From NCBI GenBank assembly GCA_037349105.1, contig JAYJMM010000036.1:5244001-5308000 (forward strand): a stretch of 64,000 nucleotides of DNA. The letters run 5' to 3'. The notes under the pieces were generated by a model, which was not told where the DNA came from, did no database searches, and saw only the letters and a program-made list of their open reading frames with translations. How positions within the stretch are numbered: position 1 is the stretch's first letter; every line of letters starts with the position of its first letter. Positions 1 to 64,000 of this stretch are shown piece by piece. Both the position numbers and the translations under genes were made by a program. The DNA is from Limnomonas spitsbergensis. Lineage: Eukaryota > Chlorophyta > Chlorophyceae > Chlamydomonadales.

Positions 1-315
1 ATCTTTTCACCAATCACCAGGAAAGTGCCGCGTCATTAACCTACTCACTTCCGCAAAGGCTGCAGGGTGGACGAGCATGGTCTGTCCCAACAGAACACAA
101 ACAATTAAACTAGGGTTTACCCAAGAAGATCATTTGTCTGTTTGGTCTCAGAAAATGGGTGAAATGCTTGGGCTGGAAGTACAAAATCCGGTACCAGGAG
201 TACCACTTCCAAAACCGCAGGAACAGGTTGACCATTCTTGGAGACAGTCGGACTCTGATTCAGCACAGACGGCGGACTGTCCCCCATGTTTATTTCAGTT
301 CACACCATACCACAG

Positions 316-410
316 AAGGAATAAAGAAAGCTACGCCCCGTGGGGCGTGGGGGGCTTGAGAGTTAAGGAAACAGCGCAGCCTGGGCCGAAGCCACATCCG
401 CACCGTTACC
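316..410 (-). mobile_element. SINE-like short retroposon, copy 1
   Basis: This is a reverse-oriented copy of a ~80-95 bp dispersed family. In its own sense direction the family starts GGTAACGGCGCGGATGTGGC, continues CTTCGGCCCAGGCTGCGCTG, and ends in a short (CTTT)n tail. The copy is flanked by a near-perfect 15-bp direct repeat, CACACCATACCACAG (301-315) and CACACCGTACCACAG (411-425), which reads as a target-site duplication. The family relationship and the duplication are seen directly. The retroposon mechanism is inferred from the simple-repeat tail plus variable-length duplications. Confidence 0.75.
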
Positions 411-1351
411 CACACCGTACCACAGTCTGCGGGCCGCTGAGCAGCGACCAGTACGCTGATGGGGACAGAAGATTGGTAAGCCGACAAGGTCCAGCGGGTG
501 TACATCACCCTAAACTTGACAAGCCAATGGTCCAAGCAAAAGGGCTATACGCACCAGGCACCTACAGCCGTACATCGCAAGAGGTACCTGTATCGCAAAA
601 TATGCACCATCCTATATACAAGCACCCTGTTTACAAACAAAATGCTTACAAACGGTCTGCAGCATAAGCACCATACGATACAAACGATATGCTTATAATG
701 GCCCTGTCGTCCGGCCAGGTGAGTCGCAGAAGCAGGGCCACCCCCGCCTCTGCAGCGGCTGCGTTGCCGTTATGTTTCATACTGGAGGTGGCACACTAGA
801 CCTCTCATCCATCCCACGGCGGCATCCATACCCAAAGGTGAAGGGATCGAACCCGCCAAACGATCCTTTCTACCCCCCTGTCTAGATCGCCGGGTTCCCA
901 TGCTCCTGCCCCCCTCACATAGGAGGATGGCATGACTGCACCATGGACCATGGTCATGGATGTGCATGGCACCTGGAATGGAGCTTAGTCATTCCCTACC
1001 AGCCCCACGCGGCCGGGCGTTCAGCAGGGCCCAGCAGGTATGCACCCTTCTAAACATCCATCTCATCATCTATCCTTGCCGGAGCCCCGACAACCGACAT
1101 GGGGCGCAGCGCCTGCCTGCCTGCCGAGAGAGTGTCACAAGGGAACGCACCCGTTGGGTCCGACGTCAGGCCAGCACAAGCTTCTGTCCAGCTTAAAGGC
1201 AGTAAATAAGCACAGCGGCACACGCTCCGTTGTCTAGTATGGTTCTGCTGCTGCGTTGCCAGGCACACTCTGTTGCCTAGGGTCAGCCGCTGTGCAGGCG
1301 TGGCCTCGGCTGCGTGAAGGTGCGCCATCGTGGCCACTGTGCATCAGTGTA

Positions 1352-1540
1352 GCACGATACGGCACAATACGGCACAATACGGCACAGGGTGAGGCGATTG
1401 TACTACGAAGCATGATACGGCACAGGTTGAGGCGATTGTACTACGAGGCATGATACGGCACAGTTCGGCGCAGGGTAAGCCAAATTGTACTGCCGAAGTA
1501 GCACGGTACCGCTCAGGTGTTGCCGGATTGTGCTACCATG
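1352..1540. mobile_element. Degenerate MITE-like cluster with GGTAGCACRATWCGGC ends
   Basis: The stretch starts GTAGCACGATACGGCACAAT and ends near GGATTGTGCTACCATG, which is the inverted form of the start. Internally the GATACGGCACA motif recurs several times. The same termini occur at 9114-9174, 46748-46803 and, degenerate, at 39525-39635. It looks like a short inverted-repeat element, possibly nested. No coding capacity is seen. Confidence 0.5.
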
Positions 1541-1555
1541 CTGTGCACGCTAGGT

Positions 1556-1995
1556 AGCCATGTGCCTGCTGCTCTCTGCCCGCGTGCCCTCTGCATTATG
1601 GAGGTGCTCTCTGGACGCGTGCCCTCCGCACCATGAAGGTGCCCTCTGCACCGTATGAAGGTGCCCTCTGCACCATGAAGGAGCTCCATTGTAGTTGCTA
1701 TACAAGGCTTGTCAGGTGACTATGTGTCAGCTGTTGTGCACACGTGCCTCCTTCAGGATCAAGGTGCTCCATCCTAGCTGTTGCGCACACGTACCCTCTG
1801 CAGTATGGAGATGCTCCACATCCCAATTTAGCGCATGTGTCAGCTGGTGCGCACACGTGCCTCCTTCAGCATCAAGGTGCTCCTCGTAGCTACCGTGCAC
1901 ACGCTCTCTCTGCAGAATGGAGGTGCTCCATGTCCTGGAGTTGTGGATGCGTCAGCTATTTTGCACACGCGCTCTCTGCAGCATGAAGATGCCCC
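1556..1995. repeat. Degenerate tandem repeats, no gene seen
   Basis: Units containing GTGCCCTCTGCACCATGAAG and, further right, CACACGTGCCTCCTTCA alternate imperfectly. The short open frames in this stretch come from the repeat. The flanking 426-1350 holds no recognisable gene, RNA or element. Confidence 0.55.
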
Positions 1996-2059
1996 ATCCT
2001 AGCGCCACAAAATTGATGAACAGTACTCGGAACTTGATGGGCACATACCTGAGCAGAAC

Positions 2060-2640
2060 AATTCAGGATTAGGTATTAATATATCATTAGTATCTACCGT
2101 AGTTAGTGCCGGTATCTCGTTAATTACGGAGGATGTATGAGCACAGTGTGAGCATGAGGATGGTAATAGGAGCATACCGGTAGTGTGAGTATCCCCTGGT
2201 GAGTATGAGCATTTGAATTGCTTCCCCCCAATGTATTAATATCTCATTAGTATCTACGTAGTACCGGAATCTTGTTAACGAGGGAGGATTGTTGAGCACA
2301 GGGCATGGCACATACTTCAGCAGAGCAATCCAGGATTATTTATGAGTTCCTAATACTGCCTTATAGATTCGAATTACTTTCTCCCGGGTATCGATCACTG
2401 GCAATCGTTCACTCATTGCTCATCTCAAGAAATGGCAAAAAGTTGACACTAATCTTAATTTCCAACTGAACCTGGCGCGTAGATAATTAGGATTGTAATG
2501 AATCTTTCACCCCTACATGACCACTTCATTTTGTGGGAAGACAAAGCATAATCCGAATCCGCCGTGCGTATCTTGTTAATATCTAGTTCATATCTTGTCA
2601 ACCAGCGATGACAGATTGATGAGCACAGCACATGATGTGT
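2060..2640. repeat. Imperfect ~170-bp repeats, no gene seen
   Basis: Related blocks share TCATTAGTATCTAC, a CTCGTTAA or CTTGTTAA run and GAGCACAG at roughly 2075-2145, 2230-2305 and, more decayed, 2565-2630. No coding signal is visible. This lies where the missing last exon of the leftward Mpv17-like gene could have been expected, but no matching exon was recognised. Confidence 0.45.
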
Positions 2641-2654
2641 ACACGGGTTCAACA

Positions 2655-3400
2655 TTCCGGGAATATTAGCAACCAGGGGCCACAGCCTCCATGCCTTAAG
2701 CAGCACTGAGGGATGTGGTTCCGGAGCCAGCATCCCCCCACACCAGCCCCTGATATTTTCTGCTCTACCCCTCTCTCCCTCTTACCTGAAGTTAGTGAGG
2801 TCTGCCAGGCAACGCATCCTCCATGTGTTAACCTTATGGTGGGATGGTTCGAGACCATTCCTCCCACACACACATCAGCCCCCATGCCCCCACCCCTCTG
2901 CCCCCCTTACTTGAAGTTGATGAGGGCAGCCAAGGGCCACAGCCTCTGTATGTTGAGCTGCACCACGGAATGGTTAGGGAACAGCTCCCCCCCCACATCA
3001 ACCCCCAATTTTCCCCTCCTCCCTATCTCTCTCTCCCCCTCTCCCTCTTGCTTGAAATTGATGGGGGCTGCTAGGGGCCACAGCCTCAGTGCATTGAGCT
3101 GCACAGTGGGACGGTATAAGACCAATTTCCCCTAACATGAGTCCCCCTCTCGCCCCCTCTCCCTTTTACTTGAAGTTGATGAGGGCTGCTAGGGGCCACA
3201 GCCTCCGTGCATTAAGCTGCACAGTGGGACGGTATGAGACCAATTTCCCCTAACATGAGTCCCCCTCTCCCCCCCCCAACCCTCTTACTTGAAGTTGATG
3301 AGGGCTGTTAAGGGCCATGGCCTCAGTGCGTTGAACTGCACAGTGGGACGGTAAAAGACCAATTTCCCCCAACATCAGTCCCCCCCTCACCCCCTCCCTC
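2655..3400 (-). repeat. Tandem decayed copies of Mpv17 exon 3 end plus donor site
   Basis: About five to six units of ~110-140 bp each contain, on the minus strand, a copy of the last ~15 codons of exon 3 of the Mpv17-like gene. Translations resemble VQLNALRLWPLAAPINF or VQLNIQRLWPLAALINF, usually followed by a donor-like GTAAG. CT-rich intron sequence links the units. They lie downstream of the true exon in gene orientation, inside what should be the next intron. They are best read as tandem duplications across an exon-intron junction, not as functional exons. Confidence 0.75.
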
Positions 3401-3408
3401 CCTCTTAC

Positions 3409-6362
3409 TTGAAGTTGATGAGGGCCGCTAGGGGCCATAGCCTCCACGCGTTGAGCTGCACTGTTCGGTAATTCCTGACCAGTTTGGTGCCCACATCCGC
3501 TACTGACTTGCCCTCTAGCATAAAGCCGGTGAAGCTGATGAACATGATGTTACAGAGGGGGCCATATGTCACCTGATCCAACAGCACCTGTGGCAGCAGC
3601 AGGTGGGACAAGCAAGCGATTCTCCACTGAGAAACAATCCCATCTGCCCCGAACAGCATGAGAGCGGTGAAGCGGATGAACATGATGTTACAGAGGGGGC
3701 CATACGTCACCTGATCCAACAGCACCTGTGGCAGCAGCTGGTGGGACGTCCCGCACAAGTTGTTTCCCATTGCAAGCAAATTAAAAGGAGGATATGACTC
3801 CCTAGTCCAACAGCACCTGACACAGCGGATGGTCTACGCAAAAAACAACGTTGCCAACTACCAGTGTTTAATTTAATTTAAGGCTTTAGAGGAACCTTCA
3901 TTCTACCATGACTCCGTTTAAACTATTAACTATCACAGCCTCTTCGTCCAAAAGCCTGTCCTGTGCGGTGCTTGGCCCGCCCCAGAGACCACAAACCCCA
4001 GCGTTGACGCGGCCACCCCACCCTTTTTTAAACCGTGTCCTGGATCAAAACCCTCTCAACACACACACCTTCTTGGCGACTGTCCCGGCTCCGTAACCGC
4101 AGCTACACGCAGTTCCGCGCCCGCACGTGCAGAAGAGCCACTGCACAAAGCGCTGCCAGTAGTGTGCGCTAGGTCCACTGTACAGCAGTCCATATAGCGC
4201 AACAATCAGGGTACGCCTACGTGGGGGGTGGCGCAAGACAGTGAGTGAGGCTCACTGCACAAGCGCTGCCAGTAGTAGGCGCTCTGTGTGCTGCACAACA
4301 GGCCGCATGGTTCCATAATCAGGGTACGCCTTCGAGGGGGATGGCGCAAGAGATTGTGTGAGGCTCACTGCACAAGCACTGCCAGCAGTAGGCGCTATGT
4401 CCATTGTACATCAGGCCGCACAACACCTGAATCCGGTTGCACCCGCGCGAGCTGGAGGCGGAAGACAGGGCATGAGACCCACTACACAGAGCACTGGTAG
4501 AAATGTGCGCAGGGTCCGGTGTATCGTGCCACAGTCAGGGTGCTCCTGCGCGGTCGGCGATGGGGTTCTACTCTTTACATCCCAGTCGACAAGCTAAGCT
4601 TGTCAGTGATTCATATCTTAAACAGAGAGGGATGGGTGATGATCAGCTTGTTTTTTGTGAGGAGGTGTGTGCGAGGGAGTGGAGATGATGAGGGTGCGCC
4701 TGCGCTGTCGTTGGCTTGAGACATGGACGAGAAGGGCTACTGGCTGCAGGATAGTGCGAGGGGGGTGGAGGGGAGGTGGTAAGAAGGGGAAATAGTCGTG
4801 GTGGCGGGAGGCACTGGGGAGCAGGGGCGATAGCGAGAAGGGGAGAGATACTGGGGGGGATGATATGTGGGCTCAGTTTCAGGCAGGTGGGAGCTGGTGC
4901 CCCCACAAATCTCTGATTTTGGGTAAAGTTCATTGAAGATTCGGATTGTTCTCCCTCATACAAACATTGATCAGGGGTGAGGGATTCATTCAGTGACAAA
5001 TCTTGAATGTCAACACCAGGTAGTTGGGAATTGTGGGGTTTTGTCCTCTTTTTGCCCCGAGGCAAGCGCGGAAAGAGTAATAAATTGATGTCCTAGGGAA
5101 CACAATTTAAAAGAACGGCATGAATCCTTTTATCCCTTCTGTTGAAGCAGGTGCAGTGGCCATCCAACGCGAATGCTGCGAACAAGCGGGCCGGCAATGG
5201 GGGTTCTGCATCACTGCCGCTATTTTGCATGCATGCACATGCTGGCGCCCAAGGGGGTGTAGAACTAAGAAACATCTTGTACTCCAGCTACGTCCGGACC
5301 TTGCAGACCTTGCCCTCGTCCAGGCCACTCAACGGGCCCTACAAGTTTCGAAAGGCTTGCGAGATTTTGCGCTTTCTCATGCGCCCACTTCGGCAGCAAA
5401 CAGTGCACCGTTAAAAAAGTTATTATTTGTTGTTTCGGGGGCTCAGTCTCGCTACAGTGACTGGCGTTATGATGTCCAGGGTTGAAGGGGTTATGGAATG
5501 GGGGAGGCCAAGCAAATGAGGATGGGCGTTCAGTGATGTCTCATAGACCCAGCGATTCCACAGGCATGCTGCTGATCGACTACAGAGTTTTTCTCCAGAG
5601 TTTTTGCAGTGCGAATTGATGCAGCACTCCCAAGCCACCGATATGCGATGCCGGAAGGGAACGCATGAGTGCGTACAGTCATACATGCATGCAGAGGTTA
5701 GTGAGGTTCATGTCTCCTAGGCCTCAGGTGTAAGATCTTGCAATGTCACCATGCGCTGCAGATCACCTGCTGGATTATTTGATGCGAGACTATCATGCAG
5801 CATTCCTGAAGTCGCGAGATGTATTGCTTGTGTTCGGGGAGTATGTTGCCTTGGCGATCACAAACAAATGAGGTGCCAGGCGTGCAGCGCTCCCACTGTG
5901 CGCGACAGCATATGTTCGCACGCTTACAGTTTGGTAATCACAATCGAAAAAGTGGGTTACTGGGCCTGCAGCATTCTGACTGCGCATGGTAGCGTCCTCT
6001 CGCACACTGGGAGCGTGGCGATCACATTCAAAAAGGAGGCACAAATCATGCAGCGCCCCCTGCAGCGTGCGACAGGAATCCGACGGCATGTTTCTACCAA
6101 TGGGACCCTCGGTGAAGGCATGAGAAAAAGCCCCCCCCCTTCAAACTCCTGGACCTCTCCAACGAAACGATTGAATGGACGCTGTAACAAAAACAGCTTA
6201 CCGGCCGCTTTTGTAGCCTCCCGTGAGGATGCGCTGCGCGATCACATCACTCAGCGCGCCTATGCCCGCTGCGGTCAGGGCTTTGGTTCTCAGCGGCCGC
6301 TTGTTGAGCTGATACAGGTAGCGCTGCCACGCCACGCGCAGGATCGAGGGGTTAGCTGTCAT
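3409..6362 (-). CDS. Mpv17/PMP22-family membrane protein, 3 exons, C-terminus missing
   Basis: Three minus-strand exons join in phase: 6202-6362 (ATG at 6362, in-frame stop 27 nt upstream, donor GTAAGC), 4069-4216 (acceptor after CACGTAG, donor GTGTGT) and 3409-3587 (acceptor CCACAG, donor GTAAG). They encode about 162 residues. The N-terminal segment reads RPLRTKALTAAGIGALSDVI. The second exon gives LIVALYGLLYSGPSAHYWQR and the third VLLDQVTYGPLCNIMF and NAWRLWPLAALINF. These follow the order of the Mpv17/PMP22 family, small four-helix proteins of peroxisomal, mitochondrial or plastid membranes, usually ~170-200 residues. The last ~30 residues were not found; that exon may be lost or lie beyond base 1. 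The gene stands head to head with the ODR4 gene. Each internal exon is flanked by decayed tandem copies of itself. The exon models are inferred from homology and phase, without transcript data. Confidence 0.8.
3588..3740 (-). repeat. Partial duplicate of Mpv17 exon 3 start
   Basis: On the minus strand the acceptor CCACAG and the first ~17 codons of exon 3 (VLLDQVTYGPLCNIMFI) occur a second time, starting near 3726. This is about 140 bp upstream of the functional copy at 3587. After the shared part the duplicate diverges and contributes no family-like sequence. The two copies are nearly identical at the DNA level, so this duplication is recent compared with those at 2655-3400. Confidence 0.75.
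4220..4560 (-). repeat. Decayed tandem copies of Mpv17 exon 2 and its acceptor
   Basis: Units of ~110 bp lie just upstream (gene sense) of exon 2 and repeat GGCGTACCCTGATT followed by a degenerate form of the YWQR segment (CACTGCCAGTAGTAGGCGCT on the plus strand). At least two to three copies are visible, each with substitutions that break the membrane helix. They lie in intron 1. Confidence 0.65.
4561..6200. other. Intron 1 of the Mpv17-like gene; repeats only
   Basis: The intron contains a proline-rich minus-strand open frame (4643-5065) that resembles no known family. At about 5870-6060 it holds two related ~110-bp blocks with CATTCTGACTGCGCATG-like and CTCCCACTGTGCGCGA-like sequence. No second gene, RNA or mobile element was recognised. 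Confidence 0.4.
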
Positions 6363-8699
6363 TGCTTCGAAGGCCGATTGCTCCGACTAGCAGATCCCGA
6401 CGACACGTCGCGAGATCGCAACCAGGAGCAAAAAATGAAGGTAAGAAGTAAGAGATTGATGGGTTAGGGGGTATCGTAGACAGAGCGACCCTACAGTATC
6501 AAGATGAGCGGATTAGAGGGGGCGGAGGTCGGGGCCTGTAACGCCTTTATAACCCCTTCAGTTGGCCGTGTTCACATTTCACCGTTCTGTGGGCAAGGGC
6601 TAACAGCGGGTGGGCAGGCAGTGAGGAGTTGGGGGGCAGTATCGATCATCGCGTCGCGACCGTTCAGTTTCGGACCACTGATCTCTCTCTCAAGAGCACG
6701 TGCGTCGTGTGAGCATCTCTTTCTTTTACCCAATAGTTGTGGTGCATGCGACTACCAGCTTCTTTCCCGGGCCCAAACATCAAATCATGGTTCGCAGCTG
6801 CCAGGCTGAGCCATCGATCGCTGACTACTTCGATTCGCTGCTGAAGAATCGCATATCTGCTCAAGTAAGCATCTCGAATGCATCTCACCAGCCAAGCATA
6901 ATTGTATGGGGCGCATGCATGACAGCTGGAAATCCCTGTCTTGAGAGCCAATATCTGGCCACATGGCTTACATGGCCAACTTTGCTTACATGGCTGGCTT
7001 GGCTAGTTACACACATTGGTGTTCTGCTGGCATGGGTAGCGTGGCTGGTGCATGGTTAACCACATGTATGGCTGGCATGGCAAATTGCATGCATGGCTGG
7101 CATGGCTCGTCACATGCTTGGCTAGTATGGCTGCTGCATGGTGAACCACTTCACTACATGCATGGCAGGCATGGCTAGACACAAGTATGGCTGTCATGGC
7201 AGAGGACAGGGTTCGACTTGTTAGACAAGGGAAGCAAAACCAGGAGTGGAATAGCGATTACCATGGTCAGTCTGTTTCCTGACTTAGGTTGATGAACGAC
7301 CATGAATGCTTTGCATGTGGAGGACGCGTTGCATGAGAGCATGCAATGCCGCCATGATCAGCCTGATACCCAGGCACGACAATACATCTACATGAAGCAG
7401 CAGCACGCCATCACTTGCATGCCATGCATAGGTCATCGGGAGGACATTTATCAGGACATGAGAGCATGCAGTGCCATGATTGGAATGATGCTCAGACATA
7501 GCAGTGCATCTGTTTACAACTGCCGCACGCCATGCATGCCATGCTTGGGACATTGGGAGGACATCTTTCAGTATATCAGAGCATGCAGAGCCATGACTAA
7601 CCTCATGTCCAGACATGGCAGTACATCTTTTTACAATCTACGCACGCCATGCATGCCATGCATGGGTCATCGGGAAGACATTTATCATGATATGAGAGCA
7701 TGCAGTGCCATGATTAACCTGACGCCCAGACATGGCAGTACATATTTTTACAATCTACACACGCCATGCATAGCATGGGTCATCAGGAGGACATGTTACA
7801 CGAGAGCATGCAGTGCCATGATGAAACCTGCTGCCTAGTTCGGCATAAATCTGCATACCGCAAAAGTGTATAACCTTCGGGTTTGAGTTCACCATCGCTT
7901 TAATGCTGTACTTGGTTCGAGATATCGAACAGGCATCATGTTTTCTAACCGAAAAGTGACGCCAACAATCGGTAATAAATGCATTTCTCAACCCGAAACA
8001 AGATTATTTTGAGGGGAGACAAAGCTTGCACACTGAAGCATGACAGCACATAAAAATCTGCACAGCGCCACCACAGCAAATAGTTTATGGAGGCATGGAG
8101 CTTTCTTTCTGTCGGAAGAAAGCAACTGTCTCTCGGCACAACTAAGCTGCAGTCCATCTGCGCCGCGGCCTGTGGCAGGGATACCTGCAGCTCGGGTCAC
8201 AGGCTGTGGACGGGTCACATTTTGGCCTCCATTGGCCCACCGGTGGTCGCCCAACAGCCTGTCAAAGGAGGTCTGATGCGCATCTTAAGAGGTCTTTATA
8301 CTACTACTTAAGATGGTAGTAATACCATGTTAGTTAACATGGTGTAGCTACCATCTTAAGTAACACAGTTGGCAGAAACACCGTGCTTGTGACGGATGGC
8401 CCTGGCATTTTTTGTTGTTGTCACAAAGTTGACGCAACCACCCACAGCCTTTTGCGAAAGGGCCAGGCAGAGCGAACCAGGGAGAAGCCGATTGGTTATT
8501 GCAGCCGTAATGCCTCCACCCACTAGCATGCTGCTGCTGCTGCAGCTTCTCGACCTTCAGCCTTTCCTGCTACTGCTGCTGTCGATGCTGCTTCTCCACC
8601 TTCCGCCTTTCCTGTTCCTGCTGCTGCTGGAAATGCTGCTTCTTTACCTTCAGCTGTTCCTGTTGCTACTGCTGCTGCCGATTCTCCACTAGCAACGTT

Positions 8700-8732
<33 letters not shown>

Positions 8733-8958
8733 GGGTGTCTCTACAGCCTCTGCTGCTGAAAGCTACAGTTGCCAGTAACTGAAAGCTATCAGCAGCAGAG
8801 CCAGTCTTATTTGAAGGAGCTTCGGCCCTGCTTGAAATAAGGGAAACATGTTTAGAATGCAGTTCTAATATAAAATACCGGTTGAAACCGCTGATCAATA
8901 GTAAACGTTCTCCTCCTCCTTCTGCTGCTGCTGCTGAATCTGCGCCCCCTTGCCTCAG
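6363..8958. repeat. Head-to-head intergenic / 5' region with tandem repeats
   Basis: This stretch separates the divergent Mpv17-like and ODR4 genes and must contain both promoters and probably the unfound first ODR4 exon. Visible content: TGGCATGGCT-type short repeats at 6960-7200, and about five ~107-117-bp units at 7300-7830 (motif GAGAGCATGCAGTGCCATGA). There is also a palindromic stretch at 8281-8362 built on CATCTTAAG and its reverse, and (CTG)n-rich DNA at 8520-8750. An ATG-AAG followed at once by GTAAGAAG at 6435 is a conceivable but unproven mini-exon. Confidence 0.45.
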
Positions 8959-11900
8959 GTTGGGCTGCTCATTGGGAAGCCCAGTGTGGGGTCCAGGGAC
9001 CTGCTGGTCGCTTTGATCAGGACGCCCCACCAGGTGAGTCCTGGAGAGGGCCTGGGCACGTGAGCCCCCGGATCCATGCATCAGGGTCTGGGCACGTGAG
9101 CCCCAGGATCCATGGTAGCACGATACGGCATGATACAGCTCAATACGGCATTTTTTCAGCAGGATTGTGCTACCATGCCCGGATCCATGCATCAGGGTCT
9201 AGTCCTGGCTGACTGGTTGCAAATACTGGTAGGACAGGGTCTAGCCAAACAAGTCGTACTGGTATTTTTTTCTTTTTTGAACCCCAGACCCTCGACACCT
9301 GCTGTTGCAATCAGGCCAGGATTTTCTGCACTGCCCCTGTGTGGGTTAGGTTTCATTGTCAATAGGTGTCACTTTCGATGCTCTTTCAGGACCACGGACT
9401 ATAGGTTCCGGTGCAGGCCGGCCAGGTTGCGGCGAAGTGTCCCTCATTGGGTTGCATTATAGTGATCTATAATTGAAAGAAAGAAACTACGCCATATTAG
9501 GGCGTGGAGGTTAAGGAAACAGCGCAGCTTGGGGCCGTAGCCACATCCGCGCCGTTACCATTATATAATTGAACATTCATCATTATACGGCACGGTTCAT
9601 AATCTCCCCCCATTTCCCGGTGCAGGCCGGACAGGTTGCGGTGCAGTGCTCCACCTCCTCATCGGCTACCATGATAGAGCTCACTGATCAAAGTTTCATA
9701 ATTGAGTTCTTAACCTCCCTTCATATCCCGGTGCAGGTCGGCCAGGCTGTGTTGCAGTGCTCCACCCCTGCATTAGAATACAATGTGCATTGAAGTCCTC
9801 TCTGATTGAAGTTTCACCACGCAATTTTTAATCTCCGTCCATATCCCGGTGCAGGCCGACCAGATTGCGGTGCAGTGCTCCGCTTCCTCGTCGGTTCCCA
9901 TGATAGTCCTCATCGATTTTAGTTTCATTATACCGCTACAGTTGTTAATCTCCCTCCCCTTCCAAATGCAGGCCGGCCAGATTGCGGTGCAGTGCTTCAC
10001 CTCTGCATTGGTTCCCATAATGAACTCTCTGATTAAAGTTTCATTATACAGGTGTTCATCTCCCTCCATTTCCCGGTGCAGGCCGGCCAGATTGCGGTGC
10101 AGTGCTCCACCCCTGCATCGGCTCCCATGATACAGCTCTCCGGCTGTACCGTAGTGTTATTTAATGGGTTGTAAATCTCCCCCCATGCCCCGGTGCAGGC
10201 TGGACAGGTTGCAGTGCAGTGCCCCTCATCAGGGTAATTTATTTTGATTGCAGTTTCATTATACGGTATGGTTTGTAATCTCCCCCCATTTCCCGGTGCA
10301 GGCTGGACAGGACCCCGTGCAGTGCTCCACCTCCTCATTGGTTCCCATGATAAAGCTCACTGATTGAAGTTTCATTATACAGTTGTTGATCTCCCCCCAT
10401 TTTCCCCGGTGCAGGCCGGACAGGACCCCGTGCACTGCTCTACCTCCTCGTCTCAGCCGGCCCCCACGACCAAGGGCGCATCCAAGGGTGCATCCAAACA
10501 GGCGGCGCAGGCCGGCGGCAATGTGGCCGTGCGTATCGACACCACCTGGGTGGTGGAACATGGGGTGCAGGTGGCGCGCATGCTGCCAGGGGGTGAGGCG
10601 TGGGGGGGGTGATGTGTGTGTGTGGGGGGGGGGGGGGGGGAGGGGGGTGAGGCAGGGGAGGGGGTGAGGGGTGTGGGAGGGGAGTGAGGCAGGGGAGGGG
10701 GTGAGGGGTGTGGGAGGGGGGTGAGGCAGGGGAGGGGGTGAGGGGTGTGGGAAGGGGTTGAGGCAGTGGAGTTGGTGAGGGGTGTTGGAGGGGGTTGAGG
10801 CAGGGGAGGGGGTGATGGGTGTGGGAGGGGGGTGAGGCAGGGGGTTGAGACAGGGGAGGGGGTGAGGGGTGTGGGAGGTGGGTGAGGCAGGAGAGGGGGT
10901 TAGGGGTGTGGGAGGGGGTTGAGGCAGGGGAGGGGGTGATGGGTGTGGGAGGGAGTTGAGGCAGGGGAGGGGGTGATGGGTGTGGGAGGGGGGTGAGGCA
11001 GGGGAGGGGGTGAGGGGTGTGGGAGGGGGGTGAGGCAGGGGAGGGGGTGATGGGTGTGGGAGGGGGTTGAGGCAGGGGAGGGGGTGATGGGTGTGGGAGG
11101 GGGAATCCGTTTGTCATTCGAGAGTTATACCAAAAGGGTCGAGGAATCATACAGATCGATGCAAAAAAAATGCAGCCATTCCTTCAAATTCGAACTTTGA
11201 CAGCATTGCAATTGGTTTCCGACTACGGTACTGTGGAGTGTGGCTGTGGAATAGAAAGCTTGTTGTGAGGGAGCATTTTGACGCGAAGGCAACATAACAA
11301 TCACCCCAACTCTTGCAGCCTGCACTGCCTGGCCCTTCAGAAAATGCTTTTTTGTGGATGCCACGACGTTGTTGCACCAGCAACTTAAGAGTACTAATAT
11401 GGTGTTCAGCAGTGTTTATTTTAGTGGGTTCCAAACCACCTTTATTGGGCCGCCCTGCGGCCACCCCTGGGCCGCTTCCCACAAAACCTGGACCGGCCTC
11501 CGGCCGGTGGCCCAAGCAGCAGGGCTGGCCGCACCAGGGGCTTGTGGCCGGGGGCCACAGTGTAGCTGAACTGTTGTGGTATACCACTCACTAAAAACGC
11601 ATTGGTGTGCAGGTCTGCACCTCCTGGGCCTGTTCGTATTTTGCCCCGAAGCAGGCTACGCGTCCGCAGCCGAGCAGCTGACTGGTATCCTGCCAGATCT
11701 GAAAACATCCAAAGGTACGATGTACTTTTAATTTGTCAGGGGGGGTGGATCTAGATCTGATACCCAAAAGGTGTTCGCGTTGGCAACAGCCTAGCAGCTG
11801 AGTGGAATACTGGAAACCTGCCAGATCTGACTAATTCCAAAGCTATGATGCGCTGATTTGTTCCCCTACGGATTGATCTGTATCTTATATCTGATAGAGT

Positions 11901-14900
11901 GATAGGGCTGTTCGTCGGTAACGGAGCGGATGTGGCTTCGGCCCAGGCTGCGCTGTTTCCTTAACTCTTAGCCCCCCACGGGGCGTAGTTTCTTTCTTTC
12001 TGTTCGTCGGCAGCCCGGTGCAGCTGACCGGGATCCTGCCCGATCTACCAGATCTGACTACATCCAAATGCACTGCGCTGGTGGCTCTCCCGGGCGACAT
12101 ATCTAGATCTGATGTACGTTCAGCTTTGTGGCGTTAAATCCTCCAGCCCCTTCACGGCTATATGCCTTCCTGGGTTCTGTGAGGAAGCTTTCCTCGTTTC
12201 TTGCCTGCATGTGGAAGGCTGGCGGCTGAAGCAACAAATTTATTCAACCCTACGGCTAAACCAGGGTCTAAGCTAATCAACCCTATGGCTAGACCAGGTT
12301 CTAAGCTAATTAACCCTACGGCTAAACCAGGGTCTAAGCTAATCAACCCTATGGCTAGACCAGGGTCTAAGCTAATTAACCCTACGGCTAAACCAGGGTC
12401 TAAGCTAATCAACCCTACGGCTAGACCAGGTTCTAAGCTAATTAACCCTATGGCTAAACCAGGGTCTAAGCTAATCAACTCTATGGCTGAACCAGGGTAT
12501 AAGCTAATGAACCCTACGGCTAAACCAGGGTCTAAGCTAATCATCTCTATGGCTGAACCAGGGTCTAAGCTAATCAACCCTACGGCTAAACCAGGGTCTA
12601 AGCTAATGAACCCTACGGCTAAACCAGGGTATAAGCTAATCATCTCTATGGCTGAACCAGGGTCTAAGCTAATGAACCCTACGGCTAAACCAGGGTCTAA
12701 GCTAATCAACCCTACGGCTGAACCAGGGTCTAAGCTAATTAACCCTACGGCTAAACCAGGGTCTAAGCTAATTAACCCTATGGCTGAACCAGGGTCTAAG
12801 CTAATCAACCCTATGGCTGAATCAGGGGCTAAGCTAATCATCGCTATGGCTAGACCAGGGTCTAAGCTAATCAACCCTATGGCTGAACCAGGGGCTAAGC
12901 TAATCAACCCTACGGCTAAACCAGGGTCTAAGCTAATCAACCCTACGGCTGAACCAGGGTCTAAGCTAATCAACCCTACGGCTAAACCAGGGTCTAAGCT
13001 AATCAACCCTATGGCTGAACCAGGGGCTAAGCTAATCAACCCTACGGCTAAACCAGGGTCTAAGCTAATCAACCCTACGGCTGAACCAGGGTCTAAGCTA
13101 ATCAACCCTACGGCTAAACCAGGGTCTAAGCTAATCAACCCTACGGCTATACCAGGGTCTAAGCTAATCAACCCTACGGCTGACCCAGGGTCTTAGCTAA
13201 TCAACCCTACGGCTGAACCAGGGTCTAAGCTAATCAACCCTACGGCTGAACCAGGGTCTAAGCTAATCAACCCTGCGGCTGAACCAGGGGCTAAGCTAAT
13301 CAACCCTACGGCTAAACCAGGGTCTAAGCTAATCAACCCTACGGCTGAACCAGGGTCTAAGCTAATCAACCCTACGGCTAAACCAGGGTCTAAGCTAATC
13401 AACCCTACGGCTAAACCAGGGTCTAAGCTAATCAACCCTACGGCTGACCCAGGGTCTTAGCTAATCAACCCTACGGCTGAACCAGGGTCTAAGCTAATCA
13501 ACCCTACGGCTGAACCAGGGTCTAAGCTAATCAACCCTGCGGCTGAACCAGGGTCTAAGCTAATGAACCCTACGGCTGAACCAGGGTCTAAGCTAATCAA
13601 CCCTACGGGTGAACCAGGGTCTAAGCTAATTAACCCTACGACATGCAGCACCTGTTGGTACTGATTTAGATACAGTATGCCCCAGGGGATGGACTGTGTT
13701 TGATTTTCGTAACTCAGCTACCTGTCAGCTACATTCTGGCCGCTGGCCGGAGGCCCCAGTTGAGGCCAGCCTTGCTGCTTTGGCCATCAGTTGTAGGCCG
13801 GTCCAGTTTTGGCCTGGCTCGGGCCTTTGGCGGCCTCGGGGCGTCCTGTGGAAGTCTGACTGGTAGCCGATAAACTGAAACTCTCAAGTATGGACCTCTC
13901 GCCCTCCTCACCCTCTTCCTCGCCCTCTTCCTCACCCCTGCCCCCAGTCGATCCCTCCAAGGCATATGCTGATTTGTAGAATGTTGGTACGAGCTGCACT
14001 GCCACTAGGGCATCCTGTACACGGTCTCATAGCGACTGTGCAGCTGGTACCAATATTCTAACACACGCAGTGATCCTTTCCCACCCTCCCCACTAATCGC
14101 GCACCCTGCCCCCGCCCCAGGCTCCTCACCCTCGTTCCCTTCAGAGCCCCCGCTGCTGCTGCATGTCGACAGCACCACGCGCAAGATGTCTCTCCGGGCC
14201 TGCGACGCCTCGGCCGCCTCTGCCTCCGGCTCGTCACAGCAGCGCCCGGTGGAGCTCAAGTTTGCGCCGTGCATCCCCAACCTCGTTCATGTATCGTGCA
14301 GGTGGGTCCTATTTCTTTTCTTGCTTCTCACACCTTCGGTGTGAGAATCTAAAAAGAAAGGGCCAGCCCGGGTTCGGCATAAAGAGGGCAACGCTGAAAG
14401 GAAAAGAGAATGCCGATGCGACATGGATTGTAAGAAGGACAGGTTGACAAGGCGCCCAAGCCCTGGTCTGTATATACCCTTTAAGGGGAAAATGGGCTGA
14501 ACCCTGGACCCTGTCAGCACCATCCGGCTAACATGTGTCTTTTCGTACTACCTTGGTTGGACATTCCGGCGAAACCTGTGTCGTAGCATGCTGTTTAGGG
14601 CTGAATTGCCCCAAGTCTGAAATTATGCCTAGCTCAAGTTGGCACCTTGCATCTCTAGCCTTGAGCGTGTGTTGCTGGGGCCTTTCCATGCATGATGCAC
14701 CTGTATGCACTTACTGCGCTTGTACATCTTCGAGGAAGAAGTGCGTCTCACGGTGGAAGGGTCGATATAGGCAGCCATATGCCTGCATTTTTTCCTTAGT
14801 AAAGATCAGCTAATGGCACCGACCATGCAGATACCCTCCTTAGTCTTTATCTGTCATGTTCCAGTTCCATTCCCCTTCCTTTATCCGCACATTCCATGTC

Positions 14901-17569
14901 TTCACTCCATTCCCCTTTCTCCCTTGGTACTTTCACAGCCATGATGTGGAGGCACAGCGACCGGTCAATGTTGGCATGCCTCCACTTTCTGAATCCATAT
15001 ACCTCATGTTTTACTCCTTTATCCTTTCCCGCTCGTGTACTTTTACAGCCATGAAGTGGAGCTGCAGCAACTGGTCAATGTAGAGGCAGCCACACGCCTC
15101 CACCCTCCCTATTCCATAGACCTCATGTCTAAACTCCCTCCTAATTTTTTCCTCATGAGCCTCGACACTCACGCGGTAGAGGTGCAGCTACCGGTTAATG
15201 TGGTCAGCTCCATGCCTCCACGCACCCTCCATAGTCCTCATGCTTCACGTCTTAGCTCCATTGCCCATTCTCCTCCGTGTACTTTTACAGCCACAAGGTA
15301 GAGGTGCTGCTACTGGTCAACTTGGGCAGCCACCTGCGTCCACCCTCCTTAGTCCTCATGCCATAACTTTAAAACTCCCTCCTCCTTCGTTTACTATTAC
15401 ATCCACGAGGTGGAGGTCCAGCTACCGGTCAATGTGGGCAGCCTCCTGATTCCACCTTCCTTACATCCTTATGCTTCACGTCTTAGCGATGTTGCCCATT
15501 CTCCTTTGCGCTCTTCTACAGTTACGAGGTGGAGGTGCAGCTACCGGTTAATGTGGGCAGCCAGCAGCAACTTCGGGAGCTACTCGACTTGGCAGTTGAA
15601 GCGGAGGGGCGGCGAATAGAGTGAGGACAGACATGAGGACCGGTTTATTTTCAGTGTATTCTAGGGTTAAGGGTTAAGGGTTTTGTTGTCAGTGCATTAC
15701 AGGGTTTAAGGTATAGGGTTAAGGGTTCTGTTGTCAGTGCATGTTAGGGCTTAAGGTGAAGGTTTTAGGGGTTTGTTTCAGAGCATTTTAGGGCTGCAAA
15801 GCAATGTGGCTGCTCGCCACTATTGCTGCAAGAGGGTCCAGTAGTTGCCACGGATGTAGTGATATAGTGCTGTAGTGCTGTAGTGATATCCAGATGGCCC
15901 TTGGAGTAGGTGTGACTACCTGCCCCTAGGGGATCTGGCTGGGGACCTGCCCCTAGGGGATCTGACTGGGGACCTGCCCCTAGGGGATCTGGCTGGGGAC
16001 CTGCCCCTAGGGGATCTGACTGGGGACCTGACCCTAGGGGATCTGACTGGGGACCTGCCCCTAGGGGATCTGACTGGGGACTTGCCCCTATGGGATCTGA
16101 CTGGGGACCTGCCCCTAGGGGATCTGACTGGGGATCTGCCCCTAGGGGATCTGACTGGGGACCTGCCCCTAGGGGATCTGACTGGGGACTTGCCCCTAGG
16201 GGATCTGGCTGAGGACCTGCCCCTAGGGGATCTGACTGGGGACCTGCCCCTAGGGGATCTGACTGGGGACCTGCCCCTAGGGGATCTGACTGGGGACCTG
16301 CCCCTAGGGGATCTGACTGGGGACCTGCCCCTAGGGGATCTGGCTGGGGACCTGCCCCTAGGGGATCTGACTGGGGACCTGACCCTAGGGGATCTGACTG
16401 GGGACCTGCCCCTAGGGGATCTGACTGGGGACTTGCCCCTAGGGGATCTGACTGGGGACCTGCCCCTAGGGGATCTGACTGGGGATCTGCCCCTAGGGGA
16501 TCTGACTGGGGACCTGCCCCTAGGGGATCTGACTGGGGACCTGCCCCTAGGGGATCTGACTGGGGACCTGCCCCTAGGGGATCTGACTGGGGACCTGACC
16601 CTAGGGGATCTGGCTGGGGACCTGCCCCTAGGGGATCTGACTGGGGACCTGCCCCTGTCTGTCCATGCCTGCCCCTTGCCTGTCTGCCTGGGCACGTGTC
16701 TGCCCCTGCCTGCCCCTTGCCTGCCTGCCTGCCTGGGCCCTTGCCTACCCCTGTCTGCCCCTTGCCTGCCTGCTTGGGCCCTTGCCTGCCCGTGCCTTCC
16801 CCTTGCCTGCCTGCCAGGGCCCTTGCCTGCCCCTGCCTGCCCCTTGCCTGTCCCTGCCTGCCCCTTGCCTGCCTGCCTGAACCCTTGCCTGCCCCTGCCT
16901 GCCCCTTGCCTGCCTGACTGGGCCCTTGCCTGCCCTTGCCTGCCCCTGCCTGACTGAGCACTTGACTTCCCTTGCCTACCCCTGCCTACCCCTGTCTGAC
17001 TGGGAACTTGCCTGCAATTGCCTGCCCCTGCCTGCCCCTGCCTGACTGGGCACTTGCGTGCCCCTGCCTGCCCCTTCCTGCCCTTGCCTCCCCCTGCCTG
17101 ACTGGGCACTTGACTTCCCTTGCCTACCCCTGTCTACCCCTGTTTGACTGGGAACCTGCCTGCATTTGCCTGCCCCAGCCTGTCGGGGCACTTGCCTGCA
17201 TTTGCCTGCCCCTGCCTGACTGGGCGCTTGCCTGCCCTTACTTGCCCCTGTCTGACTGGGCACTTGCCCGCCCCTGCCTACCCCTGTGTGCCCTTGCCTG
17301 CCCCTGCCAAACCCTGTCTGCCCCTGCCTGAATGGGAACCTACCTGCCCTGCCTGCTCCTGCCTGCCCCTGCCTGACTGGGCACTTGCGAGCTCCTGCCT
17401 GCACTTGCCTACCCCTGCCTGCCCCTGCCTGAATGGGGCCTGACTGCCCGCCCCGTAGGGGTGCCTCAATGCAAGCCCCTGGGATCTGTCTGTCCGCAGG
17501 CAGTCCATTGCAATCCTTCATGTAGGAGGGGCTATGCCGCAGGACAACACCCTTTTGATGGACGTACTG

Positions 17570-17605
<36 letters not shown>

Positions 17606-20600
17606 GGGCCGGGTTTCGGAGCCCGCGGCACGCCCCTCCCCGAGTGCGGCTTGCTGCTGTTGACCCCGCTGTCCAGCAATCCGTGCCGCAGCGCTTCAGG
17701 CAAGAGGGCGGCCACTGCGGCGGCGGCAGATGCGGCTCCTGGGTGGCAGCGGCAGGTGCAAGGCCTGGCTGTTCTGCGCGGCGTGGTGCATGGTATGGCT
17801 TATGCGGCTAAGAGGGAGACGTTCTGCAGGGCCTCGGAGGAGCTCAAGGTAGGTTCGTGGCACGAGCCTACTTGAGGGTTCGGGGTTGGGTTTAAGGTTC
17901 AGGGTGGGTTCAGGGTTGGGTTGTGGGTTGAGGGTTTAGGGTTTGGCTCAAGGTCGGAGCTCAAGGTTGGTTAGTGGCGCGAGCTGAGAGCCAAAACGGC
18001 ATGTTGTCTTGCCTCTTCCCTGCTTTCTCTTCCACACTGCGCGTTTAGGGTTCAGGGCTGAGAGACAAAAGGACATGGTGTCTTGCCTCTTTCCTGCCTC
18101 TTTCCTACTCTGCTGGCTTGCCTCTACCCTGCCCTGAATCCCTCCTTCCGAACTTCTGAATTGGTGACCTCCTTAATCCACAAATTAGGGCAAAGTATTT
18201 TATGTATTAACCTCAGACCTGTGCACCTGCTGACATTTTTTTCCGGTCCTCCCCCTTTGTGTGTAGGCTGGCTTGCCTCTTCCATGTCCATGCTCCTAAC
18301 CCTAACCTAACTCCCCCCTCCGCCAAGGCCGACTTGCGCGCCTCCCTGCGATCGCGGCTGGAGCTGCTGGTGGAAGACGCATACGGCTGGGAGGAGGAGC
18401 AGCAGGCGGAGCAGGGGCCTGCCTCAACGGCTTTACGGGGCGTACGGGGGAGCCACCCGTTGCTGAGCCGGGGCGCGTTGTTGGACATGGAGGAGCTGGC
18501 AATGCCCAGGCGTGTGTTGCTGCCTTGGATGGTGAGAGGCAAGAGGGGGGGAGGAACTTATGTCGGGGCTCTATTCACTATCCTTATTATTCCTACCAAC
18601 CGGCAATCCCGTGGATTGCTACATAGCTTTTAATACTGCCAATGTGGACGGTATGGGGCAGGGTTGCAGGGGGGGAGGAACTTATATTGCCAATGTGGAC
18701 GGTATGGGGCAGGGTTGCAGGGGGGGGAGGAGCTTATATTGCCAATGTGGACGGTATGGGGCAGGGTTGCAGGGGGGGAGGAGCTTATATTGCCAATGTG
18801 GGCGGTATGGGGCAGGGTTGCAGGGGGGGAGGAGCTTATATTGCCAATGTGGACGGTATGGGGCAGGGTCGCAGGGAGGGAGGAGCTTATATTGCCAATG
18901 TGGACGGTATGGGGAAGGGTTGCAGGGAGGGAGGAGCTTATATTGCCAATGTGGGCGGTATGGGGCAGGGTTGCAGGGGCGAGGAGCTTATATTGCCAAT
19001 GTGGGCGGTATGGGGCAGGGTTGCAGGGGGGAGGAGCTTATATTGCCAATGTGGACGGTATGGAGCAGGGTCGCAGGGGCGAGGAGCTTATATTGCCAAT
19101 GTGGACGGTATGTGGCAGGGTTGCAGGGGGGAGGAGCTTATATTGCCAATGTGGACGGTATGGGGCAGGGTCGCAGGGGCGAGGAGCTTATATTGCCAAT
19201 GTGGACGGTATGGGGCAGGGTTGCAGGGGGGGAGGAGCTTATATTGCCAATGTGGGCGGTATGGGGCAGGGTTGCAGGGGGGGAGGAGCTTATATTGCCA
19301 ATGTGGGCGGTATGGGGCAGGGTTGCAGGGGGGGAGGAGCTTATATTGCCAATATGGACGGTATGGAGCAGGGTCGCAGGGAGGGAGGAGCTTATATTGC
19401 CAAGGTGGACGGTATGGGGCAGGGTTGCAGGGGGGGAGGAGCTTATATTGCCAATGTGGACGGTATGGGGCAGTTGCAGGGAGGGAGGAGCTTATATTGC
19501 CAATGTGGACGGTATGGGGCAGGGTTGCAGGGGGGGAGGAGCTTATATTGCCAATGTGGGCGGTATGGGGCAGGGTTGCAGGGGGGGAGGAGCTTATATT
19601 GCCAATGTGGACGGTATGGGGCAGGGTTGCAGGGAGGGAGGAGCTTATATTGCCAATGTGGACGGTATGGGGCAGGGTTGCAGGGGGGGAGGAGCTTATA
19701 TTGCCAATGTGGACGGTATGGGGCAGGGTTGCAGGGAGGGAGGAGCTTATATTGCCAATGTGGACGGTATGGGGAAGGGTTGCAGGGGGGGAGGAGCTTA
19801 TATTGCCAAGGTGCACGGTATGGAGCAAGGTCACAGGGGGGGAGGAGCTTATATTGCCAATGTGGACAGTATGGAGCAGGGTTGCAGGGGGGAGGAGCTT
19901 ACATTGCCAAGGTGCACGGTATGGAGCAGGGTCGCAGGGGGGGAGGAGCTTATATTACCAATGTGGACGGTATGGAGCAGGGTTGCAGGGGGGGAGGAGC
20001 TTATATTGCCAATGTGGACGGTATGGAGCAGGGTCGCAGGGGGGGAGGAGCTTATATTGCCAAGGTGCACGGTATGGGGTAGGGTCGCAGGGAGGGAGGA
20101 GCTTATATTGCCAAGGTGGACGGTATGGGGCAGGGTCGCAGGGGGGGAGAACTTACGTTACTAAGGTGGATGGTATAGAGCAGGGTCGTCTGGGAGGGAG
20201 GACTTTATGTTGCTACCGTGGATGGTATGGGGCAGGGTCGCTGGGAGGGAGGGGCTTATACAGTCAACGTGCACGGTGTGGGGCTGGGAGGGAGGATTCT
20301 GGTGTGTGAGGAACAATGGCAATTGAGACCCCCCCCTCAAATTCCCGCGATGCTGGGACGGGAAGCATCTTGAAAAGAGTTTTGCCCCTCTTGGCGGGTG
20401 ATGACCTTGCCCTTGCTGCAGTGATGTTGTAGTCGGTACTGGGTACGACTTGTAACAACAATTATGGATCTTGGAGTCCAACGCAGTCGTTCGGCACCGA
20501 AAAATTCCGAAAAGGAGTGGGACACACTGAGAATCAGGATTTTCTTGCGCCTGCGGCGCTTGTTTTGAGGATGTCAGTGTCCAACAATTAATGGCCGAAA

Positions 20601-22205
20601 CCGCTACAGGAATCACTGCTTGCTAGATCAGGCCTCCTGGTTAAACGACAGCTGTGTGCCAGCCAATTTGAAGGCTCCTTGAATCCAGCTCCTTGAATCC
20701 AGCTCCTTGAATCCAGCTCCTTGAATCCAGCTCCTTGAATCCAGCTCCTTGAATCCAGCTCCTTGAATCCAGCTCCTTGAATCAAGCTCCTTGAATCAAG
20801 CTCCTTGAATCAAGCTCCTTGAATCAAGCTCCTTGAATCCAGCTCCTTGAATCCAGCTCCTTGAGTCCAGCTCCTTGAATCCAGCTCCTTGAATCCATGC
20901 TGGCATGCTCCCTGGGCGTATTTATTCCGAGTGGAGCCATTCACGGCAGCTGTCGTCCATTGTGGTACAACGCTGTCATAATTTCTAGGCAGACTTACAG
21001 AGCTCCTGCCTACCTACAGTGTGACAGGGTGGACTCGTCAGAAGACGATCCCTATCGACTAAAAAAAGTGCAGATCGTATGATGTCAGGAGAGTCCATCT
21101 CCCAACATATGTACCCCTTCGGTACAGTCCTGCCTACCTACAGGACCCCCTGATTGGGAGGCCTGATTGGGGATCAGGGAGCCCTCATCACGGTTTAGGG
21201 GTAGACAGGGCTCCTGGTTTAGGGTTAAGGGGTAGACAGGGCTCCTGGTTTAGGGTTAAGGGGTAGACAGGGCTCCTGGTTTAGGGTTAAGGGGTAGACA
21301 GGGCTCCTGGTTTAGGGTTAAGGGGTAGACAGGGCTCCTGGTTTAGGGTTAAGGGGTAGACAGGGCTCCTGGTTTAGGGTTAAGGGGTAGACAGGGCTCC
21401 TGGATTAGGGTTAAGGGTTAGACAGGGCTCCTGTTTTGGGGTTAAGGGTTTAGGGGTAGGCAGGGCTCCTGCCTATCTACAGGGCTCCCTGATTGCTTTT
21501 CGGTAACAATAATACAGGACAACGGTTAGTAAGGTACAACCCTTAGTATAAGACAACCAGTCCCTCAATTCGCATGGTGGTTGTGTGTTGGTTGCTTGCC
21601 CAGGGGGTCACTGGTTTCCGCTTGCTGTCCTAGCGTATTTAGTGCCTGTACCGGTTTACGGGCGGTTGTCCCATGCGTCAAATGTGATACTCCGCTGGAC
21701 TGTAAAAACTTCATAATTCATTCAGTGTCAATACAAATCTACATCGCCGCTGTCCCCCTCTCTCCAGGCGGGTCTGCTCCTGTGTGACTACTTGCTGCCT
21801 GGTGAGGTCCCCAGCGCCGCAATGGAGCGGGGGGCTGAGCTCTTGGCCCTGGAGGCTTCGGGCGGAGAAGCAGACTGCGCTTCCAACGGACTGCTCCTGC
21901 CTGAGGGGGAGGCAGGTTTGGGGCACGCAGCGGCCGGGCATGCCTTGAGCCACCTGAGTCTGGATGTCGGGGCGGATAAGGGCGGCAAGGGGAAGCAACA
22001 CAAGGCGCTGGCTGCAGGCAGCGGGGCTGTTCCGCCCGGCGCTGGGGTCCTGAAGGGTGCTGCTCTGGGTCCAGCGGTGGAGGCAAAGCAGGGTGGACGT
22101 CAAGCGGCTGTGTGTTCCGTCGTGGTGGTGCTGGCGGTTGCGGCAGCGGTGGCTGCGGTGGCGATCTTCATGGGACAGGCTGCATCTGTGGGGCAGATGG
22201 AGTGA
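8959..22205 (+). CDS. ODR4 homologue, 8 exons found, N-terminal exon missing
   Basis: Eight exons join with matching phases: 8959-9033, 10415-10592, 11613-11714, 14121-14301, 15522-15620, 17500-17848, 18328-18531 and 21768-22205 (stop TGA). They encode 541 residues. Landmarks in order: VGLLIGKPSVGSRDLLVALI ending in RTPHQ; WVVEHGVQVARMLPGG running into LHLLGLFVFCPE; YEVEVQLPVNV; a polyalanine run coded by (GCT)n near 17570-17602; GLAVLRGVVHGMAYAAKRE; RRVLLPWM then AGLLLCDYLLPGE; and a C-terminal hydrophobic helix (AAVCSVVVVLAVAAAVAAVA). This is the layout of ODR4. ODR4 is an ER tail-anchored protein first found in odorant-receptor trafficking, and in animals it recruits the UFM1 protease UFSP2. 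The family is typically ~450 residues; the excess here is in low-complexity stretches. A short segment between exons 3 and 4 may be missing from this model. The introns are swollen by minisatellites. Confidence 0.85.
9114..9174. mobile_element. 61-bp MITE-like hairpin, GGTAGCAC termini
   Basis: The element begins GGTAGCACGATACGGCATGA and ends AGGATTGTGCTACC, so its ends are inverted repeats of about 12 bp. The same termini appear elsewhere in the window (see 1352-1540 and 46748-46803). It sits in the first mapped ODR4 intron. Confidence 0.55.
9400..10414 (+). repeat. Eight decayed copies of ODR4 exon 2 start with acceptor
   Basis: Units of ~105-115 bp each carry CCCGGTGCAGGCCGGCCAG followed by a TTGCGGTGCAGTGCTCCACC-like stretch. 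That is the polypyrimidine tract, AG acceptor and first ~15 codons of exon 2 (functional acceptor at 10413-10414). Copies start near 9408, 9622, 9729, 9843, 9963, 10073, 10187 and 10294. The copy nearest the exon (10294) is the most similar to it, sharing ACAGGACCCCGTGCA. Most copies run into stop codons. Confidence 0.85.
9477..9563 (-). mobile_element. SINE-like short retroposon, copy 2
   Basis: A reverse-oriented member of the short retroposon family is flanked by TATAATTGA at 9468-9476 and 9564-9572. It starts, reading plus, with its AAAGAAAG tail and ends at GCCGTTACC. It is inserted within the exon-edge repeat array upstream of ODR4 exon 2. Confidence 0.75.
10596..11104. repeat. G-rich ~36-bp minisatellite in ODR4 intron
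   Basis: About 13 imperfect units of the type GAGGCAGGGGAGGGGGTGA plus GGGGTGTGGGAGGG follow directly on the exon 2 donor GTGAGGCG, whose GGGGTGAGGC context is itself echoed in every unit. The array is therefore probably derived from the donor-site sequence. The dense G-runs could form G-quadruplexes. Confidence 0.75.
11410..11580 (+). repeat. ~165-bp dispersed repeat, copy 1
   Basis: The repeat runs from AGTGTTTATTTTAGTG through a GGGCCGCCCTGCGGCC core to CACAGTGTAGCTGAACTGTT. Two further copies lie in tandem at 44708-44863 and 44895-45060. No open frame is shared between the copies. The class is unknown; a SINE-like or MITE-like element is possible. Confidence 0.6.
11715..12110 (+). repeat. 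Two decayed copies of ODR4 exon 3 end
   Basis: Downstream of the exon 3 donor (GT at 11715-11716), two stretches (about 11790-11850 and 12003-12075) repeat CAGCTGA, a CTGCCAGATCTGA-like run and a CATCCAAA-like end of exon 3. Each is followed by intron-like TGATTTGT or ATATCTAGATCTGA blocks also found after the true exon. The second copy is split from its left flank by the SINE-like insertion at 11919-11999. Confidence 0.65.
11919..11999 (+). mobile_element. SINE-like short retroposon, copy 3
   Basis: This 81-bp copy starts TAACGGAGCGGATGTGGC and ends in TTTCTTTCTTT. It is bounded by a perfect 11-bp target-site duplication CTGTTCGTCGG (11908-11918 and 12000-12010). It is one of the clearest copies of the family and gives its size. 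Confidence 0.85.
12236..13643. repeat. 33-bp minisatellite (~42 copies) in ODR4 intron 3
   Basis: The unit is GAACCAGGGTCTAAGCTAAT followed by CAACCCTACGGCT, 33 bp, with single-base variants. Because 33 is divisible by three, long open frames appear on both strands (12201-13196 plus, 12158-13171 minus). They are repeat artefacts and resemble no protein family. Confidence 0.9.
13650..14120. other. Rest of ODR4 intron 3, nothing recognised
   Basis: The sequence is non-repetitive and ends in a pyrimidine-rich tract and the acceptor CCCGCCCCAG at 14111-14120. A short missing ODR4 segment could in principle lie here, but no convincing exon was found. Confidence 0.35.
14340..14520. repeat. Dispersed repeat with GAATGCCGATGCGACATG core
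   Basis: A block with GAAAGGAAAAGAGAATGCCG and, further on, CAAGCCCTGGTCTGTATATA then ACCCTTTAAGGG-like sequence recurs near 22846-22940. The core alone recurs reversed near 46965-47030. It may be an old mobile-element remnant of unknown class. Confidence 0.45.
14925..15521 (+). repeat. Five decayed copies of ODR4 exon 5 start with acceptor
   Basis: Units of ~115 bp contain a TACTTTTACAG-like acceptor and then a GAGGTGGAGGTGCAGCTACC-like stretch followed by GGTCAATGTGGGCAGCC. This is the start of exon 5 (functional acceptor at 15520-15521). Copies lie near 14938, 15040, 15163, 15281 and 15393. In several the AG dinucleotide or the frame is broken. Confidence 0.85.
15640..15800. repeat. Telomere-like degenerate tract
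   Basis: Runs of TTAGGGTTAAGGGTT with CTGTTGTCAGTGCAT spacers occur in ODR4 intron 5. Similar degenerate TTTAGGG-type sequence occurs at 17875-17960, 21190-21460 and 45190-45400. None is a perfect telomeric array. Confidence 0.5.
15921..16655. repeat. 27-bp minisatellite (~27 copies) with CCCCTAGGGG palindrome
   Basis: The unit is GACCTGCCCCTAGGGGATCT followed by GACTGGG. Each repeat has the 10-bp palindrome CCCCTAGGGG at its centre. The end of the same intron (GCCCCTGGGATCTGTCTGTC, then the CGCAG acceptor of exon 6) resembles the unit, so the array probably grew from the acceptor region. The long open frames here on both strands (for example 15765-16961 minus) are artefacts of the 27-bp period. 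Confidence 0.9.
16656..17460. repeat. Pyrimidine-rich TGCCTGCCCC repeat tract
   Basis: Irregular repeats of TGCCTGCCCC with interspersed TGACTGGGCACTTGCC occupy the rest of ODR4 intron 5 up to the exon 6 acceptor at 17498-17499. One strand is almost purely C/T-rich. No gene is supported here. Confidence 0.8.
18627..20280. repeat. ~52-bp minisatellite (~31 copies) in ODR4 intron 7
   Basis: The unit contains GGAGGAGCTTATATTGCCAA, then TGTGGACGGTATGGGGCAGG and GTTGCAGGG. Length varies by a few bases through G-run slippage. The open frames of up to 555 codons here are generated by the array and have no protein-family resemblance. Confidence 0.9.
20681..20905. repeat. 14-bp minisatellite (~16 copies)
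   Basis: Tandem CTCCTTGAATCCAG, with a block of CTCCTTGAATCAAG variants in the middle, lies in ODR4 intron 7. Confidence 0.9.
21196..21465. repeat. 31-bp minisatellite (~8 copies)
   Basis: The unit is GGGGTAGACAGGGCTCCTGG followed by TTTAGGGTTAA. It lies in ODR4 intron 7, between flanks that both contain CTGCCTA-CTACAG. Confidence 0.9.
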
Positions 22206-22998
22206 GCACCTTCAAGGCATGGAGGCTGAATTAAGAGGTTGTCTAAAAGTGAATATGAATAATCTAAGGAATGTCGGTATCTGGAATTTGAGAATCTGAC
22301 GATTGCAAAGATTGCAAAGCTATGATGTGAAAAGTCAACCGGAGTTGGCATGCCCTCTGAACGCTTTTGCTAGATGGTGTGCTTGCGGCAGGCGATCAGG
22401 GGCCTCTGATGGCTTGCGGCTATCGCTTGTGGGCGAGTGTGTGATATATACCGGAAGCATGACAGAGGTGCGGGATCCCAAAGTACTCAAGCCGTTCCTG
22501 GTATCGTTATGCTTCTGGTCGGCATGGAGCAGCTCCTTCAAGCCGACTGATAAACCGACTATTAGCATGTTAAGGGAAAACCAAAAAGCGGCACTTCATT
22601 ACTACCTGTACGGAACTAAAGATCCCTGTATCGACACCTGCATGCCGTACATAGGTCCCTTTGCAAATCGATGCACCCTGGAGCGTGGATTGAAGGGGAA
22701 TACTGATATGGCGGTGGAAGTCAGCGAATTGTAGGACGAAGTTGTGAAGCTGCTTTATAGTACCATGGTGTCAGCTTTGCGTTTGGGCGTTTTTTATAAT
22801 TTAAGGGAGCACTGAGATAGAAGTGACAGTGTGCTCAGAAGGTGAGGAAGAAAGGGAACGCCGACGCGGCGTGCGTGGAATTTTTGAGGTAGAGGTTGAA
22901 GGGACGCTTAAGCCCTAGTATCTATTCCCTTTAAAAGAGAATTGTTACTTCGACGGGTGTATAAGAAAACCGATATTAAGAAGAGTAAAAATATAGAG
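22206..22998. other. ODR4 downstream region; dispersed repeat, no gene supported
   Basis: It contains an unspliced 143-codon open frame (22303-22734) with no family resemblance and a copy of the GAATGCCGATGCG-type dispersed repeat at about 22846-22940. The ODR4 3' end and polyadenylation site must lie here, but no unmistakable signal was identified. Confidence 0.4.
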
Positions 22999-24430
22999 AG
23001 AAAAAGAAGGAGCTTGGCTTCAGGTGTCTGGCCATAGTGGTACCATGCACATGGTAACATTAGACCGGCATTGAAGGTGGGTCGTCATGTACGACAAGTC
23101 TGAGATGGTGAGGAGTATAGTGATAGCAGAGTTGCAGAATATGTGTATTATAATTAATGGCATGCCGGGTCGATAGGCTAAAAAGTGTATCAGCAATGCT
23201 TAGCTTTTGTACACAATAAATGACATGACGTTTTTCTCGTACGGCACGGATTGCGAGTTGTTTATAAAGACATCCCCAAATGTGCTGCAATTGCAGTAAA
23301 TTGCTTTTATGTTTTTTGTCTTGTAGCATATTCGCCAGACTCACAACAAACCGCAGCTCCCCACCAATGCAAAGTGCAAACGTATGTCTCAGACGCAGAC
23401 GCCTTGTAGAACCTACCTACCATCTTGATCATAGCTCACCCTTAATTGCGTGTACGGTATAATTAAGTTGCCGTCCCCTGACCCCCGGGTATAAATTATT
23501 TATGTATTTCAATGTTGTCGTCAGGGAATAATCGTTTCTTTAATCCATTCCCACGGCACCGAAATTCGCGGCGGTTGAATATCCTAAGTCTTACAAAACT
23601 AGGGATACGCAGTGCCTTATTAAGCCCGGGGCCCCGGGCCATGCTCGATTTTTTTATGTGGGAAGTGTGGAATTCTGGTCATTTTTTCTTCGACGTCCAC
23701 TGGCATATGTAGGATGATAGCAACCTCGTCGGCTGCAATGGCGTAGGGCACCTCAGCTTCAACTACTACCTGGCCGGTCGACTGGATTAACTGGATATCA
23801 CTTGGATTTTGCCAAGACATGTAATTTTACATCGATTTGGAACGAAAATAGACCAGCTTAAGCCGAGCATCAACTGAGTCGATTTTGTCCTCAAAGCCCG
23901 GTTTGTGCCATGACTGAGAGCCCCATCCTTATTTTAGGGGACACTGGGCAAAAATCGGATTCTAGAAAACATGAAGAAAACAAATTTATCAGTGGTAAAA
24001 TAACAAAAACTTGGGTAGCTTGCAAATAGCCTACAGGGTAGCTTGGGGATACTTCTGCGTCTGAACTTTTTTATTTATCCACTGACATGAATCAAACATT
24101 TTGTTTAATCACACCCGTTATAAAAAAATGAACACGTAAAAGAATGAGACACGAAAGCAAGAGCGCACTTAACCGACCTGATTGGAGTATGTGTAAACCC
24201 TGTCATAGCCTGCGTCGCATGAATTTTTTGGAAATCGCCTTGGGAGGTAGTTCCTGAAACAATCCCAGATGTACACGAAAGTACATCGCCAACCTCGTGC
24301 ACACAGTGTGGATCTGGTTAGGATCATCCCAGGATTCTTAACGGCGACCACTTTGGCTTGGAATCCACCCAATTGGAACGTGCCCCTAGAGGTCTCAGTA
24401 AGGACTTGCGGGTAATGGGGCTCCTGAGGC
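22999..24430 (+). repeat. Left arm of 3.2-kb palindrome
   Basis: These 1432 bp are the near-perfect reverse complement of 24730-26156, with scattered substitutions and small indels. The outer end reads AGAAAAAGAAGGAGCTTGGC. No conserved open frame or transposase is recognisable in the arm. Confidence 0.9.
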
Positions 24431-24729
24431 TTTTTAACGGGGACGCTGCTGGTCTGGTCTGAACGTTATAAGTGGGTTTCAGGGAATGGGCCGGATTAGA
24501 TAATCCGACCCCAGACTTGGAAAAGGCCAGCCTACCGGTATTGGCTGTCCTGCTACATGGCTAGAGACCTGAGGCCATTGGCCAACGAGGTGCTGAATAT
24601 AGGCAACTTTGAGTGACAGTGGCAATCCGCACGGCATTTGATAGCCCGGAAGGTGAATGATGCACGCCGTTCGCGAATGTCCCGTCCTACAAGTTTCCAA
24701 ACACGGACGCAAATGGGCTGGCTTGCGAG
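24431..24729. other. Spacer of the 3.2-kb palindrome
   Basis: About 300 bp of unique sequence between the two arms. No gene or RNA is recognised. Confidence 0.8.
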
Positions 24730-26156
24730 GCCTCAGGAGCCCCATTACCCGCAAGTCCTTACTGAGACCTCTAGGGGCACGTTCCAATTGGGTGGATTCC
24801 AAGCCAAAGTGGTCGCCGTTAAGAATCCTGGGATGATCCTAACCAGATCCACACTGTGTGCACGAGGTTGGCGATGTACTTTCGTGTACATCTGGGATTG
24901 TTTCAGGAACCACCTCCTAAGGCGGTTTCCAAAAAATTCATGCGACGCAGGCTATGACAGGGTTTACACATACTCCAATCAGGTCGGTTAAGTGCGCTCT
25001 TGCTTTCGTGTCTCATTCTTTTACGTGTTTATTTTTTATAACGGGTGTGATTAAACAAAATGTTTGATTCATGTCAGTGGATAAATAAAAAAGTTAAGAC
25101 GTAGAAGTATCCCCAAGCTACCCTGCAGGCTATTTGCAAGTTACCCAAGTTTTTGTTATTTTACCACTGATAAATTTGTTTTCTTCGTGTTTTCTAGAAT
25201 CCGATTTTTGCCCAGTGTCCCCTAAAATAAGGATGGGGCTCTCAGTCATGGCACAAACCGGGCTTTGAGGACAAAATCGACTCAGTTGATGCTCGGCTTT
25301 AGCTGGTCTATTTTCGTTCCAAATCGATGTAAAATTACATGTCTTGGCAAAATCCAAGTGATATCCAGTTAATCCAGTCGACCGGCCAGGCAGTAGTTGA
25401 AGCTGAGGTGCCCTACGCCATTGCAGCCGACGAGGTTGCTATCATCCTACATATGCCAGTGAACGTCGAAGAAAAATGACCAGAATTCCACACTTCCCAC
25501 TTACAAAAAAACCGAGCATGGCCCGGGCTTAATAAGGCACTGCGTATCCCTGGTTTTGTAAGACTTAGGATATTCAACCGCCGCGAATTTCGGTGCCGAG
25601 GGAATGGATTAAAGAAACGATTATTCCCTGACGACAACATTGAAATAAATAAATAATTTATACCCGGGGGTCAGGGGACAGCAAATTAATTATACCGTAC
25701 ACGCAATTAAGAGTGAGCTATGATCAAGATGGTTGGTAGGTTCTACAAGGCGTCTGCGTCTGAGACGTACGTTTGCACTTTGCATTGCTGGTGGGAAGCT
25801 GCGGTTTGTTGTGAGTCTGGCGAATATGCTACAAGACAAAAACATAAAAGCAATTTACTGCAATTGCAGCACATTTGGGGATGTCTTTATAAACAACTCG
25901 CAATCTGTGCCGTACGAGAAAAACGTCATGTCATTTATTGTGTACATAAGCTAAGCATTGCTGATACACTTTTTAGCCTATCGACCCGGCATGCCATTAA
26001 TTATAATACACATATTCTGCAACTCTTGCTATCACTATACTCCTCACCATCTCAGACTTGTCGTACATGACGACCCACCTTCAATGCCGGTCTAATGTTA
26101 CCATGTGCATGGTACCACTATGGCCAGACACCTGAAGCCAAGCTCCTTCTTTTTCT
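24730..26156 (-). repeat. Right arm of 3.2-kb palindrome
   Basis: This is the reverse complement of 22999-24430. It ends CTCCTTCTTTTTCT exactly where the left arm of the 10.6-kb inverted repeat begins (TGACGTGGTGTAGTAACC). Confidence 0.9.
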
Positions 26157-26977
26157 GACGTGGTGTAGTAACCAGAGATCTCTTGTAGTAAACTATCGCA
26201 TAGTGGAGTGCGTGAGCATGGACCTCGCTCGCTGCGTTTTCATCGCCAGCATATGCGAGATTTACCGGGCACACGTGCACTGGCAAACGCTTTCTGCACG
26301 CAGACTACTAAGATTGGGACGTAAATCGTAATTATGTGCACCTGCTGCGTAGGAATCGTACGACGAGCGCGTCGAGTGGCGAATAATCCGCCGACCACAA
26401 AATAGTGTCCACATCACTCGCATCGTCCGTCGCGCGACAGCGATGGAATATAAGAAAGTGTCGACTTTCCAGCACAAGCGCGTGTGGCATGAATCATAGG
26501 TTATGCATTGACAAGCTTTCTCTGCAGCGTTTTACATTGTTTGGTCATGGCCCCCTCCGTCGAGTAACCTCGCTACACGACCGCATCTCTCGCCAATCGC
26601 GTAAGCAGTTGCGATCATCAAGCTCTCGACAGTTGGTCTCTCCCATAAACTCACTTTCCGCAGAGGTCCAACGAGGAACGACATTAGCGGAGTTCTTGTG
26701 CATACCATAATATCATCGTACATTTATTTTCAGCAGTCAATCACAAAGTGGATGTTACTGAAGTGTCCACATGCTCCTGCATGGGGTGCACACGCATGAT
26801 GGGTTGTACTTTGGGTAGGTGGAATCATAGCCTGACCTTTATCGACGCTATGCACCATCCCACGCTCTCTGATATCGTTGACAAACGCATATTGGGGTTG
26901 TCTACACCAGGCAGTCTGTTCACGCGTGATGACCTGCATAACTTTTCCACTGCATGCGCTTATAAAACTGTATTACC

Positions 26978-27051
26978 TGCCCTCCAACGGGATCGAACCG
27001 TTGACCTGCGCGTTATTAGCACGCCGCTCTGACCAACTGAGCTAGGAGGGC
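26978..27051 (-). tRNA. tRNA-Ile (anticodon AAU), left palindrome arm
   Basis: A full 74-nt cloverleaf is readable on the minus strand. The acceptor stem pairs GCCCTCC with GGAGGGC, and the D-arm contains TAGCTCAGTTGGTCAGAGC. The anticodon loop is CTAATAA (anticodon AAT) and the T-arm has GGTTCGATCCC. The discriminator is A and no CCA is encoded. There is no intron. A T4 run follows the 3' end on the transcribed strand (AAAA just left of the gene on the plus strand), as expected for RNA polymerase III. Confidence 0.96.
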
Positions 27052-27835
27052 TGCCTGTCTTTGTGACCTGTTTTATTTATTCAATAGTCGTCTATTGATT
27101 GCCCGATGGGTCGCTAAGGCTTTACTTAGGAGGAGACTAGAATGCCGAACGTACGCAAGGATAAAGGACACGGCATGAAGGAAATGAAAAGAAACTACAG
27201 GGCGTTTTCGAAAAGTAAGATGTGAGTATGTGACGTATCCCTCTAAGACGCGCCAGGCCTGCCCGAGGCCTGCCGCGACGTTTGCCTCTACGGGCCACGC
27301 CTCGGGGACGCTGTCAGATAAGTCTGTCACTCAAACTCGAATACCGTACGTATTTCAGATTTATTTCAACCACATAAGAGATCGCCCAACGTCATACGCT
27401 TGGGTACGCTTAGGGTGTTGGACAGCCAGCCCAAGAATTGATGCGCCTCGCACAGCCAGCATTAACATACTTCGTGAGTCGATCAAGCAATTTTAGGTGG
27501 GCACCTGAGATTACATAAAACGCCGAAGGAGTTTAGGGTTGGGAGTTCGTTTGGCCATCAATAGAAACCTTCGACAAGAGTTGCGTAACGTACTGCGCCA
27601 CAGGGCGAATTGAGTAGCGAGAAAAATTCATCGATGCGGAGGAACTCTTTGAAGATGCCATAGATGCCCAGGAGTAGCTCATCCAGGAGAAGGAAGACGA
27701 GGATATTGGGTTATTTGGATTACTCCTGGCTGCTGATGCCGAAATACACGCAACAGCAGCAGGTCTCAATCAGGCAGTTAATTACCGGCACAATGTGGGC
27801 AGGACAGCGGATATCAGATGCCGTGAGAACGATGC

Positions 27836-28200
27836 ATGCAGTAGCTACCCGCATGCATGCCAATACACCTTCCGCAAGCAGTTGCTCCCCGCAGGCAAGC
27901 CGGCTCCCCACTTGAATGACAACACCGTGCCTGCACGCAGAGCATCCCACTGGCACGACAGCACTCCGCATGCATGTAGAAGCGTTCCACCGGCAGGACA
28001 GCACCCTGCCAGCATGCAAAGCACCCAGCCGGCATAACGTGCGCCCGGCCATACGGATTGCACCATGCGTGCCTGCAGTAGCGCCCCACCGGCACGACCC
28101 CACTGACATGCACTGCATGCATGCTGATGCACCTTGGCCCCACCTACCTCTGGCAGAAAGACATACGGTACACTCTATGCATGATGCCTAACTACCTACC
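27836..28200. repeat. Degenerate ~50-bp repeats leading into the 41-bp array
   Basis: CATGCATG, GCACGACA and CCGGCA motifs alternate in decaying units. The mirrored block is at about 34730-35090. Confidence 0.55.
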
Positions 28201-28289
28201 TCACTCGCATGCACTTCCTGAGGGCAACAAAACAGCCACACCCACTGGCATGAACTACATGCACCCTTTAGCAACATCACCCCCACAGA

Positions 28290-29540
28290 CATGCTCTGCT
28301 TGCACATTGCAGCACCGCTGCACCCACTGGCATGTACTGCCTGTGCGCAGCAGCACCATTGCACCCACTGGCATTTACTGCATGTGCACAGCAGCACCAC
28401 TGTACCCACTGACATGCACTGCATGTGTGCAGCAGCACCATTGCACCCACTGGCATGTACTGCCTGTGCGCAGCAACACCACTGCACCCACTGACATGCA
28501 CTGCATGTGTGCAGCAGCACCACTGCACCCACTGGCATGTACTGCATGTGTGCAGCAGCACCACTGCACCCAATGGCATGTACTGCCTGTGCGCAGCAGC
28601 ACCACTGCACCCAATGGCATGTACTGCCTGTGCGCAGCAGCACCACTGCACACAATGGCATGTACTGCATGTGCGCAGCAGCCCCACTGCACCCAATGGC
28701 ATGTACTGCCTGTGTGCAGCAGCACCACTGCACCCAATGGCATGTACTGCATGTGTGCAGCAGCACCACTGCACCCACTGGCATGTACTGCCTGTGCGCA
28801 GCAACACCACTGCACCCACTGACATGCACTGCATGTGTGCAGCAGCACCACTGCACCCACTGGCATGTACTGCATGTGCGCAGCAGCACCACTGCACTCA
28901 CTGGCATGCACTGCACGTGCGCAGCAGCACCACTGCACCCAATGGCATGTACTGCATGTGCGCAGCAGCACTACTGCACCCAATGGCATGTACTGCCTGT
29001 GCGCCGCAGCACCACTGCACACAATGGCATGTACTGCATGTGCGCAGCAGCACCACTGCACCCAATGGCATGTACTGCCTGTGCGCAGCAGCACCATTGC
29101 ACCCAATGGCATGTACTGCATGTGCGCAACAGCACCACTGCACTCACTGGCATGCACTGCCTGTGCGCAGCAGCACCACTGCACCCAATGGCATGTACTG
29201 CCTGTGCGCAGCGACACCACTGCACCCAATGGCATGTACTGCCTGTGCGCAGCAAAACCTCTGCACCCAATGGCATGCATACTGCATGTGCGCAGCAGCA
29301 CCACTGCACTCACTGGCATGCACTGCCTGTGCGCAGCAGCAACACTGCACCCAATGGCATGTACTGCATGTGCACAACAACACCTCCACACCCACTAGCA
29401 TGCACTGCCTGTGCGCAGCAGCACCACTGCACCCACTAGCATGCACTGCCTGTGCGCAGCATCACCACCGCACCCACTAGCATGCACTGCATGTGCACAG
29501 CAGCACCACTGCACCCACTGGCATGCACTGCATGTGTGCT
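28290..29540. repeat. 41-bp minisatellite (~30 copies), left arm
   Basis: The unit is CACTGCACCCAATGGCATGT followed by ACTGCCTGTGCGCAGCAGCAC, with CACTG/CAATG and CTG/ATG variants. The unit lacks stop codons in most frames, so very long overlapping open frames arise on both strands. They are artefacts. Confidence 0.92.
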
Positions 29541-30412
29541 ACAGTACCGCAACACACATTGACACGCAACACATACACGGTGATGCATCGCCGTACCCAC
29601 TAGCATGTACTGCCAGCTTACTGCTGTACCTCCGCACCCACTGGTATGCAGTCATGCCAACACTGCTGTAGCGCTTCAACCACTAGTATGCACTGCATGC
29701 CAACACTGCTGCAGTACCGGACCCACCAGCATACACTACATGTATGCTGAAGCATGAATGCACTCACAGACATGCAACGCCTGTATGCTGAAGCATGACC
29801 GCACTCATTGGCATGCACTGCCCCTTCGCTGCAGTACCGCTGCACCCCCACTACCATGAATGGCATGTGCAATGGAAGCCAACGAGTGAAAATACCAGTT
29901 CATGTGCCTTGTGTTCTGAGTTCCGTGAATGGATACCGGTAGTGGTTTATGGATGCTTAGGACAGAAGCTTCAGCCCAACAGCCATTGATAACACAACAG
30001 TGAAGGCACTGAACATTGGAAGCCAATCAGTCCCGCATCCACTTTATCTGCATTGTGTCTTGAGTTACGTGTGTGGGTACTGGTAATTGTCCATCGATGC
30101 TTAGGATGGGAGCTTTAGCTTAACAGCCATTGACCACGCAACAACGGTGAAGATGCACACTGGAAGCAAATCAGTCCGCATCTACTTAATCTGCCTAGTG
30201 TTATGAGTTACGCGAATGGATATTGGCAGTGGTCCATGAATGCTTCAATGCTTAGCATAGGGGCTTCAGCCCAACAGCCATTGATTGATAACACAACAGT
30301 GATGGCGATGCACATTGGAGGCGAAGCAGTCATGCAACCACTTCATCTACCTTATGCTATGAGATCCAGGAATGGATACCAGTAGTGGTCTAGTGATGCA
30401 CTTGTTAGATTT

Positions 30413-32863
30413 TTTGTGCCAAGCTGACATTCATAACACAATAGTGATGGCACGACACACTGGAAGTCAAGTAGCCCCGGGGCAACTTAATCTCGCTTGT
30501 GTTATGCAGTCCGGGAACTATGTATATCAGTAGTGGTCATTGGGAGCGAAACAGCCACACAACTCCAGCTCAGAAGTCTAGCAAACTGGAAAAACAGTCC
30601 TAAAATATTTCAACAAAGGCATAGCATTACTTTCTGGAGGAATTTGGGTTATTTGGACACCTGCAAGTTGGCCTCAGCCACCGCGGCGCCCTCAAAGCGG
30701 GGGGGCTGAGAGGACCATTGAGAGCGAAAAGCCCCAAAACACCTTCTCGTAATTCTTCCTAACTGGAACAGCACTCCTGATTTTTTGTCAACAAAGGCAT
30801 AGCATTGGTGTTTTGGAGGAATTTTGACATATGCAAGTTGGCTTCAGCCACCGCGGCGCCCTCAAAGCGGGGGCCCAGAGGACCATTGACAGCAAAAAGC
30901 CCCCAAAACACCTCATAATTCTTCCGAACTGGAACAGCAAGCCTGAAATATTTCAAAAAGGGCATAGCATTGGTGTTCTGGAGGAGTTAGGACACCTGCA
31001 AGTTGGTTTAAGCCTCCGCGGCGCCCTGAAAGCGGGGCTAGGAGGGCCATCGAGAGCGAAAAAGCCCCCAAACAACTTCTCAGAATTCAACCAAACTGGA
31101 ACAGCACTCCTGATATATGTCAACAAAGGCATCGCATTGGTGTTCTGGAGGAATACGGACACCTGCAAGTTGGTCTCAGCCACCGTGGCGCCCTCAAAGC
31201 GGGGCCGAGAGGGCCATTAAGAGCGGAAAAACCCCAAAACGCCTTCTCAGAAATCAACCATACTGGATCAGCAGTCCTAAAATATGTCAAGAAAGGCATA
31301 TCATTAGTTTCTGGAGGAATTTGGATACCAGCAAGTAGGCCTCAGCTACCGTGGCAGTGTGGCACCCTTAAAGCAGGGGCCGAGAGGGCCATTGAGAGCA
31401 AAACGGCATACCCAAACACCTCCTCAGAATTTGACCAAACTGGAACAGCAGTCATAATGTCTGTCATCTATGTCTGCCAGTGGTTTTCCTAAGGAATTAG
31501 GACACTATTAAGTAGGCTGCAGCTACCAGTGCAGCCTTTAAAGGAGGGCCGAGGGGGCCATTGAGAGCCAAACGGTCCCTTATTACATCCTCAGAATTGA
31601 ACAAAACTGGACACGCAATCTTGAACTGTGTCAACGAAGTCACTGGTGTCTGAGGCAATAAAGACACCTGAGAGTTGGTATCAGCTACACATGCAGCCGC
31701 CGGCAAGGCGTTGCACATACGGGAGGGCACAATGCATGAGGACGTGGTGTTGCAATGACTGTCAGGGCGGGCACAGTGCGGAAGGGTGGGGAGCTGCGAC
31801 CAATGTCAGGGCGAACATACGTGCGGTCGTTGCGCATGAGGGCTGGGAGCTGCCACCCACAGCAGGGAGCTGCAGGGCGATGCAATTAATGACACGGCGC
31901 TCGACATACGGGGGACATTCAGCATCGGGGCAGTGCGCAGCAACGACAAGCATGGTGCACAAACAGGCAAGCGCCACACACACGAGCGGGTTGCAGAGGA
32001 TGCGGGTGGCGCTCTGCAGCCTGGTGAGGTGCTCCACATACTGGCAAGGCATGGTGCTGTGACTGTTGGAGTGTTGTGCATGCGGCCATGCACCCACCGG
32101 CAGAATAGAGCAAGACAGCATTAACCAGCAAGGCGTTGTGTACGCGGCAAGATGTCAGTCAACATTGAATCATACGAATGTTGCACTAACTCGGTCTCAG
32201 TTGCAGCGTAAATCGAAGTGATAGTTCCATCTCTGGTTCCCTCAAGGAATCCTCATTCCTCAGGTACGGAATCAGGTACGGAATCGCCTAATATTTGCGG
32301 AATGGTTTGGAATATCTGACGCTGTCCACCCTGCAAGCGCTATGACCCCGACCGCAAACCCTGAAAACCCCATCGTATGGCGGAGCATCCGAGCTACTGA
32401 CGACGTTCGTAACGAGGACTGCATCCACTTTTACCGTCGATACCGTAGAAACGTTTAGGGTCCGCGGCGCCCGGCGCCCAGGACTCCGCGCACCCCGCCA
32501 AAAAGATTTCCCCCCGTCGATCAGCAACTAGTCACCGAACGTAGGCAAGACAAACGAAGAAGGAACGGTCAAGAAGAAAGAAAAGCTCGACTGGCACAAG
32601 TCGATGAGTGTGATGCCACGTGTCCTTCCAAGACGGGCCAGGCCTGACGCGACGTTTGCCTCTAGCCTTGTACAGACCACGCCTCGGGAACGCAGTGCAC
32701 CCTAAAAGCGCTATGACCTCCTCCGAAAAACCTCCTCAAAATCTGAGGCACTTGGGCTACTGACGACGTTCGTAAAAAATCATCTTAAGAACGGCCGTGC
32801 AGCAGCGAATGATTAGTTTAATTTAACGCTGTGCAGCAGGTAAATTAATTTAACGTCGCACAC
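30413..32863. repeat. Core of the 10.6-kb palindrome with ~166-bp tandem repeats
   Basis: Between the arms, about 30590-31690 consists of six to seven diverged units of ~165-172 bp. Each has ACCTGCAAGTTGG, CACCGCGGCGCCCTCAAAGC and a GGGCCATTGAGAGC-like stretch. Next comes a region with GGGAGCTGC repeats (31690-32080), then 32300-32800. There two related blocks share CTACTGACGACGTTCGTAA, and one carries a diverged copy of the arm segment GACGTTTGCCTCTA (27275). No protein-coding gene is supported. Confidence 0.75.
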
Positions 32864-33739
32864 AAATCTAACAAGTGCATCACTAGACCACTACTGGTAT
32901 CCATTCCTGGATCTCATAGCATAAGTTAGATGAAGTGGTTGCATGACTGCTTCGCCTCCAATGTGCATCGCCATCATTGTTGTGTTATCAATCAATGGCT
33001 GTTGAGCTGAAGCCCCTATATATGCTAAGCATTGAAGCATTCATGGACCACTGCCAATATCCATTCGCGTAACTCATAACACTGGGCAGATTAAGTAGAT
33101 GCGGACTGATTTGCTTCCAGTGTGCATCTTCACCGTTGTTGCGTTGTCAATGGCTGTTAAGCTAAAGCTCCCATCCTAAGCATCGATGGACAATTACCAG
33201 TACCCACACACGTAACTCAAGACACAATGCAGATAAAGTGGATGCGGGACTGATTGGCTTCCAATGTTCAGTGCCTTCACTGTTGTGTTATCAATGGCTG
33301 TTGGGCTGAAGCTTCTGTCCTAAGCATCCATAAACCACTACCGGTATCCATTCACGGAACTCAGAACACAAGGCACATGAACTGGTATTTTCACTCGTTG
33401 GCTTCCATTGCACATGCCATTCATGGTACTGGGGGTGCAGCGGTACTGCAGCGAAGGGGCAGAGCATGCCAATGAGTGCGGTCATGCTTCAACATGTACA
33501 GGCGGTGCATGTCTGTGAGTGCATTCATGCTTCAGCATACATGTAGTGTATGCTGGTGGGTCCGGTACTGCAGCAGTGTTGGCATACAGTGCATACTAGT
33601 GGTTGAAGCGCTACAGCAGTGTTGGCATGACTGCATACCAGTGGGTGCGGAGGTACAGCAGTAAGCTGGCAGTACATGCTAGTGGGTACGGCGATGCATC
33701 ACCGTGTATGTGTTGCGTGTCAATGTGTGTTGCGGTACT

Positions 33740-34620
33740 GTAGCACACATGCAGTGCATGCCAGTGGGTGCAGTGGTGCTGCTGTGCACATGCAGTGCAT
33801 GCTAGTGGGTGTGGAGGTGTTGTTGTGCACATGCAGTACATGCCATTGGGTGCAGTGTTGCTGCTGCGCACAGGCAGTGCATGCCAGTGAGTGCAGTGGT
33901 GCTGTTGCGCACATGCAGTACATGCCATTGGGGGCAGAGGTTTTGCTGCGCACAGGCAGTACATGCCATTGGGTGCAGTGGTGTCGCTGCGCACCGGCAG
34001 TACATGCCATTGGGTGCAGTGGTGCTGTTGCGCACAGGCAGTGCATGCCAGTGAGTGCAGTGGTGCTGTTGCGCACATGCAGTACATGCCATTGTGTGCA
34101 GTGGTGCTGCTGCGCACAGGCAGTACATGCCATTGGGTGCAGTGGTGCTGCTGCACACAGGCAGTACATGCCATTGGGTGCAGTGGGGCTGCTGCGCACA
34201 TGCAGTACATGCCATTGTGTGCAGTGGTGCTGCTGCGCACAGGCAGTACATGCCATTGGGTGCAGTGGTGCTACTGCGCACAGGCAGTACATGCCATTGG
34301 GTGCAGTGGTGCTGCTGCGCACAGGCAGTACATGCCATTGGGTGCAGTGGTGCTGCTGCGCACATGCAGTACATGCCAGTGGGTGCAGTGGTGCTGCTGC
34401 ACACATGCAGTGCATGTCAGTGGGTGCAGTGGTGTTGCTGCGCACAGGCAGTACATGCCAGTGGGTGCAATGGTGCTGCTGCACACAGGCAGTGCATGTC
34501 AGTGGGTACAGTGGTGCTGCTGTGCACATGCAGTAAATGCCAGTGGGTGCAGTGGTGCTGCTGCACACAGGCAGTACATGCCAGTGGGTGCGGCGGTGCT
34601 GCAATGTGCAAGCAGAGCAT
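33740..34620. repeat. 41-bp minisatellite (~21 copies), right arm
   Basis: The mirror image of the array at 28290-29540, with roughly nine fewer units, so the arrays have changed length since the arms were duplicated. Confidence 0.9.
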
Positions 34621-35859
34621 GTCTGTGGGGGTGATGTTGCTAAAGGGTGCATGTAGTTCATGCCAGTGGGTGTGGCTGTTTTGTTGCCCTCAGGAAGTGC
34701 ATGCCAGTGAGGTAGGTAGTTAGGCATCATGCATAGAGTGTACCGTATGTCTTTCTGCCAGAGGTAGGTGGGGCCAAGGTGCATCAGCATGCATGCAGTG
34801 CATGTCAGTGGGGTCGTGCCGGTGGGGCGCTACTGCAGGCACGCATGGTGCAATCCGTATGGCCGGGCGCACGTTATGCCGGCTGGGTGCTTTGCATGCT
34901 GGCAGGGTGCTGTCCTGCCGGTGGAACGCTTCTACATGCATGCGGAGTGCTGTCGTGCCAGTGGGATGCTCTGCGTGCAGGCACGGTGTTGTCATTCAAG
35001 TGGGGAGCCGGCTTGCCTGCGGGGAGCAACTGCTTGCGGAAGGTGTATTGGCATGCATGCGGGTAGCTACTGCATGCATCGTTCTCACGGCATCTGATAT
35101 CTGCTGTCCTGCCCACATTGTGCCGGTAATTAACTGCCTGATTGAGACCTGCTGCTGTTGCGTGTATTTCGGCATCAGCAGCCAGGAGTAATCCAAATAA
35201 CCCAATATCCTCGTCTTCCTTCTCCTGGATGAGCTACTCCTGGGCATCTATGGCATCTTCAAAGAGTTCCTCCGCATCGATGAATTTTTCTCGCTACTCA
35301 ATTCGCCCTGTGACGCAGTACGTTACGCAACTCTTGTCGAAGGTTTCTATTGATGGCCAAACGAACTCCCAACCCTAAACTCCTTCGGCGTTTTATGTAA
35401 TCTCAGGTGCCCACCTAAAATTGCTTGATCGACTCACGAAGTATGTTAATGCTGGCTGTGCGAGGCGCATCAATTCTTGGGCTGGCTGTCCTACACCCTA
35501 AGCGTACCCAAGCGTATGACGTTGGGCGATCTCTTATGTGGTTGAAATAAATCTGAAATACGTACGGTATTCGAGTTTGAGTGACAGACTTATCTGACAG
35601 CGTCCCCGAGGCGTGGCCCGTAGAGGCAAACGTCGCGGCAGGCCTCGGGCAGGCCTGGCGCGTCTTAGAGGGATACGTCACATACTCACATCTTACTTTT
35701 CGAAAACGCCCTGTAGTTTCTTTTCATTTCCTTCATGCCGTGTCCTTTATCCTTGCGTACGTTCGGCATTCTAGTCTCCTCCTAAGTAAAGCCTTAGCGA
35801 CCCATCGGGCAATCAATAGACGACTATTGAATAAATAAAACAGGTCACAAAGACAGGCA

Positions 35860-35933
35860 GCCCTCCTAGCTCAGTTGGTCAGAGCGGCGTGCTAATAACG
35901 CGCAGGTCAACGGTTCGATCCCGTTGGAGGGCA
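35860..35933 (+). tRNA. tRNA-Ile (anticodon AAU), right palindrome arm
   Basis: It is identical to the left-arm tRNA at 26978-27051, as far as can be read, and transcribed in the opposite direction. The stems, AAT anticodon and A discriminator are intact. It is followed by TTTT at 35941-35944 (pol III terminator). Both copies therefore look functional. Confidence 0.96.
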
Positions 35934-36959
35934 GGTAATACAGTTTTATAAGCGCATGCAGTGGAAAAGTTATGCAGGTCATCACGCGTGAACAGACTGC
36001 CTGGTGTAGACAACCCCAATATGCGTTTGTCAACGATATCAGAGAGCGTGGGATGGTGCATAGCGTCGATAAAGGTCAGGCTATGATTCCACCTACCCAA
36101 AGTACAACCCATCATGCGTGTGCACCCCATGCAGGAGCATGTGGACACTTCAGTAACATCCACTTTGTGATTGACTGCTGAAAATAAATGTACGATGATA
36201 TTATGGTATGCACAAGAACTCCGCTAATGTCGTTCCTCGTTGGACCTCTGCGGAAAGTGAGTTTATGGGAGAGACCAACTGTCGAGAGCTTGATGATCGC
36301 AACTGCTTACGCGATTGGCGAGAGATGCGGTCGTGTAGCGAGGTTACTCGACGGAGGGGGCCATGACCAAACAATGTAAAACGCTGCAGAGAAAGCTTGT
36401 CAATGCATAACCTATGATTCATGCCACACGCGCTTGTGCTGGAAAGTCGACACTTTCTTATATTCCATCGCTGTCGAGCGACGGACGATGCGAGTGATGT
36501 GGACACTATTTTGTGGTCGGCGGATTATTCGCCACTCGACGCGCTCGTCGTACGATTCCTTCGCAGCAGGTGCACATTATTACGATTTACGTCCCAATCT
36601 TAGTAGTCTGCGTGCAGAAAGTGTTTGCCAGTGCACGTGTGCCCGGTAAATCTCGCATATGCTGGCGATGAAAATGCAGCGAGCGAGGTCCATGCTCACG
36701 CACTCCACTATGCGATAGTTTACTATACAAGAGATCTCTGGTTACTACACCACGTCACCACACAGTTCCCTGCCATTACGCGCGCCCTGTGCTGACGTGC
36801 CTGTTTACGCAGGCAGTTCGGTGTGAACATCTCATACATGTCCCTGCAATCCTGCATACATACCCGCCCTCATGTTTGCTTTCTCATTCATTTACATTGA
36901 TCGTAGGCCTCTCACCCTGCCCTTCATCAGCCCCTTGCCCCTCGTCTTGCTGTCGAGCC

Positions 36960-39900
36960 ATGGCCAACGCGAAACCCAGTCCCATCACGGAGGCCCCCCC
37001 ACTTGGGGGATATCGTCCTGAGCGGGATTATCAACTGGAGGGCGAGTGGGTGCGCGGAGATCCCTGTAAGTCCCCCTCTGCGAGCCCAACACTCATATGT
37101 ACTTATTTACATTATTAATCGCACTTTATCAAATAAACACGTTGAGCGATTACTACATACTCGTCGGTATCGCTCATCCAGCCGCCGACCTTGTCCTGCT
37201 CTCCCACCCCTGCAGCCCCTCTTGGCCTCATCTGCTTTGGAATGACCACGAGCATGCTCATGTGAGTATGCTGTGCACCTCATCAGAAGAAAAAATAAGC
37301 CCCTTGATTGAGGGCAGTTTCCTCATCAGCATTTAGTTTAGGATCGATGTGGGTTTCAGAGCCACACATACTCAGCTGTCTTGCTTCATTCAGTATTTCA
37401 GTCGCCTGGCTCGGCTTCCTTACTTATCAAATGATGCCATGTGCCCCGCTGCTTCCTGATTCAGGTTCATTGAGACAACGTGGGCTGAAGGCCCTCTCTT
37501 GCTGCCGACTGTGGTGTTCTACGCAATTTGGTTTGGTAAGCACAGAAACATACCGAAATTAACATGGCAAAGCTGACAGAGGGCGGAGCTCCTAGCCATC
37601 TGACACCTCTCATACATGCATGTTCTCAATCCATGCCTTGTTTACTTATTTATTTCCTCATGTAGCGCTAGACCTCTAACGCTGACGTCTTATCCATCTC
37701 AGTATTTCACCATATTTTTCTCTTGCGAAAACTCTTAGGTGGCGCTGGACAGCTCGTCGCTGGGATCCTGGATGTGAGTCTTTCATATGCGTGACACACA
37801 CACACACACATGTATCTGCTTTTAATGAGCCTTGGACTCTTGTCTTTGCTTGTATGGGCCAGATTCTTTTCTGGGCTACTGTCCAAGCCAGTGGCCTTGG
37901 ACTCTCCTGTACTTCTCTATCATTTCACCACACTTCCATTTACACCATTACGGGCTGTGGTGCATTTCCTGTGGATCAATTATCTCACCTTACGAAAGCT
38001 GAAATCGTTTGCATCGATTAAACCCTCTTTCTTTTGGTTGACTTCTGCTGATGAAAGTGACATCAAATGATCGTAGTCCACCCGTCGTGTTTTTGCCTTG
38101 GGGTTTAACCCTAATCCCTGAATCCACAACCCTAAACCATATGATTGCCCCCACGCCCCCACCCTCCCTCCTCTCGTAGTTGATCAAAGGTAATACCTTC
38201 GGTGGCACTGTGTTTTCAACCTACGGCTGCTTCTGGCTCGGGTGGTGAGTGGCGCAATACTGTCAGATCATGTACATATCGTCCGATGACTTCTTTAACA
38301 GCTGTGCCCACGGTAACGGCGCAGATGTGGCTTTGGCCCAGGCTGCGCTGTTTCCTCAGCTCTCACGCTTACCACGGGGTGTAGCTTTCTTTCTATCTTT
38401 CCAGCGACAGCTGTGCCCACTTTTGCCTCTGTGGCCCAGGATGCCTTTAAAGCCATGCTCGTTGATGTGGCAAATCACACTCATCACACGGTGCATCTGT
38501 CCTACTGCTGGCAGGGGCTTCCTCATTTGGAACGAGACTGCTGATCCCAGCCACTTCGCGCCAGCAGGCATCACTGGACAGACGCTTTGGTTTGGACTGT
38601 GGGCGTTGATTACCCTGGGTGAGCCATGCAATGGTAACGGCGCGGATGCAGCCTCGGCCCATTCTGCACTGTTTCCTTAACCCTCACGCCCCTGCTGGAC
38701 GATTTTTTTATGCTCGAAGTTCTCAGCTGCACATTTGTTTTCATTTCTTGGTCTGAATACTTTTAGTTGGGAATTGGGATCTACTGCTGGCAGGTGCTGT
38801 TATTATCATCTAGGAATGAGTAGCTAGCAAGAATGCCTTCCTTTTCCCTGCTGGTGACTGCCATGTATCGATTTCCTGACACCCCCCTGATTTGTGTTGC
38901 TCCTACCGTCTTTCCTCCGTCCCCCACAGTATTCTTCATCACATCGCTCCGGAAGACGGTCTCCATCCAGGTTGTGCTCTCGACGCTCGTCATCACCTTC
39001 GTTCTTCTGGCGGCCGGCGTGAAGAACAAGCAGGCCAAACAAGGAGCAGGCAAGTTCATTCATCAACTCTTTATTCTTTGTACCGTAGACTTTATTGCCT
39101 TCCCTTGGGCATTGAAAACGAATAATTTAATGCTGCCCTCAGTGCAAAGAGCCATCAAAAACTCTAAATTTCCGACTGCAACTGGCGTCGGCAATCGACA
39201 ATCAGAAATGCATGGATCCCTCAACCCCAAACAACATAAATCATGAGGGAAGGCAATGCAAATCTACAGTATATGAGGTACATTTTGTTATGACAGCAAT
39301 AGTGCAGACACGGCCTAGGCACACGCCGCACTGTTTCCTCAACCCTCACGCGTAGTTTTCTTGCTTCATGTTTATTCCTCTAGTCTGACGTAGTGACATG
39401 CATGGAATTATTACAATCGGCAGATAGATTGTTAACCAATCAGCCCCCCAGTTGGGATTATCATGAAGGCCAAAGCCGTCCTTGTCGACGGCTCTTTGGC
39501 CCAGGGCAGGGTGGGTTGGCCCAACGTAGCACAATAAGGCATGCAGGTTCAGCTGGATTGGCCTATCAAGGTAGCACAATATGGCGCAATACAGCACGGT
39601 ACGGCACAGGTTAAGACAAATTGTTATGCCAAGCTTTGGCACACAGGATTGTATTTGGCTGGTCCGGCTGATTTGGCTTGTCTGGCTGGTTTGGCTAGTA
39701 TGGTGCAAAACAAGCCTTGTCCGATTGGTCCGTGCCAAACTAGCCAAACTAATATTGAGCTGCTCACTCCTCGCCCCCCTGCTTTTCCTGGACGTAGGTT
39801 ATACCGGCATCTTCTGTGCTGGATCCGCAATTTACGCTGCATTCATCATCCTCGTTAAGCTTGAGCTGGGCTACGAGCTGCCAGGTGCGACGCTATCACC

Positions 39901-40382
39901 AGGATGCTCTTCAGCACTGAAAGCATGTACAAATGTGTAATTGCCGGATTGTGTGTTGATTACCGTCTAGGGCAGCCTGGCCCCCACCCTCTGCTGACAC
40001 ACTCAAGCGGTTACAGTATGAATGTGGCTTCGGCCCAGGCTGCATTGTTTTCTTAATTATCTCGCCACCCATGGGACTTCGCTTCTTTCTTTCTGACACA
40101 CCCATTTCCCCCCCCACGGTAACAGCGCGGATGTGGCTTCGGCCTAGGCTGCGCTGTTTCCTGAACTCTCACGCCCCCCACATGATGTAACTTTCTTTCT
40201 TTCATTCCCCCCCATTATTTCAGGCATTAAGCCATCCCTGTACTTCGTTTTTTCTTCCTGACACACTCATTCCCCCCCCCCTCATTTCAGGTATCAAGCC
40301 AACCCTCTACTTCAGGCACCCTCTTGACCCGATGCATCGCGCAAACATGGCAAGGGCCAAGAAGGGCGAGGACTGCATTTGA
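36960..40382 (+). CDS. GPR1/FUN34/YaaH-family acetate/succinate transporter, 9 exons
   Basis: Nine exons join with matching phases into 241 codons plus stop: 36960-37065, 37216-37261, 37465-37535, 37739-37773, 38180-38244, 38515-38618, 38930-39049 (GC donor GCAAGT), 39798-39884 and 40291-40382. The start ATG lies in GAGCCATGG. Diagnostic family segments are DPSPLGLICFGMTTSML (the NPxPLGL-type motif, D for N), GGAGQLVAGILD, LIKGNTFGGTVFSTYGCFWL, LRKTVSIQVVLS, and GYTGIFCAGSAIYAAFIILV. The family comprises six-helix membrane channels/carriers for acetate and succinate. Green algae have several, with suggested microbody locations. The length fits the family. Its promoter lies within ~200 bp of the palindrome end. 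Introns contain short SINE-like insertions, and the last exon has a decayed duplicate start at 40224. Confidence 0.9.
38312..38406 (+). mobile_element. SINE-like short retroposon, copy 4, in transporter intron 5
   Basis: A ~95-bp copy is flanked by a perfect 14-bp target-site duplication ACAGCTGTGCCCAC (38298-38311 and 38407-38420). It starts GGTAACGGCGCAGATGTGGC and ends in TTTCTTTCTATCTTTCCAG, so its tail itself looks like a polypyrimidine tract plus AG. The phase-consistent exon 6 begins later, at 38515, so this AG is probably unused. Confidence 0.85.
38633..38700 (+). mobile_element. SINE-like short retroposon, truncated copy 5
   Basis: It starts GGTAACGGCGCGGATGCAGC and ends near CCTCACGCCCC without a CTTT tail. 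It lies in transporter intron 6, 14 bp after the exon 6 end. Confidence 0.6.
39296..39370 (+). mobile_element. SINE-like short retroposon, degenerate copy 6
   Basis: CACGGCCTAGGCACACGCCG and CACTGTTTCCTCAACCCTCA match the family with many changes. It lies in transporter intron 7. No clear target-site duplication is seen. Confidence 0.5.
39525..39635. mobile_element. Degenerate GTAGCACAAT-type MITE-like sequence
   Basis: GTAGCACAATAAGGC and AGGTAGCACAATATGGC, followed by ACAGCACGGTACGGCACAGG, match the internal motifs of the elements at 1352-1540. It lies in transporter intron 7. Confidence 0.45.
40003..40092 (+). mobile_element. SINE-like short retroposon, copy 7
   Basis: A 90-bp copy lies between CTGACACAC repeats (39994-40002 and 40093-40101). 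It contains GGCTTCGGCCCAGGCTGCAT and ends in CTTCTTTCTTT. A second, adjacent copy lies at 40118-40202. Confidence 0.75.
40118..40202 (+). mobile_element. SINE-like short retroposon, copy 8, adjacent to copy 7
   Basis: It starts GGTAACAGCGCGGATGTGGC and ends in CTTTCTTTCTTTC, with C-rich CATTTCCCCC / CATTCCCCC sequence on the two sides as a probable duplication. Two insertions lie within 200 bp in the last transporter intron. Confidence 0.75.
40215..40290 (+). repeat. Duplicate of transporter exon 9 acceptor and start
   Basis: TTATTTCAG then GCATTAAGCCATCCCTGTAC at 40215-40244 parallels the functional CATTTCAG then GTATCAAGCCAACCCTCTAC at 40283-40310. The flanking CTGACACAC and C-rich tract are duplicated as well. 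Using the first acceptor would keep frame for ~11 codons and then hit a stop (TGA at about 40258), removing the normal C-terminus. Confidence 0.75.
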
Positions 40383-41579
40383 CAGATAAATAGATAAGCA
40401 ATGTGAATACCTACCAGCCACAGCTGCATTGAATCTTATGAGTGCGCTTAATCTGCTGTCCTGAGTGTGGAACCTGGGCACTACCTCTGCCTAATCTGAA
40501 CCATAATGAGAGTCATTGAAACATGCAATCCAGAATTGTCGTAATTAATCCATAATTTTTGAACTGAGCGATGCTTTTGAGCTTCTGCATATTTTGTGGG
40601 GAGTGGGGTCTTAACATTTCTTGAGATTAGGGGCTGATGTTGTGTCTAGATGGTACTCTGCTCCTGCTTTCTATAAATTTCGAGTTCAAAATGTATAGAA
40701 ACACACAATGAAGTGAACATTTGGCATGCATTTTATGTCCCTTATGTTCTTGGCAGTTATAAGCTCCCGAAATATTGTTGTGTGGCCTGGATGGTCAGCT
40801 GGATTTGTGTATGTTAGATTTTCTTCTGTGTGTTTTGTGCACGATATTGCACAGGAGTTTTGTGGCAGTTTTCATACACATACAATTTTAGCGCTCTTCT
40901 TAACTTGATAGTTGCCTCGGGAGACCATACCTTATATGTTGCGTTCTTTGACTGGACCTACTCTGCAAATGAGTATGATCATAAGTTATTAAGTGGGGTT
41001 AAGCTGAAATTCTTTTAATTGATTCCTTGGTAATAAAACTATACGCTCGAATACTGCATCGAAGAATTGTGTATCCTTAATAACAATGAAAACTTCGAAA
41101 GAACTTGTGCATGTGCAAGAAACCACTTTGGAGCGATAAAGTAGTCAATTGAAAGCACATGCATGTGAAAAGTAATTTAGAAGGGGTTTACCATGCATGA
41201 TCGAAAGGGGCGCAAAAACAAAAGACGACCCCATGCCCCAAAGTTGTAGAGCTTATCGAGAGCTTTCCATGGCTGGTCTTGAAATGATTTTCTGCCTAGT
41301 GGGGGGGGGGGGCAAAGTTCAGGGGGGTGGGTGGGTGGTCTCAAAAAAAAACTATATTTGGAAAACTTTGTATCCTTTTTCCTGGAGGTATGTTGAGGTT
41401 GGCAGCGACTCCTCTGTGTTCTTCTTGCCAACATGAGTCCATTTACATCCCAAAATGTTGTCTGAATTACCACATGACCCCCTGGCCCCCCATACTAAGG
41501 GTTTGGCTCCATTGGCCACACCCCGAAACCAGCTGAGCGGCTGAGCCAGCCTGAGAAAGAGCTGTATAATGCGCAGCAA
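40383..41579. other. Transporter 3' region, no gene recognised
   Basis: AT-rich, non-repetitive sequence presumably includes the 3' UTR. A G-run and an A-run lie at about 41300-41350. No exon, RNA or element is supported. Confidence 0.4.
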
Positions 41580-42555
41580 ATGGTAGTGTTGGTCTGGTGG
41601 ATCATGAATACACAGATCACTTGTGGTCGTTGTGGCAAGGTCATCAAGTCAGCTGACCCTGTAAACGTCGGACGCCACCAGAACGGGAGGGAGTGCATGG
41701 CATCTTCCACGATACAACGCGATTCAAAGCGGCAGACAACGCCCGGGTTTGCTCCCGTCCCAAACCTAGCTACCCCTGCTGCTGCCCCAGCTGAGCCAAC
41801 ACCTGCGAGCCCGCCAGCCTCTCCTCCTCCATCTCCAGCTGAGAATGAGGAAGTGAGGCCAAGTTCTGGCCTCTTTGCAACAGCGTGCCTCAGCAGCTAG
41901 AGCAGCGCCAGGATCAGCCTGGGCCATCTGCAGCCAAGGATGTGCTTGTGGACTGCAGGGTGGCTGGGTGTGGGAAGAAGTTCGACATATCCACTATGCG
42001 CTTGCACGTCGCACGCCATATCTTGTTGAGCCAATGTGGCGCAGCCTGCAGCTTGGCGCCTCATGCTGATGAAGCATGTGGCTTATGTGGTGCCGTGTGT
42101 GAAGACCGGGACTCTGGCATATGCATGTCAGAGATTGGAAAGGGCTCTAACAACAGTATCGTGAAATTCAGCTCCGCATGCCCTCTGCACCACAAGATGT
42201 CATACGCCTCAGCGCACAAGGTGTCAGCCACCAATCCTTGCACCAACAGGCCAGTGCCATGCCATGTCTGCATGAGCAGGGATCCGCCCGTCCCCCGCCG
42301 TGGGTCTGGAGCTATCACTACCTTGATCACATGCTGACAGCCCATCCCGATCAGCAGCTGGCGGAGGCAATTTTGGCACGCTACGCGGTGACGGTGGACG
42401 AATTAGAGGGAGGAGGGGGCAAAGAAGTCCCGCTGAGGGAGAGGAAGAAGGCAGTGAAGGAGCTCATGGCCAAGATGAAGGCTGATGCCAGCGCATTGCC
42501 ACCGCCATCCAGGCCATCTGCCTTCTGGAAGCATGTGATCACTAGCGAGAAGTAG
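41580..42555 (+). pseudogene. Decayed zinc-finger protein, probably transposon-derived
   Basis: Three overlapping plus-strand frames must be joined by two frame changes. Frame one (41580-41900) contains ITCGRCGKVI and VNVGRHQNGRECM. Frame two (41885-42337) has VDCRVAGCGKKFDISTMRLH and further Cys pairs ending at VPCHVC. Frame three (42178-42555) has WVWSYHYLDHMLTAHP followed by a lysine/glutamate-rich tail. Regularly spaced Cys/His pairs ending in a W-x-Y-x-x-x-H segment recall C-terminal zinc-binding regions of some eukaryotic DNA transposases. That assignment is tentative. Unrecognised introns are an alternative to frameshifts. The last ~25 bp flow into an ~80-bp tandem duplication (42533-42690). 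Confidence 0.45.
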
Positions 42556-44707
42556 TCGGTAGTCAATAGCCTGGCTGAGCTCAGTACCCAAATTGACTGC
42601 ATGAATTGTGATTGCTAGCGAGCATTAGTCGGTTTTCGCAAGCCTGGCTGAGTTTAGTGCCAAAATTGACTGTTGGCATGAATTGTCATCACCTAACGAA
42701 TAGAAACATACCAGTAGAAGCGCCTTGACGAGCTGATTAACAAACACCCCTGACATGCCCTGTAATTTTGAATTTTGACTGATATATTTGAATTCCATTG
42801 GGTTCCGGAGGTCGTACTGTGGGTGGTAAGGCTTGAAACCTGGAATACGGGCGAAGGGAGGCGAAGATCCCCGGGGCCGTGGTTTTTTTCTCTTTTCTTT
42901 CGCTGGTTCGCACCCCTGTTCCGTTCCTCCACACCTGTTCCGCAAGATTCAATGGAGGAAACGTTCATTCATGAAGGAAACTGGCTTATCCATCAATCAG
43001 AAACGGGGTGTTAGGCGTTGCTTCTCTGGTGGAATGACGCCCATTAGTCACCTGATCAGTCACGCCTAGCACGCCCTCCATTAGTCACGATGCCTACCTT
43101 GAGGCTTGAGCCTGCCGGCAGTCGTTGGCGCTACGATTCATCCCGTCTTTACCAGCCCTGTCAATTTTATTTGCATTGACGGGAGCATGGTGTTATATTA
43201 AACACGGCTTCCATTATCTTGGCAGGGCTAGCGCGCTAGCTGCTGGATTGGTTAATTCGAAGTTGGGCTTCGTTCATCAATCGCTTGCCGTCCTTTCTGC
43301 TTCCCCGACAGCAGTTTTTGGATTTCTTATAACTGTACAGCCACCTGAAGCGAGAGACGCAACTCGTCAACCGTTTCCTTGCAAATGGTATCCAGACAGG
43401 CGTATTTTGCCAATGGCGGCAGTTGCAATGCTGTAGAGGCCGTTGAAGACACAATGGGGCAGCAGGCCATTATCCGAGCATTGTCAGCTAACCAAAGCTT
43501 GGGCAAAAGCACCGCCACCAGCATCCAGGTCAGTGTCCATTGTAAAATTCATTTCATGCGTGGCTATACGCAGCAATAAAGTGCATGCATGCCCTTCACT
43601 GCATGCATGCATATGCATGAGCGAACGGATAGGTGTCAGTTGCGACTGGCTGCCAGCACGGCGCTGCACGAATGGGCATGGGCTAAAAGCTCACTGCAGC
43701 TCACTGCCAGCATGCACATGCCTGATTGGAAGTCCATTGGCGAGCAGGCACAGCTCACTGTCGACATGCGCCCGTGCAGCTGCATGAAGGGACAAGGTTA
43801 TCAGGCACAGCCCGCAGACGGCTTGCCACTGCATAATTCAGAATGTTGCCCTCTTGGCAGCACTGCACCAGCACTAGCAACTTGTTCTTCTCTGCCGCAA
43901 CCCGGGTGCCTGGGCGGGCATTTGGTGCCCAATTGCAGCTCAGTGGCAGCACGTAGCATAACGTTTTTTTCTGTCAACGATTACCGGTATTGGATTATGC
44001 TACATTGAGTTCCGTCGGATGGATTTCTTAAATACAGTTCTTGCATGTGTCAGGTGGAATTGTTTAGTTTATGGTAGCTGACAATCTCCATGCACTCCAT
44101 GCACTCCAATCTCCATGCACTCCATGCACTCCAATGTATGGTATTTGTATTCCGGTTTAAAGAGCTCTGCCTCGCTCTATACTGTCTGTGTCTCTATGAA
44201 GCGATTATGATCTTCTCTCCTTGCAGACTTACACAGTCCATATAGAGTACATCTGCACCTCAGTACCGAATGTACATTATCAGATATAGTGTAGCAGTAG
44301 GACCACTACACAACCTCTGTACATCACCTTCGAAATCATTAGAGTCTCAGGTAAGCCCAGGGGCGAATGGGTGCCTTCCTTAATCCACGCTTAAGGGTGT
44401 ATATCTATATTTCTTTCTTTAAGCTCAGGGGCCTGACAAACACCAAGCTGAGATACACTGACCTGATGTGTCCTACACTTAAACCATTTCCCTGCCACAT
44501 GTCATTCGGACAGGCTTGTTCTTCCAACGACGGCAGCCTTTCTGATTTTTTCGTGGAGGCTGCTGGGCCACACATCACCCGAGCCACCCTGCCGAAGCGA
44601 AGAAGCACCCCTGCGATGAACATCCCTCCAAGCATATAGGTCAGCGTGGATTGCGTCCTTGAAGCGACAACGAGCAGCGTGATGCAGTCCATGTCTCATG
44701 TGCACCG
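42556..44707. other. Intergenic; short duplications, possible exons not confirmed
   Basis: Content: an imperfect duplication of GTGATCACTAGCGAG-type sequence (42533-42690), and GCATGCATG-rich DNA at 43570-43800. There is an open plus-strand stretch ending in a good donor (CAG then GTCAGTG at 43526-43535). A minus-strand open frame (44405-44692) contains one hydrophobic helix. Neither open stretch resembles a known protein. Confidence 0.35.
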
Positions 44708-45060
44708 GTGTTTCATTTTAGTGCGTGCCAAAGCACCTTTGGGGGGCCGCCGGGCGGCCAATTATGGCCAAACCTTGAGCGGCCCATGGCTGGTGGCCCA
44801 AGTAGTAGGGCTTGCTGCACCATGTGGCCACGGGCTCAAGCCGTGGTGTAGCTGAATTGTAGCTGAAGCACACAAAAATAACCAGTCGTGGACCAGTGTT
44901 TCATTTTTTGGCTACAAGTCCACCTTTGGCAGGCCGCCCCGCGGCCGACCAATGCTTGATTGGAACCAAACCTGGAACGGCCTACAACTGGTGTCCATGG
45001 CTGTTTGGTTGGCCACAGCTGGGGCCTCTAGCCAGAGGCACGAGTGTAGCTGACATGTAG
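44708..45060 (+). repeat. ~165-bp dispersed repeat, copies 2 and 3 in tandem
   Basis: Copies at 44708-44863 and 44895-45060 both run from GTGTTTCATTTT through CCACCTTTGG or GCACCTTTGG and a GGCCGCC core to GTGTAGCTGA. Both resemble the element at 11410-11580 in ODR4 intron 2. The copies differ by more than 20 percent, so they are old. Confidence 0.6.
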
Positions 45061-45477
45061 CAGAGTCACGAAAACATAACATCGACACGAACCCCCATTT
45101 GACCAGGGCGACCCTGCAACTTTGCATGTCACGTGGATCTGCTTTCGCAAACCCCTCCGTTCCGTCAGTCCCCGTCCCTTTGGGAAACGCTCACTGCTCA
45201 GCAAGGGCTCTTAAACCTTAACCCCAAACACTTAACCCAGAACCCCAAACTAGGTATTGGAAAATGCTGACTGCCCACTAAGGTCGTCGCCGTAAGACAG
45301 CCACTTCAATTATATGCATGTCCCATCAGACTCATTTTTTAGCCCTAAGCTCTAGTTTAGGGTTTAGGGTTAGTTATTTTGGGTGAGGCGGTGAAGGGTT
45401 TAGGTCGAGAAGATCTCGTGCAGACCAAACAGCACCGCAGCTCGACCTATTGTTGAACTGCTGATGTGTTTGACTAG
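45061..45477. other. Intergenic, telomere-like degenerate tract
   Basis: Contains CTTAACCTTAACCCC and AGGGTTTAGGGTTAG-like sequence at 45205-45375. No gene is seen. Confidence 0.4.
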
Positions 45478-46146
45478 CTGGACGACCGCTCATGGGAGCA
45501 GCTTCGCCCCCTCATCCTTCCCGCCCAGGTTATGAATATCTGGATCTGTGTTGGTTTCCTGCTGTGTAGCCCTCGCTCTTTGTACCGGTGCGTATCATCC
45601 GCTGGGAATGTGCTTGTGGCAGCAACCAGACCCTGTGTACAGCTCTTAAATCTTGCTCTGTGTGCGTTATCCGCAGGAGTGCTGCTCGTGGCGCCAACCG
45701 GAACCTTTGACTGTGGGCCTGTGTGCGGACGTGTGGTGGTCCCCCGCCACGTATAGCCAGGTTGGCGAGCAGCAGCCGCCAGCAGGCAACACAGGAGCTG
45801 CCTCGTGCAGCAGTCAGCAGGCGTTTTGGCGGGAGGATCTTGCCGCCACCATTGACCGTCGCGGCGCCGGCCAGCTGCTGAAGGCTTGGTTCAAGTCCAA
45901 GGTAGCGTCGCTGAGGATCCCTGCTAGCAGGGCCAGCTCAGCGCGGGCGCCGCCCTCGGCCAAGCTCCCGACGGGCCCCCCTCGGACAGCAGGGCAAGGC
46001 GGGTGTGTTTGTGCGGACGCCGCTCCCGCATGCTGCGTAGTGCGGTTGTGGAACGTTTCCCAGTCTGGCTGTGCTACGAGAGGCTGCTCCAACAGTGGCT
46101 GCAGCAGCTCAGGCAGCTCGAGCCGAAGCAGGATGTTCCGTCGTGA
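45478..46146 (+). CDS. Unidentified protein, three C-terminal exons
   Basis: Exons 45478-45528 (acceptor GACTAG, donor CAG|GTTATG) and 45677-45901 (acceptor TATCCGCAG, donor AAG|GTAGCG) join in phase. The second reads ECCSWRQPEPLTVGLCADVW and ends in AFWREDLAATIDRRGAGQLL then KAWFKSK. A third open stretch, 45928-46146, contains VVERFPVWLCYERLLQQWLQ and ends at a TGA. It joins in frame only if 45902-45927 is removed, a 26-nt gap with GT and AG ends; otherwise a frame change is present. Upstream exons were not found. I do not recognise the family. A decayed duplicate of the second exon's start (GGAATGTGCTTGTGGCAGCA) lies at about 45604, as with the other genes here. Confidence 0.5.
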
Positions 46147-46252
46147 CGGCATTTCCCCATGCGACCACTTGGGAAACAGTGAGGACGGCATGGAGGAAAA
46201 CGAGCCGGAACTCAACGGCAGCTGTAACCTGATTTATGCCATATTTACCTGA

Positions 46253-48650
46253 TAGTGTGGAAAGGTGTGTTCACACTGCCACCGATCTGCCTTGTGGGGA
46301 AGATGAAGCAGCTCAAGATAGTAGCTCAGAACTTTCCGCTTGAAGTTCAAGCTTTAGCCAGTGATTGTCTTTCACGACTCAGCTACATGTCTGCTACTCT
46401 CAGGCCTGTTAGTCTGTTTGTTGTTTGGGGGGTAAGGAGGGTGCGCTGCAGCGTGCTGTGCTGTGAGAGATTTCCGCCTTTCCATTTTTAACTGCCTTTT
46501 CACCACATTTCAACCGCTGCAGCCTCGCTCGGATCTGGTTTGTTGCCGCGTTGTTGGGGAGATGGATTATGTTGTGTTTTCTTGCGTACAGAGGAAGGGA
46601 GCAGTTGGACACTCACCCCCTGAGAACCCAAGGTCAGAGTTCAGGGTTTTTGTTCCTCTTTCCGTTCCAAGAGCTGTGGGATAAGGCATGCTCAGTGCGC
46701 GTTACACATTTTGTTGCTAGGAAGCAACCGCATCCCGCAAAAGGCGTGGTAGCACATTCCGGCTAAGATAACTCTGTGCTATATCATGTGGAATCGTGCT
46801 ACCTTCGTAGGTCCATCCGGCTTAACCTGTGACGTATCGCACCACCGTGGCAAACAGTACGCGACGTACTGAGTGCAAATGCGTAATTGAAGAGTGCCTT
46901 GTGAGGAAGCTGTGCACAGTGCCGTGGAATATCTGGCGTCAGATGCTAGGTCTTCCATGGGCACTGTAATTCCCAAAATCCACGCCGCATCGGCATTTTC
47001 ATTTCTTTTCCATGGGGACTGCACAGTGTTGAACGTTTTATGCATTCAAGCAGAGGGTGTGCTAAATCGGGGGGGGGGGAGACTAGAGCCTAGAGGGCAT
47101 TTGTGCTGATGTTTTCTATGATGTTTACCGATCATGCGAGTGGCTTCAGAGTATTTTGTGAATGCAGGTGTATGTGCAGATGCAGACCAGGGACCCGCGG
47201 CGTCAGGATGGATAAGCTGGCTCAAGAGGCAGACATGCAAGTATTTCAAATTAGTAATTTGCGTACCATAATTTGCGTACCGTAATTTGCGTACCGTAAT
47301 TTGCGTACCGTAATGTGCGTACCGTACCGGTATGGTACCGATATTTCCCTTGCCGAACTTTCCGCATTCATGCATGCCTCACCTTACTTAATGGGCTTAT
47401 GGGTGAGAAGGCGATGAGATTACACTTCGGGGCACATTATACTTTTTGTGTGCGGGTATGCACTGTTCCAAGCATTTTATTTATGTATGGGTGATAAGTT
47501 TAGGACGTCACACCTCTGGGCCATGCTCAAATAAAGCTCGGCAACGTCGCCAAACAAAAAGTCGGCTAGGAGCGCGAGTCACTATGGGTGGCAAGTGCAA
47601 CTCTGCCATTAAAGGTAGCCTGGATTGTCCTGTGGATTATTGTGGTTTGAAAGAATACTTTTGTCCTGGGTTACCCGGTACGGACGTTTGGGCCAAATCC
47701 CATTTACTGCAACCATACCTTACCGGCAATTGTTAACGGCAATATTGAATGGCAGTCTGTACCGTACCGGTATCCGTACCGTACCATTTGACCGTAGCAC
47801 CGTACCGTATTTCTGTACTGGGTAACCCTGCTTTAGTCTACCCTTCTAGGATTAGCTAGTAAGTGGTGTCAGCGTTCTCTGTTATTACCGGTAATTGTTC
47901 ATGTTTGAAATGATTAGATCACTGCAGATACTTGCGTCCTCGTCAATGCTGTGCTGATTATGCACCTTGCGGTGGCTGAACTACATAGCTGGATTTTCAG
48001 TCACCGCCGTTTTCAGGCAAATTCGGCAAATTCGGCAAATTCGGCTAGAAATTAAAGTTACAGTGTAGTTGCACAGCACTGATCCTCTTGAGTTCGTTGG
48101 GATCAGGATGTTATGTTTTGCTGCTGCCTAGAAAACCAGTAGGTTGTGTATTGAGCTCTTGCTGTTGCACTTGCCAGACCTGCCATGCACACCTTTCCTC
48201 CTAGCTCTTTAGTTAGGCGCCCACGCGGCCGAGCCTTATTTAAGCAGGGCCCAGAGGTGTAATGTCATTGACTTGGCAGACCTGCCCTGCACACCTTTTG
48301 TTTTTGGTCCCGCTAAATTCAGCCGTATCACGGCCTGCCAAGCTCAGGGACAAGAATCCCGCCTTCGCTTAGTTTATAATGCTCTTAAGAGTTTTTATAA
48401 GAGGAGGGACTTCAGTACTCTCCAAAGTTCAAATTCCGCTCCGGCAGGAAGTGGGGTAAAGTGGGGTAACAAATGTCGCGTTTGCATGTCTTGAGGACGG
48501 AAATTTTGACCGCAGTTTAGCAGCCCCCCCCCCCTCCTTTTCTCCCTCTTCTTGCGCAAAACATCGCACCTTTCTTCGCTCTGAGCGGGCCCAGAGGTGT
48601 AACGTTATTGGCCTTTCTTCGCTGCAGGCTATTATATGCATGCTTCCTCT
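46253..48650. other. Intergenic; simple repeats and short elements
   Basis: A hairpin element lies at 46748-46803 (GGTAGCACATTCC against GGAATCGTGCTACC). A reversed GATGCGGCG-type repeat core lies near 46965-47030. (GTACCGTAATTTGC)n is at 47260-47320, GTACCGTACCGG tracts are at 47320-47340 and 47755-47815, and (AATTCGGCA)n is at 48015-48045. Three related blocks with GGGCCCAGAGGTGTAA or TTGCCAGACCTGCC lie at 48165-48620. No gene is supported. Confidence 0.45.
46748..46803. mobile_element. 56-bp MITE-like hairpin
   Basis: The termini GGTAGCACATTCC and GGAATCGTGCTACC are inverted copies with one base inserted. It shares the GGTAGCAC ends of the element at 9114-9174. Confidence 0.5.
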
Positions 48651-50081
48651 ACCTCTTCTAGGCTTCCCAGAAACCAGGTCAGAAGGTGACCTCTTCCCTA
48701 AGTTTAGTACCCAGAACTTAGATGCCGTAGGAAAGAGGCAACCGTCCAGAGGGAAAGCCTTCCTAGCCGTTGAGGTTTATGTCACGGTATAATGCAGTAT
48801 ACGTGCCAAAACCGTAGGGACCGCTGATGCGTCCCCGTAGACTCCGCAGCTTCCCTGCGGAGCCCCCTTTTTAGGGTTAGGAGCCCAGCTTCCCACTTTC
48901 GGGAAGGTCCGAGGCAGGATTTCCCGTACTCAGTAAATAGGGCTTGCCGGGACCTTTGAATCCCGGCTTGCACGCTTGACACTTACTTCGTTCCTTTTTA
49001 AGTGGACAGACCTCTAATTGTAAACAGCACCGGCCTTTGTCCAGGATAAAGCCCAGTGAAGAGCATTAAGTCAGTACCCCAATTACAGTCAAGCCTAGTT
49101 CAGCTACTCAGCCGACATAGCAAGCTCAAGACTCCCTAGCGGGAAGCCCGACTCAACCTAGGACTACGTCTACGGTCAGCGTCTGCGGCAACCCCCGCTT
49201 TACGCGGTAAGTGATCTCCCGTCCTGCCCGGCTCGCTACCCGACAGGCCGTGGATCTAGCCCTCCGAGCGTAGCACCGTGTCTATCATCTAGAAATCCCA
49301 GCCGCAGCTTAACGCGTTGCGCATCCGCGGCCAGTGTGTAGACACTGAGCTCGCCCGTAGGCGTCCGCCACTCTGTGGGGAAGAAGTCCGCCACGGACCT
49401 GAAGCAACCATCGCGTGTCCACTTAAAAAGGAACGAAGTGGGTCTAAGCCTGATCAGCTTGATCCAACGAATCCTGCTAAAGGTGCATGTGCTGTGAACT
49501 TGAATTTCTTTTTGAAGACAGCGGAACTGCCTTGGACAGCTAGAAATCACTTAGCAGAGGATTCTCCATAGAACCCAAGTCAATACCTGCTTGCGCTGGG
49601 CGTGGCAACCCAGAAGCAGACGTAGCTTGAAGATCAGGCTGTGGAGTTATAAACCCAGCTATTGCCTGTGCACGTGGCCTGCATCCGTGGTAGAGTGCAC
49701 AACCTGCGTGTTGACAGAAGTGAGCAAGGATCCGGGATCCGAGTTTAAAAGCAGGCAACCCAAGACTGTGTGCAGGAATATCCGAAGCTGCAGATTGCAG
49801 CCCGAGCGGGACCTGCAGAGATTGAGGAGGAAGCTGCGTGGCGAATCAGCGGAGGAATAGCGGACGAGACCGGCAAGATAGCTGACGAGACAGCAGCCCA
49901 GAAGGTGAAAATACCCGCCAGAACCAGTTTAAAAAAAATTACCCGTGCTTGACCTGTCTAGCACCGCCTAACCAGCCTGCAGAAGGTAGAGGAGAACGGA
50001 AGCAGGCTTTGAGCTAGTGACCAGTGGCTGTGAGCCCACACAGCGAACCGACACAGCTGCTCAGCACCCAGCAGTAGTACA
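48650..50081 (+). other. Presumed 5' LTR/leader of the retroelement
   Basis: No open frame of note. A TATA-like GGTATAATGCAG is at 48785. A strong hairpin (CTCCGCAG, loop, CTGCGGAG) lies at about 48840-48865 and is followed by CCCCCTTTTTAGGG. A perfect 24-bp inverted repeat (48985-49008 and 49416-49439, containing TTCGTTCCTTTTTAAGTGG and its complement) encloses 407 bp. A tRNA-like stretch near 49678-49757 was examined and not accepted. LTR ends and primer-binding site remain unassigned. Confidence 0.45.
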
Positions 50082-53000
50082 ATGCAGGACGCAGTTGTAG
50101 ATCCTGATCGTCACCTGCACCCAGAAGCTGCAAGGCGCAGTGCACGAGTGAGAGGAATGGAACCAGGAAATGACCCCATGACACCCATCAATGCAGCCGT
50201 AGCAGAAGAAGCTAGGCAAATTGCCATTGGATTGTCAGAAGGTGAATATGCAGGCATAGGGGAAAACAAGGTCCAAGGGGCCGACAGCACCCTAGCCTTG
50301 GATGCGGGTATGGTGCAAGTTCAAGTGACACGCAGGGGTATCGGACGAGGCGGCATAGCGCGCATCCCCCCTGGCCCAAGCCAGGAGGAAGAGCAATGGC
50401 CGGTTCCCGACGATGAGTCCCTGGACCCGACCTCAGAGCCACCCACTGTGAGGTCTCAGACCGGTGGTGTAGGAGAGGGTGGCGGGCCAGCACGACCTCC
50501 GGATGACCTGCCTGCGGAGGCAGAAAGGGAAGGAGGCGAGGCTGAGCCCAGACCAGACCAGGAGCCCCAGCTTGAACCCGCAGTGGTCAGGGGGATGGTC
50601 CAGTCAACGATGGTCAGGATGGAGCGGACGAGATCCAGCGAACAGCAGTCCCAAGGGGAGTCAGCGGAAACAACAGGGAGGCTGCGGGAGCTGCAGAAAT
50701 ACAGCGACACACAAGCCACGACAACGCAGGCTACCAGAATATGGCAGCCGCAGGCTGATCCGCACGCCAAGGTAGTGCCGCCAGATCAGCACGGAAGAAT
50801 GCAGGCGCCAACGGGAATCCCGCCCAGGCCAGATCTGCACAGGGTGAAACAGGCAAGGCCGCCCCGTATCCCGGCAGAGGAAGCAACAGAGGCATCGACA
50901 TACGGCACACCCCAGTCCAGGTTCCCAGCCAGTGCAAACAGGCCAAGACAGGAGGCCGTGGCAGAGGGCAGCAGCAGGGAAAAGGAGGGCAGCGGCCAGG
51001 CTCACAGCCTTTACGGATATTTCAGCAATCCAGAGTGGACGCCTATCCCAGGAGAGCGGCGCCCGGCAGTGGGAGAACGCGCAGGGAGCATAAGCCAGCC
51101 GGGTGCGGCAGAACCACCAGGACTCCAGCCCATTGGATGGGCAGACATCCTGCAATGGGCAGCGCGGCTATGGCAGCAGGTGTGCTCCAAGTGTTTCGTC
51201 CACCTCAGCGATCAGACCCAGGCTATCAAGGAGTTCCAAAGCCACCACCTGGCGGAATGGGCAACAAAGGCCCTTATGGGCATCCCGCACACGGGACAGG
51301 ACCGGGCAACGCTGCTGGCGGCCCTGCGCAGAGTGTCCAGAGGAGCAGCAGGGCCAGAGGCGGCCCTGGCTGTCAAGGCCTTTGCCGACGGGTGGTGCAA
51401 CGGCACAGCAGGGGATCTGGAGGAGCCCGAATCAGAGCAAGAGGAGCTCGAGGAGTGGGAAGGGTTCGAGACATCCAGGCTACAGCAAGACAACCGCAGG
51501 GAGGTGCAATGGCAGCAGCAGACGGAAGGGACCATTCCTGCTGCAAGACAGGCCAGATGGGAGAGCCTGGAAGCCAGCAGTGAACCCAGCCTCCGAAACC
51601 AGCGGCTGGACGTAGAGCGCAGACCCAGACCCAGCAGCCCAGCGGCCAGCGAACAGCCCAGGACAACTGGCTTCCAGCAGGACCCAGCGCCAAGGAGGGC
51701 CAGCAGGCAAGAATCTCACGACTTGTTGCGCTTCGTGGATCAGCACGGCGGCCAAGAAAGCCAGGTGGACCACATCGCTGAGTTCCTGCGAGGACAAGCA
51801 GCACAGGCACATGGCAGGCCGGAGAGGAGCCAAGGCCCCAGCCAAGGAAGGCGGGTCATTCAGGAAATCAACCCGGCAGGCTCCACGGGGGGAGACTACC
51901 AGCAAAGACAGGAAAGCAGGGACGACTGCCTGTCAGCTTCTGAGGCAAGGGAGTACACAGGTGGAACGCAGCCCAGCAGGCATGGCAGCTACCAGCCCAG
52001 CAGGCAGGCGGAGTCAGAAGGGGGTAGGCGCCAGGACCCAGCAAGGCAGCCTTCGGAGGGCAGTAGGCCATCCGGCAGAGGGCAATCCCACCTGAGCGCA
52101 GACCGCAGAGACCAGCGGGATCGGCGCAGGCAGAGCCCGACCAGGAACGGCGGCGGCGGATCTGGCTCGGACCCCAGCATATCAGGCTCGGAGGATACAG
52201 AGGGGCGCGGCCCAGGCTCCGGCAGGGAATCTGCGAGACATAGAAGGGAAAGGTTAGCCCAGGAGCAGGCGGAGACAAACATACGGCTGCAGCAACAGAT
52301 GATCCTGCAGTTGGCTGGGGGAACGCGGTTCACCAAGATCCCCAACATTCAGGGCAATGTGCCAGTGCTGGACATGTCCCACCCGGGGGCAGTCGCAGCC
52401 AGGCAATACTGCCAGGCCTGCAGCTCTTGGGGATCGCACAACCGCCTGGCTTTATCGGACGAGCCGCCAGCCCTGGCAGTGGTGGCTGGAGAGATTGCAG
52501 GGTCTTGCCAGTCTCCCTCAGCCATGGCCCTGTTGGTCCGCTCCTTGGTGGGCATGTGGACAGCCAAGCCGGCCTGCGTGGGACCACTGGTGGTCGCCAT
52601 ACGATCAGCACCCCAAGGAGACAAAGCTTCCAGGGAGGTCGAGCGGATCCAGGAAGCATGGAGAGCCCCAGTGGATGAGCCGCCCTGCGAGGTATCCTTG
52701 CTAACCCTGTGGATCAGGGTGGTCCAAAGGGAGGTGGGCAAGCCAACTTCAGATGAGAGGGCCGCAATCACCGGCCTGAAGCTGGGGGTCAAGACCACCT
52801 TGGACCCAGGCGTCAAGCCAGAGGAGACAGTGGAGGCATTCGCCTTTCGAGTCATGTCTACAGCAGAGCTGTTGCAAATCTCCAGAGACGCAGTGGACCA
52901 CTTCGGCAGGAGGCATTCGGTGGCCCACATGTTCTACGAAGGGCTGCCAGGGGCAGTCAGAGTGAAGCTGACAGCTTTTATCATGACCGTGCCAGGATAC

Positions 53001-54482
53001 CTGCACATGACAGACGAGGCCCAGGTAGAGGTCCTGACGCAGCAGGTGCTGCTGTGGGAGAGGTTCGCCCTGGAATTGGGGGACCTAGCTGCCATGGACA
53101 CCAGGCAAGGACCAGGAGACCATCAGCAGAGGAGCCAGGGGGAGCAACAGGCGGGACGCGGCAGACGAGATCGGCCCAGCCAGTGGGAAGCCAGGCCCAG
53201 AGGGGATGGACCAGGAGTTGCGCCATACCAGAACAACAGCCAGCCTGCCAGGCAGGAGAGCAGAGCCAAGGGCGTCACGTGGGCCGACCAAGCCACAGCC
53301 TTGACAACCAGCACCCACAGCACTGGGGGCGCCCCCAAAGCCTGCTTCCAATGCGGCAGCCTGGACCACCTGGCAAGGGACTGCAGGACTCCCAGGGCTA
53401 GAGACGAACGCCGCCCTGCTCCCCTGGCCACTGACATCACCACGGGGCAGGCGCGGCCGCCTCAACAGCAGTACCCGCCGCCTCCAAGACCGCAGGGGCC
53501 ACCCGCCAACAGGACCTACGACAGAAACCAAGGAGGCAGGCCGGCCCAGAGGCAGCCGCAGGGGCAGGCGGGGCATGGCCAGCAGTCAGCTCATCTGTCT
53601 CACCTTTCTGGCCCCTCCGAGCTCGCTGAGCCGGATGGGTGGCACCAAACGGTGGCCGAAATGCTCAGCGAGTCCGTGGCCCTACTGACGCAGGTTGGGC
53701 TGGCACCCAAGCCTGGAGAGTACAAGCAGGCAGCCCACAACGCCAGGCCACGGTCCTTTAGACCCTCCTCTAGCAGTGAGGAGGAGGAAGAGCCGTTGGT
53801 TATTGAACACCCTTCCAGGAAGGGAGAGAAAAGGCTTGCTCTTAGGCGACTAGCTGACGGCCTGTGCGATGTCCGTGCGCAGGTGGGCTACATCAACGAA
53901 CGACTTACAGCGCTGGCGCACACCACCATGCCCATGGGAGTCACGTCGGTCCGTGGTGAGCCGGGCTGGATAGGTCAGGGTCGTAAGATCACCATCAGCC
54001 CGAGGCTGCAATACTTCACAAACGACAGGCGAGATTACAGCCAATGCGTAGGCCTCATGGTGAAAGGGAAGGTGCTGGTGGCCCAGAAGGCACTAATGGA
54101 CACGGCATGTTCATGCCATGTCATCACCGTCAACATAGCAGAACAGCTGGTAGCCATGGGGGCCAAGCTGGTACGGACGGATGAAAAGATCAGGACAACC
54201 GATAATGCAGGAGCAGACCTATACGGGATTCTGTTCATCTACGTCGTGTACGGGTATGGAAGCCCGAATGCGATCGTGGAGAAAGCAGCGGTCAGGGTGG
54301 TCAAGACGCCTCCTGACGCGTATGAGCACCTGGTGGGGAACCCCGAATTCCTCAAGTATGGGGGAATCCTAGAAGCAGCAGGGCGCCTAACCCTGTTCCC
54401 TCAGGGGGGGGCCAACGGGCTTACCCTGCCGCTAGAACTGATATCACCAGCAGGAGCCCACCAGGCGGCCGCGGCAACCTAG
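50082..54482 (+). CDS. gag: Retroelement ORF1: Gag with CCHC knuckle and retropepsin-like site
   Basis: A 1466-codon frame begins at ATG 50082. Residues ~1-860 are Q/R/E/G-rich and probably disordered. Residues ~870-1005 form an alpha-helical, capsid-like region (segments WIRVVQREVG, VEAFAFRVMSTAELLQ, HMFYEGLPGAVRVKL). A CCHC zinc knuckle CFQCGSLDHLARDC lies at 1088-1101, followed by an acidic SSSSEEEEEP run near 1230. From ~1325 the sequence VLVAQKALMDTACSCHVIT has the place and pattern of an aspartic-protease active site, with DTAC at 1340-1343 where retropepsins usually have D[TS]G. The frame ends at UAG 54480-54482, but the same frame stays open for 198 more codons. The role is particle assembly and RNA packaging, inferred from the family layout. 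Confidence 0.85.
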   Translation: MQDAVVDPDRHLHPEAARRSARVRGMEPGNDPMTPINAAVAEEARQIAIGLSEGEYAGIGENKVQGADSTLALDAGMVQVQVTRRGIGRGGIARIPPGPSQEEEQWPVPDDESLDPTSEPPTVRSQTGGVGEGGGPARPPDDLPAEAEREGGEAEPRPDQEPQLEPAVVRGMVQSTMVRMERTRSSEQQSQGESAETTGRLRELQKYSDTQATTTQATRIWQPQADPHAKVVPPDQHGRMQAPTGIPPRPDLHRVKQARPPRIPAEEATEASTYGTPQSRFPASANRPRQEAVAEGSSREKEGSGQAHSLYGYFSNPEWTPIPGERRPAVGERAGSISQPGAAEPPGLQPIGWADILQWAARLWQQVCSKCFVHLSDQTQAIKEFQSHHLAEWATKALMGIPHTGQDRATLLAALRRVSRGAAGPEAALAVKAFADGWCNGTAGDLEEPESEQEELEEWEGFETSRLQQDNRREVQWQQQTEGTIPAARQARWESLEASSEPSLRNQRLDVERRPRPSSPAASEQPRTTGFQQDPAPRRASRQESHDLLRFVDQHGGQESQVDHIAEFLRGQAAQAHGRPERSQGPSQGRRVIQEINPAGSTGGDYQQRQESRDDCLSASEAREYTGGTQPSRHGSYQPSRQAESEGGRRQDPARQPSEGSRPSGRGQSHLSADRRDQRDRRRQSPTRNGGGGSGSDPSISGSEDTEGRGPGSGRESARHRRERLAQEQAETNIRLQQQMILQLAGGTRFTKIPNIQGNVPVLDMSHPGAVAARQYCQACSSWGSHNRLALSDEPPALAVVAGEIAGSCQSPSAMALLVRSLVGMWTAKPACVGPLVVAIRSAPQGDKASREVERIQEAWRAPVDEPPCEVSLLTLWIRVVQREVGKPTSDERAAITGLKLGVKTTLDPGVKPEETVEAFAFRVMSTAELLQISRDAVDHFGRRHSVAHMFYEGLPGAVRVKLTAFIMTVPGYLHMTDEAQVEVLTQQVLLWERFALELGDLAAMDTRQGPGDHQQRSQGEQQAGRGRRDRPSQWEARPRGDGPGVAPYQNNSQPARQESRAKGVTWADQATALTTSTHSTGGAPKACFQCGSLDHLARDCRTPRARDERRPAPLATDITTGQARPPQQQYPPPPRPQGPPANRTYDRNQGGRPAQRQPQGQAGHGQQSAHLSHLSGPSELAEPDGWHQTVAEMLSESVALLTQVGLAPKPGEYKQAAHNARPRSFRPSSSSEEEEEPLVIEHPSRKGEKRLALRRLADGLCDVRAQVGYINERLTALAHTTMPMGVTSVRGEPGWIGQGRKITISPRLQYFTNDRRDYSQCVGLMVKGKVLVAQKALMDTACSCHVITVNIAEQLVAMGAKLVRTDEKIRTTDNAGADLYGILFIYVVYGYGSPNAIVEKAAVRVVKTPPDAYEHLVGNPEFLKYGGILEAAGRLTLFPQGGANGLTLPLELISPAGAHQAAAAT

Positions 54483-55076
54483 GCAGGCTTGGACGACCCC
54501 GCCTGGGTGCCGGAGGAGTGGCCGGCAGATTGGGGCGAGATGAAACCGGACTTAACCCCACAATGTGCCATGGTGACAGGTACAGGAGGCGGCCCTGCGA
54601 CGCAAACCACAGTCGTCGCAAACCGCGTCGTCCGTCTGCCCGCGGCAGAGGCACCTGCGGCAGCACCAGAAGGGGCCAAGCAGGCCAGGGCCAAAGGGGC
54701 CCGTGGCGCAGGTACTGATGCAGCACGCCAGCAAGCAGGGCAAAAGGGAACCACCCCCGCTGCAGCGCCAGAGGCAGACCCAGCAGCCTGTACCCAGGCT
54801 CACGCAGCGCCGGCGGACCCGGACGGTACCAGGGGTACCGGGAGCCGGTCCATCAGCGGAGACAAGGGCGGCAAAGCCGTGGGCCCCTCCGTAGCAGCGC
54901 GGGACAAGGACGGCAAAGCCGTGAACCCTCCCGTAGCAGCGCGGGACAAGGCGAGGCTAGCCATGGAGCAGGAGCACACCGTCCGACAGGAGGTCAGGAG
55001 TACCCTGCGCAACAGGGACGGCCCCTGCGCGTATTGCGCAGATCGCATACGGACCAGGAATGCGAGCGGCGGCTAG
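54483..55076 (+). CDS. In-frame continuation of ORF1 beyond the UAG stop
   Basis: The ORF1 frame continues for 198 codons after UAG (followed by G) to the next stop at 55074-55076. It is A/G/R/K-rich and includes two ~45-bp direct repeats (AGCGCGGGACAAGG-type). It overlaps the open ORF2 frame from 54719 on. It could be translated only by stop readthrough or after an internal start. Alternatively the UAG may be a recent inactivating mutation. It lacks recognisable domains. Confidence 0.45.
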   Translation, partial: AGLDDPAWVPEEWPADWGEMKPDLTPQCAMVTGTGGGPATQTTVVANRVVRLPAAEAPAAAPEGAKQARAKGARGAGTDAARQQAGQKGTTPAAAPEADPAACTQAHAAPADPDGTRGTGSRSISGDKGGKAVGPSVAARDKDGKAVNPPVAARDKARLAMEQEHTVRQEVRSTLRNRDGPCAYCADRIRTRNASGG

Positions 55077-58000
55077 GGGAGCTCCTGGAGAACGAGCCGG
55101 GCCGGGGAGTAGACACGTACAGCAGAGGCAGCTGCCAGCCAGGCTCCCCGGCTACGCACACTCGGGACACCAGCTCCAGCGATGAGGGAATCACCGAATC
55201 CGAGACTGAGCTGCAGGCGGACAGGGACGCTCCCAGGGCAGCCGTCGTCAGCAGCCTGGAGGCCCAGGTCCAGGTCCTGAACAGGGCCATCCGGACCGCA
55301 GCCAGGCAGAAAATCGCCAGCAGGGAGGCAGACATATATTCCTTCAAGACGGAACAGGCCCGGGCAATGGCGGACGGCGCTTCAGAGAGGGAGATGGCCC
55401 GGTGGAAGGGCGAGTGCGCCAAGTGGATCATAGAGGTGAATGAGCTCAAGGAGTACAAGGGCACAGAAGCAGCCCCTGAGCCGGCCCCCCATCGCCCCTG
55501 TGGAGCCCAGCGGGAGGCCTGCAGCGGGGCGAGGGAGGCCAGGCAGCAGCAGCCTGCGGCAGAAACGACTGTCGAGCCCCCGCAGCAGGACGCGGCACCA
55601 AGCGAAGGAGCCAGGGGAGGAGGACAGGACGGCAAAGAAGGAACGCCCAGGGGTAAGCCCACTGAGGTGCAGGAGGTCCTGCGCGAGCTCGACGACCCTG
55701 ACCTAGGGGACTACCCGGAGGACCTGTTGCAGTCTCTACGGGACAATAGAGCCCAGCCCAAGCAGAGCAATCACCCCAAGGCAAGGGCCAGCCGCACCCC
55801 CTCTCCACGGGCAAGGGAGTCAGGCAGCGGCCCAAGCCGCAACCCCGACAGCGGCAGGGCGCCCAGGAGCGCCAGCGCCGCAGAGCGTCAGCCAAGGGGA
55901 AGGAGCCCACGGCGCAGTAGCCACAGCAGGGAGCGGCGGGCTCCAAACACCGAGCAGCACCAGGACGGACGCTGGCCGGAGGGGCCGACAGAGAGAAGGA
56001 CCGGCGCACAACAGCCTCGGGCGGGGTCACCGGACAGAAGGCCACCTCCACCCCCGCAGGGCGCCAGCGGTGGCAACCAGCGGCCCAGGGGCAGGGAGAC
56101 CCTCAGCCCAGACGGCAAGAACCGGAACAGAAGAACCCGCAGCCGCAGTCCCGTCACCCCGGGCAACCCACCCCGCCATGGCAGCAGAGAACCCGAGAGC
56201 AGGAGCGGCGGGCACTGGGAAGGGGAGGCGGCACGTAGCCCCCGCGGCGAGCGTTGGCCGCAGGGCAGAGCCAGAAGCCCCATCAGGCAACGCCAGGCAC
56301 ACAGCCCCGTTAGGCGATCACCAGCCGAGGAGCCAGGGGAGAACAGGAGGATCAGATGGGCACCGCCGGAGGACTCTGCCCGGGGAAGGACTGGCAGAGC
56401 ACCCCCTACACAGAAAGAAGCATGCTACAAGTGCGGAGGCAGCGGCCACTTCGCCTTCGAGTGCAACCAGACGCAGGCCCAGCCTTGGAGACCCAGCGGC
56501 GGGGGCGAGGGCCGAGCACCAGCCCAGGACAACCCGGGACACAGTCGCTTCATGCAGGAGGAACCCCCCAGCGGCAACCAGCAGCGCGAACGCCTCCGCG
56601 ACCTGTTCGAGGCAGCCAAGGACGAGCCATTCGAGGTATGGGCAGCCAGGCAGGCAGGCGCCCCGCCCGCCAACTTCCTGCCAGGACCACCGGAGGGACC
56701 CAGGTGGGCGGGCAAAGGGGCCCATGGGTGCTTCGCCACCATCCCCAGGGGGCACGACCCAGGGTTCGACGAACCAGACACCTGGTTTGAGCAGGAGTGG
56801 GATGACGCATACCTAGAAGGGCAGGAAGAGCAGGCAAGGCAACCATTGGGCCTTCATGAAGGACGTGAGCCCGAGCCAGGGTTAGACCCAGAGGGGATAG
56901 CCACGGAGGCGCGGAACGGAGAAGTGCCCCAGCAAATCCACCATTGGCGGGTGGCCGTGGAAGCAATTGCCACCAATGGCCTCTTGACCATGCCCGCAGA
57001 CGCCCCTAAGAGCACAGCCCATGCCCTAGAACTCCTGGACTACATGAGACGCATGGGAGCACCAGCCCCTCAAGAGGGGTGGCTCGCCTTGCTCGCAAAT
57101 TTCCTGGCCACACTCAGGGCCAGGGAAGACCAGGGCAACAGCGATTCAGAGGGCAGCTCCCACAGACAGGACCCCGAGATGTCAGGGGAGGCCTCAGGGC
57201 AGGAGGGGGAGTCAGACGACCCTTCCCAGGGCATTTACGACCCCCCCGACGTGTTGTGCCCAGGTACCCCGGAGGCAGGGGAACTCGCCGCAGGCCCAAG
57301 GCCAGCAGCTTCCGCGGAAGGAAGCGGTAGCAGCCCCATGCTGCAGGCCCAGGGGGCCACAGGGGGCGTCACCAACCGGCCCCCAGCCGCAAGCAGCGGG
57401 CACCGCAGCTGCAGGACAGAGCATGGATCAACAGAAAGGACATGGATGGAGGAGGAAGCACCCAGCGGAAGAGAGCAGTGGGGGGACCCAGAGGAGCCGC
57501 AGAACCCAGAACACTGGGGGAACAGCGGCCTCAGCGCTGTAGAAGACGCAGAGGACCTCGACGCACCAAGCCCAGGGACTGGCAGGCCCTGGCCTAGGCG
57601 ATGCTTCGTGCAGTGGTACCCGGCAGGTACAGACATGCCAGAGGTTGCCACCACCGAGGCCATGATCACCCTTCCCGGCACGGGCGCGGAAGGCCTGTGC
57701 AGGTTGCAAAACCATTGGTGCATACCGCGGGGGGAAGTCATCTGTGTTGACAGACAGGCAGCGCTGCAGGCAGTAGCAAGGTTGGTCTTCCCTATGGACG
57801 CTGTCACTGCGGGGCTCCTAGCAGCGGCCATTAAAGGGTACATCAGACCTAGCACGGCCATGGAGGAGTTCATGAGCTCCACGTGGATAACCCCCCTCTA
57901 CGCGAACTGCGTCAGCGAGCTCCTGGGCAGCGTCGTCAAGGAGGGGATTACCGCAGCAGAGGAGCAGATCAGGACCAGCTCGGAGATACCAGACGCGGCA

Positions 58001-61000
58001 CGGGCATACGGCATGTGGCAGCACGCCCACGACGGGTTCATGCGGACACCATGGGCAGAGAACTGCGTCATGACTCTCGCTCGCCACCCGTGCCTGGCCA
58101 ACCAGGCCGTCTGCGTACCCACACAAGCAGCAGCCAGGCAGGCGTACGCCCTGGCGGCACTGAGGGACCACAGCGGGTACGACGGTGCCGGGGTCCTCCA
58201 TCCAGGAACGCCTCGCCAATGCCCCAAGATCGTCGAGAGAGGGCAGGACATCGCCAGAGAAGTCATGGGCCAGGCGGTACCCTGGGGGTACGAGCCAGGT
58301 GACGCCAGGGCAGCTATCCCGGTTAGGCTGGCGGTGGCATACTACCACGAGGCCCTGGAGGGGCAGTGGCCGAACCCAGCACCGCGGGCATGGATCCACA
58401 TGCATGCCACACGCGACGACCAACCCGTGTGGTTCTTCTTCAAGACGGCTACCCAGGTGCAGAGTGTCCGGTGTCCCTCCGTAGAACGGGCAGAGGAGCA
58501 TGCGGTATCCACCTTCAGAGGGGCAGACCCGGCGGTGTGGACCATCATGATGATGGCCCTTAACAGGACATTGCTGCCAGGACAGATGTCAGCAGCTGTC
58601 AAAAACATCGAGATAGTGGACGAACTGTGGGCACCCCAGGAGAGAGCCGACTGCCCCACGCAAGTATCAGCGCACTGCACGCCAGAAGCGGGTGCAACCG
58701 CATGGCCAGGCGAGCAGGCCCTTGCCCTCTCAGCCTTTGCCCAGGGCAGGCTGCAGAGCTGCCTACAGCAGTGGTTGCGGGTGGAGCAGGCAGCCTACTA
58801 CAACGGCGTCCCATCCATCTTGCTGCCCCACTGGTCTGCCCCGGCAGCCACCGTCCGCCTTTGGTGGCAAAGGCACCCCAGGGGAGCAGTCACGCTCCAC
58901 CCCCTATTCAGCGGCAGCAATCACGATGAGGCCTTGAGGGACCTGACAGGCCTGCTGGATAGGGGCATAGCGGACCGTCAAGAGACACCGCGGGGGCGTT
59001 GGGGAGCATTCAGGGAGTCGGCCAGCCCAGGCAGCACTCATAGCCCCGACGAAACTACCCTCAACATGCAGCCCGGCAGCAGGGAGCAATCTTTCTTCAC
59101 CTCCCTGAGGGGGGGCAACTACGAGGTGGATTGGCCCGAGTCAGACGAGGAGAACAGCCTGGCAGGACTGCCGCAGCTCCTGCAGGACTCGGATTCCGAG
59201 GAGGAACCGGCAGGCACAGCGGGGCACACCGAGCCACCGGAAGGGAGGGCGGCAGTGCCCAGCGAGCATACTGTACCTTCAGCAGGTCATACGCAGGGGG
59301 ACAGTCAGCAGAGCCGAGCCCCAGCAGAGCAGCCAGAGCCTGCAGCAACCATGGGATCCCAGGCAGATACCCCACCCAGCTGGAGCAGGGGGCTCAGCGA
59401 AACCGGCAGCGAGGCCAGCAACCCAGATCCTGAGGACCCTGGCCCGCCACTCCTGGCAGCCGAGGGGGAGCCCGATAACAGGAGTGTAGATCTCAGCAAG
59501 GAGCAGTGGGATGACGAGTTACGACAGTTTGTGGCCCGACGTGACAGGCAGCGGCTCGAGGGCGGGGCACCATGGCCAGTCCCCCAGGGAAGCCCCGAGC
59601 CCAGGGGCGGCCGCATCGAGGCCAGCCTGCGTTACAGGCTGAGCATGGTCCCAGACCCCAGCCCCGACCCCAGGCTGCAGGGGCGCAACCAGGCAGCGGA
59701 GGAGCTGCGGCAGGCATTCCGCGGCCGATTAAGGGCCCTCAGCGAGGCACAGCCGCCAGAGCTGGAGGGGGACCCAGGCACAGGCGGCGCCGTGACCTCA
59801 GGCCAATCCTCTGGCTCCGGCCAAGAGCGCACGGAGCCGTGCGCAGGGTGCGACCAGGCCCGCACAGGCGAGCGCTTGATCTGGTGCAGCGCATGCGGAA
59901 CAGCATGGCATGACCTGTGCATGAGAACACCGCGGACAGGGGCAGCCAGGGTGTGCCAGTTCTGCATGACCCCCGAGGCCAGGCTGCCAAGCTGCTTGGG
60001 ATGCGGAGAAAGCATTGGCCCAACAGAACAGCCCAGCAGGCGTTGCTGTCGTTGCCACGCCACGGCATGCGGCGCCTGCATGGACAAGCCGGGCGTAGGA
60101 GGTACCCGGCGAGGGGCGTGGGCCTGCTGCGGCTGCAGCGATGCAGTTCCCCCGGCGTGGGGCCACCACTCCGTCCACAGCGAGCCGTGCGAACGCTGCG
60201 GAAAAAAGGGGCACGACTACCACGCCTGCCCCGCACCACGCCTGCGAGAGGGCAGATGCGCCATCTGCTTCCACCAGGGGCACTTAGCCATGGCATGCCC
60301 CGAGAGGAACCAGTCGCTGGGTTTCATCAGGCAAAGGCAGATGGAGGAGGACTCCAGGCTCGGGGTGCGATGGTGGTGCAGCGCGCAGGAAGCCTTGCCC
60401 GGCGAAAGGAAGGTGGTGTTCAAGGCAGCGCACAGCAGGGCAACCGTCTCCGACGTACGGCAGGCCATCGAGGAGCGAAGGCAGGACGAGGCCAACCAGG
60501 CTAGAAGGGGGGAGCAGCGCCCAGTGCCATTCAGGGAATGGTACAGGGAAACAGCAGACCAGCCCCTACAACCGTCCATGCACGCAGTCCAGTACGCCCA
60601 GATCCTGTCCATCGGGGCAGAGCTCATCAAGGCCAATGACGAGGGGCGGTGGCCAGAGGCAGGCGAGCCATTGGACAACTGGCCGGTGGAGTGGGGGGTT
60701 CCGGAGAGAACCAGCCTATGGAACTACCAGGCCATCCAGCGAACGATGCTCCAGCCCCACCAGCTGGGCAGACAGCCGCGCAGCGCAGCCAGGAGCAGCA
60801 GCAGCGCCAGAGCCCAGACTGTCAGCCCGGAAGGCGCTTACAGATTCGCTGCAGGCTGCACAGGTCCAACAGCGGCAGAGGGACATCAGACCCCCACCAG
60901 CAGGGGCGAAACCAGACCAGCGGACTCCTCCAAGGTCAGGGCCGCAGCAGCGCGAAGGGCAAGGAACGCCAGGACCCGCGCGCGCCAACGACGCAGGAAA

Positions 61001-64000
61001 GCAGCGGCAAGAGACGCCAGTAACAGCACAGGGTGCCCATCGCCACCCACCAGGATCAGCCAGGTGGAGCTGGAAATCTCCTGGCGGGAGGGACCAGAGG
61101 ACCGGGGCCCGCCAGCAATGCCATCACCGCCAGCTCCTGCAGGACCACAGCCCAGCCCCAGACAGCAGCCGGCCTGCAGGGGTCTCCTTCCTTGCACAGC
61201 ATTCAGGGGCCTTCTGGCTTGCCTATGCCACCTGGCATTGGTGTGGCTCCTGCTCTCCTGCCTCCCCGGGGCACAGGCCAGCGGAAGGGGCGTGCGAGGA
61301 GGGGGATTCACTGCCGGACAAGGAGCATTCGTCAGCAGCAGGGAGGCAGCTGCCAAGCTGGAGCCTGGTTGGCTGCGACCCCCAGTGGATATGCCCGCCC
61401 CTCGGCCCCCCCGTCAGCAAAGCACCTGGGATCAGGGCACGTCCAGCGCAGGGCCACAGGCAGTGACAGGGGAGCCGCTGGCAGGGGGAGTCATCGACAT
61501 GTTCCAGCCCGGAGGGGTGGTGCATGCACCCTCAGAGTACGTCAAGACTGAGGAGGGGTGGCTGCTCGGGAAGCACCCCGACTTAACTGGGGAGCAGCAG
61601 GAGCAGCTGGAGCAGAGCCTACGGGACCGCCAAGGGGCGTTCGCCTACTCCATGCTTGAACTGCCAGGCTACTGCGGTGCACAGGGTGAGTTTACGCTGG
61701 CCCTAGAGGACGAGCACAGCTCGTGCTTTCAGAAAGCAAGGGACATGCCACCCCCTAAAGCAGCCATTTTCAAAGAGAAGTGCCAGCCCATGATAGAGGC
61801 AGGCATTATTGTCAGGGTCCCCCAGGGAGGGCCCATCAAGTTTGCGGCCAACTCAGTCGTAGCGGCCAAGAAGTGTGCCGAGACAGGCGAGTGGTCAGAT
61901 CACCGCATTGCGCATGACATGAGGAGAATGAACCTCCGCACGGCCAAGCAGGAGTTTGCTATCCCCAGGATGGAAACTATCTTTCAGAACCTGGGCACAG
62001 CTAAAGTGTTTAGCAAGGTGGATCTGAGGTCAGGATTCATGCAGATCCCGATCAAGGTCGAGGACCAGCCCAAAACGGCTTTCTGGATGGGCCCAGAACT
62101 GTGGATGTACACAAAGTTGAACTTTGGGCTGCGCAACGGGCCTCCCTTCTTCCAGCGTATGATGGAGGAAGAGATCGCCAGGGCGGGCCTGAGCTCCTTC
62201 TGTGTGGCATTCATTGACGACCTGCTGGTGTATAGTGACACGCCTGCAGATCACATCAGGCATGTAGAGCTCATGCTAGACATGCTCCACGCGGTAGGAC
62301 TGCGAGCACATCCTGACAAGTCCCTGTTTGGGTGTGCCACGGTGGAGTACCTAGGCCACAACGTCTCGGCCCAAGGTCTCACACCGCACGCAGCCAAAAT
62401 AGCGGCCGTCATGGCTCTGCCCGAACCCGCATCGGTCAAGAACATTCAGGAGGTCATGGGATTCCTGAACTTCTACCGGTGCTACATCCCGGATTTCTCT
62501 CGAAAAGCCGCATGCATCAACGCACTGCTTGTCAAGGGGGTCCCGTTTGTGTGGGGTCCCGAGCAGGCCCAGGCGTTTCAGCTGATCAAAACTGAGATGT
62601 GCGAAGGAGGCAGGGTGCTACGCAGACCTGACTACAGCGGAACGGGCCCAGATGGCAAGGGGCCACCAAGGCCATTCCTGTTGTACACCGACTTCTCTAA
62701 ACAGGGTATAGGGGCGGTGCTAGGGCAGTGTGATGACAGCGGCAGGGAGTACATGGTAGCCTGCACTTCCCGTTCCCTGAACAAAAGCGAAAAGAACTAC
62801 TCGTCATTCCAGGGGGAAATGCTCGCCGCAGTGTACGCTGCCCGCACGTACCGCCATATGCTCTTTGGGTGCAAGGTGCATTTGGTCACAGACCACGAAC
62901 CCCTCACCTATCTCATGGATAACCAGGCCCTAGTGGGGCAGCACGCCCGCTGGGCACTCATGCTCCAGGAGCTTGACATTACCATTGTCCACCGGTCAGG
63001 GGCCTGCCACCAGAACGCAGATATCCCGTCTAGGTCACCCCTCCCGTCATCTGACGACCGCACAGGAGCGCGGCTAGACGATGTCGCCCCTGAGCCGCAC
63101 ACCCCTAGTGGGACCGCCTGCGGACCACAGGTCGCTATGCTCACAGGCCTAGGCAGGGTAAACCAGTGGCACGCAGATCAGGTGGTTCGCCTAGCACAAG
63201 AGGGCAGACGAGGCGTGCGCCGCCTGCGGGCCGCTGAGACGGCATGTACAGTGGCCCCGTGCGGCCAGGCTATCTCCAGCGCAAAGGATGAGGACGATGA
63301 GCAGGCACAGCCTGCCAGTACTGCAGAAAGAGCTTTCAATAGCAGGGCCAGGGCCAGGGACCTGATCAACAATGTGCTGACCGACCTGCCCCGCTCGACC
63401 CCGGCCCACCTCCATGCAGGGGTGGATACGGCATGCCTACCAACAGAGGCGGTGTACGCCCTGGAGCAAGAGGGAGTGGTCCTGTTCGAGCCCTTCGGAG
63501 GTATGTGCTCTGGGCTTGAGATGGTGCTTAGGGCAGGCATCCCGGTCACACAGTATCTGAACGCCGACACCAGTGCCACCATGCGGGAGATCGCGGGGGG
63601 GAGACTGGTGCAGCTGCACAAGCAATACCCGCTATTGCTCCCAGCGCCAGCTGTCGAGGGGGCGTTCAGGGCATTGCCCCAGGACGTGTACTCCATTACT
63701 GCCCAGCACTTCATAGAGGCTGTGGCACAGCAAGGTCGCCAGTGGTTTATGGTAGCAGGATGGGAGTGCCACGACTTGTCGGCTGCAGGCAAGGGCAAGG
63801 GGCTCGAGGGGGACAGGAGCAAGTCTTTCTTCCCGCTTATCAAGCTGCTCGGCTCCTTGCAGATTCTGCAGAGGGCCAAGCCGCCAGCATACCTGATTGA
63901 AAATGTCGCTATGCAGCTAAACCAGAGGAGCGAGAAGGCTAGCGTAGAGGCTTTCGGCGAGGTGTGCAGGATGCTGGGCAGGCCTTCCCTGTTTGATGCA
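54719..64000 (+). CDS. pol: Retroelement ORF2: RT, RNase H, PHD finger and C5 DNA methyltransferase (3' partial)
   Basis: One frame is open from 54719 through the window end (3094 codons, no stop). Its first ATG is at 55367, so it is probably reached from ORF1 by a -1 shift. In order: coiled coil (55200-55440), arginine/serine-rich region (55790-56340), CCHC knuckle CYKCGGSGHFAFEC (56423-56464), a globular region of unknown type (57590-58990) and an acidic stretch. Then follow a PHD-type C4HC3 finger (59840-59965), another Cys-rich block, and CCHC knuckles CERCGKKGHDYHAC (60188-60229) and CAICFHQGHLAMAC (60257-60298). The reverse transcriptase (61680-62460) has LRSGFMQIPI and FIDDLLVYSD. RNase H (62660-63040) has LLYTDFS, GEML, TDHEPL and NADIPSR. 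A C5 methyltransferase follows from ~63480: motif I-like FEPFGGMCSGLEMVLRAG, catalytic-loop GWECHDLS, and ENV in AYLIENVAMQ. No integrase is seen before the window ends. Confidence 0.9.

Follow-up and report, generated by a model that had tools for sequence, protein, structure and literature searches.

PAT/Ngaro-type DIRS elements carry split direct repeats in the order A-ORFs-B-A-B, encode a tyrosine recombinase and are not known to leave a target duplication, and the self-primer of the Gypsy element Tf1 measures 11 nt. PAT-like DIRS have been noted in Chlamydomonas and its kin in the available text of PMC8226300. The closest described system is KnitGypsy-Dnmt3 of Klebsormidium nitens, the only green-plant case given in the text of PMC5890265, where it is described from one charophyte as an acquisition in that lineage; the main text of that paper contains no Chlamydomonas, Volvox, Haematococcus or chlorophyte. 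According to a 2025 survey, streptophytes and dinoflagellates have DNMT3s inside LTR Copia and DIRS elements (PMC12344493, available text), and among 12 surveyed algal genomes DNMT3/DRM homologues were given for a red alga and Klebsormidium only (PMC9861306, available text). According to the text of a Gypsy survey, non-chromoviruses were not found in algae (PMC6317226). The genome paper of the Arctic snow alga Limnomonas spitsbergensis (Chlorophyceae) gives 4.41% Gypsy/DIRS1, and the word methyltransferase is absent from its main text (PMC11228838). Here we describe a Gypsy-type element with a cytosine-5 methyltransferase (MT) domain in that genome (260,226,709 bases in 124 contigs). The window is the whole stretch of 64,000 nucleotides that was analysed (C36:5244001-5308000).

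Domain organization of the window element

The features of the element are listed in Table 1. A genomic locus that matched the last 1000 window bases exactly was used to extend ORF2, which was found to comprise 3956 codons with no interruption. The initial annotation had placed a cytosine-5 MT behind Ty3/gypsy-type reverse transcriptase (RT) and RNase H in one frame, and this was confirmed: MT motifs I, IV and VI all lie in the uninterrupted RT-RNase H frame, and the extension it had proposed revealed motifs VIII and X and an integrase. The junction between RNase H and MT was also open in a second copy (L055) and in a copy of a sub-family, here called X (L060); a further copy (L056) aligned throughout, with its RT-RNase H and its MT each interrupted by a single stop. 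Several copies (C36:3739800 and others) have single open frames of approximately 5270-5315 codons, unlike the window copy, where gag and pol occupy separate frames.

Table 1. Coordinates of the element in the window and in its 3' extension (numbering of the window)
Feature	Position	Strand	Remarks
5' target-site duplication TTTA	48776..48779	.	3' copy at 68490-68493, outside the window
Repeat A1	48780..49415	+	636 bp, TGTCAC at start
Self-primer motif ACTTCGTTCCTTTTTAAGTGGACA	48985..49008	+	inside A, positions 206-229
PBS	49416..49439	+	directly after A1; 24-nt perfect reverse complement of the self-primer motif
ORF1, gag-like	50034..54482	+	first ATG 50082
ORF1 zinc knuckle			residues 1103-1118, Pfam
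ORF2 (pol)	54719..64000	+	open at window end; first ATG 55367
ORF2 zinc knuckle	56420..56494	+	residues 568-592, Pfam
PHD-like cysteine cluster and two CCHC patterns	59840..60298	+	residues 1708 on; 1824, 1847; regular expressions
Reverse transcriptase core RVT_1	61913..62365	+	residues 2399-2549, E 1.3e-21
RNase H PF17919/PF17917	62552..62971	+	residues 2612-2751, E 1.7e-29
DNMT3-like MT, first part	63455..64000	+	motif I starts 63485; motif IV Cys codon 63767; motif VI (ENV) 63899
MT motifs VIII and X	64019; 64313		past the window end
ORF2 stop TAA	66587-66589		outside the window
Repeat B1	67387-67620		outside the window
Repeat A2	67623-68258		outside the window
Repeat B2	from A2 end to 68489		outside the window

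The several zinc knuckles that had been proposed were found, one in each ORF by Pfam and two more in ORF2 as CCHC patterns. As to the proposed PHD finger, the cysteine cluster from ORF2 residue 1708 on is PHD-like by regular expression, with no Pfam PHD match there; the PHD finger that Pfam recognizes lies behind the integrase. The motif DTACS in ORF1 reads as a candidate protease, with no support from a Pfam scan at E 10. The statement that no integrase precedes the MT was correct as to position, although the integrase is not missing but sits downstream. In P0131, the polyprotein part of the window element, the region 3' of the MT and outside the window matched H2C2 (E 4.9e-13), rve (E 3.6e-11) and PHD (E 1.1e-10) in Pfam. 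The nearest PDB sequence of the integrase is Ty3, and its catalytic residues are D598, D658 and E693 in P0131 numbering. The element thus has a Gypsy-type RT-RNase H followed by a DDE integrase, as defines Ty3/gypsy elements. No tyrosine recombinase (PF00589) was detected when ORF1 and ORF2 up to the window end were scanned with Pfam at E 0.1, or in P0131 and ORF1 at E 10, and no chromodomain was present among the Pfam matches of P0131 and ORF1.

Elsewhere in the window, we observed an inverted repeat (26174-29193 and 33718-36737) with 3020-bp arms that are 97% complementary, lie 4.5 kb apart and contain 41-bp tandem repeats; it is perhaps a large palindromic DNA transposon. Long tandem arrays were present at 12244-13640 (unit 33 bp), 15918-16656 (27 bp) and 18633-20288 (51 bp).

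Repeat arrangement and proposed routes of self-priming and integration

With its ends placed by BLAST of the flanks, the element is 19,710 bp long and has the order TTTA-A1-PBS-ORFs-purine tract-B1-GC-A2-B2-TTTA, the purine tract being GTGAGGAGCGGGGG. The 3' LTR that the initial annotation had sought was not found as such; the ends are no simple LTRs and follow the pattern A-ORFs-B-A-B instead. The two identical outer LTRs expected of Ty3/gypsy LTR retrotransposons are absent: the outer ends, with TG..CA termini, are A on the 5' side and B on the 3' side, so that Gypsy-type enzymes are found here in what is no ordinary LTR element. A1 and A2 differ at 2 of 636 positions, and B1 and B2 are identical at 233 of 234 (BLAST of flanks).

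A genome search with A1, in which 40 of 2022 candidates were scored, gave 30 loci; by their location, 5' and 3' ends could be assigned to each other in 11 cases, and the remaining loci had no partner in this set. All 11 pairs showed 4-bp target duplications (ATTA, GGGG, TTTA, CATT, AGGG, TGCA, TGCA, TTTG, GACA, CATA and TTGA), as did the sub-family X element at C36:3725553-3744453 (TATA), whose A repeat is 68% identical to that of the window element, giving 12 of 12 in all. The divergence between A1 and A2 ranged from 0 to 0.95% over the 11 pairs, with zero substitutions in 3, which points to recent activity. Judged by these features, the window element is an intact-looking and apparently recently inserted copy related to Ty3/gypsy.

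Comparison of 17 5' ends revealed that 14 pair in full between PBS and A motif over 23-24 nt, a five-A PBS occurring with a five-T A repeat in 6 loci and a four-A PBS with a four-T repeat in 8. Pairing was incomplete in three, with a mismatch near the start in L043 and only 13 nt in L025 and L045; L029 is a 3' end and lies outside the 17. In sub-family X, 5 of the 23 positions of the motif in A2 (L049) deviate from the four-T form. The PBS predicted from this A2 was present at 572 genome places (274 + 298) with at most 2 mismatches (reversed control, 0), one of them the 5' end of its own element, and all three fetched loci of the sub-family pair over 23-24 nt. The window-type A/PBS junction with four or more A was found as an exact match 67 times in the genome (control, 0). 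With 5 positions separating the two PBS patterns, no site can match both at 2 mismatches, and the junctions of the two sub-families add up to 639; this would correspond to approximately 12 Mb if all copies were approximately 19 kb long, an upper guide, as many are surely shorter. In these alignments, the predicted PBS is complementary to part of the A repeat of its own element, and between sub-families changes on one side are compensated on the other. The RNA would start near A position 206, and its first 23-24 nt would anneal to the PBS and serve as the primer for reverse transcription in a Tf1-like manner.

Synthesis from the PBS, with plus strands from the purine tract before B1, would yield a product B-A-ORFs-B-A. 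Joining of its ends would give a circle and create the A2/B2 joint, and the integrase would then open the circle at the palindromic B/A joint (GACA-GC-TGTC) and insert A-ORFs-B-A-B. The integrated order is that of B-A-ORFs-B-A rotated by one B, which brings A2 next to B2. At the inner B/A joint, 10 bp form a perfect palindrome, GACAGCTGTC; its halves, minus the middle GC, equal the ...GACA and TGTC... found at the outer ends. The A2/B2 joint was exact in 12 of 16 3' ends, with an extra T, A, TG and TG in the other four. A search allowing up to 4 extra letters found this joint at 511 places; most of the 100 listed were exact and lay in tandem arrays, and TGT, T and A occurred once each. T, TG and TGT would be expected from an incompletely removed PBS start, whereas A does not fit. 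From the repeat order and the joints we infer a circle intermediate.

The A-B repeat pair was also observed in head-to-tail arrays with a unit of approximately 885 bp (C15:1173899-1216220, C18:10118-21666, C18:96616-115066 and L061), one of which reaches a contig end. We counted 975 B/A joints in the genome versus 4 for the control (100 places listed), and the element ends seem to be the founders of a satellite.

The methyltransferase domain and its distribution

The MT motifs follow the canonical, unpermuted order I-IV-VI-VIII-X, so the enzyme is not DRM-like. The best match was DNMT3A (60.6 bits), DNMT2 reaching only E 0.016, and DNMT3 was also the best match for the homologue P0006; the phage-type MT P0145 scored 68 bits, close to the DNMT3A value. 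Of the DNMT3/DRM style originally suggested, the DNMT3 half therefore stands by best match and the DRM half falls with the motif order. By these two features the domain is classed as DNMT3-type, with phage-type P0145 similar in score. The PF00145 profile gave a narrow pass for the whole domain alone (24.0 versus a cut-off of 22 bits), and lower values within the longer P0131 (21.7) and for the window part (19.5).

Cytosine-5 MTs usually have Pro directly before the motif IV Cys, although relatives vary. The window MT reads GWECHDLS, with Glu instead of Pro, and the residue before Cys in the 118 family domains with Cys was E in 74, P in 34, S in 5, D in 4 and C in 1. Motif IV Cys was kept in 118 of 127 family MT domains, and all 118 also kept EN of motif VI. 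Cys, EN and both motif VIII Arg residues were invariant in an alignment of 11 MTs, 37-80% identical to the window MT and chosen among those having Cys. The nine domains without Cys (P0072, P0068, P0070, P0114, P0086, P0095, P0099, P0102 and P0090) have lost EN, and motif I (in the 8 reaching that far) and mostly the WTNLA region are kept. The 8 that could be placed formed one clade (support 98/97) in a tree with phage-type MTs as the only outgroup, and the Cys-less set includes the three volvocine-labelled rows; by its residues, this clade is a putative pseudo-methyltransferase. The genome also contains other cytosine MT frames (L009, L010 and L011) with Pro-Cys that are bacterial- or virus-like by reading.

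A protein search with the MT region returned 8 proteins with 44-53% identity, and the RT-to-MT region returned 145, of which 120 were listed. By a profile built here, an MT, in some cases partial, is present in 126 of 128 homologues (P0003-P0130), a share biased upward because the MT was part of the search queries; the two without it are P0128 and P0130, the latter from an arachnid. In the 118 proteins with both RNase H and integrase placed, the median distance between them was 633.5 residues, compared with 83 in P0130 and 180 in P0128. Named algal sources among the matches listed were Haematococcus lacustris, Pleodorina starrii, Tetrabaena socialis, Monoraphidium neglectum and C. reinhardtii, most rows having no organism label. 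The MT profile gave 16 hits and added Closterium sp. NIES-54 (P0139, P0142) and the liverwort Calypogeia fissa (P0140); the MT lies beside a Copia-type gag domain in P0139 and beside an aspartic protease domain in P0140, candidate fusions in gene models. No Klebsormidium label occurred among the mostly unlabelled matches listed (120 of 145, plus the MT-region and profile searches). One family member, P0038, is filed in a Minisyncoccia bacterial metagenome bin and is most likely a misbinned eukaryotic contig.

Possible roles of the methyltransferase and comparison with known elements

We consider it reasonably probable that the element belongs to a Ty3/gypsy-related lineage of green algae in whose Pol a DNMT3-type MT sits behind RNase H and ahead of a DDE integrase and a PHD finger, and which primes itself, integrates from a circle and marks its own DNA with the MT. 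As a part of the Pol polyprotein, the MT most likely serves to methylate cytosines in newly made double-stranded element DNA or in the fresh insertion, which would then pass for methylated host DNA, and the PHD finger probably aids the integrase in chromatin choice; these two roles are the least supported step of the account. The initial annotation had suggested methylation of the element's own copies or of its target sites, and either may occur. Between the window element and L055, dN/dS was 0.048 for RT-RNase H, 0.112 for the linker and 0.099 for the MT; against sub-family X, the values were 0.017, 0.084 and 0.082, with dS above 1.5. At the level of codon substitutions, this showed purifying selection on the MT, weaker than that on RT; as the RNase H-MT linker gave similar values, the low ratio is no proof of selected catalysis. 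CpG observed/expected was 0.62 in the element and 0.58 in the rest of the window, so close that there is no sign of stronger 5mC decay, and CpG-context transitions made up 8 of the 32 A1/A2 substitutions over the 11 pairs, a mild excess at best. For KnitGypsy-Dnmt3, no MT activity was seen in yeast, which its authors did not treat as decisive in the text of PMC5890265. The Glu-Cys form of motif IV, the nine domains that stay recognizable after loss of the Cys and the three 5' ends with incomplete pairing also weigh against the account.

The MT might instead act in trans, on insertion-site chromatin or on host DNA at large, with reading done by the PHD finger, and place or silence new copies rather than disguise cDNA. 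We regard this as the more doubtful course, although a PHD finger follows the integrase in the window element and in all four homologous polyproteins scanned, and its best PDB matches include the PHD fingers of WSTF, Lid (KDM5), BAZ2A/B, CHD4, PHF21A and ATXR5. Unmodified H3K4 is the mark read by several of these fingers, and an ADD domain is paired with DNMT3 in animals. A mainly structural or nucleic-acid-binding role with dispensable catalysis, as for DNMT3L, would suit the single clade of Cys- and EN-less domains that keep motif I (9 of 127 domains lack both) and the Glu before Cys in 74 of 127; we think it unlikely given the retention of EN in every Cys-bearing domain and the invariant Cys, EN and motif VIII Arg residues in the 11 rows, themselves picked among Cys-bearing domains. 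The genomic RNA of the element is a highly improbable substrate for a domain that matches DNMT3A best and DNMT2 only at E 0.016, even though RNA was proposed for SymbioLINE-Dnmt by its authors (text of PMC5890265). That the fusion is an assembly join or a chance motif match, as the sub-threshold Pfam score of the window part could suggest, is refuted with next to no doubt: the junction recurs in separate copies and in proteins of other sources, the assembly is PacBio-based, and the 8 homologues with 44-53% identity together with the MT in 126 of 128 argue that the match is not due to chance.

An element-borne enzyme of de novo type would reverse the usual picture in which the host methylates the element. 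With 639 junctions and some copies without A-repeat substitutions, the role of the enzyme can be tested with native long-read methylation data.

Upon comparison with the described systems, KnitGypsy-Dnmt3 shares with the window element a Dnmt3-type MT inside a Gypsy Pol frame, repeats described as a DIRS structure and purifying selection on the MT, while the text of PMC5890265 gives no primer site, target duplications or PHD finger for it. The window element likewise has a Dnmt3-like MT in a Gypsy Pol and a DIRS-like repeat order; compared by published description, the two likely form one family. The green-plant record, formerly one charophyte, now includes chlorophyte-labelled sequences. SymbioDIRS-Dnmt3 and SymbioLINE-Dnmt of dinoflagellates also carry a retrotransposon-borne cytosine-5 MT, and SymbioDIRS-Dnmt3 the order A-coding-B-A-B, but they are described as using tyrosine recombinase and LINE machinery, respectively, whereas the window element has a DDE integrase and target duplications (text of PMC5890265). 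The Gypsy elements Tf1/sushi and Tcn1 share a PBS complementary to their own RNA; in the text of PMC6317226 these are chromoviruses with ordinary LTRs, in contrast to the split repeats and 23-24 nt primer found here. Unlike PAT/Ngaro-type DIRS, the window element has an rve integrase, terminates in TG..CA and is flanked by 4-bp duplications. No description of the combined feature set was found in the literature at title and abstract level, mainly in open-access journals. We tentatively propose a lineage of Chlorophyceae, and probably of streptophytes too, in which Gypsy enzymes and 23-24 nt self-priming are combined with DIRS-like split repeats that would arise when a DDE integrase opens a two-repeat cDNA circle at an internal palindrome, rather than using RT-made ends, and in which a DNMT3-type enzyme would mark the circle before insertion. 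If true, this would unite Gypsy enzymes, self-priming and split repeats, which have so far been kept apart. The repeat layout offers a concrete test case for circle-based integration by a DDE integrase.
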